Assembly: GCA_036504035.1 (NCBI GenBank)
Contig: DASXVV010000013.1
Coordinates: 77,302-141,301, forward strand
Length of the DNA stretch: 64,000 bases
Origin: Candidatus Deferrimicrobiaceae bacterium
GTDB taxonomy: Bacteria; Desulfobacterota; Deferrimicrobia; Deferrimicrobiales; Deferrimicrobiaceae
Direction: 5' to 3'
Part shown: piece after piece, positions 1 to 64,000 of the stretch
How the letters are laid out: each line of letters begins with the position of its first letter
Numbering within the stretch: the first letter of the stretch is position 1
Notes under the pieces: generated by a model
The model's input: only the letters and a program-made list of their open reading frames with translations
What the model was told of the DNA's origin: nothing
The model's database searches: none
Made by a program: the position numbers and the translations under genes

Positions 1-288
1 CTGATCACCGAGCCCGAGGTCCGGCTTGCCGGGAAAAAGGGGGTTCTCCTCGAGATCACGGCGCGAAAAGGACACGCGCTCGCCAACGGGCACGTCGCGC
101 GTTTGGCGATGAAAATGGGGGCCCCCCTGGTGTACAATACCGATTCCCACGCACCCGGAGACTTTACGCCGTGGGAAACCGCACTCCGGATCGTCCGCGG
201 GGCAGGCCTGTCCGAGCGCGATGCGGTCCGCATGCAGAAAAATGCGCTCGACCTGTTGGCCCGAGCCGCCAAACACGATTCGAATTGA
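1..288 (+). CDS. PHP-domain phosphatase/phosphoesterase, C-terminal part (5' end outside window)
   Basis: The open frame enters from the left edge and stops at 286-288, giving the last 95 residues. It carries the end of a PHP fold: an ITARKGHALANGH segment and NTDSHAPGD, where Asp and His are the usual metal ligands of the final PHP strand, followed by a helical tail. PHP proteins of this kind are histidinol-phosphatase-like or RNase/5'-3' nucleotidase-like metal-dependent phosphoesterases, and the substrate cannot be read from the tail. The next gene starts 11 bp downstream, so the two are probably co-transcribed. Confidence 0.75.
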   Translation: MITEPEVRLAGKKGVLLEITARKGHALANGHVARLAMKMGAPLVYNTDSHAPGDFTPWETALRIVRGAGLSERDAVRMQKNALDLLARAAKHDSN

Positions 289-299
289 ATGGAGCGATA

Positions 300-998
300 A
301 TGACCGACAACAGCAGGCTGTCCAGAAAAGACCTCAGGGGCCCCGACGAATTCATCACCGCGTTCAACAAGGCCGTATTCTGGCTGCGGGCGAACCAGAC
401 GCAAGTGATTTCGGCGATCGGCGTGGTTATCGTCCTGGTCGCCGCGATCTCTGGAGGACGTGCCTACTTCGCCTGGCAGGAGGCCAAGGCCACCAAGGAT
501 CTCTGGCCGCATCTCAACCGCGCGCGCGAGATCCTGCAGACGCCGGGCAAGGCCGAAGACGGCAAGCTGGCCGAAATCGAACAGCTCCTGACCGCTTACG
601 TCAACCTTCATCCCAAGTCGGACGCCTCCGTGTATGCCCACTATTATCTCGGCAGCATTGCCTTCACCCGGAAAAACTACGACGTCAGCGTCGCCCAGTT
701 CAAGTCGGTTCTCGACCTTGGAAAAGCCCGCGGTATCATGCGCTTTCTCCCACGGCAGGGGCTCGCTCAGGCGCTTGAAGCCAAGGGCGATATCGCCGGC
801 GCCTCCGCTGCCTATCGGGATGCTGCCTCCGTCGCTCCAGGTGCTCTCAGGTTTCAGGCAAAGCTTGGCGAGGCGCGCACGCTGTCGATGCTTGGGCGGG
901 GGGCCGATGCCATCACCATCTACCGGGAAATCGTCGCATCGAATCCCGATTCCGGCACGAAGGAATTCGCCGAAATCAAACTGGCGCGGCTCCAGTAA
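300..998 (+). CDS. Membrane-anchored tetratricopeptide protein (YfgM-like)
   Basis: 232 residues from the ATG at 300; the open frame continues upstream but overlaps the PHP gene, and this ATG follows a GGAG-like site. There is a short cytoplasmic N-terminus, one membrane segment at about residues 36-51, then helical repeats with TPR character (the SDASVYAHYYLGSIAFTRK and GLAQALEAKGDIAGASAAYRDA segments). The architecture matches the YfgM/TPR_21 family of inner-membrane proteins that assist SecYEG or periplasmic chaperones. The family assignment is by layout; a generic TPR scaffold is the alternative. Confidence 0.7.
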   Translation: MTDNSRLSRKDLRGPDEFITAFNKAVFWLRANQTQVISAIGVVIVLVAAISGGRAYFAWQEAKATKDLWPHLNRAREILQTPGKAEDGKLAEIEQLLTAYVNLHPKSDASVYAHYYLGSIAFTRKNYDVSVAQFKSVLDLGKARGIMRFLPRQGLAQALEAKGDIAGASAAYRDAASVAPGALRFQAKLGEARTLSMLGRGADAITIYREIVASNPDSGTKEFAEIKLARLQ

Positions 999-1025
999 GG
1001 GCTCAACCATTAGACGAGTTGCCGG

Positions 1026-3278
1026 ATGAGATTAAAGGTCTGTTTTCTCTGGCACATGCACCAACCGTCCTATAAGGATCCTGAGTCCGGGAACTATATC
1101 CTGCCCTGGGTCCGGCTTCACGCCATCAAGGATTACGTCGCGCTGCCGCGGATATTCAGCAGGTTCCCGAAGGTCCGGCACACGTTCAACCTGGTGCCGT
1201 CCCTGCTGCTCCAGATCCGTGACTATGTCGAAAACGGGGCAGTGGATACTTTTCTGACCGTTTCCCGAAAAGACGCGCTCGACCTGTCTGGCGACGAAGA
1301 AGCGTTTATCCTCCGCAATTTTTTCTCGGCGTTTCCTCCGACGATGATCTTTCCCCAGCCGCGATACGAAGAACTCTACACCCGCCGGGAAGACGCGCTA
1401 TCCGCAACCGGGAAGAACGGTGCGGTGGGCGGTTTCGGCGCATCCGATTTCATCGACCTCGTCACGCTGTTCAACCTGACCTGGTTCCACCCCCTTCATC
1501 GGGAAGAAGACGCAGAGCTGTCCCGCCTTTGGCAGAAAGGGAGAGATTACACCGAAAAGGAAAAGAACTACGTTCTCGATCGGCAACTGGATGTCATGGC
1601 GACGCTGATTCCCGAGTATCGAAAATACGCCGAAGAGTGCGGGGGAGAGCTGTCGACGACTCCAATGTACCATCCGATTCTCCCGCTGCTTATCGACAAT
1701 CGATCCGCGCGCGATGCGGTCCCCAATGCCCCGCTGCCAACCCAACCCTTTTCCTATCCGATCGATGCGAGAATTCAGCTCGAAAAGGGGAGGGCGTTCT
1801 TCAAGGATTCGTTCGGTCGCATTCCGGACGGTCTCTGGCCTTCCGAAGGCTCGATAAGCCCGGCGATGGTCGATCTCGCTGTAAAAACCGGTTTCAAATG
1901 GGCGGCGACCGATGAGATGCTGTTATCCCGTTCGCTCGGCAGGTCGATCGTCCGCGATGCGGATGGCGTCCCCTCGGAACCCGATTGGCTCTACCGGCCC
2001 TATCAAGCCGAAACGCCCTCAGGCAGCATGGCTTTTTTCTTCCGCGATCACCACCTTTCCGATCTGATCGGTTTTGAGTACTCCCGATGGAATGCCGTAG
2101 ATGCCGCAAACAATTTCATTCATAAATTGGAGATGATAAAGTCGAAATTGTCATCCGTTACATCAGATATTTCCGAATGCGTGGTCCCCGTCATCCTTGA
2201 TGGCGAAAACGCTTGGGAATATTATTACGACTCCGGTCGTTTATTTTTAGAAACATTAATGAGTAAACTCAATGACATGTCTGACCAATTCGAATGCACA
2301 ACATTCACTGAGGCGCTGACAAGCCATGGCGAGTTGAGAAAACTTCCATCGATTCCGACCGGTTCTTGGATAGACGGGACCTTTTATATCTGGATCGGGC
2401 ACGACGAAGACCGGGCAGCGTGGGACATGCTGTCGCGCGCCAGGACTGCATGGCAGGCCAAGTCCGACGGGGGGAATCCTCAGGACCAGGCGCCTGCGAT
2501 GGTCGAGGCGTTCGAGCATCTTCTGGTGGCCGAGGGATCGGATTGGTGCTGGTGGTATGGGGACGACCATTATACGCCGCACGGCCAGGAATTCGACGCC
2601 ATCTTCCGGCATCATATTAAGGCTATGTATTATCTAATTGGTATTAAACCACCGGAAAACATAGATATCCCCATCCTAAAGGAATCGAAAATTCCGTCCG
2701 TAAAGAATTTTTTGGCCAGCCCCAGATCTTACATCAGCCCGCGGATCACGGGCTTTGCGGGTTCATATTTCGACTGGAACGGCGCCACGCGTTATATTCC
2801 GATGCCCGAGTTCGGCGCTATGCATCGCGCGGGGTTTGGGTTGCTTTCCGTCCTTTTCTACGGTTTCAGCAGGTCAGACCTGTTTCTGCGGGTTGACTTG
2901 CATGCATCCATGGTCGAACGGGACGATCATTTTTCTGTAGAGTATGTTTTTCCGGGCAAAAACCGGAAAATCGTCATCGAGGTGGATCCCGGGTCGAAGT
3001 CCGTCGTCGGACGGGTCGAAATTCTCAAGAATCGCGATGAAAGCGATATTGCCCTGGAGTCCGAATTGAATGCGCGCGGTGACCTGAAATTCGGTTTCGG
3101 GAGGGTTCTCGAGGCCGGAATCCCTTTTGCGGCGCTCGATTGCGAAGGCGAAGACCGGATCGAGTTCTTTGTGTCGATCCATGCGCAAGGAAATATCGGC
3201 GAGCGGTGGCCGATGTACGGAACCTTCACGGCCGATCTGCCGGGAGCCGACTTCGAAGAGCGCATGTGGCAGATTTAA
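1026..3278 (+). CDS. Glycoside hydrolase family 57 protein (alpha-amylase/4-alpha-glucanotransferase type)
   Basis: 750 residues, cytoplasmic (no signal peptide). It shows the GH57 conserved regions in order: HMHQP at residues 10-14, YHPILPL near 214, GLWPSEGS near 268 (the catalytic nucleophile region), FFRDHHLSD near 336 (the acid/base Asp region) and ILDGENAWEYYYDSG near 390-403. The C-terminal 250 residues form the beta-rich domain seen in long GH57 enzymes. Substrates in the family are alpha-glucans such as glycogen or amylose. The base composition dips at about 2095-2300 and 2630-2710. It is the last gene before the dif-containing gap. Confidence 0.88.
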   Translation: MRLKVCFLWHMHQPSYKDPESGNYILPWVRLHAIKDYVALPRIFSRFPKVRHTFNLVPSLLLQIRDYVENGAVDTFLTVSRKDALDLSGDEEAFILRNFFSAFPPTMIFPQPRYEELYTRREDALSATGKNGAVGGFGASDFIDLVTLFNLTWFHPLHREEDAELSRLWQKGRDYTEKEKNYVLDRQLDVMATLIPEYRKYAEECGGELSTTPMYHPILPLLIDNRSARDAVPNAPLPTQPFSYPIDARIQLEKGRAFFKDSFGRIPDGLWPSEGSISPAMVDLAVKTGFKWAATDEMLLSRSLGRSIVRDADGVPSEPDWLYRPYQAETPSGSMAFFFRDHHLSDLIGFEYSRWNAVDAANNFIHKLEMIKSKLSSVTSDISECVVPVILDGENAWEYYYDSGRLFLETLMSKLNDMSDQFECTTFTEALTSHGELRKLPSIPTGSWIDGTFYIWIGHDEDRAAWDMLSRARTAWQAKSDGGNPQDQAPAMVEAFEHLLVAEGSDWCWWYGDDHYTPHGQEFDAIFRHHIKAMYYLIGIKPPENIDIPILKESKIPSVKNFLASPRSYISPRITGFAGSYFDWNGATRYIPMPEFGAMHRAGFGLLSVLFYGFSRSDLFLRVDLHASMVERDDHFSVEYVFPGKNRKIVIEVDPGSKSVVGRVEILKNRDESDIALESELNARGDLKFGFGRVLEAGIPFAALDCEGEDRIEFFVSIHAQGNIGERWPMYGTFTADLPGADFEERMWQI

Positions 3279-3374
3279 ACTGATTTTTCTCCCTGCACGA
3301 AATCCATCTAAAACCATAATCGTCGAAAGATTGATCCGGGCTGAAACGCCGCAGGGGGGTTGATGCGCGCTATA

Positions 3375-3469
3375 TTGTCCACAGCTTTTGGCCAGATGTG
3401 CATAAACAACGTCTGATAATGTATATTATGTCAAATCACAATTGGAGCGAAAGTTGGGGCTGTGGACAA
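3375..3469. repeat. 10-bp inverted repeat flanking the dif site, with DnaA-box-like cores
   Basis: TTGTCCACAG at 3375-3384 and its exact complement CTGTGGACAA at 3460-3469 face each other across the dif site. Each contains TTGTCCACA, one base from the DnaA box TTATNCACA. Between them, 3397-3405 reads TTATGCACA on the minus strand, an exact match to TTATNCACA. The pattern is visible directly. DnaA binding, or any role in recombination at dif, is inference. Confidence 0.5.
3409..3436 (+). other. dif: dif site: XerC/XerD chromosome-dimer resolution site
   Basis: A 28-bp site with the left arm ACGTCTGATAA (XerC side), the 6-bp centre TGTATA and the right arm TTATGTCAAAT (XerD side). The centre is identical to Escherichia coli dif and the right arm differs from it by one base. 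The left arm is divergent, as is usual for XerC arms, but shares most positions with the Bacillus subtilis arm. It is the key feature of the 334-bp gene-free gap 3279-3612. Gene blocks on either side converge near here, as expected at a terminus. XerCD would resolve chromosome dimers here with FtsK. Element integration at dif is a known alternative use. Confidence 0.85.
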
Positions 3470-3612
3470 CCCCCGCTCCCGTTCGATGATCGGCGCAGGA
3501 CCGACCCCGCCATAAAAAAATACACAATCGATTTTTATCGCTGAATTTTTCCCGTGCTTTGTGCCGATTAAATACTGGTGTCCGAGACGAATCCGAAACG
3601 GAGCCCCAACCA

Positions 3613-4215
3613 ATGAAGGGTCAGCCGAAGCGCCGATACCTGATCGATATCCGGACCCAGATCCCGTTCCTCCTGAAGATCGGGTCTGTCTGGGCCGGCG
3701 GCATTGTCCTGCTCTGCGGGTTGCTCTATTACCTGGCCGACGAGCAACTTGGACAAAGCTTTTACAGCATCCACCAGCGGCTCCGGAACACGTGGCAGAT
3801 CCTGCTTCCGGCCGTCCTTGTCAGCGGAGGGCTTTCCTTCCTGGTGACGATCGGGACGACGGTCTTCCTGGCGCTCCGGGAATCGCACCGGCTGGGGGGG
3901 CCGATCTTCAAGTTCAACAAACTGTTCAAGGAACTTGAATCCGGAATATTGCACACCGATTTCCGGTTCAGGAACGGAGACCTCCTCTTCGACATGGGGG
4001 AAAATTATCGGGCTGCGCTGCAAGCGAACCGGGAACGGATGCGTGCGTTGCGGCACGCAACCGTTGATGCCGAGCGCGCCGTCAAGGAGATGGAACTTTC
4101 GATTCTGGCTCACAATCTTCCCGCTGAAGAAGCCGAGCTGGTCCGGGATGTCGCACGGAAGGTGCTCCTCGCCCGCGAAGAGGCTCAACGGTTCGACCTA
4201 GGCGCCGAATCTTGA
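3613..4215 (+). CDS. Two-TM protein with HAMP-like linker and no output domain
   Basis: 200 residues from the ATG at 3613; a longer frame exists upstream, but this start follows GGAG at about the right distance. Two membrane segments lie near residues 22-42 and 63-87. They are followed by a HAMP-like stretch (SHRLGGPIFKFNK..., then ESGILHTDF and a NGDLLFDMGENYRAAL helix) and a C-terminal helical tail. It looks like the membrane half of a chemoreceptor or sensor without a methyl-accepting or kinase domain. Its stop overlaps the TTG start of the multihaem cytochrome (TTGA), so the two are translationally coupled and probably form one complex or pathway. Confidence 0.75.
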   Translation: MKGQPKRRYLIDIRTQIPFLLKIGSVWAGGIVLLCGLLYYLADEQLGQSFYSIHQRLRNTWQILLPAVLVSGGLSFLVTIGTTVFLALRESHRLGGPIFKFNKLFKELESGILHTDFRFRNGDLLFDMGENYRAALQANRERMRALRHATVDAERAVKEMELSILAHNLPAEEAELVRDVARKVLLAREEAQRFDLGAES

Positions 4216-5765
4216 GCAATCGGTTCAAAACCATCTCGATCGGCATCCTTATCCTGGTCTACGGATCGGTCTATGGAGGGCTGGCCCTATGGAGGCAGTA
4301 TGCCGCGTACAGCAACCCGCACGCCTTCATGAAAGACCCGGCCCGATGTTCCGGATGCCACCTCGAATCGAAGCCCGAGAAGGGCCGGCCGTACCAAGTG
4401 ATGAATTTCCGCCGAGACATCTATTCGCTTTGCGAACAATGCCACATGCTCAAAGTGACCCATCCGGTCGACGTGGCTCCGGGACGGATGACCGGGAACA
4501 AGCTGCCGCTCGACGCCGACGGCACGATGACCTGCGTGACATGCCACGCTCCCCACTCCGCCCCGTTTTCAAACCGGATGTTCACCGGGCGGACGACGTG
4601 GGAGAAAGTCCGCGACACGCTTTTTCCGATGCTTCCCGGCCGGTTCCGAACTCACTTCCTGCGGATGGCGACGCCCAGGGGAGAGCTGTGCGAACGCTGC
4701 CATGCGGGACGTTCGATCGCAACCCGGCGCGGAGAGATCAAGCCGACCGATCCCGCAACCTATGCCGGATCGAAAAGCTGCGAAAAGTGCCATCCTTCCG
4801 AATATGCGCAGTGGGGCAAAACGGCCCATGCCCGAATGCTGCGGAGCCCGCGCAAAGACCCGGGCGCACTCGTCGCGGTTTTCGGCGCCACTCCCCCCTT
4901 CCCTCCCTCGGAGATCGCCTACGTGTTGGGAAGTCGCAACGTCCAGCGCTTCATCAGCCGGCGGGGCGACTCCATGGTGGTGCGTACCCCGATCTGGCTG
5001 ATCCGGGCCAAAAAATGGAATCTGTCTTATTGGCGCGAACTGGACTGGATCAGGCTTTGTTCGGGCTGTCACACTACAGGGATGGACCCGACGCAGGCTG
5101 CGTTCGCGGAGGAAGGGATCGGGTGCGAAGCGTGCCACGGACCCGGCAGGAAGCACGCGGCATCGACCGCCAAAAGCGACATCGTGAATCCGCGGAGGCT
5201 GCCCCCGGACCGGCGGGACATGATCTGCGAGGCGTGCCACACCGCCGGTCACGACAGCACGGGCGAATTCCGCTTTCCCGCCGGATTCGTACCCGGGGCC
5301 GACCTCACCCGGCATTTTTTCGGCCTGACGCCGAAGCCGGGGCAGGACGACCTCTCCTTCAAGGGAGACGGGAGCTACGAGGACCGGCACCGGCAATTCC
5401 TGTTCTGGCAGACGCAGATGCTGATCGTCGAGGGAGAGACCTGCGACCTGTGCAAGAATTTCAGGGAGGCGCGAAAGGAAACGACCGGTACCGGGCCGCA
5501 AAAGATGACCCCGGAGGAATACTGCGTTTCGTGCCACGACGGGACCATCGTGACGCTGGCCAGGTACCACGACCATCCCGAGGTCGCGTCACGCCGCTGC
5601 CAGGTTTGTCATCCACCGGTCCGGAATGCGGCCGGGGAAGTCTCGATCCATGATCACCGGTTCCTCCCAGATTCGGCGCTCCAGAAAAATGACTTTATTC
5701 CGTCCCCCGATTTCCGTAGCATCTGTTTTAGGTGTCACCCCGTTCCCCAATCGAAAGGAGTCTGA
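4212..5765 (+). CDS. Dodecahaem c-type cytochrome, membrane-anchored, with one CXXCK haem site
   Basis: 517 residues from a TTG start that overlaps the stop of the preceding gene. An uncleaved-looking N-terminal membrane helix (about residues 8-26) is followed by a periplasmic domain with eleven CXXCH motifs and one CXXCK (CDLCK, residues 411-415, bases 5442-5456), giving 12 predicted covalent haems. A Lys-ligated haem of this type is the active-site haem in NrfA nitrite reductase, so a catalytic rather than purely electron-transfer role is possible. Many additional His residues could be distal ligands. The substrate cannot be read from the sequence. It is followed within 10 bp by two TlpA-like thioredoxins. 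Confidence 0.9.
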   Translation: MSNRFKTISIGILILVYGSVYGGLALWRQYAAYSNPHAFMKDPARCSGCHLESKPEKGRPYQVMNFRRDIYSLCEQCHMLKVTHPVDVAPGRMTGNKLPLDADGTMTCVTCHAPHSAPFSNRMFTGRTTWEKVRDTLFPMLPGRFRTHFLRMATPRGELCERCHAGRSIATRRGEIKPTDPATYAGSKSCEKCHPSEYAQWGKTAHARMLRSPRKDPGALVAVFGATPPFPPSEIAYVLGSRNVQRFISRRGDSMVVRTPIWLIRAKKWNLSYWRELDWIRLCSGCHTTGMDPTQAAFAEEGIGCEACHGPGRKHAASTAKSDIVNPRRLPPDRRDMICEACHTAGHDSTGEFRFPAGFVPGADLTRHFFGLTPKPGQDDLSFKGDGSYEDRHRQFLFWQTQMLIVEGETCDLCKNFREARKETTGTGPQKMTPEEYCVSCHDGTIVTLARYHDHPEVASRRCQVCHPPVRNAAGEVSIHDHRFLPDSALQKNDFIPSPDFRSICFRCHPVPQSKGV

Positions 5766-5773
5766 TCCTTCCC

Positions 5774-6301
5774 ATGAAAACTCGCCCTTCCGTTGCCCTT
5801 CTCGCGTTTGCGCTATTCCTGCTTGCCATCGTTCCCACCTCCTCCAGCGCCCTGTGCGTGAAGGTCGGAGAGGAGCTTCCGAACGTAACCCTTCCCACCC
5901 TCGAGGGGGAAAGCGTCTCCCTTCACAGCTTTCGCGGGAAGATCGTGATGCTCGCCTTCTGGGCCTCCTGGTGCCCCAGGTGCATGGACGAACTCACCTA
6001 TCTCCAGGGAATTTCCAAGACGAGCCCCGACATCGTCGTCGTCGGCATCAACCAGGAAAGCCAGAACATCTCCCGGGCGCACAAGGAGCGGATCAAGCGG
6101 TCCCTCAAGGAAGGCAAGATCGATTTCACCGTTCTGGTCGACGAGAACCTTGACGCGTGGCGAACCTTCTGCATCAACGCCCTTCCTACCAGCATCATTC
6201 TCGACAAGAAAGGCGTCGTCCGCTTTGCCGAGCCCAATTACTACTGGGCGACCCAGGACAAGATCGCCGAGATCATCCAGGCCATCCGGCTCGGAAAATA
6301 G
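5774..6301 (+). CDS. TlpA/ResA-like exported thioredoxin
   Basis: 175 residues from the ATG at 5774, with AAAGGAG about 13 bp upstream. An N-terminal signal segment (residues 1-26) precedes a thioredoxin fold with the active site WASWCPRC (Cys67 and Cys70) and a cis-Pro loop in the NALPTSIILD segment. TlpA/ResA proteins reduce apocytochrome cysteines or other periplasmic disulfides. The position directly after a 12-haem cytochrome argues for haem-motif thiol reduction or a redox-partner role. It is one of a tandem pair with the next gene, and the two are diverged. Confidence 0.85.
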   Translation: MKTRPSVALLAFALFLLAIVPTSSSALCVKVGEELPNVTLPTLEGESVSLHSFRGKIVMLAFWASWCPRCMDELTYLQGISKTSPDIVVVGINQESQNISRAHKERIKRSLKEGKIDFTVLVDENLDAWRTFCINALPTSIILDKKGVVRFAEPNYYWATQDKIAEIIQAIRLGK

Positions 6302-6304
6302 GCC

Positions 6305-6895
6305 ATGTTTCGTTTCGAGGTCAACCGTTGGGCGACCGCGATCCTGCTCGCGGTCTGCGTGGGGATCAGCACGGCGGCGGTGCTTCCGGCCCGGGCCGAA
6401 AAGGATGTGCCCTCCCCTCTCCGCTCGATCGTCACCATCGGAGAGGCTGCTCCCGGATTCACGCTCAAGGATGTCAACGGCCGGAACGTCACCTTCAGGC
6501 CGGGATCGGGCAAGCCGACCCTCCTGGTCTTCTGGTCCGTCTTCTGCCCGCTGTGCAAGGAATTGACGCCGGCCACCAGCGCCATCGCGACTCGAAGCCG
6601 GAAATCGCTCGATGTCATCGGGGTCAACCTCGACGGGAAGCGCTTCACGAATGCGGTCAAGTCGTTCCTCAAGGACAACGGGATGAAGTTCCCCGTGGGG
6701 CTTGACGATATCCGGAACGACCTGTTCATCGCCTCCGATCCGTATGGCGTCGAGAAGACGCCCACGGCCGTGTTGGTCGAGGGATCAGGAAAGGTCTACA
6801 GGGTTTACGTGGCGGACAAGATGAGGGATCTTATCAAGAACTTCGATGCGGAGACCGCCGGCCTAAAAACGAAAGGCGCGAAAGGAAAGAAATAA
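6305..6895 (+). CDS. Second TlpA-like exported thioredoxin
   Basis: 196 residues, starting 3 bp after the previous stop. It has a signal segment ending near AAVLPARA (residue 31) and a thioredoxin fold with active site FWSVFCPLC (Cys81 and Cys84). The VEKTPTAVLV segment supplies the cis-Pro, and there is a Lys-rich tail. The CXXC dipeptide (PL) differs from the neighbour (PR), which suggests a different redox potential or client. The last 33 bp overlap the convergent membrane-protease-like gene on the other strand. Confidence 0.83.
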   Translation: MFRFEVNRWATAILLAVCVGISTAAVLPARAEKDVPSPLRSIVTIGEAAPGFTLKDVNGRNVTFRPGSGKPTLLVFWSVFCPLCKELTPATSAIATRSRKSLDVIGVNLDGKRFTNAVKSFLKDNGMKFPVGLDDIRNDLFIASDPYGVEKTPTAVLVEGSGKVYRVYVADKMRDLIKNFDAETAGLKTKGAKGKK

Positions 6896-7531
6896 ATCGT
6901 TCCCTGTTTCCAGCGCCGCTTTCCCCCAGGCGAGATAGATGCTTTCGATACGTCCCCACCCTCCCGGGGTGCCGGGCGCAAAGACGAGCGGGATCCAGGC
7001 GGCCAGGAAAAGCAGGAAAAGCGCGAACGAGAATAGTCTTCCGCTCCGTAAAAGATCGGGTTGCCCCTGTCGGAATCCTTCCAGCGAAAATAACAAGTGC
7101 ATGCCCAGCAGGAACCCGCCCCCAACGAGATAAGCGGTCGTCCCCCAGGGGGGAGCCGGCCTTAACAGGGTGCATGCGAGCATGAGCAGCAGGCCGTAGA
7201 ACGGGAACAGGTACGGCGCCAGGTCGATCCAGACATTCGTCCCGTCGATCACGACGCGCCCCCCGTCCCGGGAGGTGATGTGGAAGCCGTGGACGGTCCG
7301 CAGGAACAGTTTCGCGATCACGAGGTGGGTCAGCTCGTGTCCCCACAGGTAGAGCCTTTCCGGCTTCCGGATGAAGACGTGGAATCCGAGATAGACGACC
7401 ACCCCTCCACCCACTGAAAATAGCTCCTGGCAGGAATAAAACCGGGTCACCAGCCCAGGGGCCGCCCAGACCACCAGCATGTCTGCCAGCAGCAGCGGGA
7501 TCGCGATCGCGCTGTAGATGAATAATCTCAA
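6863..7531 (-). CDS. Multi-pass membrane protein with HEXXH motif (M50-like putative metalloprotease)
   Basis: 222 residues with about six hydrophobic segments. GHELTHL at residues 64-70 contains a zinc-protease HEXXH motif inside a membrane-proximal helix, as in site-2-type M50 proteases. DLAPYLFPFYG near residue 125 could carry the third ligand. It is short for the family and has no PDZ domain. It converges on and overlaps the end of the thioredoxin gene by 33 bp, and it is divergent from the helix-turn-helix gene at 7609 (77-bp shared upstream region). Protease activity is inferred from the motif only. Confidence 0.6.
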   Translation of the reverse strand: MRLFIYSAIAIPLLLADMLVVWAAPGLVTRFYSCQELFSVGGGVVVYLGFHVFIRKPERLYLWGHELTHLVIAKLFLRTVHGFHITSRDGGRVVIDGTNVWIDLAPYLFPFYGLLLMLACTLLRPAPPWGTTAYLVGGGFLLGMHLLFSLEGFRQGQPDLLRSGRLFSFALFLLFLAAWIPLVFAPGTPGGWGRIESIYLAWGKAALETGNDLFLSFRAFRF

Positions 7532-7608
7532 TGATGCATTTCCTGATTTACAGAAATATAACAGAATGTTATTTTGTGTCTATCCGGGATTCGAAAGGTG
7601 GCGCCACA

Positions 7609-7821
7609 ATGACTGCGAATCAACCCCTTCCCGAATTGCCAAACATTCTCAAGACGCATGACCTCGCCATCCTCCTCGACCTGAGCCCGGACGCCGTCAA
7701 CGACATGGCCCGGAAAGGGCTGCTCAAGGGGTACAAGAGCGGAAACCAGTGGCGATTCCGGCGGAAGGATGTCGAGAGGTTCCTGACCGAACAAGGGAAG
7801 ATGATGGTGCCCCCGGGGTGA
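7609..7821 (+). CDS. Small excisionase/MerR-type helix-turn-helix DNA-binding protein
   Basis: 70 residues from the ATG at 7609 (AAAGGTGG upstream). The core (LKTHDLAILLDLSPDAVND, then GLLKGYKSGNQWRFRRKDVERFL) is the winged HTH_17 domain of excisionase-like proteins. The last codons and stop run into a partial tRNA copy (from 7805), so the C-terminus lies at the left boundary of an integrated element. It may be an ordinary chromosomal regulator or a former Xis-like protein of the element; the sequence does not decide. Confidence 0.7.
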   Translation: MTANQPLPELPNILKTHDLAILLDLSPDAVNDMARKGLLKGYKSGNQWRFRRKDVERFLTEQGKMMVPPG

Positions 7822-7846
7822 CTCGAACACCCGGCAAACGGTTTAG
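7805..7846 (-). repeat. Partial tRNA-Arg 3' half: left attachment-site copy (attL/attR) of an integrated element
   Basis: Read on the minus strand, this is the 3' half of a tRNA: CCTAAACCG from the anticodon loop and stem, a perfect 5-bp T stem around TTCGAGT, and CGGGGGCACCA as the acceptor end. It aligns along its length with the matching half of the intact tRNA-Arg(CCU) at 9395-9470, with differences mainly in the variable loop and T stem. No 5' half is present. Such a 3' duplicate is what tyrosine-recombinase integration into a tRNA gene leaves behind. Confidence 0.75.
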
Positions 7847-8182
7847 GTAAATCTTGCCACGTGACATGACAAGGCAAGTGGTCATTGTTTTCCAAGGTGT
7901 TGAAAAATATGCGCGGGTCCATGAAGAGGTTTTTTCTGTCACAGCAGATGGAGATATTATGTCACGAAAACCGCCGCAATTATCCGATGAGAAAATAGTT
8001 TTCCCGCCCGGAATCGAGATTAGGACGTCATCTTAAAACTCGTTGGACGACGACTGATTTTCAGATAAGTTCCACAAGCATCCCCGTTCTCGGGCCATTT
8101 TTCTTAGCAGCAAGCACGCCATTTTCGTTTGCGGGAAGTGGACCATCACAGATCGTTGTTTATTGGTTATAGATTCATCTCC

Positions 8183-8497
8183 TTATTTCCGCCTTCCGCC
8201 TCGGCGCTCGACAACATGGAATCCAAAACCGACAGCGCCTGGGTCTTCTCGACTGTACCGAGCAGCCTGCTCAACAGCCTCTTGTACGTCTGGATGGAGC
8301 GGTCTGCCAAGCATTTCTGTGTAGCTAACATCTCCACATATTTGTTTATGGAAGTCTGCACGCTCAACCTCCTCCTTCTTGTGCTTGTGCCACAATTCCC
8401 TGACGATAAAGATGAATCCTATTGCCATGAGATATCCCAACCAATCTACATGGCGATAGGGTGACACGTTGAATAGTTCTCTCAAGAAATCATCCAT
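8183..8497 (-). CDS. Small single-TM protein of unknown function (islet gene)
   Basis: 104 residues with a good AAGGAG site 5 bp before the ATG at 8497. One membrane helix (about residues 19-36, YLMAIGFIFIVRELW) precedes a charged cytoplasmic tail (HKHKKEEVERADFHK). The family is not recognised. It follows the upstream gene (8510-9106) by 12 bp on the same strand, so the two form a bicistron inside the tRNA-bounded insert. Codon use is more AT-rich than that of neighbouring chromosomal genes. Confidence 0.6.
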   Translation of the reverse strand: MDDFLRELFNVSPYRHVDWLGYLMAIGFIFIVRELWHKHKKEEVERADFHKQICGDVSYTEMLGRPLHPDVQEAVEQAARYSREDPGAVGFGFHVVERRGGRRK

Positions 8498-8509
8498 CTT
8501 TGCTCCTTT

Positions 8510-9106
8510 TTAGTAGAAAGATTTGCTTGTGTTGTGGACCCGACTTGGAAAGCCATACCGTCTTCCCCGTGCTGATTTTTCTGTGTCTGATACCCTGTTC
8601 TTTATTTCCATTTGCTTATCGTATTCCGCCTCTTTCTCCTTTTGTATTGCTTCTCGTTCTTTGTCGCGAGCTTCGGCCTCGGCTCTGACTCTGGCTTCAT
8701 CCACACGTCTAACCATTTCCTCATGCTGCAACAGTGCGAAGCCCTTGTCCCCAGCCTTCGATATTCCCTCCGTGTCAAATCCATCCGAGACTACGAACCC
8801 CGCCCTGATAGATGCCGCTTGGGTTGTGGGGGTATATTCTATGTAGGCGGAATCGCTATAAACACTCTTCACAATGCCGCTTGCCACCGGCTTGCCTTCG
8901 TTATTAAACACTCTCACTTCTGCCCCAGTAGAAAATACACCCCCAACAGGCATAATAACGATTCTGCTAGTTGCGGGGATATTGCGGGAGACGACGCCGT
9001 AGGAGGGGGTAATTGCTTGGTCGAAAGCGAAACATATTGCGGAAGTGAATGTTAATAGCGATGCTAAAAATACAATTGTTTTACACGTTTGGTCATGTCT
9101 TCGCAT
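8510..9106 (-). CDS. Exported protein: signal peptide, SH3-like beta segment, coiled coil (islet gene)
   Basis: 198 residues. The N-terminal signal peptide (about residues 1-28, TIVFLASLLTFTSAICFA) is followed by a beta-rich segment (GAEVRVFNNEGKPVASG... IVKSVYSDSAYIEYTP) of SH3-like character. A long charged coiled coil runs from residue 130 (VDEARVRAEAEARDKEREA...). No known family is recognised. No strong ribosome-binding site precedes the ATG at 9106. The export signal and coiled coil suggest an envelope-spanning or self-associating periplasmic protein that may act with the small membrane protein downstream. The role is unknown. Confidence 0.6.
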   Translation of the reverse strand: MRRHDQTCKTIVFLASLLTFTSAICFAFDQAITPSYGVVSRNIPATSRIVIMPVGGVFSTGAEVRVFNNEGKPVASGIVKSVYSDSAYIEYTPTTQAASIRAGFVVSDGFDTEGISKAGDKGFALLQHEEMVRRVDEARVRAEAEARDKEREAIQKEKEAEYDKQMEIKNRVSDTEKSARGRRYGFPSRVHNTSKSFY

Positions 9107-9225
9107 GATTAGGTTATGAAGTTCTCCAAGAATACCAGTGAAAACATTTCAGATGATTTTCGTAATAATAATTGGATTACATATCAATAAAAAGTGTATC
9201 CATATTAGACCTGTGAATTTGCGAT

Positions 9226-9435
9226 ATGCAGTATACGCCAAATTTCTATCTGGATGTAAAAATATTTGTCACAAGTAGTAGCGGAAAAATAGGAAAAATT
9301 CGTAGTTGGTCACAAATTGGACACAACGGTAAATATCGAATCATTTTACATGACACGAAAATTTTAGAAGTTACTGATATTACAAAGGAAAAAGTGGTGC
9401 CCCCGCGTGGACTCGAACCACGGCACGCGGTTTAG
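9226..9435 (+). CDS. Doubtful small ORF at islet right end
   Basis: A 69-codon frame with a protein-like hydrophobic/charged pattern (KIFVTSSSGKIGKIRSW, then HNGKYRIILHD). It has no ribosome-binding site and its last 14 codons run antisense through the tRNA-Arg gene. It may be the displaced start of a longer gene cut by the integration, or non-coding. Listed only because nothing else explains this stretch. Confidence 0.2.
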   Translation: MQYTPNFYLDVKIFVTSSSGKIGKIRSWSQIGHNGKYRIILHDTKILEVTDITKEKVVPPRGLEPRHAV

Positions 9436-9470
9436 GAAACCGCTGCTCTATCCACCTGAGCTACGGGGGC
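9395..9470 (-). tRNA. tRNA-Arg (anticodon CCU)
   Basis: 76 nt with encoded CCA. Acceptor arms are GCCCCCG/CGGGGGC, the D arm is GCTC...GAGC, the anticodon loop TTCCTAA (anticodon complement at 9434-9436) sits on GCGGT/ACCGC, and the T arm is GTGG-TTCGAGT-CCAC. It lies 10 bp downstream of the apt stop on the same strand, so co-transcription with apt is possible. Its 3' half is duplicated at 7805-7846, marking it as an integration target. Confidence 0.95.
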
Positions 9471-9480
9471 ACGTGAGGAA

Positions 9481-10005
9481 TTACTCGTCGAATTCGATCA
9501 GGGAAAATACCTTCCGGGGGGCAAGTTTCTGGCGGCCGCTCAGGAACCGCAACTCTGCCAGGAAGCAGCATTCGACGATCTCGGCTCCCATGTGTTCGAG
9601 CATGCCCGAAACGGCGGAGACGGTTCCTCCGGTTGCGAGAATGTCGTCGGCGATGATGACACGCATCCCGGGCGTGATGGAATCCGCGTGGATCTCTAGC
9701 TTGTCCTTGCCGTATTCGAGGTCATAGTCGGCGGAAACGGTTTTGTGCGGCAGTTTCCCCGCCTTGCGAACCAGGATGACCCCCGTTCCGAGCTTGTAGG
9801 CCAGTGCAGCGCCCATGACGAATCCGCGGGCCTCGATTCCGACCACCGCGTCGATCTTCTTGTCGAAATAACGATGGGAGATCAGGTCGATCGTTTCCTG
9901 GAACGAGGTCGGATCGGCCAGAAGGGTCGTGATGTCCTTGAACTGGATTCCCTTGATCGGGAAATCGGGAATATTCCGGATCTGATTCTTGAGGTCGCTT
10001 AACAT
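9481..10005 (-). CDS. apt: Adenine phosphoribosyltransferase
   Basis: 174 residues, the usual length. It converts adenine and PRPP to AMP (purine salvage, cytosol). It shows the type I PRTase pattern: [14 protein letters not shown], then the PRPP loop [13 protein letters not shown] with two acidic residues and a TGGT turn near 120-130. The N-terminal [16 protein letters not shown] is characteristic of Apt. It lies downstream of surE, with a 75-bp spacer carrying an inverted repeat. Confidence 0.97.
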
Positions 10006-10032
10006 CTGGTCGTCATCCTTCGTTCCAGAATG

Positions 10033-10064
10033 ATTTTCGGGAAACTCGGATTGTACCCGAAAAT
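10033..10064. repeat. Inverted repeat in the surE-apt spacer
   Basis: ATTTTCGGG at 10033-10041 and CCCGAAAAT at 10056-10064 are perfect 9-bp arms around a 14-nt loop, in the short spacer before apt. There is no U-tract after it on the minus strand, so a simple intrinsic terminator is unlikely. It could be an mRNA stem or an operator. Confidence 0.5.
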
Positions 10065-10080
10065 GACGAGAAAGTCGTTA

Positions 10081-10848
10081 TCACCATTTCCAGCGCCGTA
10101 GCGGCTTCAGCGAATCGTACCGGGTCAGATCGAGATGAAGGGGGGTCACCGAGATATAGCCCTCCTCGACGGCCTCAAGATCGGATCCGGGAACCTCTTC
10201 ATGAGAAAGCGCATCGCCGCCGATCCAATAATAGAACCGTCCCCTTGGATCGCGTTTCCGGACGATCGCGTCCCCGTAGATCCGCCTTCCCATCCGGGTG
10301 ACGCGGACGCCGCGAATCTCATTATCGGGAACGGCCGGAACGTTCACATTGAGGAGCGTATCGGGCGGCAATCCTTTTTCGAGCACGTTCAGGGCGACCC
10401 GCTTCGCGAACTCGGCCGCTTTCACGAAATCGAATCGCTCCCACGTCGCCAGCGAGAACGCGATCGACGGAAGCCTGAGGAGCGTTCCCTCCATGGCTGC
10501 CGCGACGGTCCCGGAATAGGTGATGTCGTCGCCCATGTTCGCTCCTTTGTTGATCCCGGAGACGACGAGGGCGATCTTCTTGCGGCGCAGGATGCCGTTG
10601 ACCGCCAGGTTGACGCAATCGGTCGGCGTTCCGTCGACGGAATACCAGCCGGGGGACAGTTCGTCGACGCGCAGGGGGCGAGAGAGGGATAGCGAGTGGC
10701 CGGCGGCGCTGCGCTCGCGGTCGGGCGCCACGACCACGACGGTGCCGATCTCGGACATGGCGGCGGCAAGCGCGCGAATGCCGGCCGACCGGATACCGTC
10801 GTCGTTGGACACCACGATCAGCGGGGGCTTTGCGGAAGACTTGCGCAA
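10081..10848 (-). CDS. surE: 5'-nucleotidase SurE
   Basis: 255 residues, TTG start at 10848 behind AAAGGGGAAAAG. It dephosphorylates nucleoside 5'/3'-monophosphates with a divalent metal. The metal-site signature VVSNDDGIRSAGIRAL is near residues 12-27, and VAPDRERSAAGHSLS, VDGTPTDCVNLAVNG and VVSGINKGANMGDDITYSGTVAAAMEG follow as in the family. Cytosolic. It follows the tRNA-Pro terminator, so it probably has its own promoter or depends on read-through. Confidence 0.95.
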   Translation of the reverse strand: MRKSSAKPPLIVVSNDDGIRSAGIRALAAAMSEIGTVVVVAPDRERSAAGHSLSLSRPLRVDELSPGWYSVDGTPTDCVNLAVNGILRRKKIALVVSGINKGANMGDDITYSGTVAAAMEGTLLRLPSIAFSLATWERFDFVKAAEFAKRVALNVLEKGLPPDTLLNVNVPAVPDNEIRGVRVTRMGRRIYGDAIVRKRDPRGRFYYWIGGDALSHEEVPGSDLEAVEEGYISVTPLHLDLTRYDSLKPLRRWKW

Positions 10849-10900
10849 CGGAACTTTTCCCCTTTCACGGGCCCGACGGGAACCTGTCGTTCACCGGATG

Positions 10901-10932
10901 CAAAAAGAGGGCTACGGCAGTGCCCGTAACCC
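10901..10932 (-). terminator. Rho-independent terminator after tRNA-Pro
   Basis: On the minus strand, GGGTTACGG (10932-10924) pairs with CCGTAGCCC (10917-10909, one G-U pair) around a 6-nt loop. It is followed by CTCTTTTTG, with five U residues at 10906-10902. It ends the tRNA-Pro transcript before surE. Confidence 0.75.
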
Positions 10933-10950
10933 CCTTTGAATATTCAGAAA

Positions 10951-11027
10951 TGGTCGGGACGACTGGATTTGAACCAGCGACCCCTTGCACCCCATGCAAG
11001 TGCGCTACCAAGCTGCGCTACGTCCCG
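10951..11027 (-). tRNA. tRNA-Pro (anticodon GGG)
   Basis: 77 nt including the encoded CCA. Acceptor stems are CGGGACG/CGTCCCG, the anticodon stem is CTTGC/GCAAG with the loop ATGGGGT, and the T arm is CTGG-TTCAAAT-CCAG. It closely follows the bacterial tRNA-Pro(GGG) pattern and ends just before a strong terminator. Confidence 0.95.
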
Positions 11028-11078
11028 ACCCGCAAAAAATCAATTCTACACGAACCGCCGGGACCTTGTCACGTAAAA

Positions 11079-11471
11079 TCAATGACGGTTGTAATCGTCC
11101 GCGAGGCGCTCGATGTCATCCTCGCCGACGTAGGCGCCGGTCTGGACTTCGATGATGACCAGGTCGTTATTCCCGACGTTCTGGACCCTGTGAACCGCAC
11201 CCAGCGGGATGCTCACGTTATCGCCGGCCGAGAGCGGAAGTTCTTCGTCTCCACGCGTGACGATCGCATTTCCCTGGACGATGTGCCAGTGCTCGGCCCG
11301 CTTCTGATGACGCTGGAGGCTCAGGCGTTGCCCGGGATGGACCAGGAACCGTTTGACCTTGTAGCCCTCGTCGACGAAGAGCACCAGGTAATAGCCCCAG
11401 GGGCGATCGCCGCGTTTGCCGGCAAGTCTGTTGAAGAAGTTGGCGATGCGATCTTGAAGGTTCAGCGACAT
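11079..11471 (-). CDS. Stand-alone cupin, mannose-6-phosphate isomerase type II C-terminal domain
   Basis: 130 residues. RPWGYYLVLFVDEGYKVKRFLVHPGQRLSLQRHQKRAEHWHIVQG is the start of the bacterial MPI_2 cupin, with His/Glu metal ligands in the QRHQKRAEHW motif. A second cupin motif (IPLGAVHRVQN) follows. In bifunctional ManC/AlgA this domain follows a guanylyltransferase domain, which is absent here. Likely role: sugar-phosphate isomerisation or sensing. It is not proved to be catalytic alone. Confidence 0.85.
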   Translation of the reverse strand: MSLNLQDRIANFFNRLAGKRGDRPWGYYLVLFVDEGYKVKRFLVHPGQRLSLQRHQKRAEHWHIVQGNAIVTRGDEELPLSAGDNVSIPLGAVHRVQNVGNNDLVIIEVQTGAYVGEDDIERLADDYNRH

Positions 11472-11479
11472 GGATGATC

Positions 11480-11863
11480 CTATCGGCGGTCCAGAATCGA
11501 CTTGATGGCGACAAGCTCTTTCTTGACCAGGCGAAGGGCCGACTTGTGCGGATTTTCCTTCAGGTCGAGGGCAAGCTGTCGTTGCTTCTCTTTCATGCGG
11601 TCTTTCAGCTGCAAGCGTGCGCCTTCGATCGTGAATCGTTCTACGTGAAGCATCTGGCGAATTTCAAGCAGGATTTCGACTTCGTGCCTTTTGTAGATGC
11701 GATGGCTGGAGCGGTTTTTTGCTGTCGCGAGGTTGAACTCGGTTTCCCAGAAGCGAACGACATAGGGCTTGACGCCGAGAAGTTCGCTGACTTCCCCGAT
11801 TTTGAAATAGAATTTATCGGGAATCGCGGGGGATGTCACGTCGAGTGTCGTCGATCGGTTCAA
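11480..11863 (-). CDS. MerR-family transcriptional regulator
   Basis: 127 residues from a TTG at 11863 that overlaps the stop of ihfA (TTGA); a GTG a few codons inside is a possible alternative. The winged HTH (YFKIGEVSELLGVKPYVVRFWETEF...HRIYKRHEVEILLEIRQML) spans residues 18-75. A coiled-coil tail follows, and there is no C-terminal effector domain or metal-binding Cys. This short MerR next to ihfA-pheT is a recurring arrangement in Geobacter-like genomes. The target is unknown. Confidence 0.88.
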   Translation of the reverse strand: MNRSTTLDVTSPAIPDKFYFKIGEVSELLGVKPYVVRFWETEFNLATAKNRSSHRIYKRHEVEILLEIRQMLHVERFTIEGARLQLKDRMKEKQRQLALDLKENPHKSALRLVKKELVAIKSILDRR

Positions 11864-12147
11864 CTCTTGGGCGGTTCGTTGATGAACGCCTTGAGGATCT
11901 GGCTCGGACGGAAAGTCAGGACCCTGCGGGCGGTGATTTCGATGTCATCGCCGGTTTGCGGGTTGCGCCCCTTCCGCGGGCGCTTGTCGCGCAAGACGAA
12001 GTTTCCGAAACCGGAGATTTTGATCTTGTCCCCCGACTTGAGGGTGTGCTTAAGCGTGTCGAAGATATCCTCGACGATTTCCTGTGCCTCTTTCTTGGAA
12101 AGGCCTACCTTCTCGTAAACGATGTCAACCAGGTCTGCTTTCGTCAT
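11860..12147 (-). CDS. ihfA: Integration host factor subunit alpha
   Basis: 95 residues, the usual length. It is a DNA-bending protein that acts as a heterodimer with IhfB. The HU/IHF fold shows TKADLVDIVYEKVGLSKKEAQEIVEDIFDTL, then GFGNFVLRDKRPRKGRNPQTGDDIEI, where the RNPQTG turn carries the intercalating Pro. The position directly after pheT is the classical one. IHF would also assist sigma-54 promoters such as the one at 53820. Confidence 0.95.
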   Translation of the reverse strand: MTKADLVDIVYEKVGLSKKEAQEIVEDIFDTLKHTLKSGDKIKISGFGNFVLRDKRPRKGRNPQTGDDIEITARRVLTFRPSQILKAFINEPPKS

Positions 12148-12175
12148 CAGGCCCTCCCCGGGATTCGCATTCCTG

Positions 12176-14587
12176 TCACGAGGTGCGAATCTTTCCGCCG
12201 AAGCGATTGTCCAATAAATTTAATATCTTGGTATGTATACTATTAACCTCTGATTCGGTCAAGGTCCTGTCGGACGGTTGCAGTTTGACCCGGAAGGCGA
12301 TGCTTTTCTTTCCCTCCCCGATCTTGTCGCTCGTAAAGACATCGAAAACCGATGCGGATGCGATCTCGGGCGAAAGCTCGCGCACCATGGCCAGGATGTC
12401 CCCCACCGCCGCCACCGAGGGGACGATGCAGGCGTAGTCCCTGAACACGGGGGGAAATTTCGGGATTTCCCGGTGGAGGGCCGGATGCGGCTCGTTAGAA
12501 AGCGCAACGGGGAGACGCAATTCAGCGTAGCAGACCGGTCGTTCTATATTGAATTCGGATAGAAGGTCGTGGGAAATTACGCCAACCCAGCCGACGATCT
12601 CCCCCTTCATGATGATGTCGGCCGCCTGTCCCTCTACGTAGAATGGCCGGGAGCCGGTCGGAACGAAGTGGACCGGGCCTGCCCCCAAAACGTTCAGAAC
12701 GCCTTCGGATATCCCCTTGACGTCGAAAAAATCGACCCCCTCGTGGGCCCCCGACCAGGCGCCGGGAAGACGGTGGCCATACAGGGCGAAGGCGATCCGG
12801 GGTTCTTCGAAATGGAAGCGCTCGTACGATTTTCCGAATGCCTTGCCCGTTTCGAACAAGCGGATCTCGTCGATAAAGCGGCGGACATTCGACGAGACGT
12901 TGTGGAGCAGGCCTGCCAGGAGATCCGGGCGCATCACTGTCATGTCGTCCGAGAGCGGATTGGCAAGCCGCATCGCATCGGCGGCATCGAAGCCGATCCG
13001 GGCTCCCAGGCGCAACAGCTCTTTTTCGGAGACGAAGGAATAGTTGATGACCTGCGAGAAGCCCTGGGTCCGAAGGTATTCGCTCCCTCGCTCGACCGCG
13101 GCGGTGAAGCGGTCGTCCGCCGAGAATTCGGGCCCTGTCTCTGACCCGGGAAAGGTCGTCGGGATCGTGTCGTATCCGGTCAGCCGGGCGATTTCCTCGA
13201 TCAGGTCGATCTCGCGCTCGATATCGAAGCGATTGGAAGAGACGCCGACCTGCCATGCCCCCGCCTCGGGTACGGAAACAGGGAACCCGAGCCGATCGAA
13301 AATCGAACGGCAGCTGTCGGCGCCATAGACGCGCCCGATGATGCGGTCGGCCTGTTCGGGTCGAAACGGGACCGTCCGCGTGAAGTCGCGGTCGCCTCCG
13401 ATGTCGATGATCCCCGGGGCGACGGTCGCTTGTGTGATCTGCGACAGGAGCGAGGTCGCGCGTTGGACGGCATAGAGGGTTCCGGCGGGGTCGACACCGC
13501 GCTCGAACCGATAGGAGGATTCGCTGGAGATCCCCATGCGGCGGGCGGCGAACCGGATCGCCGAAGGTGCGAAGTGGGCGCTCTCGAAAAGCACGCGTTT
13601 GGTCTCTGCGAGCACCTCGGTGTTCTGACCGCCCATGACGCCGGCGACTGCGACGGGGCGCTCTCCGTCCCAGATGAGCAGCATCTCGGGCAATGCCTTT
13701 CGCTTGACGTTGTCGAGCGTGACGAACTCCCGCTCGATCCCGGAGCGCCGGACGTCGATACGGCCTCCCGCGAGACGATCGAGGTCGAAGGCATGCATCG
13801 GTTGCCCGACCTCGAGCAACAGGTAGTTGGTGATGTCGACGACGTTGTTGATCGGACGAATGCCGCAAAGCGACAGTCGTCTCTGCATCCAGGCCGGCGA
13901 TGGCCCGATCGTCAGGCCGGTCATGACCCGGGCGGAATAGCGGGGGCAGAGATCGGGGTCGGTCACGGCAACCGAAGCCAGAGTCTTGGCCTCGGGTCCC
14001 ATTTCATGAATCGGGGTGTCGGGGAGGACCACCTTTTCGCCGGTCAGGGCGGCAACCTCGCGAGCGACGCCGAGAACGCTCAGGCAATCGCCCCGGTTGG
14101 GGGTGATCTCGACCTCGAGCAGGTGGTCGGAAAGTCCGAGCGCCACGGCCAGGGGGGTGCCGGGAACCGAGTCGGCCGGCAGGATCATGATCCCCGCGGA
14201 TTCCTCGGCAAGTCTCAACTCTGTCTCTGAGCAGAGCATCCCCTCGGATATCTCGCCGCGGATCTTGGCCTTTTTGATCTCGATCCCGTTGGGCAGCTTT
14301 GCGCCGATTTTCGAGAGGGCGACGTGATCGCCGGCAGCCATGTTCTTCGCACCACAGACGATCGGGTATTCGCGCTCCCCGTCGGTTACCCGGCAAAGGG
14401 AAAGCTTGTCCGCGTTGGGGTGAGGTTTTTTCTCGAGGATCTTCGCGACGACGACGTGATCGAGTCCGTCACCGAGAAACCGACAGGAGGAGACCTCGAT
14501 GCCACCCATGGTCAGTGCCTCTTGCAACTGAAAGGGCGACAAGCGGGTGTCGATGAACTCTCGAAGCCAGGAATACAGGATCTTCAA
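12176..14587 (-). CDS. pheT: Phenylalanyl-tRNA synthetase beta subunit
   Basis: 803 residues from a TTG at 14587 behind GGGGGAG; the frame upstream is antisense-like overlap with pheS. It begins KILYSWLREFIDTRLSPFQLQEALTMGGIEV, as PheT proteins do. In order it has the tRNA-binding EMAP-like domain (residues 40-150), the B3/B4 editing region (VDITNYLLLEVGQPMHAFDLD near 250), the B5 domain, the catalytic-like core and the C-terminal anticodon-binding FDX domain. It forms an alpha2-beta2 enzyme with PheS, encoded 31 bp upstream. Confidence 0.97.
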   Translation of the reverse strand: MKILYSWLREFIDTRLSPFQLQEALTMGGIEVSSCRFLGDGLDHVVVAKILEKKPHPNADKLSLCRVTDGEREYPIVCGAKNMAAGDHVALSKIGAKLPNGIEIKKAKIRGEISEGMLCSETELRLAEESAGIMILPADSVPGTPLAVALGLSDHLLEVEITPNRGDCLSVLGVAREVAALTGEKVVLPDTPIHEMGPEAKTLASVAVTDPDLCPRYSARVMTGLTIGPSPAWMQRRLSLCGIRPINNVVDITNYLLLEVGQPMHAFDLDRLAGGRIDVRRSGIEREFVTLDNVKRKALPEMLLIWDGERPVAVAGVMGGQNTEVLAETKRVLFESAHFAPSAIRFAARRMGISSESSYRFERGVDPAGTLYAVQRATSLLSQITQATVAPGIIDIGGDRDFTRTVPFRPEQADRIIGRVYGADSCRSIFDRLGFPVSVPEAGAWQVGVSSNRFDIEREIDLIEEIARLTGYDTIPTTFPGSETGPEFSADDRFTAAVERGSEYLRTQGFSQVINYSFVSEKELLRLGARIGFDAADAMRLANPLSDDMTVMRPDLLAGLLHNVSSNVRRFIDEIRLFETGKAFGKSYERFHFEEPRIAFALYGHRLPGAWSGAHEGVDFFDVKGISEGVLNVLGAGPVHFVPTGSRPFYVEGQAADIIMKGEIVGWVGVISHDLLSEFNIERPVCYAELRLPVALSNEPHPALHREIPKFPPVFRDYACIVPSVAAVGDILAMVRELSPEIASASVFDVFTSDKIGEGKKSIAFRVKLQPSDRTLTESEVNSIHTKILNLLDNRFGGKIRTS

Positions 14588-14618
14588 AGCGAGACTCCCC
14601 CAGGAATGGCAAAGATGG

Positions 14619-15653
14619 CTAAAAGCGGGAAAGGAAACGGAGATCGTTTTCGAAAAAGAGGCGAATGTCTCCGATGCCGTGGCGAAGCATCGCGATCCGT
14701 TCGACGCCCATGCCGAACGCGAACCCGGAGTAGATTTCGGGGTCGTAGTCGACGAATCCGAAAACTGCGGGGTCGACCATGCCGGCCCCGAGGATCTCGA
14801 GCCAGCCGCTCTCCTTGCAAACCCTGCAACCTTTTCCACCGCAGATGACGCACTCGATGTCGACTTCGGCGGAGGGTTCCGTGAAGGGAAAGAAGCTGGG
14901 GCGGAAGCGCAACGGCTTGCGTTCGCCGAACATCATGGCACAAAACTCGGTCAGGATTCCCTTGAGGTCGGAAAAGGTGATGCCCTTGTCGACCGCAAGC
15001 CCTTCGACCTGGTGGAACATCGGGCTGTGGGTGATGTCGGAGTCGCAACGATAGACCGAACCGGGAGCCACGATGCGGACGGGCGGCCTGGAGGCCTCCA
15101 TGGTGCGGATCTGGATCGGGGAGGTGTGGGTGCGAAGCAGCAGGTCTGGCGTAGGGCCCGCCATGAAGAAGGTGTCCTGCATCTCACGGGCCGGGTGGTC
15201 GGCCGGAAAGTTGAGCGCCTCGAAATTGTAGTAGTCTTTTTCGATCTCGGGACCGAGGTGGGTGGAGAAACCGAGCCGGTTGAAAGCGGAAACGATGTCG
15301 GCCATGGTCCGGGAGATCGGGTGGCGATGCCCCATGGGCGGCACGCGTCCCGGAAGGGTTACGTCGATCTGCCCGGCCGCGTCGCGCAACTTGCGCTCAC
15401 GCTCACGGAATTCGTTCAGGCGGGTGTCGAATGCGGCCTCGAGTGCCTGCCGTGCGGCATTGGCGGCGGCGCCGACCTGCTTGCGCTCTTCAATGGGGAG
15501 GCCCGCAAGCCCCTTCATGATCTCGGAGAGGGTCCCCTTCTTTCCGAAGAAGATGCCCTTGACCGAGAGGAGGTCGCTTTCCGACTTCGCGTCGGAAAGC
15601 GCCTTCAACCCCTCTTCGGTGATGTCGGAAATATGGTGATCGGCAGAATGCAA
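14619..15653 (-). CDS. pheS: Phenylalanyl-tRNA synthetase alpha subunit
   Basis: 344 residues. A coiled-coil N-terminal arm (residues 1-85) is followed by the class II core with motif 1 (RPPVRIVAPGSVYRCD region), motif 2 and motif 3 (GFAFGMGVERIAMLRHGI near 315-330). HPISRTMADIV, LHTSPIQIRTM-like and ELLGAGMV-like (LEILGAGMVDPAVF) segments are diagnostic of PheS. It charges tRNA-Phe with PheT. It lies 12 bp downstream of rplT. Confidence 0.97.
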   Translation of the reverse strand: MHSADHHISDITEEGLKALSDAKSESDLLSVKGIFFGKKGTLSEIMKGLAGLPIEERKQVGAAANAARQALEAAFDTRLNEFRERERKLRDAAGQIDVTLPGRVPPMGHRHPISRTMADIVSAFNRLGFSTHLGPEIEKDYYNFEALNFPADHPAREMQDTFFMAGPTPDLLLRTHTSPIQIRTMEASRPPVRIVAPGSVYRCDSDITHSPMFHQVEGLAVDKGITFSDLKGILTEFCAMMFGERKPLRFRPSFFPFTEPSAEVDIECVICGGKGCRVCKESGWLEILGAGMVDPAVFGFVDYDPEIYSGFAFGMGVERIAMLRHGIGDIRLFFENDLRFLSRF

Positions 15654-15665
15654 GGATATGCCCGC

Positions 15666-16025
15666 TTATTTCGCGAGGGCCGCCTTCGACTGGTCGGCCA
15701 GCGCCTTGAATGCTCCGCTTTCGTTGAGCGCGAGATCGGCCAGCATCTTGCGATCGACCTCGATGCCGGCGATCTTGAGACCGTGCATGAACTGGCTGTA
15801 GGACAGCCCGTTTTCGCGGGTCGCGGCATTGATGCGGGTGATCCAGAGCGAACGGAATTCGCGTTTGCGGACACGGCGGTCGCGATAGGCATACTTCAGC
15901 GCCCGGTCGACGGCTTCCTTGGCGGAACGGAGCAGGCGTCCCCCGCCTCCACGGAAACCCTTGACGAGCTTGAATACTGTACGGCGTTTCTTCTTGGCGT
16001 GTACGGCTCTTTTTACGCGGGGCAT
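15666..16025 (-). CDS. rplT: 50S ribosomal protein L20
   Basis: 119 residues. [27 protein letters not shown] opens the basic N-terminal extension and a helical core follows, as in all L20. It binds 23S rRNA early in assembly and is a known translational repressor of its own operon in several bacteria. The 136-bp spacer upstream, after rpmI, holds three consecutive hairpins. Confidence 0.97.
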
Positions 16026-16056
16026 CTTGTTTCCCTCTTCTTTCGCGTGTTGCCCC

Positions 16057-16151
16057 GCCGGTCACGATGACCGGCGAAGGAAATTGAGGAGTGCCGGGAA
16101 GGGGCCTGTCCCCTTCCGATGTCGACAACCTGAAGCCCGCTCAGGGCGGGC
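16057..16151 (-). promoter_or_regulatory. Three tandem hairpins in the rpmI-rplT spacer
   Basis: Perfect stems at 16135-16151 (6 bp, loop TCAGG on plus), 16097-16117 (8 bp, GGAAGGGG/CCCCTTCC) and 16057-16075 (8 bp, GCCGGTCA/TGACCGGC, 3-nt loop) stand between rpmI and rplT. None has a U-tract, so they are more likely mRNA-structure, processing or L20-control elements than terminators. The stems are visible; the role is inferred. Confidence 0.5.
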
Positions 16152-16161
16152 AAACGAGGAT

Positions 16162-16359
16162 TTAAAGGTACGGAAGCAGGCTGCGGATCGACTTCTCGTT
16201 GGTCGAGTGCACGAGCCCGCTCTTGCGGAGCGAGCGCTTACGCTTGCGATTCTTCGAGGTGAGAATGTGGCGTCGCCCCATCTTGCCTCGCTTGATCCCG
16301 CCTGCGCCAGTGGCCTTGAAGCGCTTCTTCGCGCCACTGTTGGACTTCATCTTGGGCAT
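16162..16359 (-). CDS. rpmI: 50S ribosomal protein L35
   Basis: 65 residues from the ATG at 16359, which follows AGGAGG; a TTG three codons earlier is less likely. The sequence starts PKMKSNSGAKKRFKATGAGGIKRGK, typical of L35, and is strongly basic. It begins 5 bp after the infC stop, in the standard infC-rpmI-rplT order. Confidence 0.96.
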   Translation of the reverse strand: MPKMKSNSGAKKRFKATGAGGIKRGKMGRRHILTSKNRKRKRSLRKSGLVHSTNEKSIRSLLPYL

Positions 16360-16364
16360 GGTCG

Positions 16365-16997
16365 TCAAACCTCCTGATTATCGGACGCGGCCGGATCCGG
16401 CCCGTTGTCGTCTTTCGGCCCGTCAGCCGGCTTGGCTTTGGCTGACGCTGCGGGTTTCGCCGGAACAGCGACCGGTTTCTTCTTGGGTTGCGTGGGGGCG
16501 AGGACGGTCATCATGGTCTTGCCCTCCATCTTGGGGGGGCTTTCGACCTTGCAGATTTCGCTGACGGACTCGAGAACGTGCTTCAGGACCTCGAATCCGC
16601 TCTGCGATGCATAGGCCAGCTCGCGCCCGCGAAACCGGACGGTCACCTTGACCTTGTCGCCTTCACTGAGGAATCGGCGGATGTGCTTGACCTTGGTATC
16701 GAGGTCGTGATCATCCGTCTTGGGACGAACTTTGATCTCCTTGACCAGGATGACGGTCTGCTTCTTGCGCGCTTCTTGTTCGCGTTTGCTCTGGATGTAC
16801 TTGAACTTCCCGTAATCCATGATGCGGCAGACCGGCGGTGCGGCCATCGGGGCCACCTCGACCAGGTCAAGATCCGCTACACGCGCCCTTTGAAGCGCCT
16901 CGGAAGTGGAGATGACTCCCAACTGCTCGCCTTCGGCACCGACAAGGCGTACCTCGGGACAGTTGATCTGTTCGTTGATTCTGGATTCCTTCGCGAT
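16365..16997 (-). CDS. infC: Translation initiation factor IF-3 with non-canonical AUC start
   Basis: 210 residues if initiated at the ATC codon (16997-16995), 5 nt after AAAGGAGG. From there the frame reads AKESRINEQINCPEVRLVGAEGEQLG, the conserved IF-3 start; no ATG, GTG or TTG gives this N-terminus (the first TTG is 25 codons in). The core includes VDYGKFKY-like (RIMDYGKFKYIQSKR), the linker and C-terminal KVTVRFRGREL, plus an Ala/Pro/Lys-rich tail. IF-3 rejects rare start codons, so such a start lets IF-3 limit its own synthesis. Confidence 0.9.
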   Translation of the reverse strand: MAKESRINEQINCPEVRLVGAEGEQLGVISTSEALQRARVADLDLVEVAPMAAPPVCRIMDYGKFKYIQSKREQEARKKQTVILVKEIKVRPKTDDHDLDTKVKHIRRFLSEGDKVKVTVRFRGRELAYASQSGFEVLKHVLESVSEICKVESPPKMEGKTMMTVLAPTQPKKKPVAVPAKPAASAKAKPADGPKDDNGPDPAASDNQEV

Positions 16998-17008
16998 GAC
17001 CCCCTCCT

Positions 17009-18862
17009 TTAACTTGCGCGGTTGTTGCGTTCGTTCCGTGCGATCTCGATGAAGGCGTCGAGCGTCATGGACGTCAACTGCTCCCCACCGCGGCGGCGCG
17101 GCGTGACCTGCCGGTCGGTGACTTCACGGTCGCCGATGACCAGGGCATAGGGAACCTTTTTCAACTGCGACTCCCGTATCTTATACCCGAGTTTTTCGTT
17201 TCGGGCATCAACTTCCGTTCGGAACCCTTCGGACTTCAGGCGGTCGCGCAACTCGTAGGCGTAATCCGCGGCCTTGTCGGTGACGGGAAGGATGTCGATC
17301 TGGACCGGGGCAAGCCAAAGCGGGAAGGCGCCGGCATAGTGTTCGACCAGCACGCCGAAGAAGCGTTCGAGGGACCCCATCAGTGCGCGGTGGATCATGA
17401 TGGCGCGGTGGCGGGAGCCGTCTTCTCCGACGAAAGTGCAGTCGAACCGCTCGGGCAGGTTGAAGTCGACCTGGATCGTGGAGCACTGCCAGGACCGGCC
17501 CAGCATGTCCTTGATCTTGATGTCGATCTTGGGGCCGTAGAAGACCCCCTCGCCCGGGTCGACTTGATATGGGATTCCCTTGCGATCAAGGGCGCTCTTG
17601 AGGGCGTTCTCGGCTGCAGCCCAGTTTTCGTCGGAGCCGACGGATTTCTCGGGGCGGGTCGACAGGTAGATGTCGTATTGCGAGAAACCGAAGCTGCCGA
17701 GGATGAACAGCGTGAAGTCGAGAAGCTTGTAGATCTCCTCGTCGAGCTGGTCGGGGCGCATGAAGATATGTGCGTCGTCTTGTGTGAAGCCGCGGACGCG
17801 GAGAAGACCGTGGAGCGTCCCCGAGGGCTCGTAACGGTAGACGGTGCCGAGTTCGGCGTAGCGAATCGGCAGATCGCGATAGGATCGCATGGAGGAATTG
17901 AAGATTTCGATGTGGAACGGGCAGTTCATGGGCTTGAGCTGGTAGGCCTGTCCTTCGACCTCGATGCCCGCGTACATGGCGGCCCGATAGAAATCGAGGT
18001 GCCCGCTCGTGCGCCAGAGGTCTTGGCGGGCGATGTGGGGAGAAAAGACCAGGTCGTAGCCGGAGGCCTCGTGCTGCGCGCGCCAGAAATCTTCGATGAC
18101 CTTGCGGACCATGGCGCCCTTGGGGTGCCAAAGGATGAGCCCGGGGCCGACCTCGTCGTTGATGCTGAACAGATCGAGATCCTTGCCGATCTTGCGGTGG
18201 TCCCGCTTCTTGATCTCTTCGAGGAGACGGAGATGCTCGTCGAGATCCTTCTTGCCCGCGAAGGCGACGCCGTAGATGCGCGTAAGCATCTTGTTGGACG
18301 AGTCGCCGCGCCAGTAAGCGCCGGCGGTGGTCATGAGCTTGTAGGCGCCGATCTTTCCGCTGGAGGGAACGTGCGGTCCGCGGCAAAGGTCGAGGAATTC
18401 GCCGACCTTATAAATGGAGACCGTGGCATCGGGGATGTCGGCGATCAGCTCGAGTTTGTACGGCTCGCCCGGGAAGAGAGATCGGGCGGCATCTTTGCCG
18501 ACGACGTCGCGGAGGAAGGGAAGATCGGCCTTGACCAGCTCGGCCATCTTTTCCTCGATGCGGGAAAGGTCTTCGGTTGTAAAGGGAGTCTCGACATCGA
18601 AATCGTAGTAGAAGCCGTTTTCAATGGCGGGGCCGATGGTGATGCGCGCTTCAGGGAAGAGCATCTTGACCGCCGCAGCCATGACGTGGGCGGTGCTGTG
18701 GCGGATGATCTCGATGCCTTCGGGAGAGGACGACGTGAGCCATTCGACGGCGGACGGGTCTTCGGGAGCCGGAGTCGAAAGGTCGACGGGGCTGCCGTTC
18801 ACCTTGGCGGCGATGGCGACCTTGGCCTTGCCTTGCTGTTTCGCCAACTCGAATAACGTCAT
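17009..18862 (-). CDS. thrS: Threonyl-tRNA synthetase
   Basis: 617 residues, slightly shorter than the common 635-645 because the N-terminal TGS/N1 region is compact. The editing domain shows HSTAHVMAAAVKMLFPEARITIGP with its HxxxH, and the class II core follows with MNCPFHIEIF, RYAELGTVYRYEPSGTLHGLLRVRGFTQDDAHIF and the motif 3 HRALMGSLERF. The anticodon-binding domain is at the end (APVQIDILPVTDKAADYA). It precedes infC by 11 bp and follows tRNA-Val after a short leader. Confidence 0.97.
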   Translation of the reverse strand: MTLFELAKQQGKAKVAIAAKVNGSPVDLSTPAPEDPSAVEWLTSSSPEGIEIIRHSTAHVMAAAVKMLFPEARITIGPAIENGFYYDFDVETPFTTEDLSRIEEKMAELVKADLPFLRDVVGKDAARSLFPGEPYKLELIADIPDATVSIYKVGEFLDLCRGPHVPSSGKIGAYKLMTTAGAYWRGDSSNKMLTRIYGVAFAGKKDLDEHLRLLEEIKKRDHRKIGKDLDLFSINDEVGPGLILWHPKGAMVRKVIEDFWRAQHEASGYDLVFSPHIARQDLWRTSGHLDFYRAAMYAGIEVEGQAYQLKPMNCPFHIEIFNSSMRSYRDLPIRYAELGTVYRYEPSGTLHGLLRVRGFTQDDAHIFMRPDQLDEEIYKLLDFTLFILGSFGFSQYDIYLSTRPEKSVGSDENWAAAENALKSALDRKGIPYQVDPGEGVFYGPKIDIKIKDMLGRSWQCSTIQVDFNLPERFDCTFVGEDGSRHRAIMIHRALMGSLERFFGVLVEHYAGAFPLWLAPVQIDILPVTDKAADYAYELRDRLKSEGFRTEVDARNEKLGYKIRESQLKKVPYALVIGDREVTDRQVTPRRRGGEQLTSMTLDAFIEIARNERNNRAS

Positions 18863-18882
18863 TTTGATCTACCTGTTCCAAT

Positions 18883-18912
18883 AAAAAAAGTTCCCGGACA
18901 CGTCTAACCCGA
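18883..18912 (-). terminator. Possible weak terminator between tRNA-Val and thrS
   Basis: On the minus strand an imperfect G/C stem around GTTCGGG...CCGGGAAC is followed by seven consecutive U residues (18889-18883), about 43 nt after tRNA-Val. The stem has mismatches, so termination may be partial. Confidence 0.35.
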
Positions 18913-18954
18913 ACCCCAAAAGCTGAAGGGATCAAGAGTGCCAGGGAAGGGAAA

Positions 18955-19031
18955 TGGTGGGCGATACTGGATTTGAACCAGTGACCCCCTGCATGTCAAG
19001 CAGGTACTCTAACCAACTGAGCTAATCGCCC
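18955..19031 (-). tRNA. tRNA-Val (anticodon GAC)
   Basis: 77 nt with encoded CCA. Acceptor stems are GGGCGAT/ATCGCCC, the D arm is GCTC...GAGT, the anticodon stem is CCTGC/GCAGG with loop TTGACAT, and the T arm is CTGG-TTCAAAT-CCAG. It lies just upstream of thrS on the same strand. Confidence 0.95.
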
Positions 19032-19098
19032 CCGAAACGCTCAAGAGGAAATAATATATCCGCTGGGATGATCGATGTCAACGGAAAGATGAACGAAA

Positions 19099-20415
19099 TC
19101 AGGAAAAAACCGCCTCGTAAAACCCCGCAGGGGTCGGCTCGAAGAGGCGGACTTCGGTCCGGAGGGCACGGCCGAGATCGTCGGGCGTCATTCCGTCCAA
19201 AAAAACGTCGCCTGCATCGCGCAGCATGACGGAGGGGACATAAAGCCGGCGGGTTCGCCTTCCCTTGAAGGCGTGAAGGATATCGCCGCCGGAGACCAAA
19301 CCCGTGACCGTGACGGATGGCCCCATGAGGCGATTGGGCACTGCGAGGGCGTCGAACCGACCGCCGGTCGAAAGGGAGAACCGCTCCAGGAAGGGCGCGA
19401 CAAAGCCGATCGGCGACAGGCCGGTGACGACGACCCCTCCCCCATCGATCCGGCCGATTCGCTTTCGTCGGAAAAGCGCCGACGATGCGTCGAGAAACCG
19501 GCGGACGAGGCCGACTCCGTTTTCGATCTGGGCGAATCCGCCGTAGACCCGTCGAGCGGGGACCGGTCGGCCGGCAAGGAGATAATATTCGTCGGCGGCC
19601 ATCACAAACGGCTCCCCGTCGTTATCTCCGGCTTCCCGTCGGAAGCGGTCGACCAGGGCGATCGTCGCCCTCGCCTCCTCGGGCGTGACCGGCCGCAGGT
19701 CGGGAAGGCCGTGGCGATGGGACGTCAAGCCCAAGGGTACAACGGAGACCGTGGACAGGCCCGGCCGAAAGGCCATGAGGTCGGAAAGCGATCGCTCCAG
19801 CACCGAGCCGTCGTTGATTCCGGGGCAGACGACGATCTGCCCGTGAAGCGTGATTCCGTTGCGCACCAGTCGCTTCATGACCTGGAGGATGTCGTGCGCG
19901 TGCGGATTGCCGAGCATCTTCCGGCGAAGAACGGGATCGGTCGCGTGGATCGACACGTAGAGCGGCGAGAGGCGGTAGCGGAGAATACGGGACATCTCCT
20001 CGTCGGTCACGTCGCTCATGGTGACGTATTGCCCGTGAAGGAACGAGAGGCGAACGTCTTCGTCCTTGACGTAAAGGGGTTTGCGCAATCCCTTCGGGAG
20101 CTGGTGGACGAAGCAGAAGATGCACCGGTTCCGGCATTTGCGGACGCGAACCGGTTCGGGGTAGATGCCGAGGGGGCCTTCGTCGGAGCGGAAGCGCGCG
20201 CTGTAAAGTTGCCCCGACCGGCTGGCCCATTCGAGCGAGAACCGTTCTTTCCCGGTCAGGAAAAAAAGATCGAGCAGGTCGGAGACGGGCTTGCGCGAAA
20301 CGGAGATCAGGCGGTCGCCCGGGACGATTCCGGCCAGCGCAGCCAGGCTGTCGGGATCGACGCCCTCGACCCGCACATACTCCCGGCTTCGTAAAGGGTT
20401 CGCAGGCTTATCCAT
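19099..20415 (-). CDS. DUF512 radical-SAM-like Fe-S protein with N-terminal PDZ
   Basis: 438 residues. The N-terminus is a PDZ-like module (VEGVDPDSLAALAGIVPGDRLISV). A Cys cluster KCRNRCIFCFVHQLPKGLR near residues 93-111 gives the CxxxCxxC of a radical SAM site, and DVRLSFLHGQYVTMSDVTDEEM and PLYVSIHATDP are hallmarks of the conserved DUF512 family. The biochemical function is not established. Its start overlaps the end of pgsA by 8 bp. Confidence 0.85.
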   Translation of the reverse strand: MDKPANPLRSREYVRVEGVDPDSLAALAGIVPGDRLISVSRKPVSDLLDLFFLTGKERFSLEWASRSGQLYSARFRSDEGPLGIYPEPVRVRKCRNRCIFCFVHQLPKGLRKPLYVKDEDVRLSFLHGQYVTMSDVTDEEMSRILRYRLSPLYVSIHATDPVLRRKMLGNPHAHDILQVMKRLVRNGITLHGQIVVCPGINDGSVLERSLSDLMAFRPGLSTVSVVPLGLTSHRHGLPDLRPVTPEEARATIALVDRFRREAGDNDGEPFVMAADEYYLLAGRPVPARRVYGGFAQIENGVGLVRRFLDASSALFRRKRIGRIDGGGVVVTGLSPIGFVAPFLERFSLSTGGRFDALAVPNRLMGPSVTVTGLVSGGDILHAFKGRRTRRLYVPSVMLRDAGDVFLDGMTPDDLGRALRTEVRLFEPTPAGFYEAVFS

Positions 20416-20998
20416 TGGCGAGCTTTCGCATTCCGATGGCGATGTACTGGGCGCCCGAGACCACGGTCGTCGCGGCGCATGCCGCCTCGACCCCGAGCGT
20501 CAGCCCTCCGGAGTCGCTTCCGGGCAAGCCGGCGAAAAAGTCGGGAAACCCGGTCAGCGCGAGGAAGTAGACCACGGTCAGGATCTGGACGAACGTATTG
20601 GCCTTGCTGATCCGTGTCGGATAGATCTCGGCGTCTTCCAGCAGCATGATGTAGAGGAAGCAGCCGATCAAAATAAAGATGTCGCGGCTGATGACGAGAA
20701 CCGTGAGCCAGGTCGGGATGACGTGGACGATCGCAAGCACGATAAAAGCCGTGGCCATGAGCAGCTTGTCGGCGATCGGGTCGAGATAGGCGCCGATGAG
20801 CGTCCGTTGATGCAGCCACCGCGCAAGCAGCCCGTCGAGCCCGTCGCTCACCCCGCAGACCACGAAAACGATGATGGCTTCGTGCGGTTGTCCCGAAATG
20901 AGAAACCACGCGAAAAGCGGGAGCAGCAGGATTCGGACGGCGGTCAGGCCGTTCGCGATGTTGATCAGCCTCGCCTGATCGATCCGGTCATTCCGCAT
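20408..20998 (-). CDS. pgsA: CDP-diacylglycerol-glycerol-3-phosphate 3-phosphatidyltransferase
   Basis: 196 residues from the ATG at 20998. It is an inner-membrane enzyme making phosphatidylglycerol phosphate. The CDP-alcohol phosphotransferase motif is complete (DGLDGLLARWLHQRTLIGAY followed by LDPIADK, residues 55-81), with the first membrane helix just before it and four more after. It overlaps hflX by 11 bp and the DUF512 gene by 8 bp, so the block is translated as a coupled operon. Confidence 0.9.
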   Translation of the reverse strand: MRNDRIDQARLINIANGLTAVRILLLPLFAWFLISGQPHEAIIVFVVCGVSDGLDGLLARWLHQRTLIGAYLDPIADKLLMATAFIVLAIVHVIPTWLTVLVISRDIFILIGCFLYIMLLEDAEIYPTRISKANTFVQILTVVYFLALTGFPDFFAGLPGSDSGGLTLGVEAACAATTVVSGAQYIAIGMRKLANG

Positions 20999-22091
20999 GG
21001 ATTGCGGACAACTCCTTCTCGATGGCTTCAAGCAGCAGGTCGATACCGCCTCCGGTGACCGCAGAAACGGCATGCGCATCGGGCCAGTCGGAGTTTCCGG
21101 GGAAAACGGCCCCGAGGTCGCACTTGTTCAGGACGAGGAGCGACGGCTTGTCGTTATAGGCGAGCTCATTGAGGATGTTGACGACGGACTGGACGTTGGC
21201 TTCCGCCGCGTCGGAGCTTCCGTCGACCACGTGCAGCAACAGGTCGGCCTCGCCGATCCCCTCGAGGGTGGCGAGGAAGGCCTGTCGAAGTTCTTCCGGC
21301 AACTCGTGGATGAACCCAACCGTGTCGACCAGGATGGCGTTCTTCCCCGAGGGAAGTCGGAGCTTTCGCGCGGTCGGGTCGAGGGTGGCGAACAGCTGGT
21401 CGGCCACCAGGACGTCGGCCCCGGTCAGGCGGTTGAACAGCGTCGACTTCCCGGCGTTGGTGTATCCGACGATCGCGACGATCGGGAAGCCCACCTCTTT
21501 ACGGCGTTCCTGGTGGAGCGTGCGGGTTCGGCGAACGGTCAAGAGCTCGGTCTGGATCTGCTTCATGACGGTCCGGATCTTCCGGCGATCTTCCTCGAGC
21601 TTTTTCTCGCCCGGGCCGCGCGTGCCGATGCCGCCCCCGAGGCGCGAAAGATCCTTCCGCGCCCCGATCAGCCTTCCGGCCCGGAAGGAAAGTTGTGCGA
21701 ACTCGACCTGGAGCTTGCCTTCGCGCGTGCGTGCCCTCTGGGCGAAAATGTCGAGGATGACCTCGCGCCGGTCGAGAACCTTGACGCCGAGCTCTTTCTC
21801 GAGATTGAGCTGCTGCTTGGGGCGAAGCAGGTTCTGGAACACGACGACATCGACCCCGTGTTCCTCGACCGTGGCCTTCAGGCGTTCGAGCACGCCCGAC
21901 CCGATGACGGTCGACGGATGCTCGACCTGGAGCATGTTGGTCTGCCCGCCCGCGACGTTTCCGCCGGCCGCCTCGACCAGCGCCTTGAGCTCCTTGAGCA
22001 GGTCAGGACGCAGGCGATGGGCGTTTTTCTGGCGACGCGGGGCCCAGACCAGCCAGGCTTTCTCGGACTTGCTGCGCGGAATCTCCTGCAT
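20988..22091 (-). CDS. hflX: GTPase HflX
   Basis: 367 residues from the ATG at 22091, which shares its A with the dnaE stop codon (TGATG). It is a ribosome-associated GTPase that splits stalled ribosomes. The N-terminal HflX domain ends with LSRLGGGIGTRGPGEKKLEEDRR, and the G domain has GYTNAGKSTLFN (G1), DPTARK (G2), DTVGFI (G3) and NKCDL (G4). The longer frame upstream is only antisense-like overlap with dnaE. Confidence 0.93.
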   Translation of the reverse strand: MQEIPRSKSEKAWLVWAPRRQKNAHRLRPDLLKELKALVEAAGGNVAGGQTNMLQVEHPSTVIGSGVLERLKATVEEHGVDVVVFQNLLRPKQQLNLEKELGVKVLDRREVILDIFAQRARTREGKLQVEFAQLSFRAGRLIGARKDLSRLGGGIGTRGPGEKKLEEDRRKIRTVMKQIQTELLTVRRTRTLHQERRKEVGFPIVAIVGYTNAGKSTLFNRLTGADVLVADQLFATLDPTARKLRLPSGKNAILVDTVGFIHELPEELRQAFLATLEGIGEADLLLHVVDGSSDAAEANVQSVVNILNELAYNDKPSLLVLNKCDLGAVFPGNSDWPDAHAVSAVTGGGIDLLLEAIEKELSAIHAE

Positions 22092-25000
22092 CAGTGCAGC
22101 CGGAGGACGTCGTAGTTGAACAGTCCCCTCAGTTCCTTGGCGAGCTCGAGCGATGGGTTGACGCTGCAGCTGTCCGGGAGCTGCACGACGGCTTCGAATT
22201 CGCCGTTGCGGACCAGGTGGAGGTACCCCCTCTTTTCGCCGGCATGGCGGCGAAGGGTCTTGCGAAATGCCTGGACAAGCTCGGGTTGATAGGACTCGAG
22301 GTCGATCCGGTAGTGGACCGAACGTGCGAGGCGCTCCCGGATGTTTTCCATCCTGAAGATCTCGCGGGCGATGAGCTTGGTGGAGTTCTCCCCTTTTTCG
22401 ACGCGGCCGATCAGGAAGATCGGTTCCTCGGAGGAGCACGCATCGATGCACTCCTTGTAGGTCTCGGCCCAGACGAGCACCTCGATGATGCCTTCGCGGT
22501 CCTCGATCGTCAGGATGGCGTACTTGTCGCCCTTCTTGGTGAGCTTCTCCTTGACCGAATTGATGACACCGCCGACCTTCACCTCGGCGCCGCTCCGAAG
22601 CTCGCCGATCTGAGCGGTCGACGTATTGGCGAAAAGCTCGATCTCGCCGGCGAAGGCGTCGAGGGGATGTCCCGTGATGTAGAAGCCGAGCGCTTCCTTT
22701 TCGTGGGCGAGACGCTCCTTTCGGGTCCAGAGCGGTTCGGGGGCCGGAGCGTCCTTCTCCTTTCCCGAGGAGGCCTTGTCGGAATCGGCAGGCGTGGAAA
22801 CGCCGAACAGCGCGAACTGGCCGGATTCCTTGCGTTTCGCCTCGCGCTGGGCGGCGTCGATCATCGACGGGATCATGTCGACCAGGCGGCCGCGATCGGG
22901 ATCGATCGAGTCGAAGGCCCCGGCCTTGGCGAGGCTCTCGAGAACGCTCTTGTTGACGCGGCGCAGGTCGACGCGGGCCATGAAATCGGACACCGTGGCG
23001 AAGGGCGACTCCTGCCGGGCCTCGGCGATGGCCTCGATGGCCGAGGAGCCCACGCCCTTGATTGCGGAGAGGCCGAAGCGGATGCCGTTTCCGGAAGGAT
23101 GGAACGCAGCGCGCGACTCGTTGACGTCGGGCGGAAGGATCGGAATGTCGTGTTCGCGGGCGTCGTTGAAATAGCGGATGATCTTGGTGGTGTCGCCCGA
23201 TTCCGAGGTCATCAGCGCGCAATAGAATTCGACCGGGTAGTGCGCCTTCAGATACGCGGTCTGGTACGCCACGAAACCGTAAGCCGCGCTGTGTGACTTG
23301 TTGAAGCCGTATTCGGCGAACTGGGCCATGAGGTCGAACAGCGCCTCGGCTTTCTTCGGCTCGAATTTCTTCGCGGCGGCGCCTTGAAGGAACATCTCCT
23401 TCTGTTTCGCCATCACGTCGACTTTTTTCTTTCCCATCGCTTTCCGGAGCACGTCGGCTTGTCCCATCGTGAAGCCGCCGATGGCCACGGCGATCTGCAT
23501 GACCTGTTCCTGGTACACGATGACGCCATAGGTGTCCTTCAGGATCGGCTCGAGCTCGGGGAACATGTAAGAAGGCTTCTTGCGACCGTGACGGACCTCG
23601 ATGTAGTCGGTGACCATCCCGCTGTTGAGCGGACCCGGGCGATAAAGGGCGACCATGTCGACCATGTGGGTGAAGCGTTCCGGCTTCAGGCTCCCGAGGA
23701 GCTCGGTGAACCCGCTGCTCTCGCACTGGAAAACGCCGGGGGTGTCCTTCCGCTGGAGCATCTCGTAGGTCGGTGCGTCGTCGATCGGGATGTGGTTGAT
23801 GTCGATGTCGACGCCGCGCATCTCCTTGACCAGCTTGAGCGTATCGGCGATGGCCGTCAGCGTCCGCAGCCCCAGGAAGTCGAACTTGACCAGCCCGACC
23901 TTCTCGACGTCGGTCCCGGAAAGCTGGGTCGTGATTTCTTCCTTGGTGTTGCGGTAGAGCGCCGAGTATTCGGTGATGGGCTTGTCGGCGATGACGACGC
24001 CAGCCGCGTGGGTCCCGGCGTTGCGGGAAAGCCCCTCGATATCGCCGGCCAGGGCGAAAAGGTCGCGGATCTTGGGATCGGCCGCGATCATCTCGTTGAG
24101 CTTGGGCTCGACCTCGCGCGCTTTTTTGATCGTCATCTTGAGGTCGGCCGGGATCAGCTTGGCGATAATGTCGGCCTGCGCATAGGGAATTTCAAGGACA
24201 CGGGCGACGTCGCGGATGGCCGCGCGCGCCTTCATCGTCCCGAAGGTGATGATCTGGGAGACGTGGTCGGCGCCGTACTTCTCCTTGACGTATTCGATGA
24301 CGCGCTCCCGCTTGTCCTTGCAGAAGTCGCAGTCGATATCGGGGAGGCTCACCCGCTCGGGATTGAGGAACCGCTCGAAAAGGAGGTTGTAGGGGAGCGG
24401 GTCGATCTCGGTGATCCGCAGGCAGTAGGCGACCAGGCTGCCCGCCGCGCTACCGCGGCCGGGGCCGGTGGGCACCCCGTTGTCCCGGGCGTATTTCAGG
24501 AAATCGGCGACGATCAGGAAGTAGCCGGGGAAATCCATCCCTTCGATGACCGAGAGTTCGTATTCGAATCGTTCATGGTATCGGGCAAGTTCGCCTTCGG
24601 CGAGCGGAGGGCCATACGTTTCCCTTTCCTTGAGCCGCTGTTCGAGTCCCTTCGCGGCCTGCGCGCGCAATTCTTCTTTCGCGGTCCGGCCGGGGGGGAG
24701 CGGGAAATCGGGGATCTGGGGCTTCCCCAGCGTCAAGGTCACGTTGCACCGCTCCGCGATCCGGACGGTGTTGGCGAGCGCATCGGGGGCGATCTCGCCG
24801 AATGTTTTGGCGAATTCCTCGCCGCTCTTCACGTAGAAGTCGGTGGACTCGAATTTCATCCGCTTCGTGTCGCTGATCGTCTTGCCGGTCTGGAGGCAGA
24901 GCAGGATCTCGTGAAGCTTGTGGTCCTCGCGATGCAGGTAATGGGCGTCGTTGGTCGCGATGAGCGGCGTGTCGGTCTTGCGCGCCAGCGCGATCAGCTT

Positions 25001-25576
25001 CTCGTTGATCCGGTATTGTTCCTCGAGCCCGTTGTCCTGGATCTCGAGGAAGAAATTGCCGGGGCCGAAGATCTCCTTGTATTCGCCGAGCACGACCTCG
25101 GCCTTCGCCGGCCCGCCCTCGGCGAACGCCTTGGAGATCTCGCCCTGGAGGCAGGCCGACGCACCGATCAGTCCCTTGGAGTATCGGCGCAAAAGTTCCT
25201 TGTCGACTCGGGGCTTGTAGTAGTAGCCCTCGACGTGACCGAAGGAGACCAGCTTGAGGAGGTTGTGATACCCCTCGTCGGTCTCGGCCAGGACGATGAG
25301 GTGATAGGCCTTCTCGCCGCCGGGCTCGACGCTCTTCGTGAAACGGGAGCCGGGGGCAACGTACAGCTCGGAGCCGATGATCGGCTTGATACCGGCTTCA
25401 CGAGCCTTTTCGTAGAACTCGATCGTGCCCATCATCGCGCCGTGGTCGGTGATGGCGACGGCGGGCATGCCGAGCTCCTTCACCCGCTTGATGAGCTGAT
25501 CGATCTTGATCGTCCCATCCAGAAGGCTGTACTGCGAGTGCAGATGGAGATGAACGAATTCGTTGCCCTGAGGCAT
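22091..25576 (-). CDS. dnaE: DNA polymerase III alpha subunit
   Basis: 1161 residues from the ATG at 25576; an ATG five codons earlier (25591) overlaps guaA and has no better ribosome site. It is the replicative polymerase. The PHP domain begins EFVHLHLHSQYSLLDG. The C-family palm has the PDIDCDFCKDKRERVI motif with catalytic Asp residues and GRGSAAGSLVAYCL before it. HhH and OB-fold regions follow (VKVGGVINSVKEKLTKKGDKYAILTIEDREG), with the C-terminal tail. The length matches E. coli DnaE. It is coupled to guaA upstream and hflX downstream. Confidence 0.97.
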   Translation of the reverse strand: MPQGNEFVHLHLHSQYSLLDGTIKIDQLIKRVKELGMPAVAITDHGAMMGTIEFYEKAREAGIKPIIGSELYVAPGSRFTKSVEPGGEKAYHLIVLAETDEGYHNLLKLVSFGHVEGYYYKPRVDKELLRRYSKGLIGASACLQGEISKAFAEGGPAKAEVVLGEYKEIFGPGNFFLEIQDNGLEEQYRINEKLIALARKTDTPLIATNDAHYLHREDHKLHEILLCLQTGKTISDTKRMKFESTDFYVKSGEEFAKTFGEIAPDALANTVRIAERCNVTLTLGKPQIPDFPLPPGRTAKEELRAQAAKGLEQRLKERETYGPPLAEGELARYHERFEYELSVIEGMDFPGYFLIVADFLKYARDNGVPTGPGRGSAAGSLVAYCLRITEIDPLPYNLLFERFLNPERVSLPDIDCDFCKDKRERVIEYVKEKYGADHVSQIITFGTMKARAAIRDVARVLEIPYAQADIIAKLIPADLKMTIKKAREVEPKLNEMIAADPKIRDLFALAGDIEGLSRNAGTHAAGVVIADKPITEYSALYRNTKEEITTQLSGTDVEKVGLVKFDFLGLRTLTAIADTLKLVKEMRGVDIDINHIPIDDAPTYEMLQRKDTPGVFQCESSGFTELLGSLKPERFTHMVDMVALYRPGPLNSGMVTDYIEVRHGRKKPSYMFPELEPILKDTYGVIVYQEQVMQIAVAIGGFTMGQADVLRKAMGKKKVDVMAKQKEMFLQGAAAKKFEPKKAEALFDLMAQFAEYGFNKSHSAAYGFVAYQTAYLKAHYPVEFYCALMTSESGDTTKIIRYFNDAREHDIPILPPDVNESRAAFHPSGNGIRFGLSAIKGVGSSAIEAIAEARQESPFATVSDFMARVDLRRVNKSVLESLAKAGAFDSIDPDRGRLVDMIPSMIDAAQREAKRKESGQFALFGVSTPADSDKASSGKEKDAPAPEPLWTRKERLAHEKEALGFYITGHPLDAFAGEIELFANTSTAQIGELRSGAEVKVGGVINSVKEKLTKKGDKYAILTIEDREGIIEVLVWAETYKECIDACSSEEPIFLIGRVEKGENSTKLIAREIFRMENIRERLARSVHYRIDLESYQPELVQAFRKTLRRHAGEKRGYLHLVRNGEFEAVVQLPDSCSVNPSLELAKELRGLFNYDVLRLH

Positions 25577-25581
25577 GTTCC

Positions 25582-27135
25582 CTATTCCCATTCGATGGTG
25601 GCCGGGGGCTTGGAGGAGATGTCATAGACGACCCGGTTGATCCCCTTGACCTCGTTGATGATGCGGCTGGACATCCGTTGCAGCAGGTCGTAGGGCAGCT
25701 GGACCCAGTCGGCCGTCATGCCGTCCTGGCTGTGGACGGCCCGGATCGCGGCCACGTTTTCGTAAGTGCGCTCGTCCCCCATGACCCCGACGGTCTTGAT
25801 CGGGAGGAGCACCGCGAACGATTGCCAGATCGATTCGTAGAGGCCTGCCGCGCGGATCTCCTCGATGACGATGGCGTCGGCCTCGCGCAGGATGCGGCAT
25901 CGTTCGGGAGTAACGGGCCCGATGATCCGGACCGCGAGACCGGGGCCGGGGAACGGCTGGCGGTCGATGATGTGGGCCGGGATGCCGAGCTCGCGCCCGA
26001 GCTCCCGGACCTCGTCCTTGAACAGCTCGCGGAGGGGCTCGACGAGCTTCAGCTTCATCCGGTCGGGAAGGCCGCCGACGTTGTGGTGAGACTTGATGAC
26101 TGCCGACGGGCCTTTGAACGAAACGCTCTCGATCACGTCCGGGTAGAGCGTCCCCTGCGCGAGGAACGATACGTTGGGAATGTTGTGCTCGGCCTCCTCG
26201 AAGACGCGGACGAACAGCTCGCCGATGATCTTGCGCTTCTTCTCGGGATCTTCGACGCCGTCCAGACCGCCCAGGAACCGGTCGGTGGCGTCGATGTAAT
26301 CGAGGTGGAGCCCGATGCCGTCGCGGAACGTCTCCACGACATCCTCGGCCTCCCCTTTCCGGATCAGGCCGTTGTTGACGAAGATGCAGGTCAGCTGGTC
26401 GCCGATGGCCTTATGGAGGAGAACGGCGGCCACGGAAGAGTCGACGCCGCCGGAAAGGCCGAGCACGACGCCATCTATTCCGACCGTCTCGCGGATCTTC
26501 CGGATGCTGGTCTCGACGAAGGAGTGCATCGTCCATGTGGGCGATACTCCGCAGACGCGGAACAGGAAATTCGCGAGGATCTCCTTGCCGCGAACGCTGT
26601 GGACCACCTCGGGGTGGAACTGGACGCCGTAGATGGTGCGGTCGAGGTTGGTCATCGCCGCGACGGGAGAGTTCTCGGAGCGGGCGATAATCGAGAAGCC
26701 CGGCGGCAGCGCGTCGATCCGGTCCCCGTGGCTCATCCAGACCTGGGTCGGGGCGTTGTTGTTGCGGAACTCGTCGATGCCGAGGAAGAGCGGGTCGCCC
26801 CACTCCCCCCGGATGTTGGCGAGGCCGTATTCGCGCTCTTCGGCCCTGGCGACCTTGCCGCCCAGGAGGTGCGTGATGAGCTGCATCCCGTAGCAGATGC
26901 CGAGGACAGGAACGCCGAGGGAAAAGATCTCCTTCGGGACGGTCGGGGCGCCTTCGGCGTAAACGCTCGCAGGGCCGCCCGACAGGATGATGCCCGAGGG
27001 GGCGAATGCCTTGATGAAATCGAGGCCCACCGTGCACAGGTGGATCTCGCTGTAGACCTTGAGCTCACGGATGCGCCGTGCGATCAGCATGGTGTACTGC
27101 GAGCCGAAGTCGAGGATGAGGATCTTCTGGTCCAA
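25582..27135 (-). CDS. guaA: GMP synthase (glutamine-hydrolysing)
   Basis: 517 residues from a TTG at 27135 preceded by GGATGGAG, 4 bp after guaB. It converts XMP to GMP. The class I amidotransferase has GICYGMQL (catalytic Cys) and a His/Glu pair in QFHPEV; the ATP-pyrophosphatase P-loop is [14 protein letters not shown]; the C-terminal dimerisation domain ends PPATIEWE, the family signature. Confidence 0.97.
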
Positions 27136-27139
27136 TTGG

Positions 27140-29547
<2,408 letters not shown>

Positions 29548-29556
29548 GATAGACCT

Positions 29557-30387
29557 CTAGTCCTTTTCGAGAACCCCGATGATGCTGGCGCTGAGCAGGT
29601 AGGCGGCGGCAAAAAGGTATGCCACCATTATAAAACTGACGATGCTGAACAAGGAACCGTAAATAATGCTCATCTTGGAAAGCTTGGTCACGTAGTAGAC
29701 GAATCCCCACTTGATCAGAACCGCAAGCACGGTGAACAGGACGCTTCCGACGACCGCATTCCGGATGCGGACGCCTTTGGGAGACAGGAACCGGTAGCTG
29801 AGAAAGCCCCCGCAGAAGATCAACACCGGCAGGATGAGCATGGAAAACAGCGTGTGGATCAGCAGGATGAGCGGGTCGAGCTGTTCGGGCAGCCGGCTCG
29901 TGAGGAACGCCACCCCGCGCCAGAGTGGCGGAATGACGATGGCCGCCCCTGCGAGCACGGTGAGCGTCAGCACGAGCCCGAGGTGAAACAGGGCGCTGCG
30001 GCCGAGGTGCTTGTCGTCTTGGGTGTCGAGCATGACCGAAAGCGACTTGTGGACGGCGTCGGTGGCCGAAAACGACGTAAAAAAGAGCAGCACGGTCCCC
30101 ACGAACCCGAACGTGGCGCTCGACTGGAGCATCTGCCGCAGGTTTGGGATGAGCACCTGGGCGCCGTAGGGGAACGCATCGCGCAGAAGGGAGGTCAGCT
30201 GCTCGAAGGGAAGCTCGTTCTTGCCGATGACGACCGCCGTGGCCGCAAATACGAGGAACAGGATCGGGATCGCGGAGAGAAGAAGGTTGAACGCAATCGC
30301 GGCGCTGTAGACCATCCCGTTGCTGGAGAGGAAATGGCCGGTACCTTTCCATGTCGCCTTCAGGAGGCGCTTCGGGAGATCCTTCAT
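29557..30387 (-). CDS. YihY/UPF0761 family inner-membrane protein
   Basis: 276 residues from the ATG at 30387, which overlaps the der stop (ATGA). Six predicted membrane helices and the family motifs (YSAAIAFNLLLSAIPILFL, then GSLFSIVSFIMVAYLFAAAYLLSA) identify the YihY/BrkB fold. It was formerly called RNase BN in error. The transport or structural role is unknown. Confidence 0.9.
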   Translation of the reverse strand: MKDLPKRLLKATWKGTGHFLSSNGMVYSAAIAFNLLLSAIPILFLVFAATAVVIGKNELPFEQLTSLLRDAFPYGAQVLIPNLRQMLQSSATFGFVGTVLLFFTSFSATDAVHKSLSVMLDTQDDKHLGRSALFHLGLVLTLTVLAGAAIVIPPLWRGVAFLTSRLPEQLDPLILLIHTLFSMLILPVLIFCGGFLSYRFLSPKGVRIRNAVVGSVLFTVLAVLIKWGFVYYVTKLSKMSIIYGSLFSIVSFIMVAYLFAAAYLLSASIIGVLEKD

Positions 30388-31703
30388 CGTTCCTTGTAGA
30401 CGATGCGGACCGGTGAGCCCTCGAAGCCGAACCGCTCGCGGATCTGGTTCAGGAGATACCGCGTGAACGATTCGGGGACTCCCTTCCGGTTCTTGACGAA
30501 GACCGCGAACGTCGGCGGCTTGGTGCTGACCTGCGTAATGTAGAAGGCGCGGTTCCGACCCTGCTTCGACGGGATCGGGACGGTATAGAGGAAGGTCTGC
30601 GCCATCCGGTTGAGCAGGCCGGTCGGGACCCGGCGGGAAAAGTTTTCGGCCCCGAGGGCGATCTGACGGAAAAGGTTTCCCATCCCCTTCTTGTTCTGCG
30701 CGGAAATGGGGACGATGGAAGCGAAGGTGGCGTATTCGAGCCCCTCCTGGATCTTCTTCATCCCTGCCTTGCGTGCTTCCTCGGTCGGCCACATGTCGCT
30801 CTTGTTGGCGGCGATCACGACGGCCCGGTCTTCGTCGAGCACGTAACGAAGCACCTGGCGGTCCTGATGAGACATGGCCTCCGGCCCGTCGATCATGAGA
30901 ACCGCGAGGTCGCAGCGCTTGATCGACTCGAGGCTCTTGATGATCGAGAACTTCTCGAGGACGGAATCGGTCTTTCGCTTGGCCCGGATTCCGGCCGTGT
31001 CGATGAAGACGAACTTATTTCCCCCGAACTCGACCGAGACGTCGATGGCGTCCCGCGTGGTCCCGGGAATCTCGGACGCAATGACCTGTTCGGAACCTGC
31101 CAGTGCATTGATCAATGTGGACTTGCCGACGTTGGGACGGCCGACCACGGCGATGCGGGGGACGAGATCGTCGACATCACTGGCGGATGTCGAGTGCTCG
31201 GGGACCAGCGTCGCGATGGCGTCCAGCAGGTCGTCGACGCCGATGCCGTGCTCGGCCGAGACGGTGAACACCTTGTCGACGCCGATCTCGTGGAACTCGC
31301 GGAAACCCGCAGCCCCTACCTTGGTGTCGACCTTGTTGGCGACGAGGAAGAAGGACTTGCCCCGTTCGCGCAGCATCTTGGCGATCTCGCGGTCGAGCGG
31401 CTGGAGGCCGTCGCGCGCGTCGACCAAGAAGAGGACCATGTCGGATTCGAAGATCGCCCGGAGTACCTGCCCGCGAATCTTGGGAAGGAGATCTTCCTCA
31501 TCGCCACCGATCATGAAGCCCCCGGTATCGACCAGGTCGAACTTCTTTCCGAAATATTCGACCGGGAGCGCGACCAGGTCGCGGGTGACGCCGGGCTCGT
31601 CGAAGGTGATCGCGCGCCGTTTGCCCGTGATCTTGTTGAACAGCGTGGACTTCCCGACGTTGGGGCGTCCGACCAGCGCGACCGTGAAATGGGTATCAGA
31701 CAT
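30384..31703 (-). CDS. der: Ribosome-assembly GTPase Der (EngA)
   Basis: 439 residues with two tandem G domains, each complete: GRPNVGKSTLFN / DTGGF / NKVD in the first and GRPNVGKSTLIN / DTAGI / NKSD in the second. A C-terminal KH-like domain follows. It acts in 50S maturation. It overlaps era by 8 bp and yihY-like by 4 bp. Confidence 0.97.
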   Translation of the reverse strand: MSDTHFTVALVGRPNVGKSTLFNKITGKRRAITFDEPGVTRDLVALPVEYFGKKFDLVDTGGFMIGGDEEDLLPKIRGQVLRAIFESDMVLFLVDARDGLQPLDREIAKMLRERGKSFFLVANKVDTKVGAAGFREFHEIGVDKVFTVSAEHGIGVDDLLDAIATLVPEHSTSASDVDDLVPRIAVVGRPNVGKSTLINALAGSEQVIASEIPGTTRDAIDVSVEFGGNKFVFIDTAGIRAKRKTDSVLEKFSIIKSLESIKRCDLAVLMIDGPEAMSHQDRQVLRYVLDEDRAVVIAANKSDMWPTEEARKAGMKKIQEGLEYATFASIVPISAQNKKGMGNLFRQIALGAENFSRRVPTGLLNRMAQTFLYTVPIPSKQGRNRAFYITQVSTKPPTFAVFVKNRKGVPESFTRYLLNQIRERFGFEGSPVRIVYKER

Positions 31704-32592
31704 ATCCGAGACGCTCCATGTGGGTTTCGCTGCGGGTCCAGTCCCTTTCGACCTTGACGAACAGCTCGAGGAAGACCTTCTCGCCGGTTTCCTGCTCGAG
31801 CTCGATGCGGGCTGCCGTCCCGATGTCTTTCAGCATGGCGCCCTTTTTCCCGATCACGATCCCCTTCTGGGATTCGCGCTCGACGCAGATCTCGGCACGG
31901 ATCCGGATGATGCCGTTGGGCGTGTCTTCCTTGTATTCTTCGATGGTGACCGCGATGCTGTACGGCAGCTCGTTCGACAGCTTGTGGAACAGCTTTTCCC
32001 GGATGATCTCCTTGGCGATGAAACGCATCGGCAGGTCGGTCAGGTCGTCCTCCGAATAATAGGCCGGCCCCTCGGGAAGTCGGGTGAAGAGCGTGTCGAG
32101 GAGCTGCTTGACGCCCCGCCCCGACTTGGCGGAGACGGGAAACACCTCTTTGTAGATCCCGCTGTCCATGGCTTCCTGGAGTCGCCGGAGAATCATTTCC
32201 TCGGGCATCTTGTCGCACTTGTTGAGGATGAGCATCTTCGGAACGGTGACGTTTTCGATGATCCCGCGGACCATCGTCTCTTCCTCGCCTTCCCTCGGGG
32301 ACCTTTCGTCGACGAGGTGGAGGACAATGTCGGACTCGACGGCGATCCGTTCGGCGGTGCGAACCATGTAGGCGTTGAGCGCCTTCTTCGGCTTGTGGAT
32401 TCCCGGGCTGTCGAGAAAGATGATCTGCCCCCGGTCCTCGGTGTGGATACCGGCGACGCGGTCGCGCGTGGTTTGCGGCTTGGGGGTCACGATCGCGATC
32501 CGAGCCCCGAGGATTCGGTTCAGCAGTGTGGATTTTCCGACGTTGGGGCGCCCGAGCAGCGCCACGAACCCGGAGATTTTACCGGTGGTCAT
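31696..32592 (-). CDS. era: GTPase Era
   Basis: 298 residues. G1 is GRPNVGKSTLLN, G2 region TTRDRVAGI, G3 DSPGI and G4 NKCDK. The C-terminal KH domain contains GIVIGKKGAMLKDIGTAAR, which binds the 3' end of 16S rRNA. It acts in 30S maturation. It is encoded directly after rnc, the usual partner in rRNA processing. Confidence 0.97.
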   Translation of the reverse strand: MTTGKISGFVALLGRPNVGKSTLLNRILGARIAIVTPKPQTTRDRVAGIHTEDRGQIIFLDSPGIHKPKKALNAYMVRTAERIAVESDIVLHLVDERSPREGEEETMVRGIIENVTVPKMLILNKCDKMPEEMILRRLQEAMDSGIYKEVFPVSAKSGRGVKQLLDTLFTRLPEGPAYYSEDDLTDLPMRFIAKEIIREKLFHKLSNELPYSIAVTIEEYKEDTPNGIIRIRAEICVERESQKGIVIGKKGAMLKDIGTAARIELEQETGEKVFLELFVKVERDWTRSETHMERLGYV

Positions 32593-32595
32593 GTT

Positions 32596-33297
32596 CTATT
32601 TGCCCTCTTTCTTTTCGAGGCGGGCCAGCAGTTCGGCCGCCGCGTTCATCTCTGCTTCCTTCTTGGAAGATCCGTTGCTTTCGGCGCGCATGCCCCCTGC
32701 GGTGACCGCGATGCGGAATACCCGGGCGTGCGGTGGCCCGGATTCGCTGACCGGCATGTATTCGGGAAGCGGCAGCCGCTCCTTCTGGCACCATTCCTGG
32801 AGTCTGGTCTTGGCGTCGAAGCGCGCGGCCACGTCGATGATGGCGGTATCGGCCAGCAGGTGGTCCCGGACAAAAGTTCTTGCGGCAAGGAATCCGCCGT
32901 CAAGATAGATGGCACCCGTGATGGCTTCGACGACGTCGGCGACCATCTTCGGCGTGACCCCGCCCCCTTTGGAGCGGACCGAACGATCGATCTGCATGGT
33001 TTCGGGAAGGCCGATGCGCACGCCAAGCTCATACAGGTTCCGGTTGTTGATGAGCGAGGAGCGGGCGCGTGTCAATTCGCCCTCGCCTGCTTCCGGGAAA
33101 AGCGCGTAGACCTCTTCGGCGACGCAGAGGTTAAGCACGGAATCTCCGAGGAACTCGAGCCGTTGATAGGACATGGAGGCGGAATCGGGCGAGAGTGACG
33201 ACGCATGCCGGAGCGCCTGCACGAGAAGCGGTCTCGACTTGAAAGAATACCCTATTTCCCCTTCAAGGTCACGCAATGGGAACTCCGGGCCGCCCAA
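32596..33297 (-). CDS. rnc: Ribonuclease III
   Basis: 233 residues. The signature QRLEFLGDSVLNLCVAE and the second acidic site (PKMVADVVEAITGAIYLDGG) form the two-metal centre. The C-terminal dsRNA-binding domain occupies residues 155-230 (TRLQEWCQKERLPLPEY...AAAELLARLE). It processes rRNA precursors and structured mRNAs. It overlaps the end of mtaB by 29 bp. Confidence 0.97.
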   Translation of the reverse strand: MGGPEFPLRDLEGEIGYSFKSRPLLVQALRHASSLSPDSASMSYQRLEFLGDSVLNLCVAEEVYALFPEAGEGELTRARSSLINNRNLYELGVRIGLPETMQIDRSVRSKGGGVTPKMVADVVEAITGAIYLDGGFLAARTFVRDHLLADTAIIDVAARFDAKTRLQEWCQKERLPLPEYMPVSESGPPHARVFRIAVTAGGMRAESNGSSKKEAEMNAAAELLARLEKKEGK

Positions 33298-34558
33298 GTA
33301 GCCATCCTCCGGCTGCGGATTCGATCAAAACAGGGACCATCCGGCAGAGCGAATCGTCCTCCCCGGGCAGCCGGACATCCACCCCGTATTCGCTGATGCC
33401 GGAGACCATGCCCGAGTCAGGATGGGTTCTTTGAACGAGCACGGTCAGCGTCCTGCCGATCTGCCGGGACAGGAATCGCTCCCTGATTTTTACGTCGATC
33501 CGGTTCAGTTGGGACACCCTGTCCTTTTTCGAGGCTTCGGAAACATCGTCCGGCCACCGGCTGCTCTCGGTTCCCGGACGCGCAGAATACGGGAAAACGT
33601 GCAGATAGTCGATGCCCGCACGCTCGACCAGGGAGGTGGTTTCCGCGAAATCTTCTTCGGTTTCGCCGGGGAACCCCGCCATGACGTCCGCACCGATCCG
33701 GGCAAGGGGTGCGGTCTCCCGGACTCTCGCGACGGCTTCGGCGAACTGCCCTGCGCTGTAAGGCCTTCGCATCCTTTCCAAAACCCGGTCGGAGCCGCTC
33801 TGCAGGGGGATGTGCAGATGCGGGCATAGCCGGTCGGTCGCCTGAAAAAGGGAAAGGAGCGCCGGCGAAATTTCGAGCGGTTCGATCGAGCCAAGGCGGA
33901 TTCGGGGCCGAAAGGTCTTTTCCAGGAGGCGCCGGGTCAAGTCGGCAAGGCCATCCGGTTCGTTCCGATCGCTGCCGTATCGCCCGATATGGATCCCGGT
34001 GAGCAGGAACTCGGTCGCGCCGTCTTTTTCGGAAGCGATGGCCCCGTCGACGATCTCATCGGCGGGAAAGGACCTGTGTCCTCCACGGGCCAGCGGGACG
34101 ACGCAGTAAGCGCACCGGCTGTCGCACCCGTCCTGGATCTTGAGGAAGGTTCGCTTGTGCCCGAGAATCCGGTCGGCCCGGTAATCGGAGATGGCTTCGC
34201 CGGGCTCGAAACCGGACGAAAGCAGGCGGAGCAGGGGAAGCGCCCCGTCGCCGCCCGTGGGCAGCCAGTGGTCGATCTCGGGAAGCCCTTCGCGCGTCTC
34301 ACTTGACGCGGTTGCGGGGAAGCAGCCGGTCATGACGAGGACGGCATGGGGATTCTTCCGGCGCGCCCGACGGGCGAGCGCACGGTTGTCCCGGTCAGCC
34401 CGATGGGTCACGGTGCACCCGCTGATGAAGACGACGTCGGCCGGCTGGTCGTCCGGAACGACCTCGAACCCGGATTCGGACGCCTGCCGCAGGAGAGTCG
34501 CCGAGTCGGCAAAGCTGGACTTGCAGCCGACGGTCAGGACGGTCAGTCGCTTGCGCAT
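33269..34558 (-). CDS. mtaB: tRNA t6A37 methylthiotransferase (MiaB-like, MtaB)
   Basis: 429 residues from the ATG at 34558 behind GGAGGAGGG; a GTG at 34567 is possible. It is a radical SAM methylthiotransferase with an N-terminal cluster of three Cys (TVGCKS, SGCTVT, MTGCF), a radical SAM motif IQDGCDSRCAYCVVP near residue 140 and a TRAM-like C-terminus. The MtaB subgroup is inferred from the GCK...(V)TH pattern (GCTVTHRADRDNR). It adds the ms2 group to t6A37. It overlaps mnmA, whose sulfur chemistry shares IscS. Confidence 0.88.
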   Translation of the reverse strand: MRKRLTVLTVGCKSSFADSATLLRQASESGFEVVPDDQPADVVFISGCTVTHRADRDNRALARRARRKNPHAVLVMTGCFPATASSETREGLPEIDHWLPTGGDGALPLLRLLSSGFEPGEAISDYRADRILGHKRTFLKIQDGCDSRCAYCVVPLARGGHRSFPADEIVDGAIASEKDGATEFLLTGIHIGRYGSDRNEPDGLADLTRRLLEKTFRPRIRLGSIEPLEISPALLSLFQATDRLCPHLHIPLQSGSDRVLERMRRPYSAGQFAEAVARVRETAPLARIGADVMAGFPGETEEDFAETTSLVERAGIDYLHVFPYSARPGTESSRWPDDVSEASKKDRVSQLNRIDVKIRERFLSRQIGRTLTVLVQRTHPDSGMVSGISEYGVDVRLPGEDDSLCRMVPVLIESAAGGWLLGRPGVPIA

Positions 34559-35619
34559 GCGATCCACCCTCCTCCGACGACTTCGTCTCCGTCGTACAAA
34601 ACGAGCGCCTGCCCGGGAGCGACGCCGCGTTGCGGTTCGTCGAACCGGACGGAAAGGCTGCGGCCTGCCTCCAGGACGCTAACCGTGGACAAAACGCCCG
34701 GGTGCCGGTACCGGATCCGGGCGAGAGCCCTGAATTCGGCTGCGGGCGGGTCACCGGCCACGAAGGACGCTGAATCGACGCGCGTCGTCGTCGAACTGCT
34801 TTCGGAAGCTTTCCCCAGGACGACCCGGTTGCGCAGCCCGTCGATTCGCACCACGAAAAGCGGTTCGGGGGCGGAAACGCCCAGCCCTTTTCGTTGTCCG
34901 ACCGTGTAACGGGTCACGCCACGATGGCGGCCGAGAACTTTCCCGTGCGTGTCGACGAAGTCGCCCTCCGGCGCCTCGATGCCGTTCCGGGCCAGGAAAG
35001 CGCCGTAATCGCCGTCGGGAACGAAACAGATATCCTGGCTTTCGGCTTTTTCGGAAATTGGAAGCCCGGCTTCGGCCGCAAGCGCGCGAACCTGCGTCTT
35101 CGCGAGCTCCCCGACGGGAAAAAGTATTCGCGAAAGGCGCTGTTCGTCGAGGGAGAACAAAAAATAGGACTGGTCCTTCCGTGCGTCGGAAGAGGCCAGC
35201 AGCCGGCATCGCGGACCTGGGCCGCGGCGGATGATCGCGTAATGGCCGGTGGCGATCATTTCGGCGCCGAGCTCGTCGGCCTTCCGCATGAGCGCCCCGA
35301 ACTTGAGCCGCTCGTTGCAGAGGGTGCACGGGTTCGGCGTTCGGCCGGAGGCATATTCCCGGATGAACGGATCGACGACCATCTCGCGGAAGGCATCCTT
35401 CATGTTCAGTACGTAGAAAGGAATCCCGAGGGCGTCGCATACCCGTCGCGCATCCTGCCGGTCGTCGTAGGAACAGCACTTTCCTTCCGGGGCTGTCCCT
35501 CCGCCGAACAGGTCCATCGTCACGCCGACGACGTCCCATCCCTCGCGCTTGAGCAACATGGCTGCGACCGAGGAATCGACCCCGCCGCTCATCGCCGCGA
35601 GGACGCGCCCCCGGGTCAT
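34543..35619 (-). CDS. mnmA: tRNA-specific 2-thiouridylase
   Basis: 358 residues. It thiolates U34 of Lys, Glu and Gln tRNAs. The PP-loop [18 protein letters not shown] is at residues 9-26, the catalytic Cys is in PNPCTLCNERLKF, and a second Cys is in SQDICFVPDGDY. Its start overlaps the iscS stop by 4 bp, consistent with direct sulfur delivery from the desulfurase. Confidence 0.97.
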   Translation of the reverse strand: MTRGRVLAAMSGGVDSSVAAMLLKREGWDVVGVTMDLFGGGTAPEGKCCSYDDRQDARRVCDALGIPFYVLNMKDAFREMVVDPFIREYASGRTPNPCTLCNERLKFGALMRKADELGAEMIATGHYAIIRRGPGPRCRLLASSDARKDQSYFLFSLDEQRLSRILFPVGELAKTQVRALAAEAGLPISEKAESQDICFVPDGDYGAFLARNGIEAPEGDFVDTHGKVLGRHRGVTRYTVGQRKGLGVSAPEPLFVVRIDGLRNRVVLGKASESSSTTTRVDSASFVAGDPPAAEFRALARIRYRHPGVLSTVSVLEAGRSLSVRFDEPQRGVAPGQALVLYDGDEVVGGGWIACASD

Positions 35620-36788
35620 GGTGTCGGGGGCTTCCAGATGGGCGACATCGCACGAAGCTTCTCGACCACGGAGACGAGCGATTCGACCGCGTAATCGACT
35701 TCCTCGGCCGTGTTGCCGTGGCCGAGGCTGAAGCGCAGGGCGCCTTGCGCATCGGTCGGATCGACGCCCATGGCTGCCAGGACGGGAGAGGCCTCGAGCG
35801 ATCCAGAAGAGCAGGCCGATCCGGAAGAGCAGGCGATGCCCGCCATATCGAGGTTGAGCAGGAGCGCCTCGCCTTCGACGAAGCGGAACGAGATGTTGAG
35901 CGTGTTGGGAAGCCGGAGGGCGTGATCCGGCCCGTTGAGGACGATCTCGGGAATCCGGGCGAACAACGACTGCTCGAGACGATCGCGCAGCGCGCGAACC
36001 GAATCGATCTCGGTCTTCATCTCGTGGCGCAGGATCTCGAACGCCTTCCCGAGCGCGACGATGCCGACGACGTTCTCGGTTCCCCCTCGCCTCCCCTGTT
36101 CCTGATGGCCGCCGTGGATGAGCCGTTCGAATTCGATTCCCTTGCGGACGATAAGGCCCCCTGCCCCTTTCAGGGCGTTGATCTTGTGGCCCGAGAAGGT
36201 CAGCAGGTCGACGGGGAGGGTCGACAGGTCGATCGGGATCTTGCCGGTGGCCTGGACCGCGTCGGTGTGCATCAGGATTCCGGCTTCCCGCACGAAAGTC
36301 CCGATCTCGGGGATCGGGTTGATGGCGCCGGTCTCGTTGTTGGCGTACATGATGGAGACGAGAATCGTGTCGGGGGTGAGCGCGGACCGGACGGACTCGG
36401 CTTCGACGATGCCCTGCCGGTTGACCGGGACATATGTGACGCGATACCCCTGGCGCTCAAGGAACCGGCAGGTGTTCAGGATCGCGGGGTGCTCGACGGC
36501 GGAGGTCACGATATGCTTGCCCGCGTTTTCCGGTCGCCAGGCGATTCCCTTGATTGCGAGGTTGTCTCCCTCGGTTCCGGAGCTCGTGAAGATCACGTCC
36601 CGCGGCGGGCAGTTGAAGAATGCGGCCGTCGTTTCGCGGGCCTCCTCGACCGCCTTCCGCACTTCCCGGCCGGCCCAATGGATGCTCGACGGGTTCCCGA
36701 ACAGCTCGCAAAGATAGGCGCTGACGGCCCTGGCGACCTCGGGATGCATCGGGGTCGTGGCGTTGTGATCGAAATAGACACGCTTCAA
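35616..36788 (-). CDS. iscS: Cysteine desulfurase
   Basis: 390 residues, PLP-dependent. VYFDHNATTPMHPEV opens the fold, the PLP Lys lies in SGHKINALKGAGGL, and the mobile active-site loop reads SGSACSSGSLEAS with the persulfide Cys. No iscU follows; mnmA and mtaB do, so tRNA thiolation is the immediate sulfur sink here. NifS-like is an equivalent name for this lineage. Confidence 0.93.
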   Translation of the reverse strand: MKRVYFDHNATTPMHPEVARAVSAYLCELFGNPSSIHWAGREVRKAVEEARETTAAFFNCPPRDVIFTSSGTEGDNLAIKGIAWRPENAGKHIVTSAVEHPAILNTCRFLERQGYRVTYVPVNRQGIVEAESVRSALTPDTILVSIMYANNETGAINPIPEIGTFVREAGILMHTDAVQATGKIPIDLSTLPVDLLTFSGHKINALKGAGGLIVRKGIEFERLIHGGHQEQGRRGGTENVVGIVALGKAFEILRHEMKTEIDSVRALRDRLEQSLFARIPEIVLNGPDHALRLPNTLNISFRFVEGEALLLNLDMAGIACSSGSACSSGSLEASPVLAAMGVDPTDAQGALRFSLGHGNTAEEVDYAVESLVSVVEKLRAMSPIWKPPTP

Positions 36789-37219
36789 GTTGTGACCTCC
36801 CTGGCCTGCTCTCCCGCCTTGTCGGGGAAGAGATCGTTAACGGATATCGAGTCGAGGAACTCGCAGATGCGGTCCTCGAGCGCCTCCCACATTCCCTGTG
36901 TCTTGCATCTTCCGATCATGCCGCAGCTTCGGCCGGTCTTCCGGCAGCCGATCGCCTGTCCTTTCCCTTCGGCGGTCCGGATGACGTCGCCGATCGAGAT
37001 CTCGGACGGGGGGCGTGCGAGGATGAAGCCGCCTCCGGGCCCGCGGACGCTCCGGACGAGATTGCGCTTCCGCAGCTTGACGAACAGCTGCTGGAGGTAA
37101 GCGATCGGAATCCCCTCCTGGTCGGCGATCTCCTTGAGCGGCACGGGATGTCCCTTGGAGGCGGCGGCGAGTCCGACCAGCGCCATGACCGCGTAGCGGC
37201 CCTTGGTCGTGATCTTCAC
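36785..37219 (-). CDS. iscR: Rrf2-family [Fe-S] regulator (IscR-like)
   Basis: 144 residues from a GTG at 37219. The winged HTH ([18 protein letters not shown]...[12 protein letters not shown]) is typical of Rrf2. Three Cys in [15 protein letters not shown] (C-x6-C-x5-C) match the cluster-binding region of IscR with slightly altered spacing. It overlaps cysE by 4 bp and iscS by 4 bp. It probably controls this cysE-iscR-iscS operon by Fe-S status. Confidence 0.92.
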
Positions 37220-37872
37220 GCCGACTTTCCCTCGCGCTCGGCTCCCATCGCGTCGACCCGTTTCTCGAGCGCCATGAGCTGCTCGGTCAGGCATTTCATC
37301 GCCTTGCCTTCGGGATCCGGCGTGCCGGCGACGCCGGTCGGGTCCTGATAGACGTTGCCTTCCCGCTGGACGACGCGGCCGGGGTTGCCGACCACGGTCG
37401 AGTTCGGGGGGACCGACCGGTTGACGATCGAGCCGGAACCGACCTTCGAGTTCTGGCCGATGCGGATATTCCCGAGGATGGCGGCGTTCGCCCCGACGAT
37501 CACGTTGTCCTCGAGTGTGGGATGCCGCTTGCCCTTGTTCCAGCTCGTCCCGCCCAGCGTGACGCCATGGTAGAGGGTGACGTTGTTCCCGATCTCGGCG
37601 GTCTCGCCGATGACCACGCCCATGCCGTGGTCGATGAAGAATCCCTCCCCGATGGTGGCCCCGGGATGGATCTCGATCCCGGTAAACGCCCTCCCGAGGT
37701 GGGAGATGAAACGGGCGGAGAGACGGAATCCGTGGCCCCAGAACCAATGGGCGAGCCGGTGGAAGCGCAGGATGTGGAAGCCGGGATAACAGAATAAAAT
37801 CTCGAGAAAGCTTTGCGCGGCAGGGTCCCGCTCGAATACGACCTTGATGTCGTTCCGGATCGTCTGGAACAT
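37216..37872 (-). CDS. cysE: Serine O-acetyltransferase
   Basis: 218 residues from the ATG at 37872 behind GGGAGGGG. It makes O-acetylserine for cysteine synthesis. The short EpsC-type architecture has an N-terminal helical region ([25 protein letters not shown]) and left-handed beta-helix hexapeptide repeats with catalytic His in [15 protein letters not shown] and [16 protein letters not shown]. It feeds the desulfurase operon with cysteine precursor. Confidence 0.95.
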
Positions 37873-37918
37873 GGTTTGCGCCCCTCCCGTGATCGGTCCT
37901 AATACATGATCATACTTG

Positions 37919-38374
37919 TCAATTATTATCGAATCCGGCCAGGAAGGGAAGGATTTTCTGAAGCCGTTTCTCCTTGATGCCCCGGACCGCCAGCAGATCG
38001 TCCGGCAAGTGGAAGCGCCCGACGCGGCTCCGCTCCTCGACGACGGCCTTGGCGACCTTGTCGGAAAGGCCCGGAAGCTCCGAAATCTGCTGCCATGAAC
38101 CCTTGTTGATGTTGACGCGGATCCCGAGGAGAAATTTCTGGCGAATCGACAACGGGCCTTTCTTCGCACCCTGCGCTCCGGTTCCGACGCCCGCGTCCGA
38201 TGCTCCCGATCTATCCGGGGCCGCCTGTGTGGTGGCGAAAGGGGCCGACCCTAAAAAAAAAAAATCTTGCCGCGCGAAGGCGGCAAGATTGTAGAGCAAA
38301 ACGATCAGGGAAAGGAAAAGCACCGCCCTCGGGCGGGCGGCGTCACGGTTTGTTCGCAGCGCCCTCTCCCGCAT
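37919..38374 (-). CDS. ComEA-like helix-hairpin-helix protein with N-terminal membrane segment
   Basis: 151 residues from the ATG at 38374, overlapping the end of cimA by 32 bp. A membrane or signal segment lies at residues 16-36 ([18 protein letters not shown]), then a low-complexity linker, then a helix-hairpin-helix domain ([28 protein letters not shown]... [13 protein letters not shown]) of the ComEA type that binds DNA. Odd: codons 34-48 coincide with a perfect stem plus 12-U tract, so full-length expression is uncertain. It may be transcribed poorly, or only from within. Confidence 0.65.
38253..38290 (-). terminator. Perfect intrinsic-terminator structure inside the ComEA-like coding region
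   Basis: On the minus strand AATCTTGCCGC (38290-38280) pairs fully with GCGGCAAGATT (38273-38263) around a 6-nt loop and runs into 12 consecutive U residues (38264-38253). It lies about 53 nt after the cimA stop, so it is well placed to end the cimA transcript, yet it lies inside the next open reading frame. Confidence 0.75.
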
Positions 38375-39944
38375 GTCGCGACCTCCAGAGCTTGTAGCGG
38401 ATGCTGTCGCCGAGCGCTTGCCAGGAAGCCTCGATGATGTTGTGCGACACGCCGACCGTCCCCCAGACCGCATCCTTGTCGCCGGACTGTATCAAGACGC
38501 GTACCGAGGAGCCGGTTCCGCCGACGCTGATGACGCGGACCTTGTAGTCGAGCAGCTTGACCTCGGACAGTTCGGGGTAGAACTTCTCGAGCGCCTTGCG
38601 AAGGGCATGATCCATGGCGTTGACGGGACCGTTGCCCATGGCGGCGGTGTGCTCTTCCTTGCCGTCGACGACGACCATGATGGTCGCCTCCGCGATCGGC
38701 GTCTCGCCCTCGGACCGTTTTTCGTCGATGACCCGGAAGGCCTTGAGTTCGAAATACGGCTCGTACTCGCCCATGGCCTTGCGCACGAGCAGCTCGAATG
38801 AAGCCTCGGCTGCCTCGAACTGGTAACCGGCATGCTCGAGTTCCTTGATCTGCTCGAGGACCTTTTCGGTCGCCGGATCGTTCGCCTTGAAGTGGAGCCC
38901 CTTTTCCTGGACCTTGGAAAGGATGTTGCTGCGGCCGGAAAGGTCGGAGATGAGCACGCGTCGGTGATTTCCGACGAGGGAGGGATCGATGTGTTCGTAG
39001 GTCCCGGGGTTGCGCTGCACCGCCGATACGTGCATTCCCCCCTTGTGCGCGAAGGAGGCTTCCCCGACGAACGGCTGCCGGATGGCGTGGCTGACGTTCG
39101 CGATCTCAGCGACGTAGTGGGAAAGGTCATAGAGCTTCTTCATCTGCTCGGGTTGCACGACCGCGTAACCCATCTTGATCTGGAGGCTGGGCAGGATGGA
39201 GCAGAGATTGGCGTTGCCGCACCGCTCGCCGTAGCCGTTCATCGTTCCCTGGACCTGGGTCACGCCGTTTTCGACCGCGATGAGGGAGTTGGCAACGGCG
39301 AGCTCGGAATCGTTGTGGGTGTGGATCCCCAGCGGGACGGAGACGGACTTCTTCACTTCCTTGACGATCTTCGCGATCTCGGACGGCATCGACCCGCCGT
39401 TCGTGTCGCAAAGGATCACCCATTCGGCGCCGCCGTCCACGGCGGCCTTCAGCGCCTTGATCGCATAGTCGGGGTTGCGCTTGTAGCCGTCGAAAAAGTG
39501 CTCGGCGTCGAAGAAGACCTGCTCGACGCGCTTCTTCATGAATTCGCAGGTTTCGCGGATGGCCGACAGGTTCTCGTCGAGCGTCGTCCGGAGCGCCTCG
39601 GTGACGTGGAAGTCCCAGGTCTTGCCGACCAGCGTGATGACCGGGGTCTCGGCGCCGAGAAGCGCCTTCATGTTGGCGTCCTCCTCGCATTTCTTGCCGA
39701 CGCGGCGCGTCATGCCGAAGGAGCAGATCCGGGCGTTCTTCCAGGACATCTTGCGAGCCAGGGCAAAGAATTCCTTGTCCTTGGGGTTGGAACCGGGGTA
39801 GCCGCCTTCGATGTAGTGAATGCCGAACTCGTCGAGCCGCTCCGCGATATTCACCTTGTCTGCGACGGAAAGCGAGATTTCCTCGGACTGCGTTCCGTCG
39901 CGCAGGGTCGTGTCGTAGAGGTAAACCTTTTTCTGAGGCGCCAT
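38343..39944 (-). CDS. cimA: Citramalate synthase
   Basis: 533 residues from the ATG at 39944. It condenses acetyl-CoA and pyruvate to citramalate, giving 2-oxobutyrate for isoleucine without threonine. The HMGL-like barrel starts [21 protein letters not shown], with [14 protein letters not shown] metal ligands and the C-terminal regulatory LeuA-type domain. DTTLRDG plus GYPGSNPKD and the 530-residue length fit the CimA family rather than LeuA. It lies downstream of lysC, joining aspartate-family and Ile synthesis. Confidence 0.9.
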
Positions 39945-39981
39945 CCGAAATTCCCCCCGATTCTTCCCGAGATTTCCTGTT

Positions 39982-41205
39982 CTAGGCTTTCGCCGCACCC
40001 AACCCGAAGGCGGCGTGCAGGACACGGACCGCGAGCTCTGTGTATTTCTCTTCGATCAGGACCGAGATCTTGATCTCGGAGGTCGAGATGCCGAGAATGT
40101 TGATCCCCTCGGAAGAAAGCGTCTCGAAGAGCTTCATGGCCACGCCCGAGTGGGAACGCATCGCCATGCCGACGATCGACACCTTGGCGATCTTGTCGTC
40201 CCCCACGACCTCGGCGGCGCCGATCTCTTTTGCGACGCCCTCGATCACCTGCATCGCCTTCTTGTAGTCGGATCGGACGACCGTAAAGGTGATGTCGGTG
40301 AAGCCGGTGACGGAGACGTTCTGGAGGATTACGTCGACGACGATGTTGGCGTCGTTGAGCGGCTTGAAGATCTTCGCGGCGATTCCCGGCTTGTCGGGCA
40401 CCCTGACGATGGTGATCTTCGCTTCGTTCTTGCTGAATGCAACCCCCGACACCACTGCCGTTTCCATGATCTCCTCCTCGTTGGTCACGATCGTACCCGG
40501 ATTATCGTTGAACGAGGACCGGACGTGGATCCGGACCCCGTATTTCATCCCGAACTCGACCGACCGGATCTGGAGCACCTTGGCGCCGAGACTGGCCAGC
40601 TCGAGCATCTCTTCGAACGAGATCTTGTCGAGCTTGCGTGCATCCTCGCAGATGTTCGGGTCGGTCGTATAGACGCCATCGACGTCGGTGTAGATTTCGC
40701 AAACATCGGCCTTGAGTGCCGCGGCGACCGCGACCGCACTGGTATCGGAACCGCCCCGCCCAAGCGTCGTGATCGACCCGGTCTCGTCGATTCCCTGGAA
40801 GCCGGCGACGACGGCGATGCCGCCTTCCTTGAGCGTGTCCATGATGGCTTTGTGGCCGATTTTCTTGATGCGGGCCTTGACGTAGGCGGAGTCGGTCTCG
40901 ATCGGGATCTGGGAGCCGGTGAACGACCTGGCCTTGTAGCCCATCTCGGTCAGGGCGATCGCGAGAAGGCCGATCGTCACCTGTTCGCCCGTGGATGCGA
41001 CGACGTCGAGTTCCCGCTCGTTGGGGATCTCGGAAAGCTGGGCTGCCAGGCCCAGGAGCCGGTTGGTCTCCCCGGACATGGCGGAAACAACGACGACGAC
41101 CTGGTTCCCTTCGTCGTGGGAGCGCGCCGCCCGCCTGGCGACGTTCTTGATCTTCTCGATCGTTCCGACCGACGTGCCGCCATACTTCTGGACTATCAGT
41201 GCCAT
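39982..41205 (-). CDS. lysC: Aspartate kinase
   Basis: 407 residues from the ATG at 41205, which follows AGGAGG. It phosphorylates aspartate for lysine, threonine and methionine synthesis. The kinase opening [18 protein letters not shown] and the [16 protein letters not shown] motif near 170 are diagnostic. Two ACT domains at the C-terminus provide allosteric control. No leader peptide or lysine riboswitch is apparent, since the upstream gene ends 7 bp away. Confidence 0.96.
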
Positions 41206-41212
41206 CGCCTGG

Positions 41213-41692
41213 TCAACCTCCTGTGAGAAAGCGTTTGCATTGCTCAAAAAATGGCTGGAATCTGGGGGCATTCGGGAACGCGAGCGTCAGGATCCGGCCG
41301 GCGTCGCCCGAAGCCAGAAATGTAACCCGTAAACAGCCGTTTGGCAACAGCTTCGCCACATTATCGGGCCACTCGATGGCGGACACCCCCGCGGTCCCGA
41401 TGATGTCCTCGAGCCCCGCGGAGATTCCCTCCTCGGGCGTGGACAGCCGATAGGCGTCGATATGGTGAAAAGCGAGGCGTCCTCGGTGCTCGGAGACGAT
41501 CATGAATGTCGGGCTCGTGACGACCGCGGGATCGATGCCGAGGCCGCGCGCCATTCCCTTGCAGAATAAAGTCTTCCCGGCGCCAAGGTCGCCTTGCAGG
41601 AGGACGACATCCCCGGACGCCAGCGTCTCGCCCAGCAATCGCCCGATCTCGAAGGTATCTTCGGGCGACCCGGAATTCAGGACGACAGTCAT
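41213..41692 (-). CDS. tsaE: tRNA t6A synthesis ATPase TsaE
   Basis: 159 residues. Walker A is [20 protein letters not shown] and the TSPTFMIV switch and IDAYRL strand follow, as in TsaE (YjeE). It drives TsaB-TsaD for t6A37 on ANN-decoding tRNAs, the substrate of MtaB. It overlaps the nnr gene by 4 bp. Confidence 0.94.
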
Positions 41693-43269
41693 TCCTCTTC
41701 TTGGGGATCACCCAGCGTGTGCTGTAGCGCTTCGAAAATGTTTTCGATGACGTCCGTGGCGGATACGGGCGAGATCGGATGGCGACGGACCAGGATATCG
41801 GCGGACATCCCGTGCAGGTAGACGCCCGCGCAAGCGGCGTCGTTCGGGGAAAGCCCCTGGGAAGCAAGCGCTGCGATCATGCCCGATAGCGTGTCGCCCA
41901 TCCCCCCCGATGCCATGTAGGGGTTGCCGGTGGTATTGATGAACACGTCGCCCATCGGCGTGGCGATGACCGTGCGTGCCCCTTTGAGGATAACGGTGAC
42001 GTTCTGTTCTTCGGCCAGATGACGGGCGGCGGCGAGACGGGAGGATTCGATGGCGTCGATGGATTCCCCGGTCAGGCGCGACATCTCGCCCGGGTGGGGC
42101 GTCAGGATGCAGGGCGCCTTCGCCGTCCGAAGAATGCCGAGGTCGCCCTCGAGCGCATTGAGCCCGTCCGCGTCGATGATGAAGGGGACGCGGATCAGCG
42201 GGATGAGGTCGGACATGAACGCCTTGGCGCCGGGGAACGTGCCCATCCCCGGGCCGATCACGGCGACGTCGGCGCGCGAGATCGCCTCGACGATCTGCGG
42301 AAGCGATTCGGAGGTGAAGAACCCCTTCCCCTGGTCGGCAACCCCGATGGACATGACTTCCATGAGCTTGGCTTCGACGATCGGGCGAAGCGATTCGGGG
42401 ACGATCACGGTGATGAGCCCGGCGCCCATCCGCAACGCCGCGCGTCCGGCCAGGCAGGGCGCGCCGGTCATGCCGGGCGATCCGCCCAGGATATAGACAC
42501 GGCCCGCATCCCCCTTGTGGAAATCCGGGGGGCGGATGGAAAGCATGCTCTTGACCGTGCGCTCGTCGAGCGCCTCGGTCTTGATATCGGCCTCGAATAC
42601 GGCGCGCGAGGGGATCCCGATGTCGTAGACGTCCGTCTCGCCGCAATGGATCGAGCCAGGAAGCAGCATCTGGCCGACCTTGAGGAGGCCGAAGGTTCCG
42701 GTGTAGTCGGCGCGGATCGCCTCGCCCAGGATACGTCCGGTCGTGGCGTCGATTCCGGATGGGATGTCGACCGCGAAGACGGTGGCCATGGAGAGGTTGA
42801 TCGTCTCGACGACCTCGCGGATCAGCCCCGTTAGCGGGTTCTTGAGCCCCGTTCCCAGGATCGCGTCGACGCAAAGATGGACTTCCTCGAGGTAGGAACG
42901 AAGGTCATCGACCCCTTCGGTATCGCGGACGATGTGGATCTCCACGTCCATCTTCTTGAGAATCTCGATCTGCAGGTGCGCGTCGGGCGACAGGCGGTCT
43001 TCCTCGTCGAGAAGAAAAACCTCGACGTAGGCCCCCCGGTTGTGCAGGTGGCGCGCGATGACGAACCCGTCCCCTCCGTTGTTGCCCCGGCCGCAGACAA
43101 TGGCGACCGACGCCTCCTGGGGAGAGAGTCCCTTGTCCTCGAAAACCATCAGGATGCGGTCGGTGCAAGCCCGTCCGGCATTTTCCATCAACGCGACCGA
43201 GGGGATGCCGTATTCCTCGATCGAAACCCGGTCGAGCTCGGCCATCTGGTGTGCTGTGACGATTTTCAT
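41689..43269 (-). CDS. nnr: Bifunctional NAD(P)HX epimerase/ADP-dependent dehydratase
   Basis: 526 residues from the ATG at 43269. The N-terminal YjeF epimerase domain (MKIVTAHQMAELDRVSIEEYGIP, then GRGNNGGDGFVIARHL) is followed by the C-terminal ribokinase-like dehydratase (NPYMASGGMGDTLSGMIAA with the catalytic Asp). It repairs hydrated NADH and NADPH. It overlaps acpS and tsaE by 4 bp each, the common arrangement in this lineage. Confidence 0.95.
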   Translation of the reverse strand: MKIVTAHQMAELDRVSIEEYGIPSVALMENAGRACTDRILMVFEDKGLSPQEASVAIVCGRGNNGGDGFVIARHLHNRGAYVEVFLLDEEDRLSPDAHLQIEILKKMDVEIHIVRDTEGVDDLRSYLEEVHLCVDAILGTGLKNPLTGLIREVVETINLSMATVFAVDIPSGIDATTGRILGEAIRADYTGTFGLLKVGQMLLPGSIHCGETDVYDIGIPSRAVFEADIKTEALDERTVKSMLSIRPPDFHKGDAGRVYILGGSPGMTGAPCLAGRAALRMGAGLITVIVPESLRPIVEAKLMEVMSIGVADQGKGFFTSESLPQIVEAISRADVAVIGPGMGTFPGAKAFMSDLIPLIRVPFIIDADGLNALEGDLGILRTAKAPCILTPHPGEMSRLTGESIDAIESSRLAAARHLAEEQNVTVILKGARTVIATPMGDVFINTTGNPYMASGGMGDTLSGMIAALASQGLSPNDAACAGVYLHGMSADILVRRHPISPVSATDVIENIFEALQHTLGDPQEEE

Positions 43270-43658
43270 GAAAGGATTCCTTTTCGTTCGATGATGACGA
43301 ATGCGACGGCCCGGCCGCCGTCGTGAGTGATCGACACGTGGATGGTGTCGGCGCCGATCTTTTCTAGCCACTTCAATGCCTGTCCGTGCAATCGCACCTC
43401 GGGCTTGCCGGAGGGCGTCCGGATCGTCTCGACGTCGCGCCAGAGGATGCCCTGCGATTTGCCGGTGCCGAAGGCCTTCATGACGGCTTCCTTGACGGCG
43501 AACCGTCCGGCGAGACGCTCGGAGGCGAGCACGCCGGAAAAGGCGTATTGCGCCTCGGCATCGGTGAAAACGCGCGAAACGAACCGCTCCGGATAGCGCC
43601 CGAGCAATTGCTCAATGCGGGAGATTTCGACGATGTCGATGCCGGTTCCGACGATCAT
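43266..43658 (-). CDS. acpS: Holo-[acyl-carrier-protein] synthase
   Basis: 130 residues. It transfers 4'-phosphopantetheine from CoA to ACP. IVGTGIDIVEISRIEQLL carries the metal-binding Asp, and LAGRFAVKEAVMKAFGTG the E-x-x-x-K of the family. It sits 14 bp downstream of pdxJ. Confidence 0.96.
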   Translation of the reverse strand: MIVGTGIDIVEISRIEQLLGRYPERFVSRVFTDAEAQYAFSGVLASERLAGRFAVKEAVMKAFGTGKSQGILWRDVETIRTPSGKPEVRLHGQALKWLEKIGADTIHVSITHDGGRAVAFVIIERKGILS

Positions 43659-43672
43659 GCGGGGCCGTGCCT

Positions 43673-44419
43673 TTACCGGCCGTGGATGAGATCGGCGATC
43701 TCGCGAACGGCTGGCCCGAGGCCGATGAAGATCGCCCGGGCCATGATGCTGTGCCCGATGTTGAACTCTTCGATCTCGGGGATGGCAAGCACCGGGACGA
43801 TGCTTCGGACATCGAGCCCATGCCCGGCGAACACCTTGAGCCCCAGGTTGGCGGCGCTTTCCGCGGCCCGGGCCATGGTCGCGAGAGCGCGGTCGTAGTG
43901 CCTGCGGTTGAACGCTTCGCAGAACGGGCCCGTGTGGATCTCGATGGCGTCGGCGCCGATGTCGGATGAAGCTGCGATCTGCGCCGGGTCGGCGTCAATG
44001 AACAAACTGACGAGGATGCCCGAGGCCTTGAGACGGGCGACGCCGGCCCGGACCGATTCCTTTTGACGGGCGACGTCGAGGCCCCCTTCCGTGGTCAGCT
44101 CCTTGCGTTTCTCGGGGACCAAAGTGGCGGAATAGGGTTTGGCCGCGAGGGCGATCCCGATCATTTCCTCGGTGGCCGCCATCTCGAGGTTGATCCGGGT
44201 TTGCACCGTCTTGAGGAGAAGCTCGAGATCGCGATCCTGGATGTGCCGGCGGTCTTCGCGAAGGTGGATGGTGATGCCGTCGGCGCCGTGATGCTCGGCG
44301 ATCCCCGCGGCAAACACCGGATCGGGAGACTGTCCTCCGCGGGCCTGGCGCAGCGTCGCGATGTGGTCGATGTTGACGCCGAGACGGCGGCGCCCGGCGA
44401 TTTCGGGGGGCCGGGTCAT
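43673..44419 (-). CDS. pdxJ: Pyridoxine 5'-phosphate synthase
   Basis: 248 residues. It forms pyridoxine phosphate in the DXP-dependent B6 route. [23 protein letters not shown] and [18 protein letters not shown] are family signatures with catalytic His and Arg. [28 protein letters not shown] closes the barrel. It overlaps glmM by 4 bp. Confidence 0.97.
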
Positions 44420-45768
44420 TGGAACTCGTTCCCCGCTTTCTCGGCAAGGGCATAGACGATCGCATCGACCTGGCTCTGATCTTCGCCCTCGGCCATGATC
44501 CGGAGGAGCGGTTCGGTGCCGCTGTAGCGGACGACGATCCGGCCCCGGTTGCCCAGCTGTTTTTCGAATTCGGACATGGCGGCGACGAAGCCGGGAAACT
44601 CTTCGATCGGCACTCGGCGCTCGAGGCGGACATTCCGCAGCACCTGGGGAAACACCGCCAGCTCGGTTCCGAGATCTTCGAGGGGGCGCCCGGTCTCGAC
44701 CATGACCGCGAGCAATTGCAACGCTGCGAGCACGCCGTCGCCGGTCGTTGCGTGGTCGAGGAAGACGAGATGGCCCGATTGCTCTCCGCCGAAGTTGAAG
44801 CCGCCTGCGCGCATGGCCTCGACCACGTAGCGGTCGCCAACCGCCGTGCGGACCAGCCGGATGCCGCGCTCTTTCAGGTAGAGCTCGAGCCCGATATTGC
44901 TCATCACGGTCGCCACGACGGTATCGTTCTTAAGACGGTTCGTCCGCTTCAGCTCGTTGGCGCAGATGGCCATGATCCGGTCACCGTTGATGACGTTCCC
45001 GTTCCGGTCGACCACGATCACCCGGTCGGCATCCCCGTCGAGGGAGATGCCCAGGTCGGCACGCACTTCTCGAACCTTCGACGAGACGATCTCGGGATGA
45101 AGCGAGCCGCAAAGCTCGTTGATGTTGGTGCCGTTGGGGCTGATTCCGATCGGGATCACTTCGGCCCCCAGCTCCTGGAACACCTGGGGGGCGATCTTGT
45201 AGGCTGCGCCGTTGCCGCAGTCGACCGCGATGCGCAATCCTTCGAGGGAAAGATGCGAAGGAAACGTGTTCTTGAGGAACACGATGTAGCGGCCGGTGGC
45301 GTCATCGATCCGTTGCGCCTTCCCGATCTGGGGAGACGGGGGACGCAGCGTCTTGAGTATCTCGCCCGTGGCCAGCTCTTCGATGCGTGCCTCAAGCTCA
45401 TCGGGCAGCTTGAAGCCGTCCCGGCCGAAGAACTTGATGCCGTTGTCCTGGTAGGGGTTATGGGACGCCGAGATTACGACGCCGGCATCCGCCCGCATCG
45501 AGTGGGTCAGGAAGGCGATCCCCGGCGTCGGGAGCGGGCCGACGAGTAGGACGTCGCCGCCCATGGCGCAGATGCCGGCCGAGAGCGCCGTCTCGAACAT
45601 GTAGCCGGACAGCCGCGTGTCTTTTCCGATGACCACCTTGTGGCGGCCCGTGTGATTACGGAACACATGTACGACGGCCTGGCCGAGCGCCAACGCGGTC
45701 TCGACGGTCATGGGATCGGTATTCGCGACGCCGCGGACGCCGTCGGTTCCGAACAGCTTTCTGCTCAA
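44416..45768 (-). CDS. glmM: Phosphoglucosamine mutase
   Basis: 450 residues. It converts GlcN-6-P to GlcN-1-P for peptidoglycan and LPS. The start [17 protein letters not shown], the phosphoserine loop [19 protein letters not shown] and the metal loop GDADRV are intact. It is preceded by cdaR and cdaA, the conserved trio in which GlmM binds and restrains the cyclase. Confidence 0.97.
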
Positions 45769-45777
45769 TCCGGCCCC

Positions 45778-46437
45778 CTACCTGAAATGGATGCGAACCC
45801 GCACGACTGGATTACCGACGATTTTAGCATGCACGGTCCACAATTCGACACGGGCCATCGTCGTATAGAGCCCCTTGCCGTTTTCGGGGACGATCTCCTC
45901 GGTCGAGAGCGACCCGACCTGCGCAAACGCCCCAGGGGGAGCCTCGACCTCGACCGTCCGGGGGTCGACTTCGATGCGCGAGATCCTGGAACGGATCGAC
46001 GGCGGGACGACGATGCGGGGGACGACGGGAAGCCGCCGCCGATCCAGTCGCTCAAGGACCACCTCGACGGCTGTCGGGTAAATCCGGGTCAACAGGAGGC
46101 CGGGCGGCACCCGGATGCTGCGTTCGTCCAGAGTTACGATGCGGCGACCGGGACGCATCGTCGACAGGTTGATCGAAGCCGAGATGTCGTCGGGCTTGAG
46201 GTTGCCGAGGACGGAAGGCGGTCCGGACAAGCGGACCTCGACCTGCCGCTCGACCTTGTTGGTGATCAGCGCCCCCGCCGGGAGGTTGCGGATCTCGAGC
46301 GGGACGACCAGCCCGACCTGGACCTGGTTCTCGCCGGCGATGAACCACCAGAGCACGATCGACAGGACGACCGCGATCAGCTTGAAGGCGAAGTTGCTCA
46401 GGAGCGATACCCGAAGGAAATGAGAGATACGGGACAT
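45778..46437 (-). CDS. cdaR: YbbR-domain protein, CdaA regulator-like
   Basis: 219 residues. An N-terminal membrane helix (about residues 15-34, FKLIAVVLSIVLWWFIAGE) is followed by two YbbR repeats with the WWFI/ENQ opening. Short relative to Firmicute CdaR, which has four repeats. It begins exactly where cdaA ends and is followed by glmM. Role as a membrane partner of CdaA is known in Gram-positives and inferred here. Confidence 0.85.
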   Translation of the reverse strand: MSRISHFLRVSLLSNFAFKLIAVVLSIVLWWFIAGENQVQVGLVVPLEIRNLPAGALITNKVERQVEVRLSGPPSVLGNLKPDDISASINLSTMRPGRRIVTLDERSIRVPPGLLLTRIYPTAVEVVLERLDRRRLPVVPRIVVPPSIRSRISRIEVDPRTVEVEAPPGAFAQVGSLSTEEIVPENGKGLYTTMARVELWTVHAKIVGNPVVRVRIHFR

Positions 46438-47204
46438 CAGCGGGCGGATTCCTTCTTGCCGAAAAGCACCCGAAGGGTGTCGCGCAGCTCGACGGAAGAG
46501 TTCACCCGGGTCGCCGTTCGGTCGTGGAAGATGGACACATTGCCCGTCTCTTCGGAGACGACGACCGCGATCGTATCGGTCTCGGAGGCGATGCCCCAGG
46601 ACGCCCGATGGCGCGTTCCCATCCCACGGGTATCGGAGGTGTCACCCGGGATCGGAAGAATGACGGCGGCAGCGGCGATCCGCTCGTTGCGAACCACGAC
46701 CGCGCCGTCGTGGATGGGGGATGCCGTGGAAAATATGGCCGCGAGCAGCTCGTTGGAGTAGGTCGCGTCGATCGCCTTCCCGTTCTCGACGAATTCCTGC
46801 AGGCCGTTTTCGCGTTCGAACAATACGATGGCGCCGGTCCGGGTCGCGGCCAAAGAAAAGATGCCGTTGCCGAAGACTTCGAGAAAATCGATGGTGGGAA
46901 TCGACACTCTCGGGCCGAAGAAGGAGGATTGCCCGACCTTGGCGAGGCCGCGCCGGATCTCGGTCTGAAAGATGACGACGAGGATGACCATCAGGCTCCC
47001 GAGGAAATTGCCGACGATCCATTGGAACGTGACCATGCCGATCTTCTTGGACAGGACGAAGAGCCCCATGACGAGCAGCAGGCCGGAAACCATCTGGACG
47101 GCGCGCGTCCCGCGGATGAAGACGAGGATCCAGTAGATGATGAAAGCGACAAGCAGGATGTCGAGGATGTCCGCAGGCCGGATTTGAGGGATGAGGCTCA
47201 GCAT
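46437..47204 (-). CDS. cdaA: Membrane diadenylate cyclase
   Basis: 255 residues from the ATG at 47204. It makes c-di-AMP from two ATP. Three N-terminal membrane helices (residues 12-85) precede a DAC domain with SPIHDGAVVV (DGA motif) and GMGTRHRASWGIA (RHR motif), both intact. The neighbour genes cdaR and glmM match the regulatory trio. It overlaps the folP end by 7 bp. Confidence 0.95.
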   Translation of the reverse strand: MLSLIPQIRPADILDILLVAFIIYWILVFIRGTRAVQMVSGLLLVMGLFVLSKKIGMVTFQWIVGNFLGSLMVILVVIFQTEIRRGLAKVGQSSFFGPRVSIPTIDFLEVFGNGIFSLAATRTGAIVLFERENGLQEFVENGKAIDATYSNELLAAIFSTASPIHDGAVVVRNERIAAAAVILPIPGDTSDTRGMGTRHRASWGIASETDTIAVVVSEETGNVSIFHDRTATRVNSSVELRDTLRVLFGKKESAR

Positions 47205-48079
47205 GCGCTGCCCTTCCGCACGGCGGCTACGAGGGCGACGGCCTCGCGGGTGGCGCTGACGTCGTGGACTCGAACCATGTGGGCGCCCTGCCATGCGGCG
47301 ATGACGTTCGAGGCGATCGAGGCCGCGAGACGATCGGCGGGCGGGCCTCCGGAAACCACCCCGAGGAACGATTTTCTGGACGAGGCGAAGAGGATCGGTT
47401 TCGACAGGGAATGCAGGAGGTGAAGGGATCGATGGATCTCGAGGTTGTCCTCGAACCGTTTCCCGAACCCGACGCCCGGATCGATCACGATCTGGTCGGC
47501 AAGGATGCCCTTCCCCTCAGCCAGGGCGATTCGCCGGCGAAGACCGGTCAAGAGCTCGGGAAAGAACGCATCGTAATGCGGCGCCTGCTGCATGGTCGCG
47601 GGAATACCCTGGCGGTGCATCAGGACGATTGCGGCCCCCGAACGCGAGACGACTTCGGCCATCTCCTCGTCGTCGGCCAGTGCGCTGGTGTCGTTGACGA
47701 TGTCGGCCCCGGCGGCGATCGCGGCGGCGGCGACGGCTGATCGGGTAGTGTCCACGGAGATGAAAACGTCGGATCGCTTCCGGATGGATTCGATGACGGG
47801 GCACACGCGGTCGATCTGCTTGGCCTCGGGGACGGGATTCGAGCCCGGGCGTGTGGTTTCTCCGCCGACATCGACGATGTCGGCACCCTGCGCGATCATC
47901 GACAGGGCGTGCGACAAGGCCTGTTCGGGGGCCTCATACCTGCCGCCGTCCGAGAAGGAATCGGGGGTCAAGTTCAGAATCCCCATGATCCGTGGGTTTC
48001 CGGGCTCGAGATCCAGGTAACGATCGCGGCATCGAAGCCGAAAAGGCATCCACCCGTTTTCGTCGGATGCAGCCGCCAT
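47198..48079 (-). CDS. folP: Dihydropteroate synthase
   Basis: 293 residues; an in-frame ATG at 48049 is an alternative start. It joins pABA and dihydropterin pyrophosphate. IMGILNLTPDSFSDGGRY and ADIVDVGGETTRPGSNPV are the two family signatures, and the C-terminus ends with RVHDVSATREAVALVAAV. It lies 10 bp after ftsH, the usual arrangement. Confidence 0.95.
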   Translation of the reverse strand: MAAASDENGWMPFRLRCRDRYLDLEPGNPRIMGILNLTPDSFSDGGRYEAPEQALSHALSMIAQGADIVDVGGETTRPGSNPVPEAKQIDRVCPVIESIRKRSDVFISVDTTRSAVAAAAIAAGADIVNDTSALADDEEMAEVVSRSGAAIVLMHRQGIPATMQQAPHYDAFFPELLTGLRRRIALAEGKGILADQIVIDPGVGFGKRFEDNLEIHRSLHLLHSLSKPILFASSRKSFLGVVSGGPPADRLAASIASNVIAAWQGAHMVRVHDVSATREAVALVAAVRKGSAC

Positions 48080-48089
48080 CGACTGCTTC

Positions 48090-49949
<1,860 letters not shown>

Positions 49950-49994
49950 TGTGAGGACTCCCCTGTAGACCGATCTATGAGGTAAGTAGCAAGT

Positions 49995-51395
49995 TTAACA
50001 TAACGGGTGCGCGGACAGGCAGAGGAGCTTCCGTGTGCCCGGAATGACCGGAGCGGTTTCGGAGCGGCACAGGCCGGGGATCCAGAGAATATCGCCATTC
50101 GCATCCCGGACGACTCCCCTTCCCCACCGTTCGGCCCTCGGGACCTTCCGGTCGATCATGATCTCCTTCACTTTCCGCCTGCCTTTCCCGCCGAAAGGGG
50201 TGACAGCGTCTCCCTTGACGAGCGGGCCGATCGACAGCGGGAAAAGGATTTTACCGGGATCGAAGTAGACGGTCCAGGGCGATTGTTCGGCGAAGGCTTT
50301 CATCCGTTTTGCCGCGACGGCCGGTGAAACCTCGGTAATCCGGATTTCAAGAGGAACCGGGCCGCCCCAATGATATACCCCCGGGGAATTCGGCAACGCT
50401 TCCCGTGACTTGCCAAGATTTGATGCGTCGGGGAATGGATTCGATTCGCCGGGGACCAGCGACACGATCTCGTAGTTGTTCTGGAAGCGCAGCTTCCCCC
50501 CCGCCCGGATGGCGGCCGAGGGGCTTCCGTCCACGATGGTGCGGTCGAGCTGGCCCAGAAGCCGCTCGTTCGCCGCTTTCCCGGCATGGTCGAGGACAAG
50601 CCGATAGAGAACCGCAATCCGGACGGGGGACGGTAGCCTGGAATATGAGGGACGACGAAAAGAAGGCGGGTTTCCGCGGAGGTTCCGCCGGATCCAGCGG
50701 GTCGCGGTCGACCGGATAAAATCGTCGAGTTCGCGGAATCGCTCTCCCATCAGGTGGATGCGCGACGTGACCCCTGCGCCGTATCGCTGGACGAGCAGCG
50801 GAATCAGGATGTTCCGGAGCCAGTTGCGTTCGAACCGGATGTCTGCGTTGCTTTCGTCTAACCGCCAGGCGTGCCCTGCGGTTTCGAGGCCCTGGATGAT
50901 CTCGGACCGCCACACGTCGAGGAGCGGCCGTTCGACCCCGCCTTCCCCGGAACGGGGGATCCCTTTTAGCCCCGTGATTCCGGAGCCCTCGAAAAATCGC
51001 ATCAGGATCGTCTCGACCTGGTCGTCGGCCGTGTGCGCCACCAGCAGGCGGCGAATGCCACGGGCTTCGCAACTCTTTTTGAGGAAGGCGTATCGCTGTT
51101 CGCGCGCGCGTTCTTCGAGGCCCGGGGCTGCCCCGTTCCCTGCGGCCTCGACACGCTCGACGACGAGGGGGAAGCCGAGCGATTCTGCGAGCGTTTCGAC
51201 GAACCGCTGATCCTCGTCTGACGCCAGCCCTCTGAGACGGTGATTCAAGTGAAGCGCCAACGGCGGCGGTTCGCCTTTTTCGGCGCACAACTCCAGCGTG
51301 CGATGGAGCAGGTATACGGAGTCGGGGCCGCCGGAAAGGGCGATGGCGACTTTCGGTTTCCGGGTACGGCTCCGCCGATTCGCAGCGGGAGACAA
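49995..51395 (-). CDS. tilS: tRNA(Ile)-lysidine synthetase
   Basis: 466 residues from the TTG at 51395; an ATG at 51458 would overlap the preceding gene by about 56 bp. It converts C34 of tRNA-Ile2 to lysidine. The PP-loop is VAIALSGGPDSVYLLHR, then LHLNHRLRGLASDEDQRFVE, VAHTADDQVETILMRFFEGSG, and the TilS central and C-terminal domains (WTVYFDPGKI). It is upstream of ftsH, the conserved neighbour. The start is uncertain. Confidence 0.9.
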   Translation of the reverse strand: MSPAANRRSRTRKPKVAIALSGGPDSVYLLHRTLELCAEKGEPPPLALHLNHRLRGLASDEDQRFVETLAESLGFPLVVERVEAAGNGAAPGLEERAREQRYAFLKKSCEARGIRRLLVAHTADDQVETILMRFFEGSGITGLKGIPRSGEGGVERPLLDVWRSEIIQGLETAGHAWRLDESNADIRFERNWLRNILIPLLVQRYGAGVTSRIHLMGERFRELDDFIRSTATRWIRRNLRGNPPSFRRPSYSRLPSPVRIAVLYRLVLDHAGKAANERLLGQLDRTIVDGSPSAAIRAGGKLRFQNNYEIVSLVPGESNPFPDASNLGKSREALPNSPGVYHWGGPVPLEIRITEVSPAVAAKRMKAFAEQSPWTVYFDPGKILFPLSIGPLVKGDAVTPFGGKGRRKVKEIMIDRKVPRAERWGRGVVRDANGDILWIPGLCRSETAPVIPGTRKLLCLSAHPLC

Positions 51396-51402
51396 GGCTG
51401 CC

Positions 51403-53571
51403 TTATCGCAACCCGTTGAGTGTCTTTCGTGCGTCCTCGTTGCCCGGGAACTTCGCATCAATGCCCAATGCCGCCTTCAGTTCGGAAACCGCTTCCTTCC
51501 CCTTTCCCAACTTGGCGAGGATCATCCCGTAGTGATAACGAATCGAGGGGTTGCCGGCCGCCCGTTTCGCCGACTCGGAAATGATGGGGAGCGCGGAATC
51601 GTAGAGTCCCTTGCGATAGTAGATCCAGCCAAGGGTGTCGCCGACGTTGGGGTCTTCGGGGGCGGATTCGCGCGCGATCTGGGCGAATTTGAGCGCCTCG
51701 TCGAGGTTGCCGCCATGGTCGGCCAGGTTCGCCGCCAGGTTGTTCGCGGCCAGGGGGTTCTTCGGGGAGAGCGCCAGTGCGCGGCGATATTGCGTGTTGG
51801 CCTCGTCGATCTTGTTCCGGGAATTGAGAACGACGCCGAGGATCGTATGAGCGCCGACGCTCTTGTCATTCTTTTCGACCGCTTTCCGGAAGCGGGCCTC
51901 GGCCTCGGGAAGCTTGTTCTGGCTCATGTACAACATGCCGAGTTCGTAATACGGCGTGGCGAAATCGGGTGCGAGGTCGATCGCCTTCAGGAACGCGGCT
52001 TCGGCCTCGGGTGGCTTGCGGGCGGCCGCCTGGAACTTGCCTTCGAGCGTCCGGACCAGCGGATTCTTCGGGTCTTTAGACACGGCTTCCTGCAATACCT
52101 TTTCGGCCTTGTCGGTTTCTTTCGCAGCGCCCAACGCGAAGACGTACTCGGTGACCGCGCCCAGATCCTTGGGATTGAGCGCAACCGCCTGCGAGAAGTA
52201 TCCGGCGGCCTCCTTCGGCTTGCCCTGCAGCTTGCGGGAAAACCCCATCTTCATGTAGCCGGTGGGCGATTTCGGGATTTGTTTGATGAGCGCGCCGTAG
52301 ACCTGCTCAGCCTTTTTCCATTCCTTTCGCATCAGGAAGGAATCGCCGTAGATGATGGCGGCGGGGGCGCTGGCCTGGTTGAGCTTTAGGATCTCGACGG
52401 CTTCCTTTTCGGCGCCTTCGGGGTTGTTCGTTTTTAGGTAAAGGTCGCCAAGGACGAGATGCGCCCGGATGTCGCGCGGATCGGATTTGACGGCTTCCTC
52501 GACCTCCTTGCGGCCCGAGTCGACGCGTCCCTGCATGATGTCGACCATCCCGTTGTAAAGATGCGCCTTCGAATTCGTCGCGTCCTGCTTGATGACCTCG
52601 GTGAAGAGCGCCTTGGCGTCATCGGGTTTCTTCTCGAGAAGTGCGAGCCGCCCCTTGAGATACTTCCCCTCGAGGTCTTTGGCGTTTTCCTTGAGGATGG
52701 CCTCGATCACGGGCTTGGCTTCGGTTGCCTTGCCCATCTCGATCTTGATCCCGGCCAGCGCCTTGCGCGCCCTTTGGGAATTGCTTTCCTTGATCAGCGC
52801 GTTGAGTTCCTTCTCGGCGGCCGGAAGGTTGTCCTGGAAAAGAAAATGCTCGGAAAGCGCGAGGCGAACCGATTCCTTGTCTTTCGAGAGCGCGATGGCC
52901 TTCCGGTATTCCTTCTCTCCTTCGATCCCGTCGCCGGTCGCGAAATGAAGATTTCCCCGCGCGATGAGCGGTTCGGGGGAGGATGGCGCCGCGGCGGCGG
53001 CCTTGTCGTACCATTCGGTCGCGGATTTCGTGTCTTTCCGGACCAGCGCCAGGTTTCCGAGAGACAGCAGCGGCCGAATGTTCCGGGGGGCGAGCTCTGA
53101 GGCCTTCTTCATGTGTGCGGTGGCGACGTCGATCTTGCCCTCCTTGAGGGCGAGACCGGAGAGCAGGATGTACCCTTCCGGCGCAGCAGGTTGGCTCGCG
53201 ACGATGTTGTCGGCGAGGAGGCGCGCCTCCTTGATCTGTCCGGAGGCGACATAGAGCTCGGCCAGCTTCCCCTTGGCCTCGAAGTTGGCGGGATCGAGCT
53301 CGACGGTCTTCTGAAGCTCGAGGTAGGCACCGCGGTAATCCTTGGTGGCCATCAGCGACTGGGCCAGCTTCCAGTGGACCTTCCCGTTGTTCGGATCGGC
53401 TTTTGCGGCATTCTTGAATTCGATCACGGCTTCCCGGAATTTTTCCTTGGCAACGTAATCGTCGCCCCGCTTCATATGCTTCGCCATGAGCTCCCGGGGG
53501 GAATTCGAGCAGGATGCGATGCACAGGACCGCGAAGGCCATAAACATCCAAAACGCCAATCTGTTCGACAT
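51403..53571 (-). CDS. Large TPR-repeat lipoprotein
   Basis: 722 residues from the ATG at 53571. A type II signal peptide ends in a lipobox (IASC, Cys about residue 21), and the rest is almost continuous TPR-like repeats in about 17-18 units. The layout matches the PrsT-type TPR lipoproteins of exopolysaccharide and PEP-CTERM loci and other secretion scaffolds. No PEP-CTERM or exosortase gene is seen in the window. A GG-N10-GA sigma-54-like element lies at 53608-53623. Confidence 0.75.
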   Translation of the reverse strand: MSNRLAFWMFMAFAVLCIASCSNSPRELMAKHMKRGDDYVAKEKFREAVIEFKNAAKADPNNGKVHWKLAQSLMATKDYRGAYLELQKTVELDPANFEAKGKLAELYVASGQIKEARLLADNIVASQPAAPEGYILLSGLALKEGKIDVATAHMKKASELAPRNIRPLLSLGNLALVRKDTKSATEWYDKAAAAAPSSPEPLIARGNLHFATGDGIEGEKEYRKAIALSKDKESVRLALSEHFLFQDNLPAAEKELNALIKESNSQRARKALAGIKIEMGKATEAKPVIEAILKENAKDLEGKYLKGRLALLEKKPDDAKALFTEVIKQDATNSKAHLYNGMVDIMQGRVDSGRKEVEEAVKSDPRDIRAHLVLGDLYLKTNNPEGAEKEAVEILKLNQASAPAAIIYGDSFLMRKEWKKAEQVYGALIKQIPKSPTGYMKMGFSRKLQGKPKEAAGYFSQAVALNPKDLGAVTEYVFALGAAKETDKAEKVLQEAVSKDPKNPLVRTLEGKFQAAARKPPEAEAAFLKAIDLAPDFATPYYELGMLYMSQNKLPEAEARFRKAVEKNDKSVGAHTILGVVLNSRNKIDEANTQYRRALALSPKNPLAANNLAANLADHGGNLDEALKFAQIARESAPEDPNVGDTLGWIYYRKGLYDSALPIISESAKRAAGNPSIRYHYGMILAKLGKGKEAVSELKAALGIDAKFPGNEDARKTLNGLR

Positions 53572-53607
53572 CAGGACCCCCGACGAGATTTGTTTTCCCG
53601 AGCATAC

Positions 53608-53623
53608 ATCAAAGAACGTACCA
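53608..53623 (-). promoter_or_regulatory. Weak sigma-54-like element upstream of the TPR lipoprotein
   Basis: On the minus strand TGGTACGTTCTTTGAT matches the -24 element (GG) and half of the -12 element, but has GA instead of the invariant GC. The spacing of 10 is right, and it is 37 bp before the start codon. It is likely non-functional or weak. Confidence 0.3.
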
Positions 53624-53819
53624 AACAAAACAGGATAAGGAGAACCCGTTCCGATCAAGGGGAAACGGAAATTCTCTGCCGTTATTGGGCGGCCTTGGTG
53701 TGTAAATTGTTTCCTCTTATAGGAATTCAGGAAAACGATATGGATTCCACAATCAGAATCCTTGATTGCAACTAGCTGATAATCAATCATGGACCTGCGT
53801 CTTCAAATCTTGCTGCGCG

Positions 53820-53835
53820 TGGCAGGGGATTTGCT
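53820..53835 (+). promoter_or_regulatory. Sigma-54 (-24/-12) promoter upstream of the GGDEF/HD-GYP gene
   Basis: TGGCAGGGGATTTGCT matches the RpoN consensus TGGCACGN4TTGCW with one mismatch at a fixed position (C to G); GG at 53821-53822 and GC at 53833-53834 are exactly 10 bp apart. Transcription would start near 53846, 17 bp before the ATG at 53863, leaving room for GAGGGG. A sigma-54 activator gene is next door at 56036. Confidence 0.7.
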
Positions 53836-53862
53836 TTGGGTTGTAGACCAGAGGGGAAACGC

Positions 53863-56034
53863 ATGCAAATCATCCAACCACCCGAAGCTTATTCCCGGTG
53901 CGTGATCGATTATCCGATCGATTTGGCGCCCGACGAGATCATCTCTTCCTCCCGGGCCGTGAACACCCTGCTCAAGAATCCATACCTGCTGGCCACGACC
54001 GGAGACACGTCGGACGCGTTCAACCTGCTCTTCGACCTCGCATCCGATATCGTTCCATATGATATCAGCGCCTTCGTGTCCGACAACCCCGACGGAGACC
54101 GATTCGAGTTGACCGTTTCACGGGGCGTCGCCACCCAACGCTTGAACGACCCTCTTTTGCGCCATGCGGTCGATATCTGCCGGTTTTTCGGGAAAGCCGT
54201 CGCCCTCTCCCCCGAGGCCGATCCGCGTCTCGCCCCCGCCTGCGCCGCCTGGGGCGCACGCCAACTGGTCGTCTTCCCGCTTCGCAAGAACCTCGAGTTC
54301 ATGGGAGCCCTCGTGTTCGGCCGCAGCGAGCCCCCCTCTTTCAGCCGCGAACAGGTCAAGCTGCTCTGGTTCGCCTCCCTGCAGGCCGAAAATCACCTGC
54401 TCCAGGCCGAGTCGATCAAGGCGCTTTCCTTCTATTCGTTCCTCGACCCGCTCACCCGTCTTTACAACCGCCGTTACTTCGACAACCAGATCGAGCGCGA
54501 GGTGCTCCGGTCCCAACGCAACGGCCGGCCGCTTTCGCTGCTCATGATCGACCTCGACGGGTTCAAGAAATACAACGATCGCTACCATCATTCCCACGGC
54601 GACATCGCTCTGCAAGAATTCGCCACCGGCACGGTCGAATCCGTCCGGGACGTCGACACGGTTTCCCGTTTCGGGGGCGACGAATTCGCGGTCATCCTGG
54701 TCGAAAGCGAGGCCGAGGGCGCGCGAGAAAAGGCCCAGCAGATCATCGACCGATTCAAGAACCACATGCTCCCGGGTTTGGAGGGGCGGCGGACCGAGCG
54801 TCTCACCGCGAGCATCGGGGTGGCCTCATTCCCCCGCGACGCCTTCGACAAAGATATTCTTTTCGCCAAGGCCGACCGGGCATTGTTCGCAGCCAAGAAC
54901 CGTGGCGGCGGAAAGGTTTGCGTCTATCGTGACGTCGACGACCTTCTTTCCCTGCCGACTTCCAACGAAGATCTCCCCATCCAGAAGGTCTACGAGGCGG
55001 CCCGGTCCGTCGTCGATATGGACAAGTTCCTCGAGATCCTCCTGTTCACCGCCATGCGGGGCATGGACTGCGAGCGCGGGTCGATCGTCGCCTACGAATC
55101 GCCAAACGTCTACACGCTTCAGGCGGCGATCGGGTTCAGCGAAGGGGAGGAGCGGATCTCCCCCGGCATGCTCTTGTCGCCCGGCGATGTCACCTCCTGG
55201 GTCGTCGAGCACCGCTCTCCGCTCGTGGTTCCCGGAGAATTCGATCCGCACTTGCAGACGCACGCCCGCAACAGCGTCTACCGATCCGACTCGTTCCTTT
55301 CGATCCCGCTCGAATTCGACGGCAAGCTCGTCGGCACCGTCCATCTCACCAACCGGCTGAACGAAAAGCCGTTCACGCAGGAAGATCTCGCCGGTTTCCG
55401 TCCCATCGCCGGAGAGCTTGCGCGCGTGCTGGTGCAGTCGTTCGACTTCCGCGGAAGCGTTCGTGCGCTTTCCGAGTCGCTCCTTATCTCCTTGAGCGGG
55501 GCGCTCGAATTCCGGTACCCCTTCCTCATCGGACACGGCGAACGCGTGGCTTCGCTCGCCCGACGCGTCGGCGAGACATTCCAACTCGACGACGGCCGAT
55601 TGCGCGACCTCGAGACCGCCGCGCTTTTTCACGATATCGGCATCATCGGCATTCCCGGGTCGATCCTCACGAAAGACCGGTCCCTGACCCGGCAAGAGAT
55701 CGAAGTGACGCGCAAGCATCCGTTCCTGGGGGCGACGCTGCTCGAAGGCATTCCGGGCATGAGCGCGCCTCGGCGCATCGTGCTCGAACACCACGAGATG
55801 TTCAACGGCAGCGGATACCCGGGCGGGTTGAGCGGCGACAGCATCTCGATGGAGGGGCGCATCCTTTCGGCGGTCGAATACTTCGATTCGATCACTTCCG
55901 AGAGGCCTCACCGGGGCGGGCTGACGCAGAATGAAGGATTGCAGATGGTGACGCGGGGCGCGGGCACGCTCTTCGACCCGCAGGTGGCCAAGGCGATGGG
56001 GCTGATTTTGGGCGAGTCGGCCGCTAACGCCTAG
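53863..56034 (+). CDS. GAF-GGDEF-GAF-HD-GYP c-di-GMP synthase/phosphodiesterase-type protein
   Basis: 723 residues, soluble, from the ATG at 53863 behind GAGGGG. A GAF-like sensor (about 45-170) is followed by GGDEF (GGDEF at 271-275; RDVD at 262-265 is an I-site at the canonical five-residue spacing), a second GAF (about 385-525) and an HD-GYP domain (HD at 590-591 in LFHDIGIIG, HHEMFNGSGYPGG with GYP at 651-653). All core motifs are intact, so both synthesis and hydrolysis of c-di-GMP are possible. It is transcribed opposite to neighbours from a sigma-54-like promoter. Confidence 0.93.
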   Translation: MQIIQPPEAYSRCVIDYPIDLAPDEIISSSRAVNTLLKNPYLLATTGDTSDAFNLLFDLASDIVPYDISAFVSDNPDGDRFELTVSRGVATQRLNDPLLRHAVDICRFFGKAVALSPEADPRLAPACAAWGARQLVVFPLRKNLEFMGALVFGRSEPPSFSREQVKLLWFASLQAENHLLQAESIKALSFYSFLDPLTRLYNRRYFDNQIEREVLRSQRNGRPLSLLMIDLDGFKKYNDRYHHSHGDIALQEFATGTVESVRDVDTVSRFGGDEFAVILVESEAEGAREKAQQIIDRFKNHMLPGLEGRRTERLTASIGVASFPRDAFDKDILFAKADRALFAAKNRGGGKVCVYRDVDDLLSLPTSNEDLPIQKVYEAARSVVDMDKFLEILLFTAMRGMDCERGSIVAYESPNVYTLQAAIGFSEGEERISPGMLLSPGDVTSWVVEHRSPLVVPGEFDPHLQTHARNSVYRSDSFLSIPLEFDGKLVGTVHLTNRLNEKPFTQEDLAGFRPIAGELARVLVQSFDFRGSVRALSESLLISLSGALEFRYPFLIGHGERVASLARRVGETFQLDDGRLRDLETAALFHDIGIIGIPGSILTKDRSLTRQEIEVTRKHPFLGATLLEGIPGMSAPRRIVLEHHEMFNGSGYPGGLSGDSISMEGRILSAVEYFDSITSERPHRGGLTQNEGLQMVTRGAGTLFDPQVAKAMGLILGESAANA

Positions 56035-56035
56035 A

Positions 56036-57409
56036 TCAGGCGAGGCTGTCCCGGAATCTCTTCCAGTCGATCCCGAGCGTCTGGATCTTGTAGTTCATCA
56101 CGCGCGGGCTGATCCCGAGCATGTCGGCCGCTTCCTTCTGCACGCCGTGCGCAATCTTTAGCGCCCGGGTGATCGCGCCGCGCTCGAGCTCTTCCAGGTT
56201 CAACGTTTCCCCGAACGTCCCGGCATCGACCTCTCCCCCGCCTTCCATCGTCAGGTTCACGGCATCGACCAGGTCGTGGTCGCAAAGCAGCACGGCGCGT
56301 TCGATGGCATTCTGGAGCTCCCGGACATTTCCGGGCCAGCTGTAGTGGTGAAGCTTGTCGATCGCCGCCGGGGTGAACCCCGTCACCGTCTTCTTGAACT
56401 CGACCGAGTAGCGGTTCAGGAAATATCGCGCCAGCGTGAGGATATCGGCGCGCCGTTCCCGCAACGGGGGCAGTTGCAGGTTGACCACGTTCAGCCGGAA
56501 GAAAAGATCCTGCCGGAAACGCCCTTCCTTGACTTCGAGCCGCAGGTCCTTGTTGGTGGCGGCGATCACGCGCACGTCGACCTTGATGCTTTTGCCGCTG
56601 CTGCCGAGCCGTTCGAACTCCTGTTCTTGCAGCACCCGAAGCACCTTGGCCTGCGTGGTCGAGCTCATGTCGCCGATCTCGTCGAGAAAGACGGTGCCCT
56701 TGTCGGCCTGCTCGAAGCGCCCGATCCGCATCTTGTCGGCCCCGGTAAACGCCCCGCGTTCGTGGCCGAACAGCTCGCTCTCGAGGAGGTTTTCGTGGAG
56801 GGCCGCGCAGTTGACCTTGACGAACGGCCCTTGCGCCCGGGGGCTCGAAAAGTGGACCAGCGTCGCGAGCTTTTCCTTTCCCGTGCCGGTCTCGCCGGTG
56901 ATCAGGACCGTCGCAGGCGTCGGGGCGACCTTGGCGACCACGCCCAGAATATCCTTCATCGCGCGGCTCTCGCTGACGACGGACTCTTCGCCGAGCGCGT
57001 TTGCGTATTCGGTCTTCCGGTAGAACGCCACGGTGTCGGTCAGTTTTCCCATGCGCATCGCCATCGAAACGCGGTGCTTGAGGTGTTCGATCTCGAAAGG
57101 TTTGGGAATGTAGTCGAAGGCCCCCAGGTGCAGCGCCTGGATCGCGGTCTCGAGCGTCCCGTAGGCGGTCATCAGGATGACCTCGATGCTCGAATCGACC
57201 TCCTTGGCTTTGCGCAGGATATCGACCCCGGTCAGGTCGCCCAGACGAATGTCGGTGACCACGACCTTGACCGACTCGGTTTCGAGCAGTCGGACGGCGT
57301 CTTCGCCCGTGGCCGCCTCGAGCACGTTGAAGCCCGCGTCCTCGAAGGCCAGGCGGATGCCGAGGCGAAGCGATTCGTTGTCTTCTGCGACCAGAATGCG
57401 GTCAGACAT
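56036..57409 (-). CDS. NtrC-family sigma-54 activator/response regulator
   Basis: 457 residues. Receiver residues 1-120 have the phospho-Asp53 and Lys103; the AAA+ domain has Walker A GETGTGKE (172-179), GAFTGA loop (219-224) and Walker B FLDEIGD (241-247); the C-terminal Fis-type HTH spans about 415-455. It activates RpoN promoters when phosphorylated. It overlaps its kinase gene by 8 bp and ends 1 bp from the convergent GGDEF gene. The promoter at 53820 is the nearest candidate target. Confidence 0.95.
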   Translation of the reverse strand: MSDRILVAEDNESLRLGIRLAFEDAGFNVLEAATGEDAVRLLETESVKVVVTDIRLGDLTGVDILRKAKEVDSSIEVILMTAYGTLETAIQALHLGAFDYIPKPFEIEHLKHRVSMAMRMGKLTDTVAFYRKTEYANALGEESVVSESRAMKDILGVVAKVAPTPATVLITGETGTGKEKLATLVHFSSPRAQGPFVKVNCAALHENLLESELFGHERGAFTGADKMRIGRFEQADKGTVFLDEIGDMSSTTQAKVLRVLQEQEFERLGSSGKSIKVDVRVIAATNKDLRLEVKEGRFRQDLFFRLNVVNLQLPPLRERRADILTLARYFLNRYSVEFKKTVTGFTPAAIDKLHHYSWPGNVRELQNAIERAVLLCDHDLVDAVNLTMEGGGEVDAGTFGETLNLEELERGAITRALKIAHGVQKEAADMLGISPRVMNYKIQTLGIDWKRFRDSLA

Positions 57410-58511
57410 GTTTTTGCCTCACGGGAATCAGGATGATGAACTCGGTCCCTTTCCCCGGGGCGCTTTTCAGGTCGATCGTGCCCCCGTGGGATTGAATGAT
57501 CTTCTGGGTCAGCGGGAGCCCGATGCCGGTCCCATGCTTCTTGGTCGTATAAAACGGGATGAAGATCCGGTCCTGGATATCGCGCGACATCCCGGGCCCG
57601 TCGTCGCGGATCCGGATGCGGACGAACTCCCTTTCCTTCCCGTCTTCCTGGCCCGGCAGGAGCGCTCCGCGGCATCGCTCGAAACGCACGACGTCGGTAA
57701 AGTGGTACGTCAAGGAAAGCTCGATCTCGATGTGCCCCGTCCCCTGGCCCGCCTCGGCTGCATTGGCCACGATGTTGGTCACGGCCCGGGTAAACAGGCC
57801 GGGGTCGAGCTCGGACGATATCGGGGCGTCCACCGGTTGCTTCCCCACGGTGAATCGGATGTCGGGGTACAGTACCCGGAACTTGGCGACGACCTCCTCG
57901 ACCAGCTCGTCGACCCGGGTATCCCGGATGCCGAGCTCGTCGGGACGGACGAAGTTGAGGCATTCGGAGATGATGCTCTCGACCCGGGCGACCTCGGAGG
58001 CGATGCTTCGGACGGAGGCGGACAATTTATCGTTTCCGGCAAGATGAGGCCGCAGGATCCCGCAATGCACGCCGATGCTGGCGATCGGATTCCGGATCTC
58101 GTGGGCGAGCCCGGCCGCCATCTGACCGAGCATCTGGAGCCGATCCTTGAGGTTCTCGTTGCCCTGCGCCATCTCGACCCGGGTCAGGTCCTTGAAGAAG
58201 GCGCAGATGCCTTCATTGTCGCCATTGTGTTTCAGCTTCGCCAGGGTGAAGCCGAGGATCTGGCGGTCGCCATCTTTGCCCGGAAGCTCGGCCTCCATGC
58301 GCGCGGGGAGGTAGTTGAGCGAGAGCGCGTCGCTTAGCAGGCGATAGAAGGCGTTGTCCTCGGCCCGTTCGTGGATGTTCTCGCCGACTGCGATCGGGTT
58401 TCCCTCGAGGATCCGCGCCCCGATCGGATTGAGGTATTCGACGCGCCCATCGGCCCGGACCGCGAGGATGCCGGCGCGGAAGCAGGAAAGGATGGACGAT
58501 TCGAGCATCAA
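57402..58511 (-). CDS. Soluble PAS sensor histidine kinase (NtrB-type)
   Basis: 369 residues with no membrane segment. A PAS domain (about 5-110, GILAVRADGRVEYLNPIGARIL) precedes HisKA with GLAHEIRNPIASIG (His137) and HATPase with N (NIVANAAEAGQ), G1 (DDGPGM) and G2 (GTGIGLPL) boxes. It should phosphorylate the activator encoded immediately downstream. The signal is cytoplasmic and unknown. Confidence 0.93.
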   Translation of the reverse strand: MMLESSILSCFRAGILAVRADGRVEYLNPIGARILEGNPIAVGENIHERAEDNAFYRLLSDALSLNYLPARMEAELPGKDGDRQILGFTLAKLKHNGDNEGICAFFKDLTRVEMAQGNENLKDRLQMLGQMAAGLAHEIRNPIASIGVHCGILRPHLAGNDKLSASVRSIASEVARVESIISECLNFVRPDELGIRDTRVDELVEEVVAKFRVLYPDIRFTVGKQPVDAPISSELDPGLFTRAVTNIVANAAEAGQGTGHIEIELSLTYHFTDVVRFERCRGALLPGQEDGKEREFVRIRIRDDGPGMSRDIQDRIFIPFYTTKKHGTGIGLPLTQKIIQSHGGTIDLKSAPGKGTEFIILIPVRQKHV

Positions 58512-58915
58512 AGGGTGTCCGGGAGTGAGAAAGACGCCGTTGGGGAGAATTCGGACATCAGCCCGTTCATGGCGATGGCGCGGACGGAGACATGGAACGT
58601 GCCGCCTGCAAGACCTTGGAGACGGCAGACAGGAACCAGGTCGAGAGAGGTCTGGCCCGGGGCGACGACGGCAATCTCGGCGTCCTGCTCGGAGAAGGGC
58701 GCCTCCTCGCTCTTGATGTAGATGTTGTAACCGGCGAGGTCATGTCCCGGGTCGAGCGGCGAATTATCTTGGTAGGCGGTGGGCGGCGACCAGGTCAGCG
58801 TCCGGCTGATCGACGGTCCGGATGTGGATGCGCCTCCTCCCCCACCGCAGCCGGCAACGGTCAGCGCGATCCATGCGGCGAGACAGGCGAACAGGATCCT
58901 GTGCGTAAAGGTCAT
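58508..58915 (-). CDS. Small lipoprotein with fibronectin-III-like fold
   Basis: 135 residues. A type II signal peptide ends in VAGC (Cys about 23) and a Gly run. The rest resembles one Fn3-like beta-sandwich (TLTWSPPTAYQD..., GYNIYIKSEEAPF, FHVSVRAIAMNG). It overlaps the kinase start by 4 bp and lies 1 bp after the barrel gene, so it is in the same operon. Probably outer-membrane associated; function unknown. Confidence 0.75.
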   Translation of the reverse strand: MTFTHRILFACLAAWIALTVAGCGGGGGASTSGPSISRTLTWSPPTAYQDNSPLDPGHDLAGYNIYIKSEEAPFSEQDAEIAVVAPGQTSLDLVPVCRLQGLAGGTFHVSVRAIAMNGLMSEFSPTASFSLPDTL

Positions 58916-58916
58916 G

Positions 58917-60107
58917 TCAGAACACCGGGAAATTCGATGCGATGTCGAATCCCAGGAGCGCCGATTCCCGATAGAGGTCGGTTCCGATGGCGCCGTTGTT
59001 CCATTGCCGGAACAGCTCGCCGGTCAGGTTGAGGCGGGCGTATTCCGCGACCTGGTAATGGAGGCCGGCGGACCACTGGACGCTCATCAGGTCTTCGCGG
59101 ATCGGCACCGCCAAAGAGCGGTTGGTCTGCCAGGCCCCGGAAGTGTCCCAGGACCAGTCGGCCGCGAACCGGTCCGACAGACGGAGCGTGATGTCTTCCC
59201 GCTTGGTCTCGCTTCCGAAAGAGCCGGTGGCGTAATCGATCGAGCCGCGCAGGGAAGCCGTGAAGTCGCGAATCTTCTCGGAGTACTCGATGCGGCCGGA
59301 GGGCTTGCGGAGCCGGCTCGGCAGGTCGTCGGACCGGATGAACGTCATCCCGGCGCGCACCTCGAGCGTCGAGGATTCCGTAAATCGGTATCGTCCCGAA
59401 AGCCCGGTGGAGAAGACCCGGGTATCGACCTTGTTGTCGAATTCGTCGTAGTTGGCGGAGCCGTAGACGCCCGTCGAAAGGTTGGGGCTCAGCTTGTAAC
59501 TCGCGGAACCGTCCGACGAATAGTTGTTGGATCCGATGAGGGAGGGCCCTCCGTCGAAATAGCTTTTGCGGGCGGCGGCGATGCCCAGCCCGAGATCGAA
59601 GTTCGCCGTCGCGGCATAAGTGCCGTTGAGCGAGCCCGAATAATCCCGGGTTCCGGTGCGTGCCGTCACCTGGGTCTCGGCGGGCGCAAGGCCGGGAACG
59701 ACGGACTGCGTCAGCGCGTTCCTGCGGACGGCGTCGCGCGATTCGATATAGCGGGCCGTGGGCCGGAGTGAAAGCTGCGAGGTGACCCGAAGCGGCTCGG
59801 CTGACGACAGGTCGACGTTCTTGGTCATGCCCGACCGGTTCAGTTCGTTGTGATCGGAAAAATATTCGGCATCGAATCCGCCGGCGAGCGAGACCTTCGT
59901 GCCCAGGGTAAAGAGCGCTGCGGATAACTTCGGGGTGAGGCGTGTGACGAAGTCGGATTTTTCCTGGTGATGCGGGGCGTTCAACACGTTCGAATCGTAA
60001 CGCTCGGAAAGTTCAAGGGAAGGTCGGACGGAAAGGGTTTCGGCGCACAGGACGGAGGGGATCACGCAAAGAAGCAGGCCGAGGGTAACGCGGGAGGCGA
60101 GACGCAT
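58917..60107 (-). CDS. Outer-membrane beta-barrel protein
   Basis: 396 residues from the ATG at 60107 behind AGGAGA. A signal peptide ends at VLCA (about 22). The mature part is alternating amphipathic strands with aromatic girdles and repeated Asp/Ser/Arg turns (LSVRPSLELSERYDSNV... ending in a C-terminal Phe, SNFPVF), typical of a barrel of about 16-18 strands. It resembles the barrels of polysaccharide-export loci. It could be a porin or secretin-like exporter. Confidence 0.8.
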   Translation of the reverse strand: MRLASRVTLGLLLCVIPSVLCAETLSVRPSLELSERYDSNVLNAPHHQEKSDFVTRLTPKLSAALFTLGTKVSLAGGFDAEYFSDHNELNRSGMTKNVDLSSAEPLRVTSQLSLRPTARYIESRDAVRRNALTQSVVPGLAPAETQVTARTGTRDYSGSLNGTYAATANFDLGLGIAAARKSYFDGGPSLIGSNNYSSDGSASYKLSPNLSTGVYGSANYDEFDNKVDTRVFSTGLSGRYRFTESSTLEVRAGMTFIRSDDLPSRLRKPSGRIEYSEKIRDFTASLRGSIDYATGSFGSETKREDITLRLSDRFAADWSWDTSGAWQTNRSLAVPIREDLMSVQWSAGLHYQVAEYARLNLTGELFRQWNNGAIGTDLYRESALLGFDIASNFPVF

Positions 60108-60136
60108 GCGGCTTCTCCTGACGTGGGGTGGTCCGG

Positions 60137-61285
60137 TCATTCGGCGACAGGCAGGGAAATGCTCACGGTGGTCCCGACGCCGGGTTCGCTCATCAGGTCG
60201 AACAGACCGTTCTGGGCGGAAACGAGGCGTCGGCAGATGTGGAGGCCCATGCCGATCCGGGCATCCGAATCCTTCCGGACCGAGACCGGGGTGTCTCCCC
60301 GCAACTCCTTGACCATGCTCTTGGGAAGCCCGCTGCCGGTATCGCGGATCGTGGCGGTCACGTATTTCTTGTCCCTGCGGTCGCCTCCGATCCGGATGGT
60401 TCCGTTACCGGGCGTGTACTTGACCGCGTTGTAAAGGATGTTGTCGAAAATCTGGAGCACGCGTGCCGGGTCGCCCAGCGCCCGCATCGCGGGAAGAGGG
60501 ACATCGACGTCGAGATCGACCCGTTTCTGGGCGGCATACGGGCGATAGAATTCGGCGCATTCCTTCAAGAGGGTATCGAAGTCGAACGGGACGGCGGATA
60601 CCCGCAGCTCGCCCTTTTCGGCGGCTTCCACGTCGAACAGCGTGTTGGCCATCGACTGAAGCCGGAAAATGGTACGCCCGGTCTGCTCGAGCATCCGGAC
60701 CGGCAATTCGTTCCGGCAGCTTTTGTCGCAGTTCTGGCGGATGATCTGCTGGTACCCGTCGAGTACCGTGAGCACCGATCGGAAATCGTGCGCCGCCATC
60801 GAGATCATGAACCCCTTGAATGCGCACTGGGATCTCAGGTTTTTGAGCTCGGCGCGCAGCGCTGCGGCCTCGGCCCGGGCCTCACGGTCCTGGCTCTCGC
60901 CTTCGAGCGAAACGTCGAGCCGGCGCGTTGCCCGCGCGACGGAATCGAGCAGCGCCTGGGAAGAAACCGGTTTGCGGAGGAAGTCGTGCGCCCCGCCCCG
61001 GAGGGCGGCGGACAGATCGTTGACGGAGGGTTTCGGGCTGAAGAGGATGACCGGCAGCGATGCGTGGAGCTTGAGCGTCTCTTCCATGAAGGCGAGTCCC
61101 GACCCGCTGTCGACCTGAAGTGGACAGAGAACGACAGCCCTCCCCTTGACCGCCTTGATCAGACGGGACGCCACCGGGAAGGCGTCGCAGCTGCTGACCT
61201 CGTAACGTGCGGAGGTGAGAATGGCGGTCAGCTTCGCCAGCGAAACGGGGTCATCGTCTATCAAGATAACGCGAATGCTTTTCAT
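60137..61285 (-). CDS. Receiver-histidine kinase hybrid with Cys at the phospho-acceptor position
   Basis: 382 residues, soluble. The receiver (1-115) keeps acidic residues DDD at 10-12 and the Lys105 of FLRKPV, but Cys54 (AVVLCPLQ) stands where the phospho-Asp should be. A coiled linker (125-155) leads to HisKA with AAHDFRSVL (His166) and HATPase (DNILYNAVKYTP, DTGSGLP, GMGLHI). The kinase part looks intact, so the receiver is probably a phosphorylation-independent input module. No cognate receiver is adjacent. Confidence 0.85.
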   Translation of the reverse strand: MKSIRVILIDDDPVSLAKLTAILTSARYEVSSCDAFPVASRLIKAVKGRAVVLCPLQVDSGSGLAFMEETLKLHASLPVILFSPKPSVNDLSAALRGGAHDFLRKPVSSQALLDSVARATRRLDVSLEGESQDREARAEAAALRAELKNLRSQCAFKGFMISMAAHDFRSVLTVLDGYQQIIRQNCDKSCRNELPVRMLEQTGRTIFRLQSMANTLFDVEAAEKGELRVSAVPFDFDTLLKECAEFYRPYAAQKRVDLDVDVPLPAMRALGDPARVLQIFDNILYNAVKYTPGNGTIRIGGDRRDKKYVTATIRDTGSGLPKSMVKELRGDTPVSVRKDSDARIGMGLHICRRLVSAQNGLFDLMSEPGVGTTVSISLPVAE

Positions 61286-61339
61286 AGGGCTGCAATTTTA
61301 CCACTACTTTGCGCGATTTTCGTCCAGCAGTTGAAGATT

Positions 61340-61490
61340 GCTCTCACGATCGCTCCCCCGCTTGCCCGATTCCCGACCCCGTGAAACTTGTCCGCGAGGA
61401 TCGGGACCGATGATCGCGGTTCTCGACGCCAGCGCCGCCGTCGCGACGAGTCTCGCCCGGCGTGAAGTCGCCGTTCCGTGTCGGTCATGA
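61340..61490 (+). pseudogene. Decayed vapBC remnant
   Basis: An ATG at 61410 opens MIAVLDASAAV, the PIN-domain toxin start with the first acidic residue, but the frame degenerates and stops at 61490 after 26 codons. It overlaps, as ATGA, the stop of a plus-strand frame ending VKLVREDRDR, which resembles an antitoxin tail; this frame reads back only to around 61340. Overlap and order are those of a vapBC operon. It supports a lost toxin-antitoxin pair; a chance match of 11 residues is less likely. Confidence 0.5.
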
Positions 61491-61502
61491 TTCCAGTTTC
61501 TC

Positions 61503-62672
61503 TCAAATGGAATCGGCGGCATCTCCGGCGCTTGTCCAGCCGAGGATCCGCATCCCTTTTTGTTCGTAGTTGCCAAGCCCACCGTAAACGAGCGCCGGTG
61601 CTGCAGCGATTTTACCTGCAAGCGACAGCCACTTTTCGATACCCGCACCGGCGTCGCGAGCCAGCGTCGTCCCGGACTTGATCTCGACCGGAACCAGCCG
61701 TGCCCCCTCGTCGATGATCAGGTCGACCTCGTTCCCGTTGCTGTCGCGCCAGAAATAGAGCGGCGGTTTCTCCCCGCGGTTATGGATCCGCTTGGCGATT
61801 TCGGAGACGGCGTACGTCTCGAACAACGCCCCGCGAAGCGGGTGCGTCTGCATCTGGAGAGAGGTCCTGATTCCCAGCAGCCAGGCGGCGAGACCGCAGT
61901 CGTAAAAATAAAGTTTCGGCGTCTTGACGAGCCGCTTCGAAAAGTTTGCGTGGTGAGGCCGGAGTAAAAATACGATGTAACTGGCCTCCAGCACCGAGAT
62001 CCATGATCGGGCGGTATTGTGGGTTATGCCACATTCGGCTGCCAGCGAAGACAGATTGAGAAGTTGCCCGGTGCGCCCGGCGCAGAGACGGACAAACCGG
62101 TGAAACGTCTCCAATTCGTGGATCTTCAGCAGTTGGCGCACGTCCCGTTCGAGATAGGCGTTGACGTAGGCGGGGAACCAGTTTCGCGGAAGGATACGGC
62201 GATCGTGAAGCGGCGGATACCCCCCGGAAAGGAGCATCTCGTCCGGCGTTGCCGGAAGTTTCGCCGCCCGGCCCAGTTCTGTGGCCGAAAACGGGAGCAG
62301 ATCAAGGAAGGCGGTCCTGCCCGCAAGCGACTGGGTAATGCCCGACATCAGTCCGAACTGCTGCGATCCTGTCAGGATGAAAAGCCCCATTCGCCCATCG
62401 GCGTCCACTCGCGTCTGCAGATAGGAAAACAGATCCGGGCAGCGTTGAACTTCATCGAGCACCCCGCCATCCGGATAGCGCGCCAGGAATCCGCGCGGAT
62501 CATCCTGGGCTGCGACCCGGATATCGGGGTCTTCCAGCGAAACGTAGGGTCGGCCGGCAAAGACCAGCTTTGTAAGCGTCGTCTTCCCCGATTGCCTGGG
62601 GCCGGTGATCGTGAGAACGGGGAACACCTGGAGCAAATCCCGGATGGTGCTTTCGGCATCGCGAGGAATCAT
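61503..62672 (-). CDS. DUF4143/AAA ATPase
   Basis: 389 residues. A P-loop GPRQSGKTTLTKL opens an AAA_14 domain with VLDEVQRCPDLFSYLQ and a TGSQQF sensor. The C-terminal DUF4143 part has the restriction-endonuclease-like fold (YFWRDSNGNEVDLIIDE...VPVEIKSG with E-x-K). Function is unknown; such genes are common next to toxin-antitoxin and mobile loci. It stands alone between a vapBC remnant and an intact pair. Confidence 0.9.
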   Translation of the reverse strand: MIPRDAESTIRDLLQVFPVLTITGPRQSGKTTLTKLVFAGRPYVSLEDPDIRVAAQDDPRGFLARYPDGGVLDEVQRCPDLFSYLQTRVDADGRMGLFILTGSQQFGLMSGITQSLAGRTAFLDLLPFSATELGRAAKLPATPDEMLLSGGYPPLHDRRILPRNWFPAYVNAYLERDVRQLLKIHELETFHRFVRLCAGRTGQLLNLSSLAAECGITHNTARSWISVLEASYIVFLLRPHHANFSKRLVKTPKLYFYDCGLAAWLLGIRTSLQMQTHPLRGALFETYAVSEIAKRIHNRGEKPPLYFWRDSNGNEVDLIIDEGARLVPVEIKSGTTLARDAGAGIEKWLSLAGKIAAAPALVYGGLGNYEQKGMRILGWTSAGDAADSI

Positions 62673-62789
62673 GGTTATATCTTGCAGCAGTCCATGCTAT
62701 TTGTCAATTACATTACCAAATGGCATTCCCGGCACCCGACGTAATTGCCGATGAGGGTGTGATCGTGGTGTTTCCGTTCCAGCCGGGCA

Positions 62790-62818
62790 TTGACAGGATA
62801 GGCAACACTCTATACGAT
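62790..62818 (+). promoter_or_regulatory. Sigma-70-type promoter of the vapBC-like operon
   Basis: A perfect -35 TTGACA at 62790-62795, a 17-bp spacer and TACGAT at 62813-62818 (four of six matches to TATAAT). It lies about 32 bp before the ATG at 62850, and the operator palindrome overlaps the -10. Confidence 0.55.
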
Positions 62819-62829
62819 TACCTATAGAG
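62808..62829 (+). promoter_or_regulatory. Palindromic operator of the vapBC-like operon
   Basis: CTCTATA at 62808-62814 and TATAGAG at 62823-62829 are perfect 7-bp inverted arms with an 8-bp spacer. It overlaps the predicted -10 and ends before AAGGAG. Such sites bind antitoxin or the VapBC complex for autorepression; this role is inferred. Confidence 0.6.
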
Positions 62830-62849
62830 CGACTCGCAAGGAGACAATC

Positions 62850-63110
62850 ATGGGTTCCGCTACAAAACAGGCCAATTTTCTACTCCCCGAGGAGTTGATC
62901 GAGGAATTGCGGGCCACGGTTTCCGTGCGACAGCAAAGTCGCTTTGTGACCGATGCTTTGCGACAGGCTCTTAAACGGGTCAGGTTGAGCAAGGCGCTCG
63001 AAACGAGCTTCGGAGCTTGGGGAGAAGAGAACCACCCCGAACTGGAACGCGGGACGGATGCCCATGTCAGGAATCTCCGCCGCTCCACCCGCGGGAAGCG
63101 GCACGAATGA
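62850..63110 (+). CDS. Antitoxin, ribbon-helix-helix/VapB-like
   Basis: 86 residues behind AAGGAG. The N-terminal part (TKQANFLLPEELIEELRATVSVRQQSRFVTDALRQALKRVR) has the strand-helix-helix pattern of an RHH or CopG DNA-binding domain. The C-terminal half is charged and probably disordered, as in toxin-binding tails. It overlaps the PIN toxin by the ATGA at 63107-63110. It would repress the operon and neutralise the toxin. Confidence 0.85.
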   Translation: MGSATKQANFLLPEELIEELRATVSVRQQSRFVTDALRQALKRVRLSKALETSFGAWGEENHPELERGTDAHVRNLRRSTRGKRHE

Positions 63111-63490
63111 AAAAGGTCCTCGTCGACACGGATGTCCTGATCGAATTCTTGCGTGGGAACCCAAAAGCGAAGGAATATCTGTCCGACCTGCTCGGAGATT
63201 CCGACATCTTCTGTTCCGCGATCACGGTGGCGGAAATCTGTTCGGGGATCAAAGCGGGTGAAGAAGAACGGACCCGTGAATTGCTGAACAATCTGGAAGT
63301 GCTCGATGTCACTCGGGCCGTCGCCGAAAAAGCCGGCCATTACAAACGTACCATCCGCAGTCACGCTCTTGAGTTAGACGACTGCCTGATCGCCGCGACG
63401 GCCTCCGCAACAGGAGCGGCCCTTGCCACCGGCAACGGAAAACATTACCCGATGCGGGATATCGACGTCAGACCATTCGTCCGGCGGTAA
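63107..63490 (+). CDS. vapC: PIN-domain ribonuclease toxin (VapC-like)
   Basis: 127 residues from the ATG at 63107. VLVDTDVLIEFLRG carries the first Asp pair, AITVAEICSGI the central Glu, and LELDDCLIAATASATGAALATGN the second acidic set with the final TGN motif. It cleaves tRNA or mRNA in the family. Overlaps its antitoxin by 4 bp, the standard coupling. Confidence 0.9.
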   Translation: MKKVLVDTDVLIEFLRGNPKAKEYLSDLLGDSDIFCSAITVAEICSGIKAGEEERTRELLNNLEVLDVTRAVAEKAGHYKRTIRSHALELDDCLIAATASATGAALATGNGKHYPMRDIDVRPFVRR

Positions 63491-63528
63491 CCTGGCTATT
63501 AGTGATTTGCTCGGCGCCGCATAGGCAA

Positions 63529-64000
63529 TCAACGCTTCTCTTCGAGCAGTTGCACCATGTATTGCCCGTACCCGTTTTTCAGCATCGGCGACGCCAGCTC
63601 GCGCAGGCGCGCATCGTCGATGTAGCCCATGCGCCAGGCGACCTCTTCGATGCAGGCGATTTTCAGCCCCTGCCGCTTCTCGATCGTCTCGACGAACGTC
63701 GAGGCCTCGAGCAGCGAATCGTGTGTGCCCGTGTCGAGCCACGCGAATCCGCGGCCGAGCAGCTCGACCTGAAGCTCGCCCATCTCGAGATAGGCCTTGA
63801 TGACGTCGGCAATCTCGAGCTCGCCCCGCGCCGACGGCTTGAGCCCCGCAGCGATTTCGACGACGCGGTTGTCGAAGAAATAGAGGCCGGGGACGGCGTA
63901 ATGCGATCGTGGTTGCTCCGGCTTTTCCTCGACCGAAATCGCTTTCATCCGGCTGTCGAACTCGACGACGCCGTAGGCGCGGGGGTCCTTGACCCAGTAC
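63529..64000 (-). CDS. rfbA: Glucose-1-phosphate thymidylyltransferase, C-terminal part (runs off right edge)
   Basis: 157 residues lie in the window; the 5' end lies beyond 64000. [76 protein letters not shown] and RMGYID are conserved in RfbA. It makes dTDP-glucose for dTDP-rhamnose. It is probably the first visible gene of an O-antigen or EPS locus to the right. Confidence 0.95.

Follow-up and report, generated by a model that had tools for sequence, protein, structure and literature searches.

Chromosomal dif is the single site at which the division machinery separates joined chromosomes once replication ends, and on the usual view it works without accessory DNA, while the replication initiator DnaA does its work at the origin and in clusters remote from dif. 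The plasmid Xer sites cer and psi do have an accessory sequence, which is one-sided and involves PepA together with ArgR or ArcA. As for the chromosomal systems, dif and XerCD-FtsK were predicted across 16 phyla in a study that makes no mention of DnaA or of elements flanking dif (PMC3025954). In E. coli, the DnaA-box clusters DARS1, DARS2 and datA are at 17.5, 64 and 94.6 min, respectively, and dif is at about 36 min (PMC4585315); in the open-access literature on DnaA boxes and dif or Xer, no report of boxes flanking dif was found.

The locus described here belongs to Candidatus Deferrimicrobiaceae bacterium (GCA_036504035.1), whose genome consists of 3,171,897 bases (3.17 Mb) in 14 unordered contigs; the window, that is, the whole stretch of 64,000 nucleotides that was analysed, lies on the 296-kb contig C13. 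The analysis drew on searches across the genome and, at the level of longer sequence, on parts of C13 and of the region around dnaA. Like the chromosomal dif of E. coli and others, the site is a genome-unique 28-bp sequence with two arms and the centre TGTATA, accompanied by XerC/XerD, an FtsK gamma domain and a switch in gene orientation; it differs from the standard dif in having conserved, symmetric flanks that resemble DnaA boxes. It shares with cer and psi an Xer core with conserved, here predicted, protein sites at a fixed distance, but in this case the sites are on both sides and have a DnaA-type motif. As in datA, DARS1, DARS2 and the B. subtilis clusters, several boxes, some of them opposing, occur in a short non-coding stretch; the E. 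coli clusters are located away from dif, whereas here dif is in the middle of the cluster. An equally strict scan for boxes in the DARS regions of E. coli was of no use for a comparison of the geometry. Finally, the fork traps based on Tus-ter or RTP also have oppositely oriented protein sites (here predicted) that bracket the terminus, but their motif is another one, and the outer sites here are 86 bp apart, not kilobases. The dif site itself had already been claimed in the original prediction, and the DnaA-box-like flanks are the new part.

The dif site and the replication terminus

The features of the locus, with their positions in the window, are the following:

1026-3278, + strand: glycoside hydrolase family 57 (GH57) protein (PF03065, E 3.8e-52), upstream of dif
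3375-3385, + strand: left DnaA-box-like element, TTGTCCACA (+GC), centre −43.5 bp from the dif centre
3397-3405, − strand: middle putative DnaA box, TTATGCACA, an exact TTWTNCACA match, −21.5 bp from the dif centre
3409-3436, + strand: dif site, ACGTCTGATAATGTATATTATGTCAAAT, genome-unique, single-copy and conserved in relatives
3409-3419, 3420-3425 and 3426-3436, + strand: predicted XerC arm, central TGTATA and predicted XerD arm of dif
3459-3469, − strand: right DnaA-box-like element, TTGTCCACA (GC+), centre +42.5 bp, inverted with respect to the left box
3613-4215, + strand: small putative membrane protein with no Pfam match, downstream of dif
4212-5765, + strand: multiheme cytochrome c, downstream of dif

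Regarding the site itself, the original prediction had described a dif-like 28-bp sequence with the E. coli centre and a right arm one base off the XerD arm of E. coli, and both points were borne out: compared with E. coli dif, the centre agrees in 6/6 positions and the right arm, TTATGTCAAAT, in 10/11; the left arm is poorly conserved (5/11). A search with the dif consensus, allowing ≤3 mismatches, gave one match in the window, with 0/100 shuffled controls having any, and this same site was the one match in the whole genome (control, 0). Among 59 relatives, 19 had a match, never more than one per genome, and a dif pattern fitted to the family found exactly one site in 16/24 family genomes. 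The 28-bp length, the two 11-bp arms, the 6-bp centre and the one copy per chromosome are those of chromosomal dif sites, and the sequence at 3409-3436 is almost certainly one of them, about as certain as sequence allows.

As for the proteins that would act on it, tyrosine recombinases had seven matches in the genome; one passes the curated NCBIfam equivalog cut-off for XerD, and the second has XerC as its best-scoring equivalog with a score below the curated cut-off (299.8 vs 335 bits), so that the suggested look for xerC and xerD yields XerD and a XerC-like recombinase. The FtsK that was also expected is encoded, with its gamma domain (PF09397, E 1.7e-26). KOPS-like octamers, GGGNAGGG, are aimed at dif in a ratio of 24:8 on its left side and of 32:9 on its right side (Fisher p 1.2e-5); this bias and the gene direction are not independent, because most octamers sit in genes that point to dif, and within the genes pointing away the ratio is 6:2 towards dif. 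We infer that XerCD recombines at this site: the left arm would be bound by XerC and the right arm by XerD, FtsK would translocate at the septum along the KOPS-like sequences towards dif and activate XerD, and XerCD would then resolve chromosome dimers after replication finishes there.

The gap from 3279 to 3612 holds no gene backed by Pfam or by relatives, as had been predicted. The claim that gene blocks converge on it holds at the scale of the contig, where genes are nearly all on the + strand for about 70-80 kb left of dif and mostly on the − strand over ~170 kb right of it, and not for the immediate neighbours, 1026-3278 and 3613-6895, which are both on the + strand. Since the short operon at 3613-6895 is on the + strand too, gene direction reverses exactly at 6863-6895, which is 3.4 kb to the right of dif; the part of this operon at 4212-6895 encodes the multiheme cytochrome c and two thioredoxin-like (AhpC-TSA) proteins. 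Further on (11860-18862, 22091-25591) come an IHF-like gene, pheT and thrS, all no more than ~16 kb from dif, and dnaE, no more than 22 kb away; essential translation and replication genes adjoin the terminus.

A turning point of the cumulative GC skew had been expected here. The curve has no maximum at dif; it is locally near a minimum, with no classical turning point, and the skew is negative to the left of dif and positive to the right. On the coding strand, third positions have a skew of about −0.11 to −0.15 whether the genes point left or right, and the cumulative skew therefore tracks gene orientation and not replication. With the coding strand C-rich at third positions in either direction, GC skew was set aside as a terminus test, and it gives no support for a terminus, nor does it count against one. 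The C-rich coding strand (window 1-64000, contig C13) inverts the cumulative skew around the terminus, and automated calling of origin and terminus from GC skew could err in this genome. The claim that the terminus lies in the window stands on other grounds: gene orientation and KOPS-like octamers both switch at dif, and this supports its location in the replication terminus region, so that dif ties the terminus to a single contig of this genome.

DnaA-box-like elements around dif

The site is enclosed by an 11-bp perfect inverted repeat, with TTGTCCACAGC at 3375-3385, its inverse at 3459-3469 and dif between them. The genome has three copies of this 11-mer (~0.7 expected), two around dif and one just upstream of dnaA; within the window, the 9-mer TTGTCCACA is limited to the two copies flanking dif. 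The resulting module spans ~95 bp and consists of the left box, the middle box, dif and the inverted right box. The outer boxes differ from the strict TTWTNCACA consensus by one base; in orientation, the left box and the middle box are opposed. Regarding the geometry, which can be read directly from the letters, the centres of the outer boxes are ~43 bp on each side of the dif centre, close to four helical turns, and the three centres (−43.5, −21.5 and +42.5) are roughly multiples of two helical turns. Shuffled sequences show that chance puts a symmetric 6-mer pair about dif in 5-7% of single loci, and a lone locus would therefore be weak evidence; what counts is the recurrence of the word at the same distance in three species, together with the exact 11-mer.

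Boxes of the types TTGTCCACA/TTATCCACA form the customary cluster in the dnaN-dnaA interval and upstream of dnaA, and for this reason the elements flanking dif are naturally read as DnaA boxes. In all three species of the genus, the oriC has the same box types as those around dif: the match between oriC and the dif flank is TTGTCCACA in species G000 and CTGTCCACA, the right box, in G001 and G002. The first base of the right box agrees in each species with that of one oriC box (TTG in G000, CTG in the others), a single change. The DnaA of the genome has an intact DNA-binding domain with the GGRDHTTV signature; the motif, the oriC match and this domain make DnaA the likely protein of the boxes.

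Three boxes near TTWTNCACA within 95 bp form one of just two such clusters on the contig. The second, TTCTCCACACCACCTGTGGACAGGTTGTGGATTCCTTTGTGGACAA, at C13:230793-230838, is ~150 kb right of dif and outside the window, in an apparently non-coding stretch ahead of a promoter-like sequence.

Conservation in the genus and distribution outside it

The genus is represented in the collection by three sequenced species (G000, G001 and G002). In 3/3 of them the distance to GTCTGATAA is exactly 26 bp from the end of TCCACAG and 14 bp from the start of TGTGNAYA, and on the other side TGTGGACA begins at 24-25 bp from dif; within the module the spacings are 26/26/26, 14/14/14 and 24/25/25, and the distances from the module to the flanking genes, 99/105/93 and 127/121/129, vary by 8-12 bp. 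The middle box of the two sister species is TGTGAACA(A/G), at −14 from GTC as here, their outer boxes are centred at −43.5 and +43.5, and their left box is weaker. The spacer bases between the boxes are poorly conserved across the genus, and since the spacing stayed fixed while the spacers diverged, the boxes are very likely functional.

As for the neighbours, the same GH57 gene is upstream of dif in relatives from several genera (L005, L007, L009, L011, L012 and L014; synteny by tblastn), and the cytochrome follows dif also in the two sister species (tblastn). The membrane protein at 3613-4215 has a sister-species counterpart that is merely 42% identical. The conservation of the cytochrome gene together with the module in the genus agrees with a control of the downstream membrane protein and multiheme cytochrome operon by the boxes, the symmetry about dif being then coincidental; DnaA is a known transcription regulator, and the gap between the GH57 gene and the operon also contains a conserved operon leader. 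This reading is improbable: the distance between the right box and the operon start varies (127/121/129) whereas the distances to dif do not, and no strong promoter match was found between the boxes.

The same comparison bears on the nature of the inverted repeat. An RNA or DNA hairpin behind the GH57 gene, acting as a terminator or forming a cruciform, would agree with the folding of the RNA from 3370 to 3475, which is better than that of shuffles (z −3.47), but the repeat has no T tract and no terminator match, and each arm by itself resembles a DnaA box. Moreover, the arms of the sister species changed independently and pair over just 6-7 bases, so pairing is not the conserved feature and a hairpin is very improbable. 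Equally, a perfect 11-bp inverted repeat flanking dif could be taken for the terminal repeats of a small dif-bearing mobile element; such an origin is hardly credible, as the genome has no further copies of the pair, the flanks have no target-site duplication, and each of the three species has the pair once, in the same location. Indeed, the inverted pair TCCACAG-N60..90-TGTGGACA is found in one place per genome in the three species, always around dif.

Outside the genus, 13 dif loci of the family's other genera were scanned, and 0/13 have a box at a distance of 150 bp or less. When 26 genomes of the class were scanned, the module was found in this genus only, with G001 missed because the dif centre of this species reads GGATAT. 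When dif between inverted TCCACA/TGTGGA was sought in ~85,000 species genomes, four matches came up, one of which was a sister species. The other three were rejected, since they are not dif but TATATTATGT in other contexts; in the matches from a Bacilli MAG and from Exiguobacterium, TATATTATGT resembles a start codon. Across these ~85,000 genomes, no dif with an inverted box pair was found outside the genus, and a function of the module cannot be general, given that it is carried by three species only.

Possible roles of the boxes

The most likely reading is that DnaA would occupy the left, middle and right boxes around dif. Bound there, it might mark or shape the dif nucleoprotein complex, tying this complex to the replication initiator; alternatively, the boxes might titrate or recycle DnaA at the locus that is replicated last. 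Any effect on recombination or on DnaA activity is, like the binding, an inference.

The main rival, with regulation of the cytochrome operon being weaker, is a DnaA titration or reactivation cluster of the datA, DARS or B. subtilis type that would include dif by accident and leave XerCD unaffected. DnaA-box clusters outside oriC are well known (PMC13220808, PMC4585315), and the cores of DARS have opposing boxes (PMC8682772), as the left and middle boxes are here; in addition, the contig has a second cluster of DnaA boxes ~150 kb away. This explanation is possible but somewhat unlikely, because in 3/3 species the dif centre is equally far from both outer boxes, and the spacing stays constant over dif itself; a simple cluster would need neither.

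The symmetry of the boxes about dif favours a role in the dif complex or in a signal linked to the terminus. We tentatively propose, on the strength of this geometry, that in this genus DnaA bound symmetrically on both sides of dif could be an accessory of XerCD/FtsK or could sense the completed replication of the terminus, directly coupling the control of initiation with dimer resolution.

In conclusion, in this genus the boxes possibly link the replication initiator to the processing of the terminus, and a dif site midway between mirrored boxes of the origin type would offer a concrete, testable case of a physical connection between the initiation of replication and its completion.
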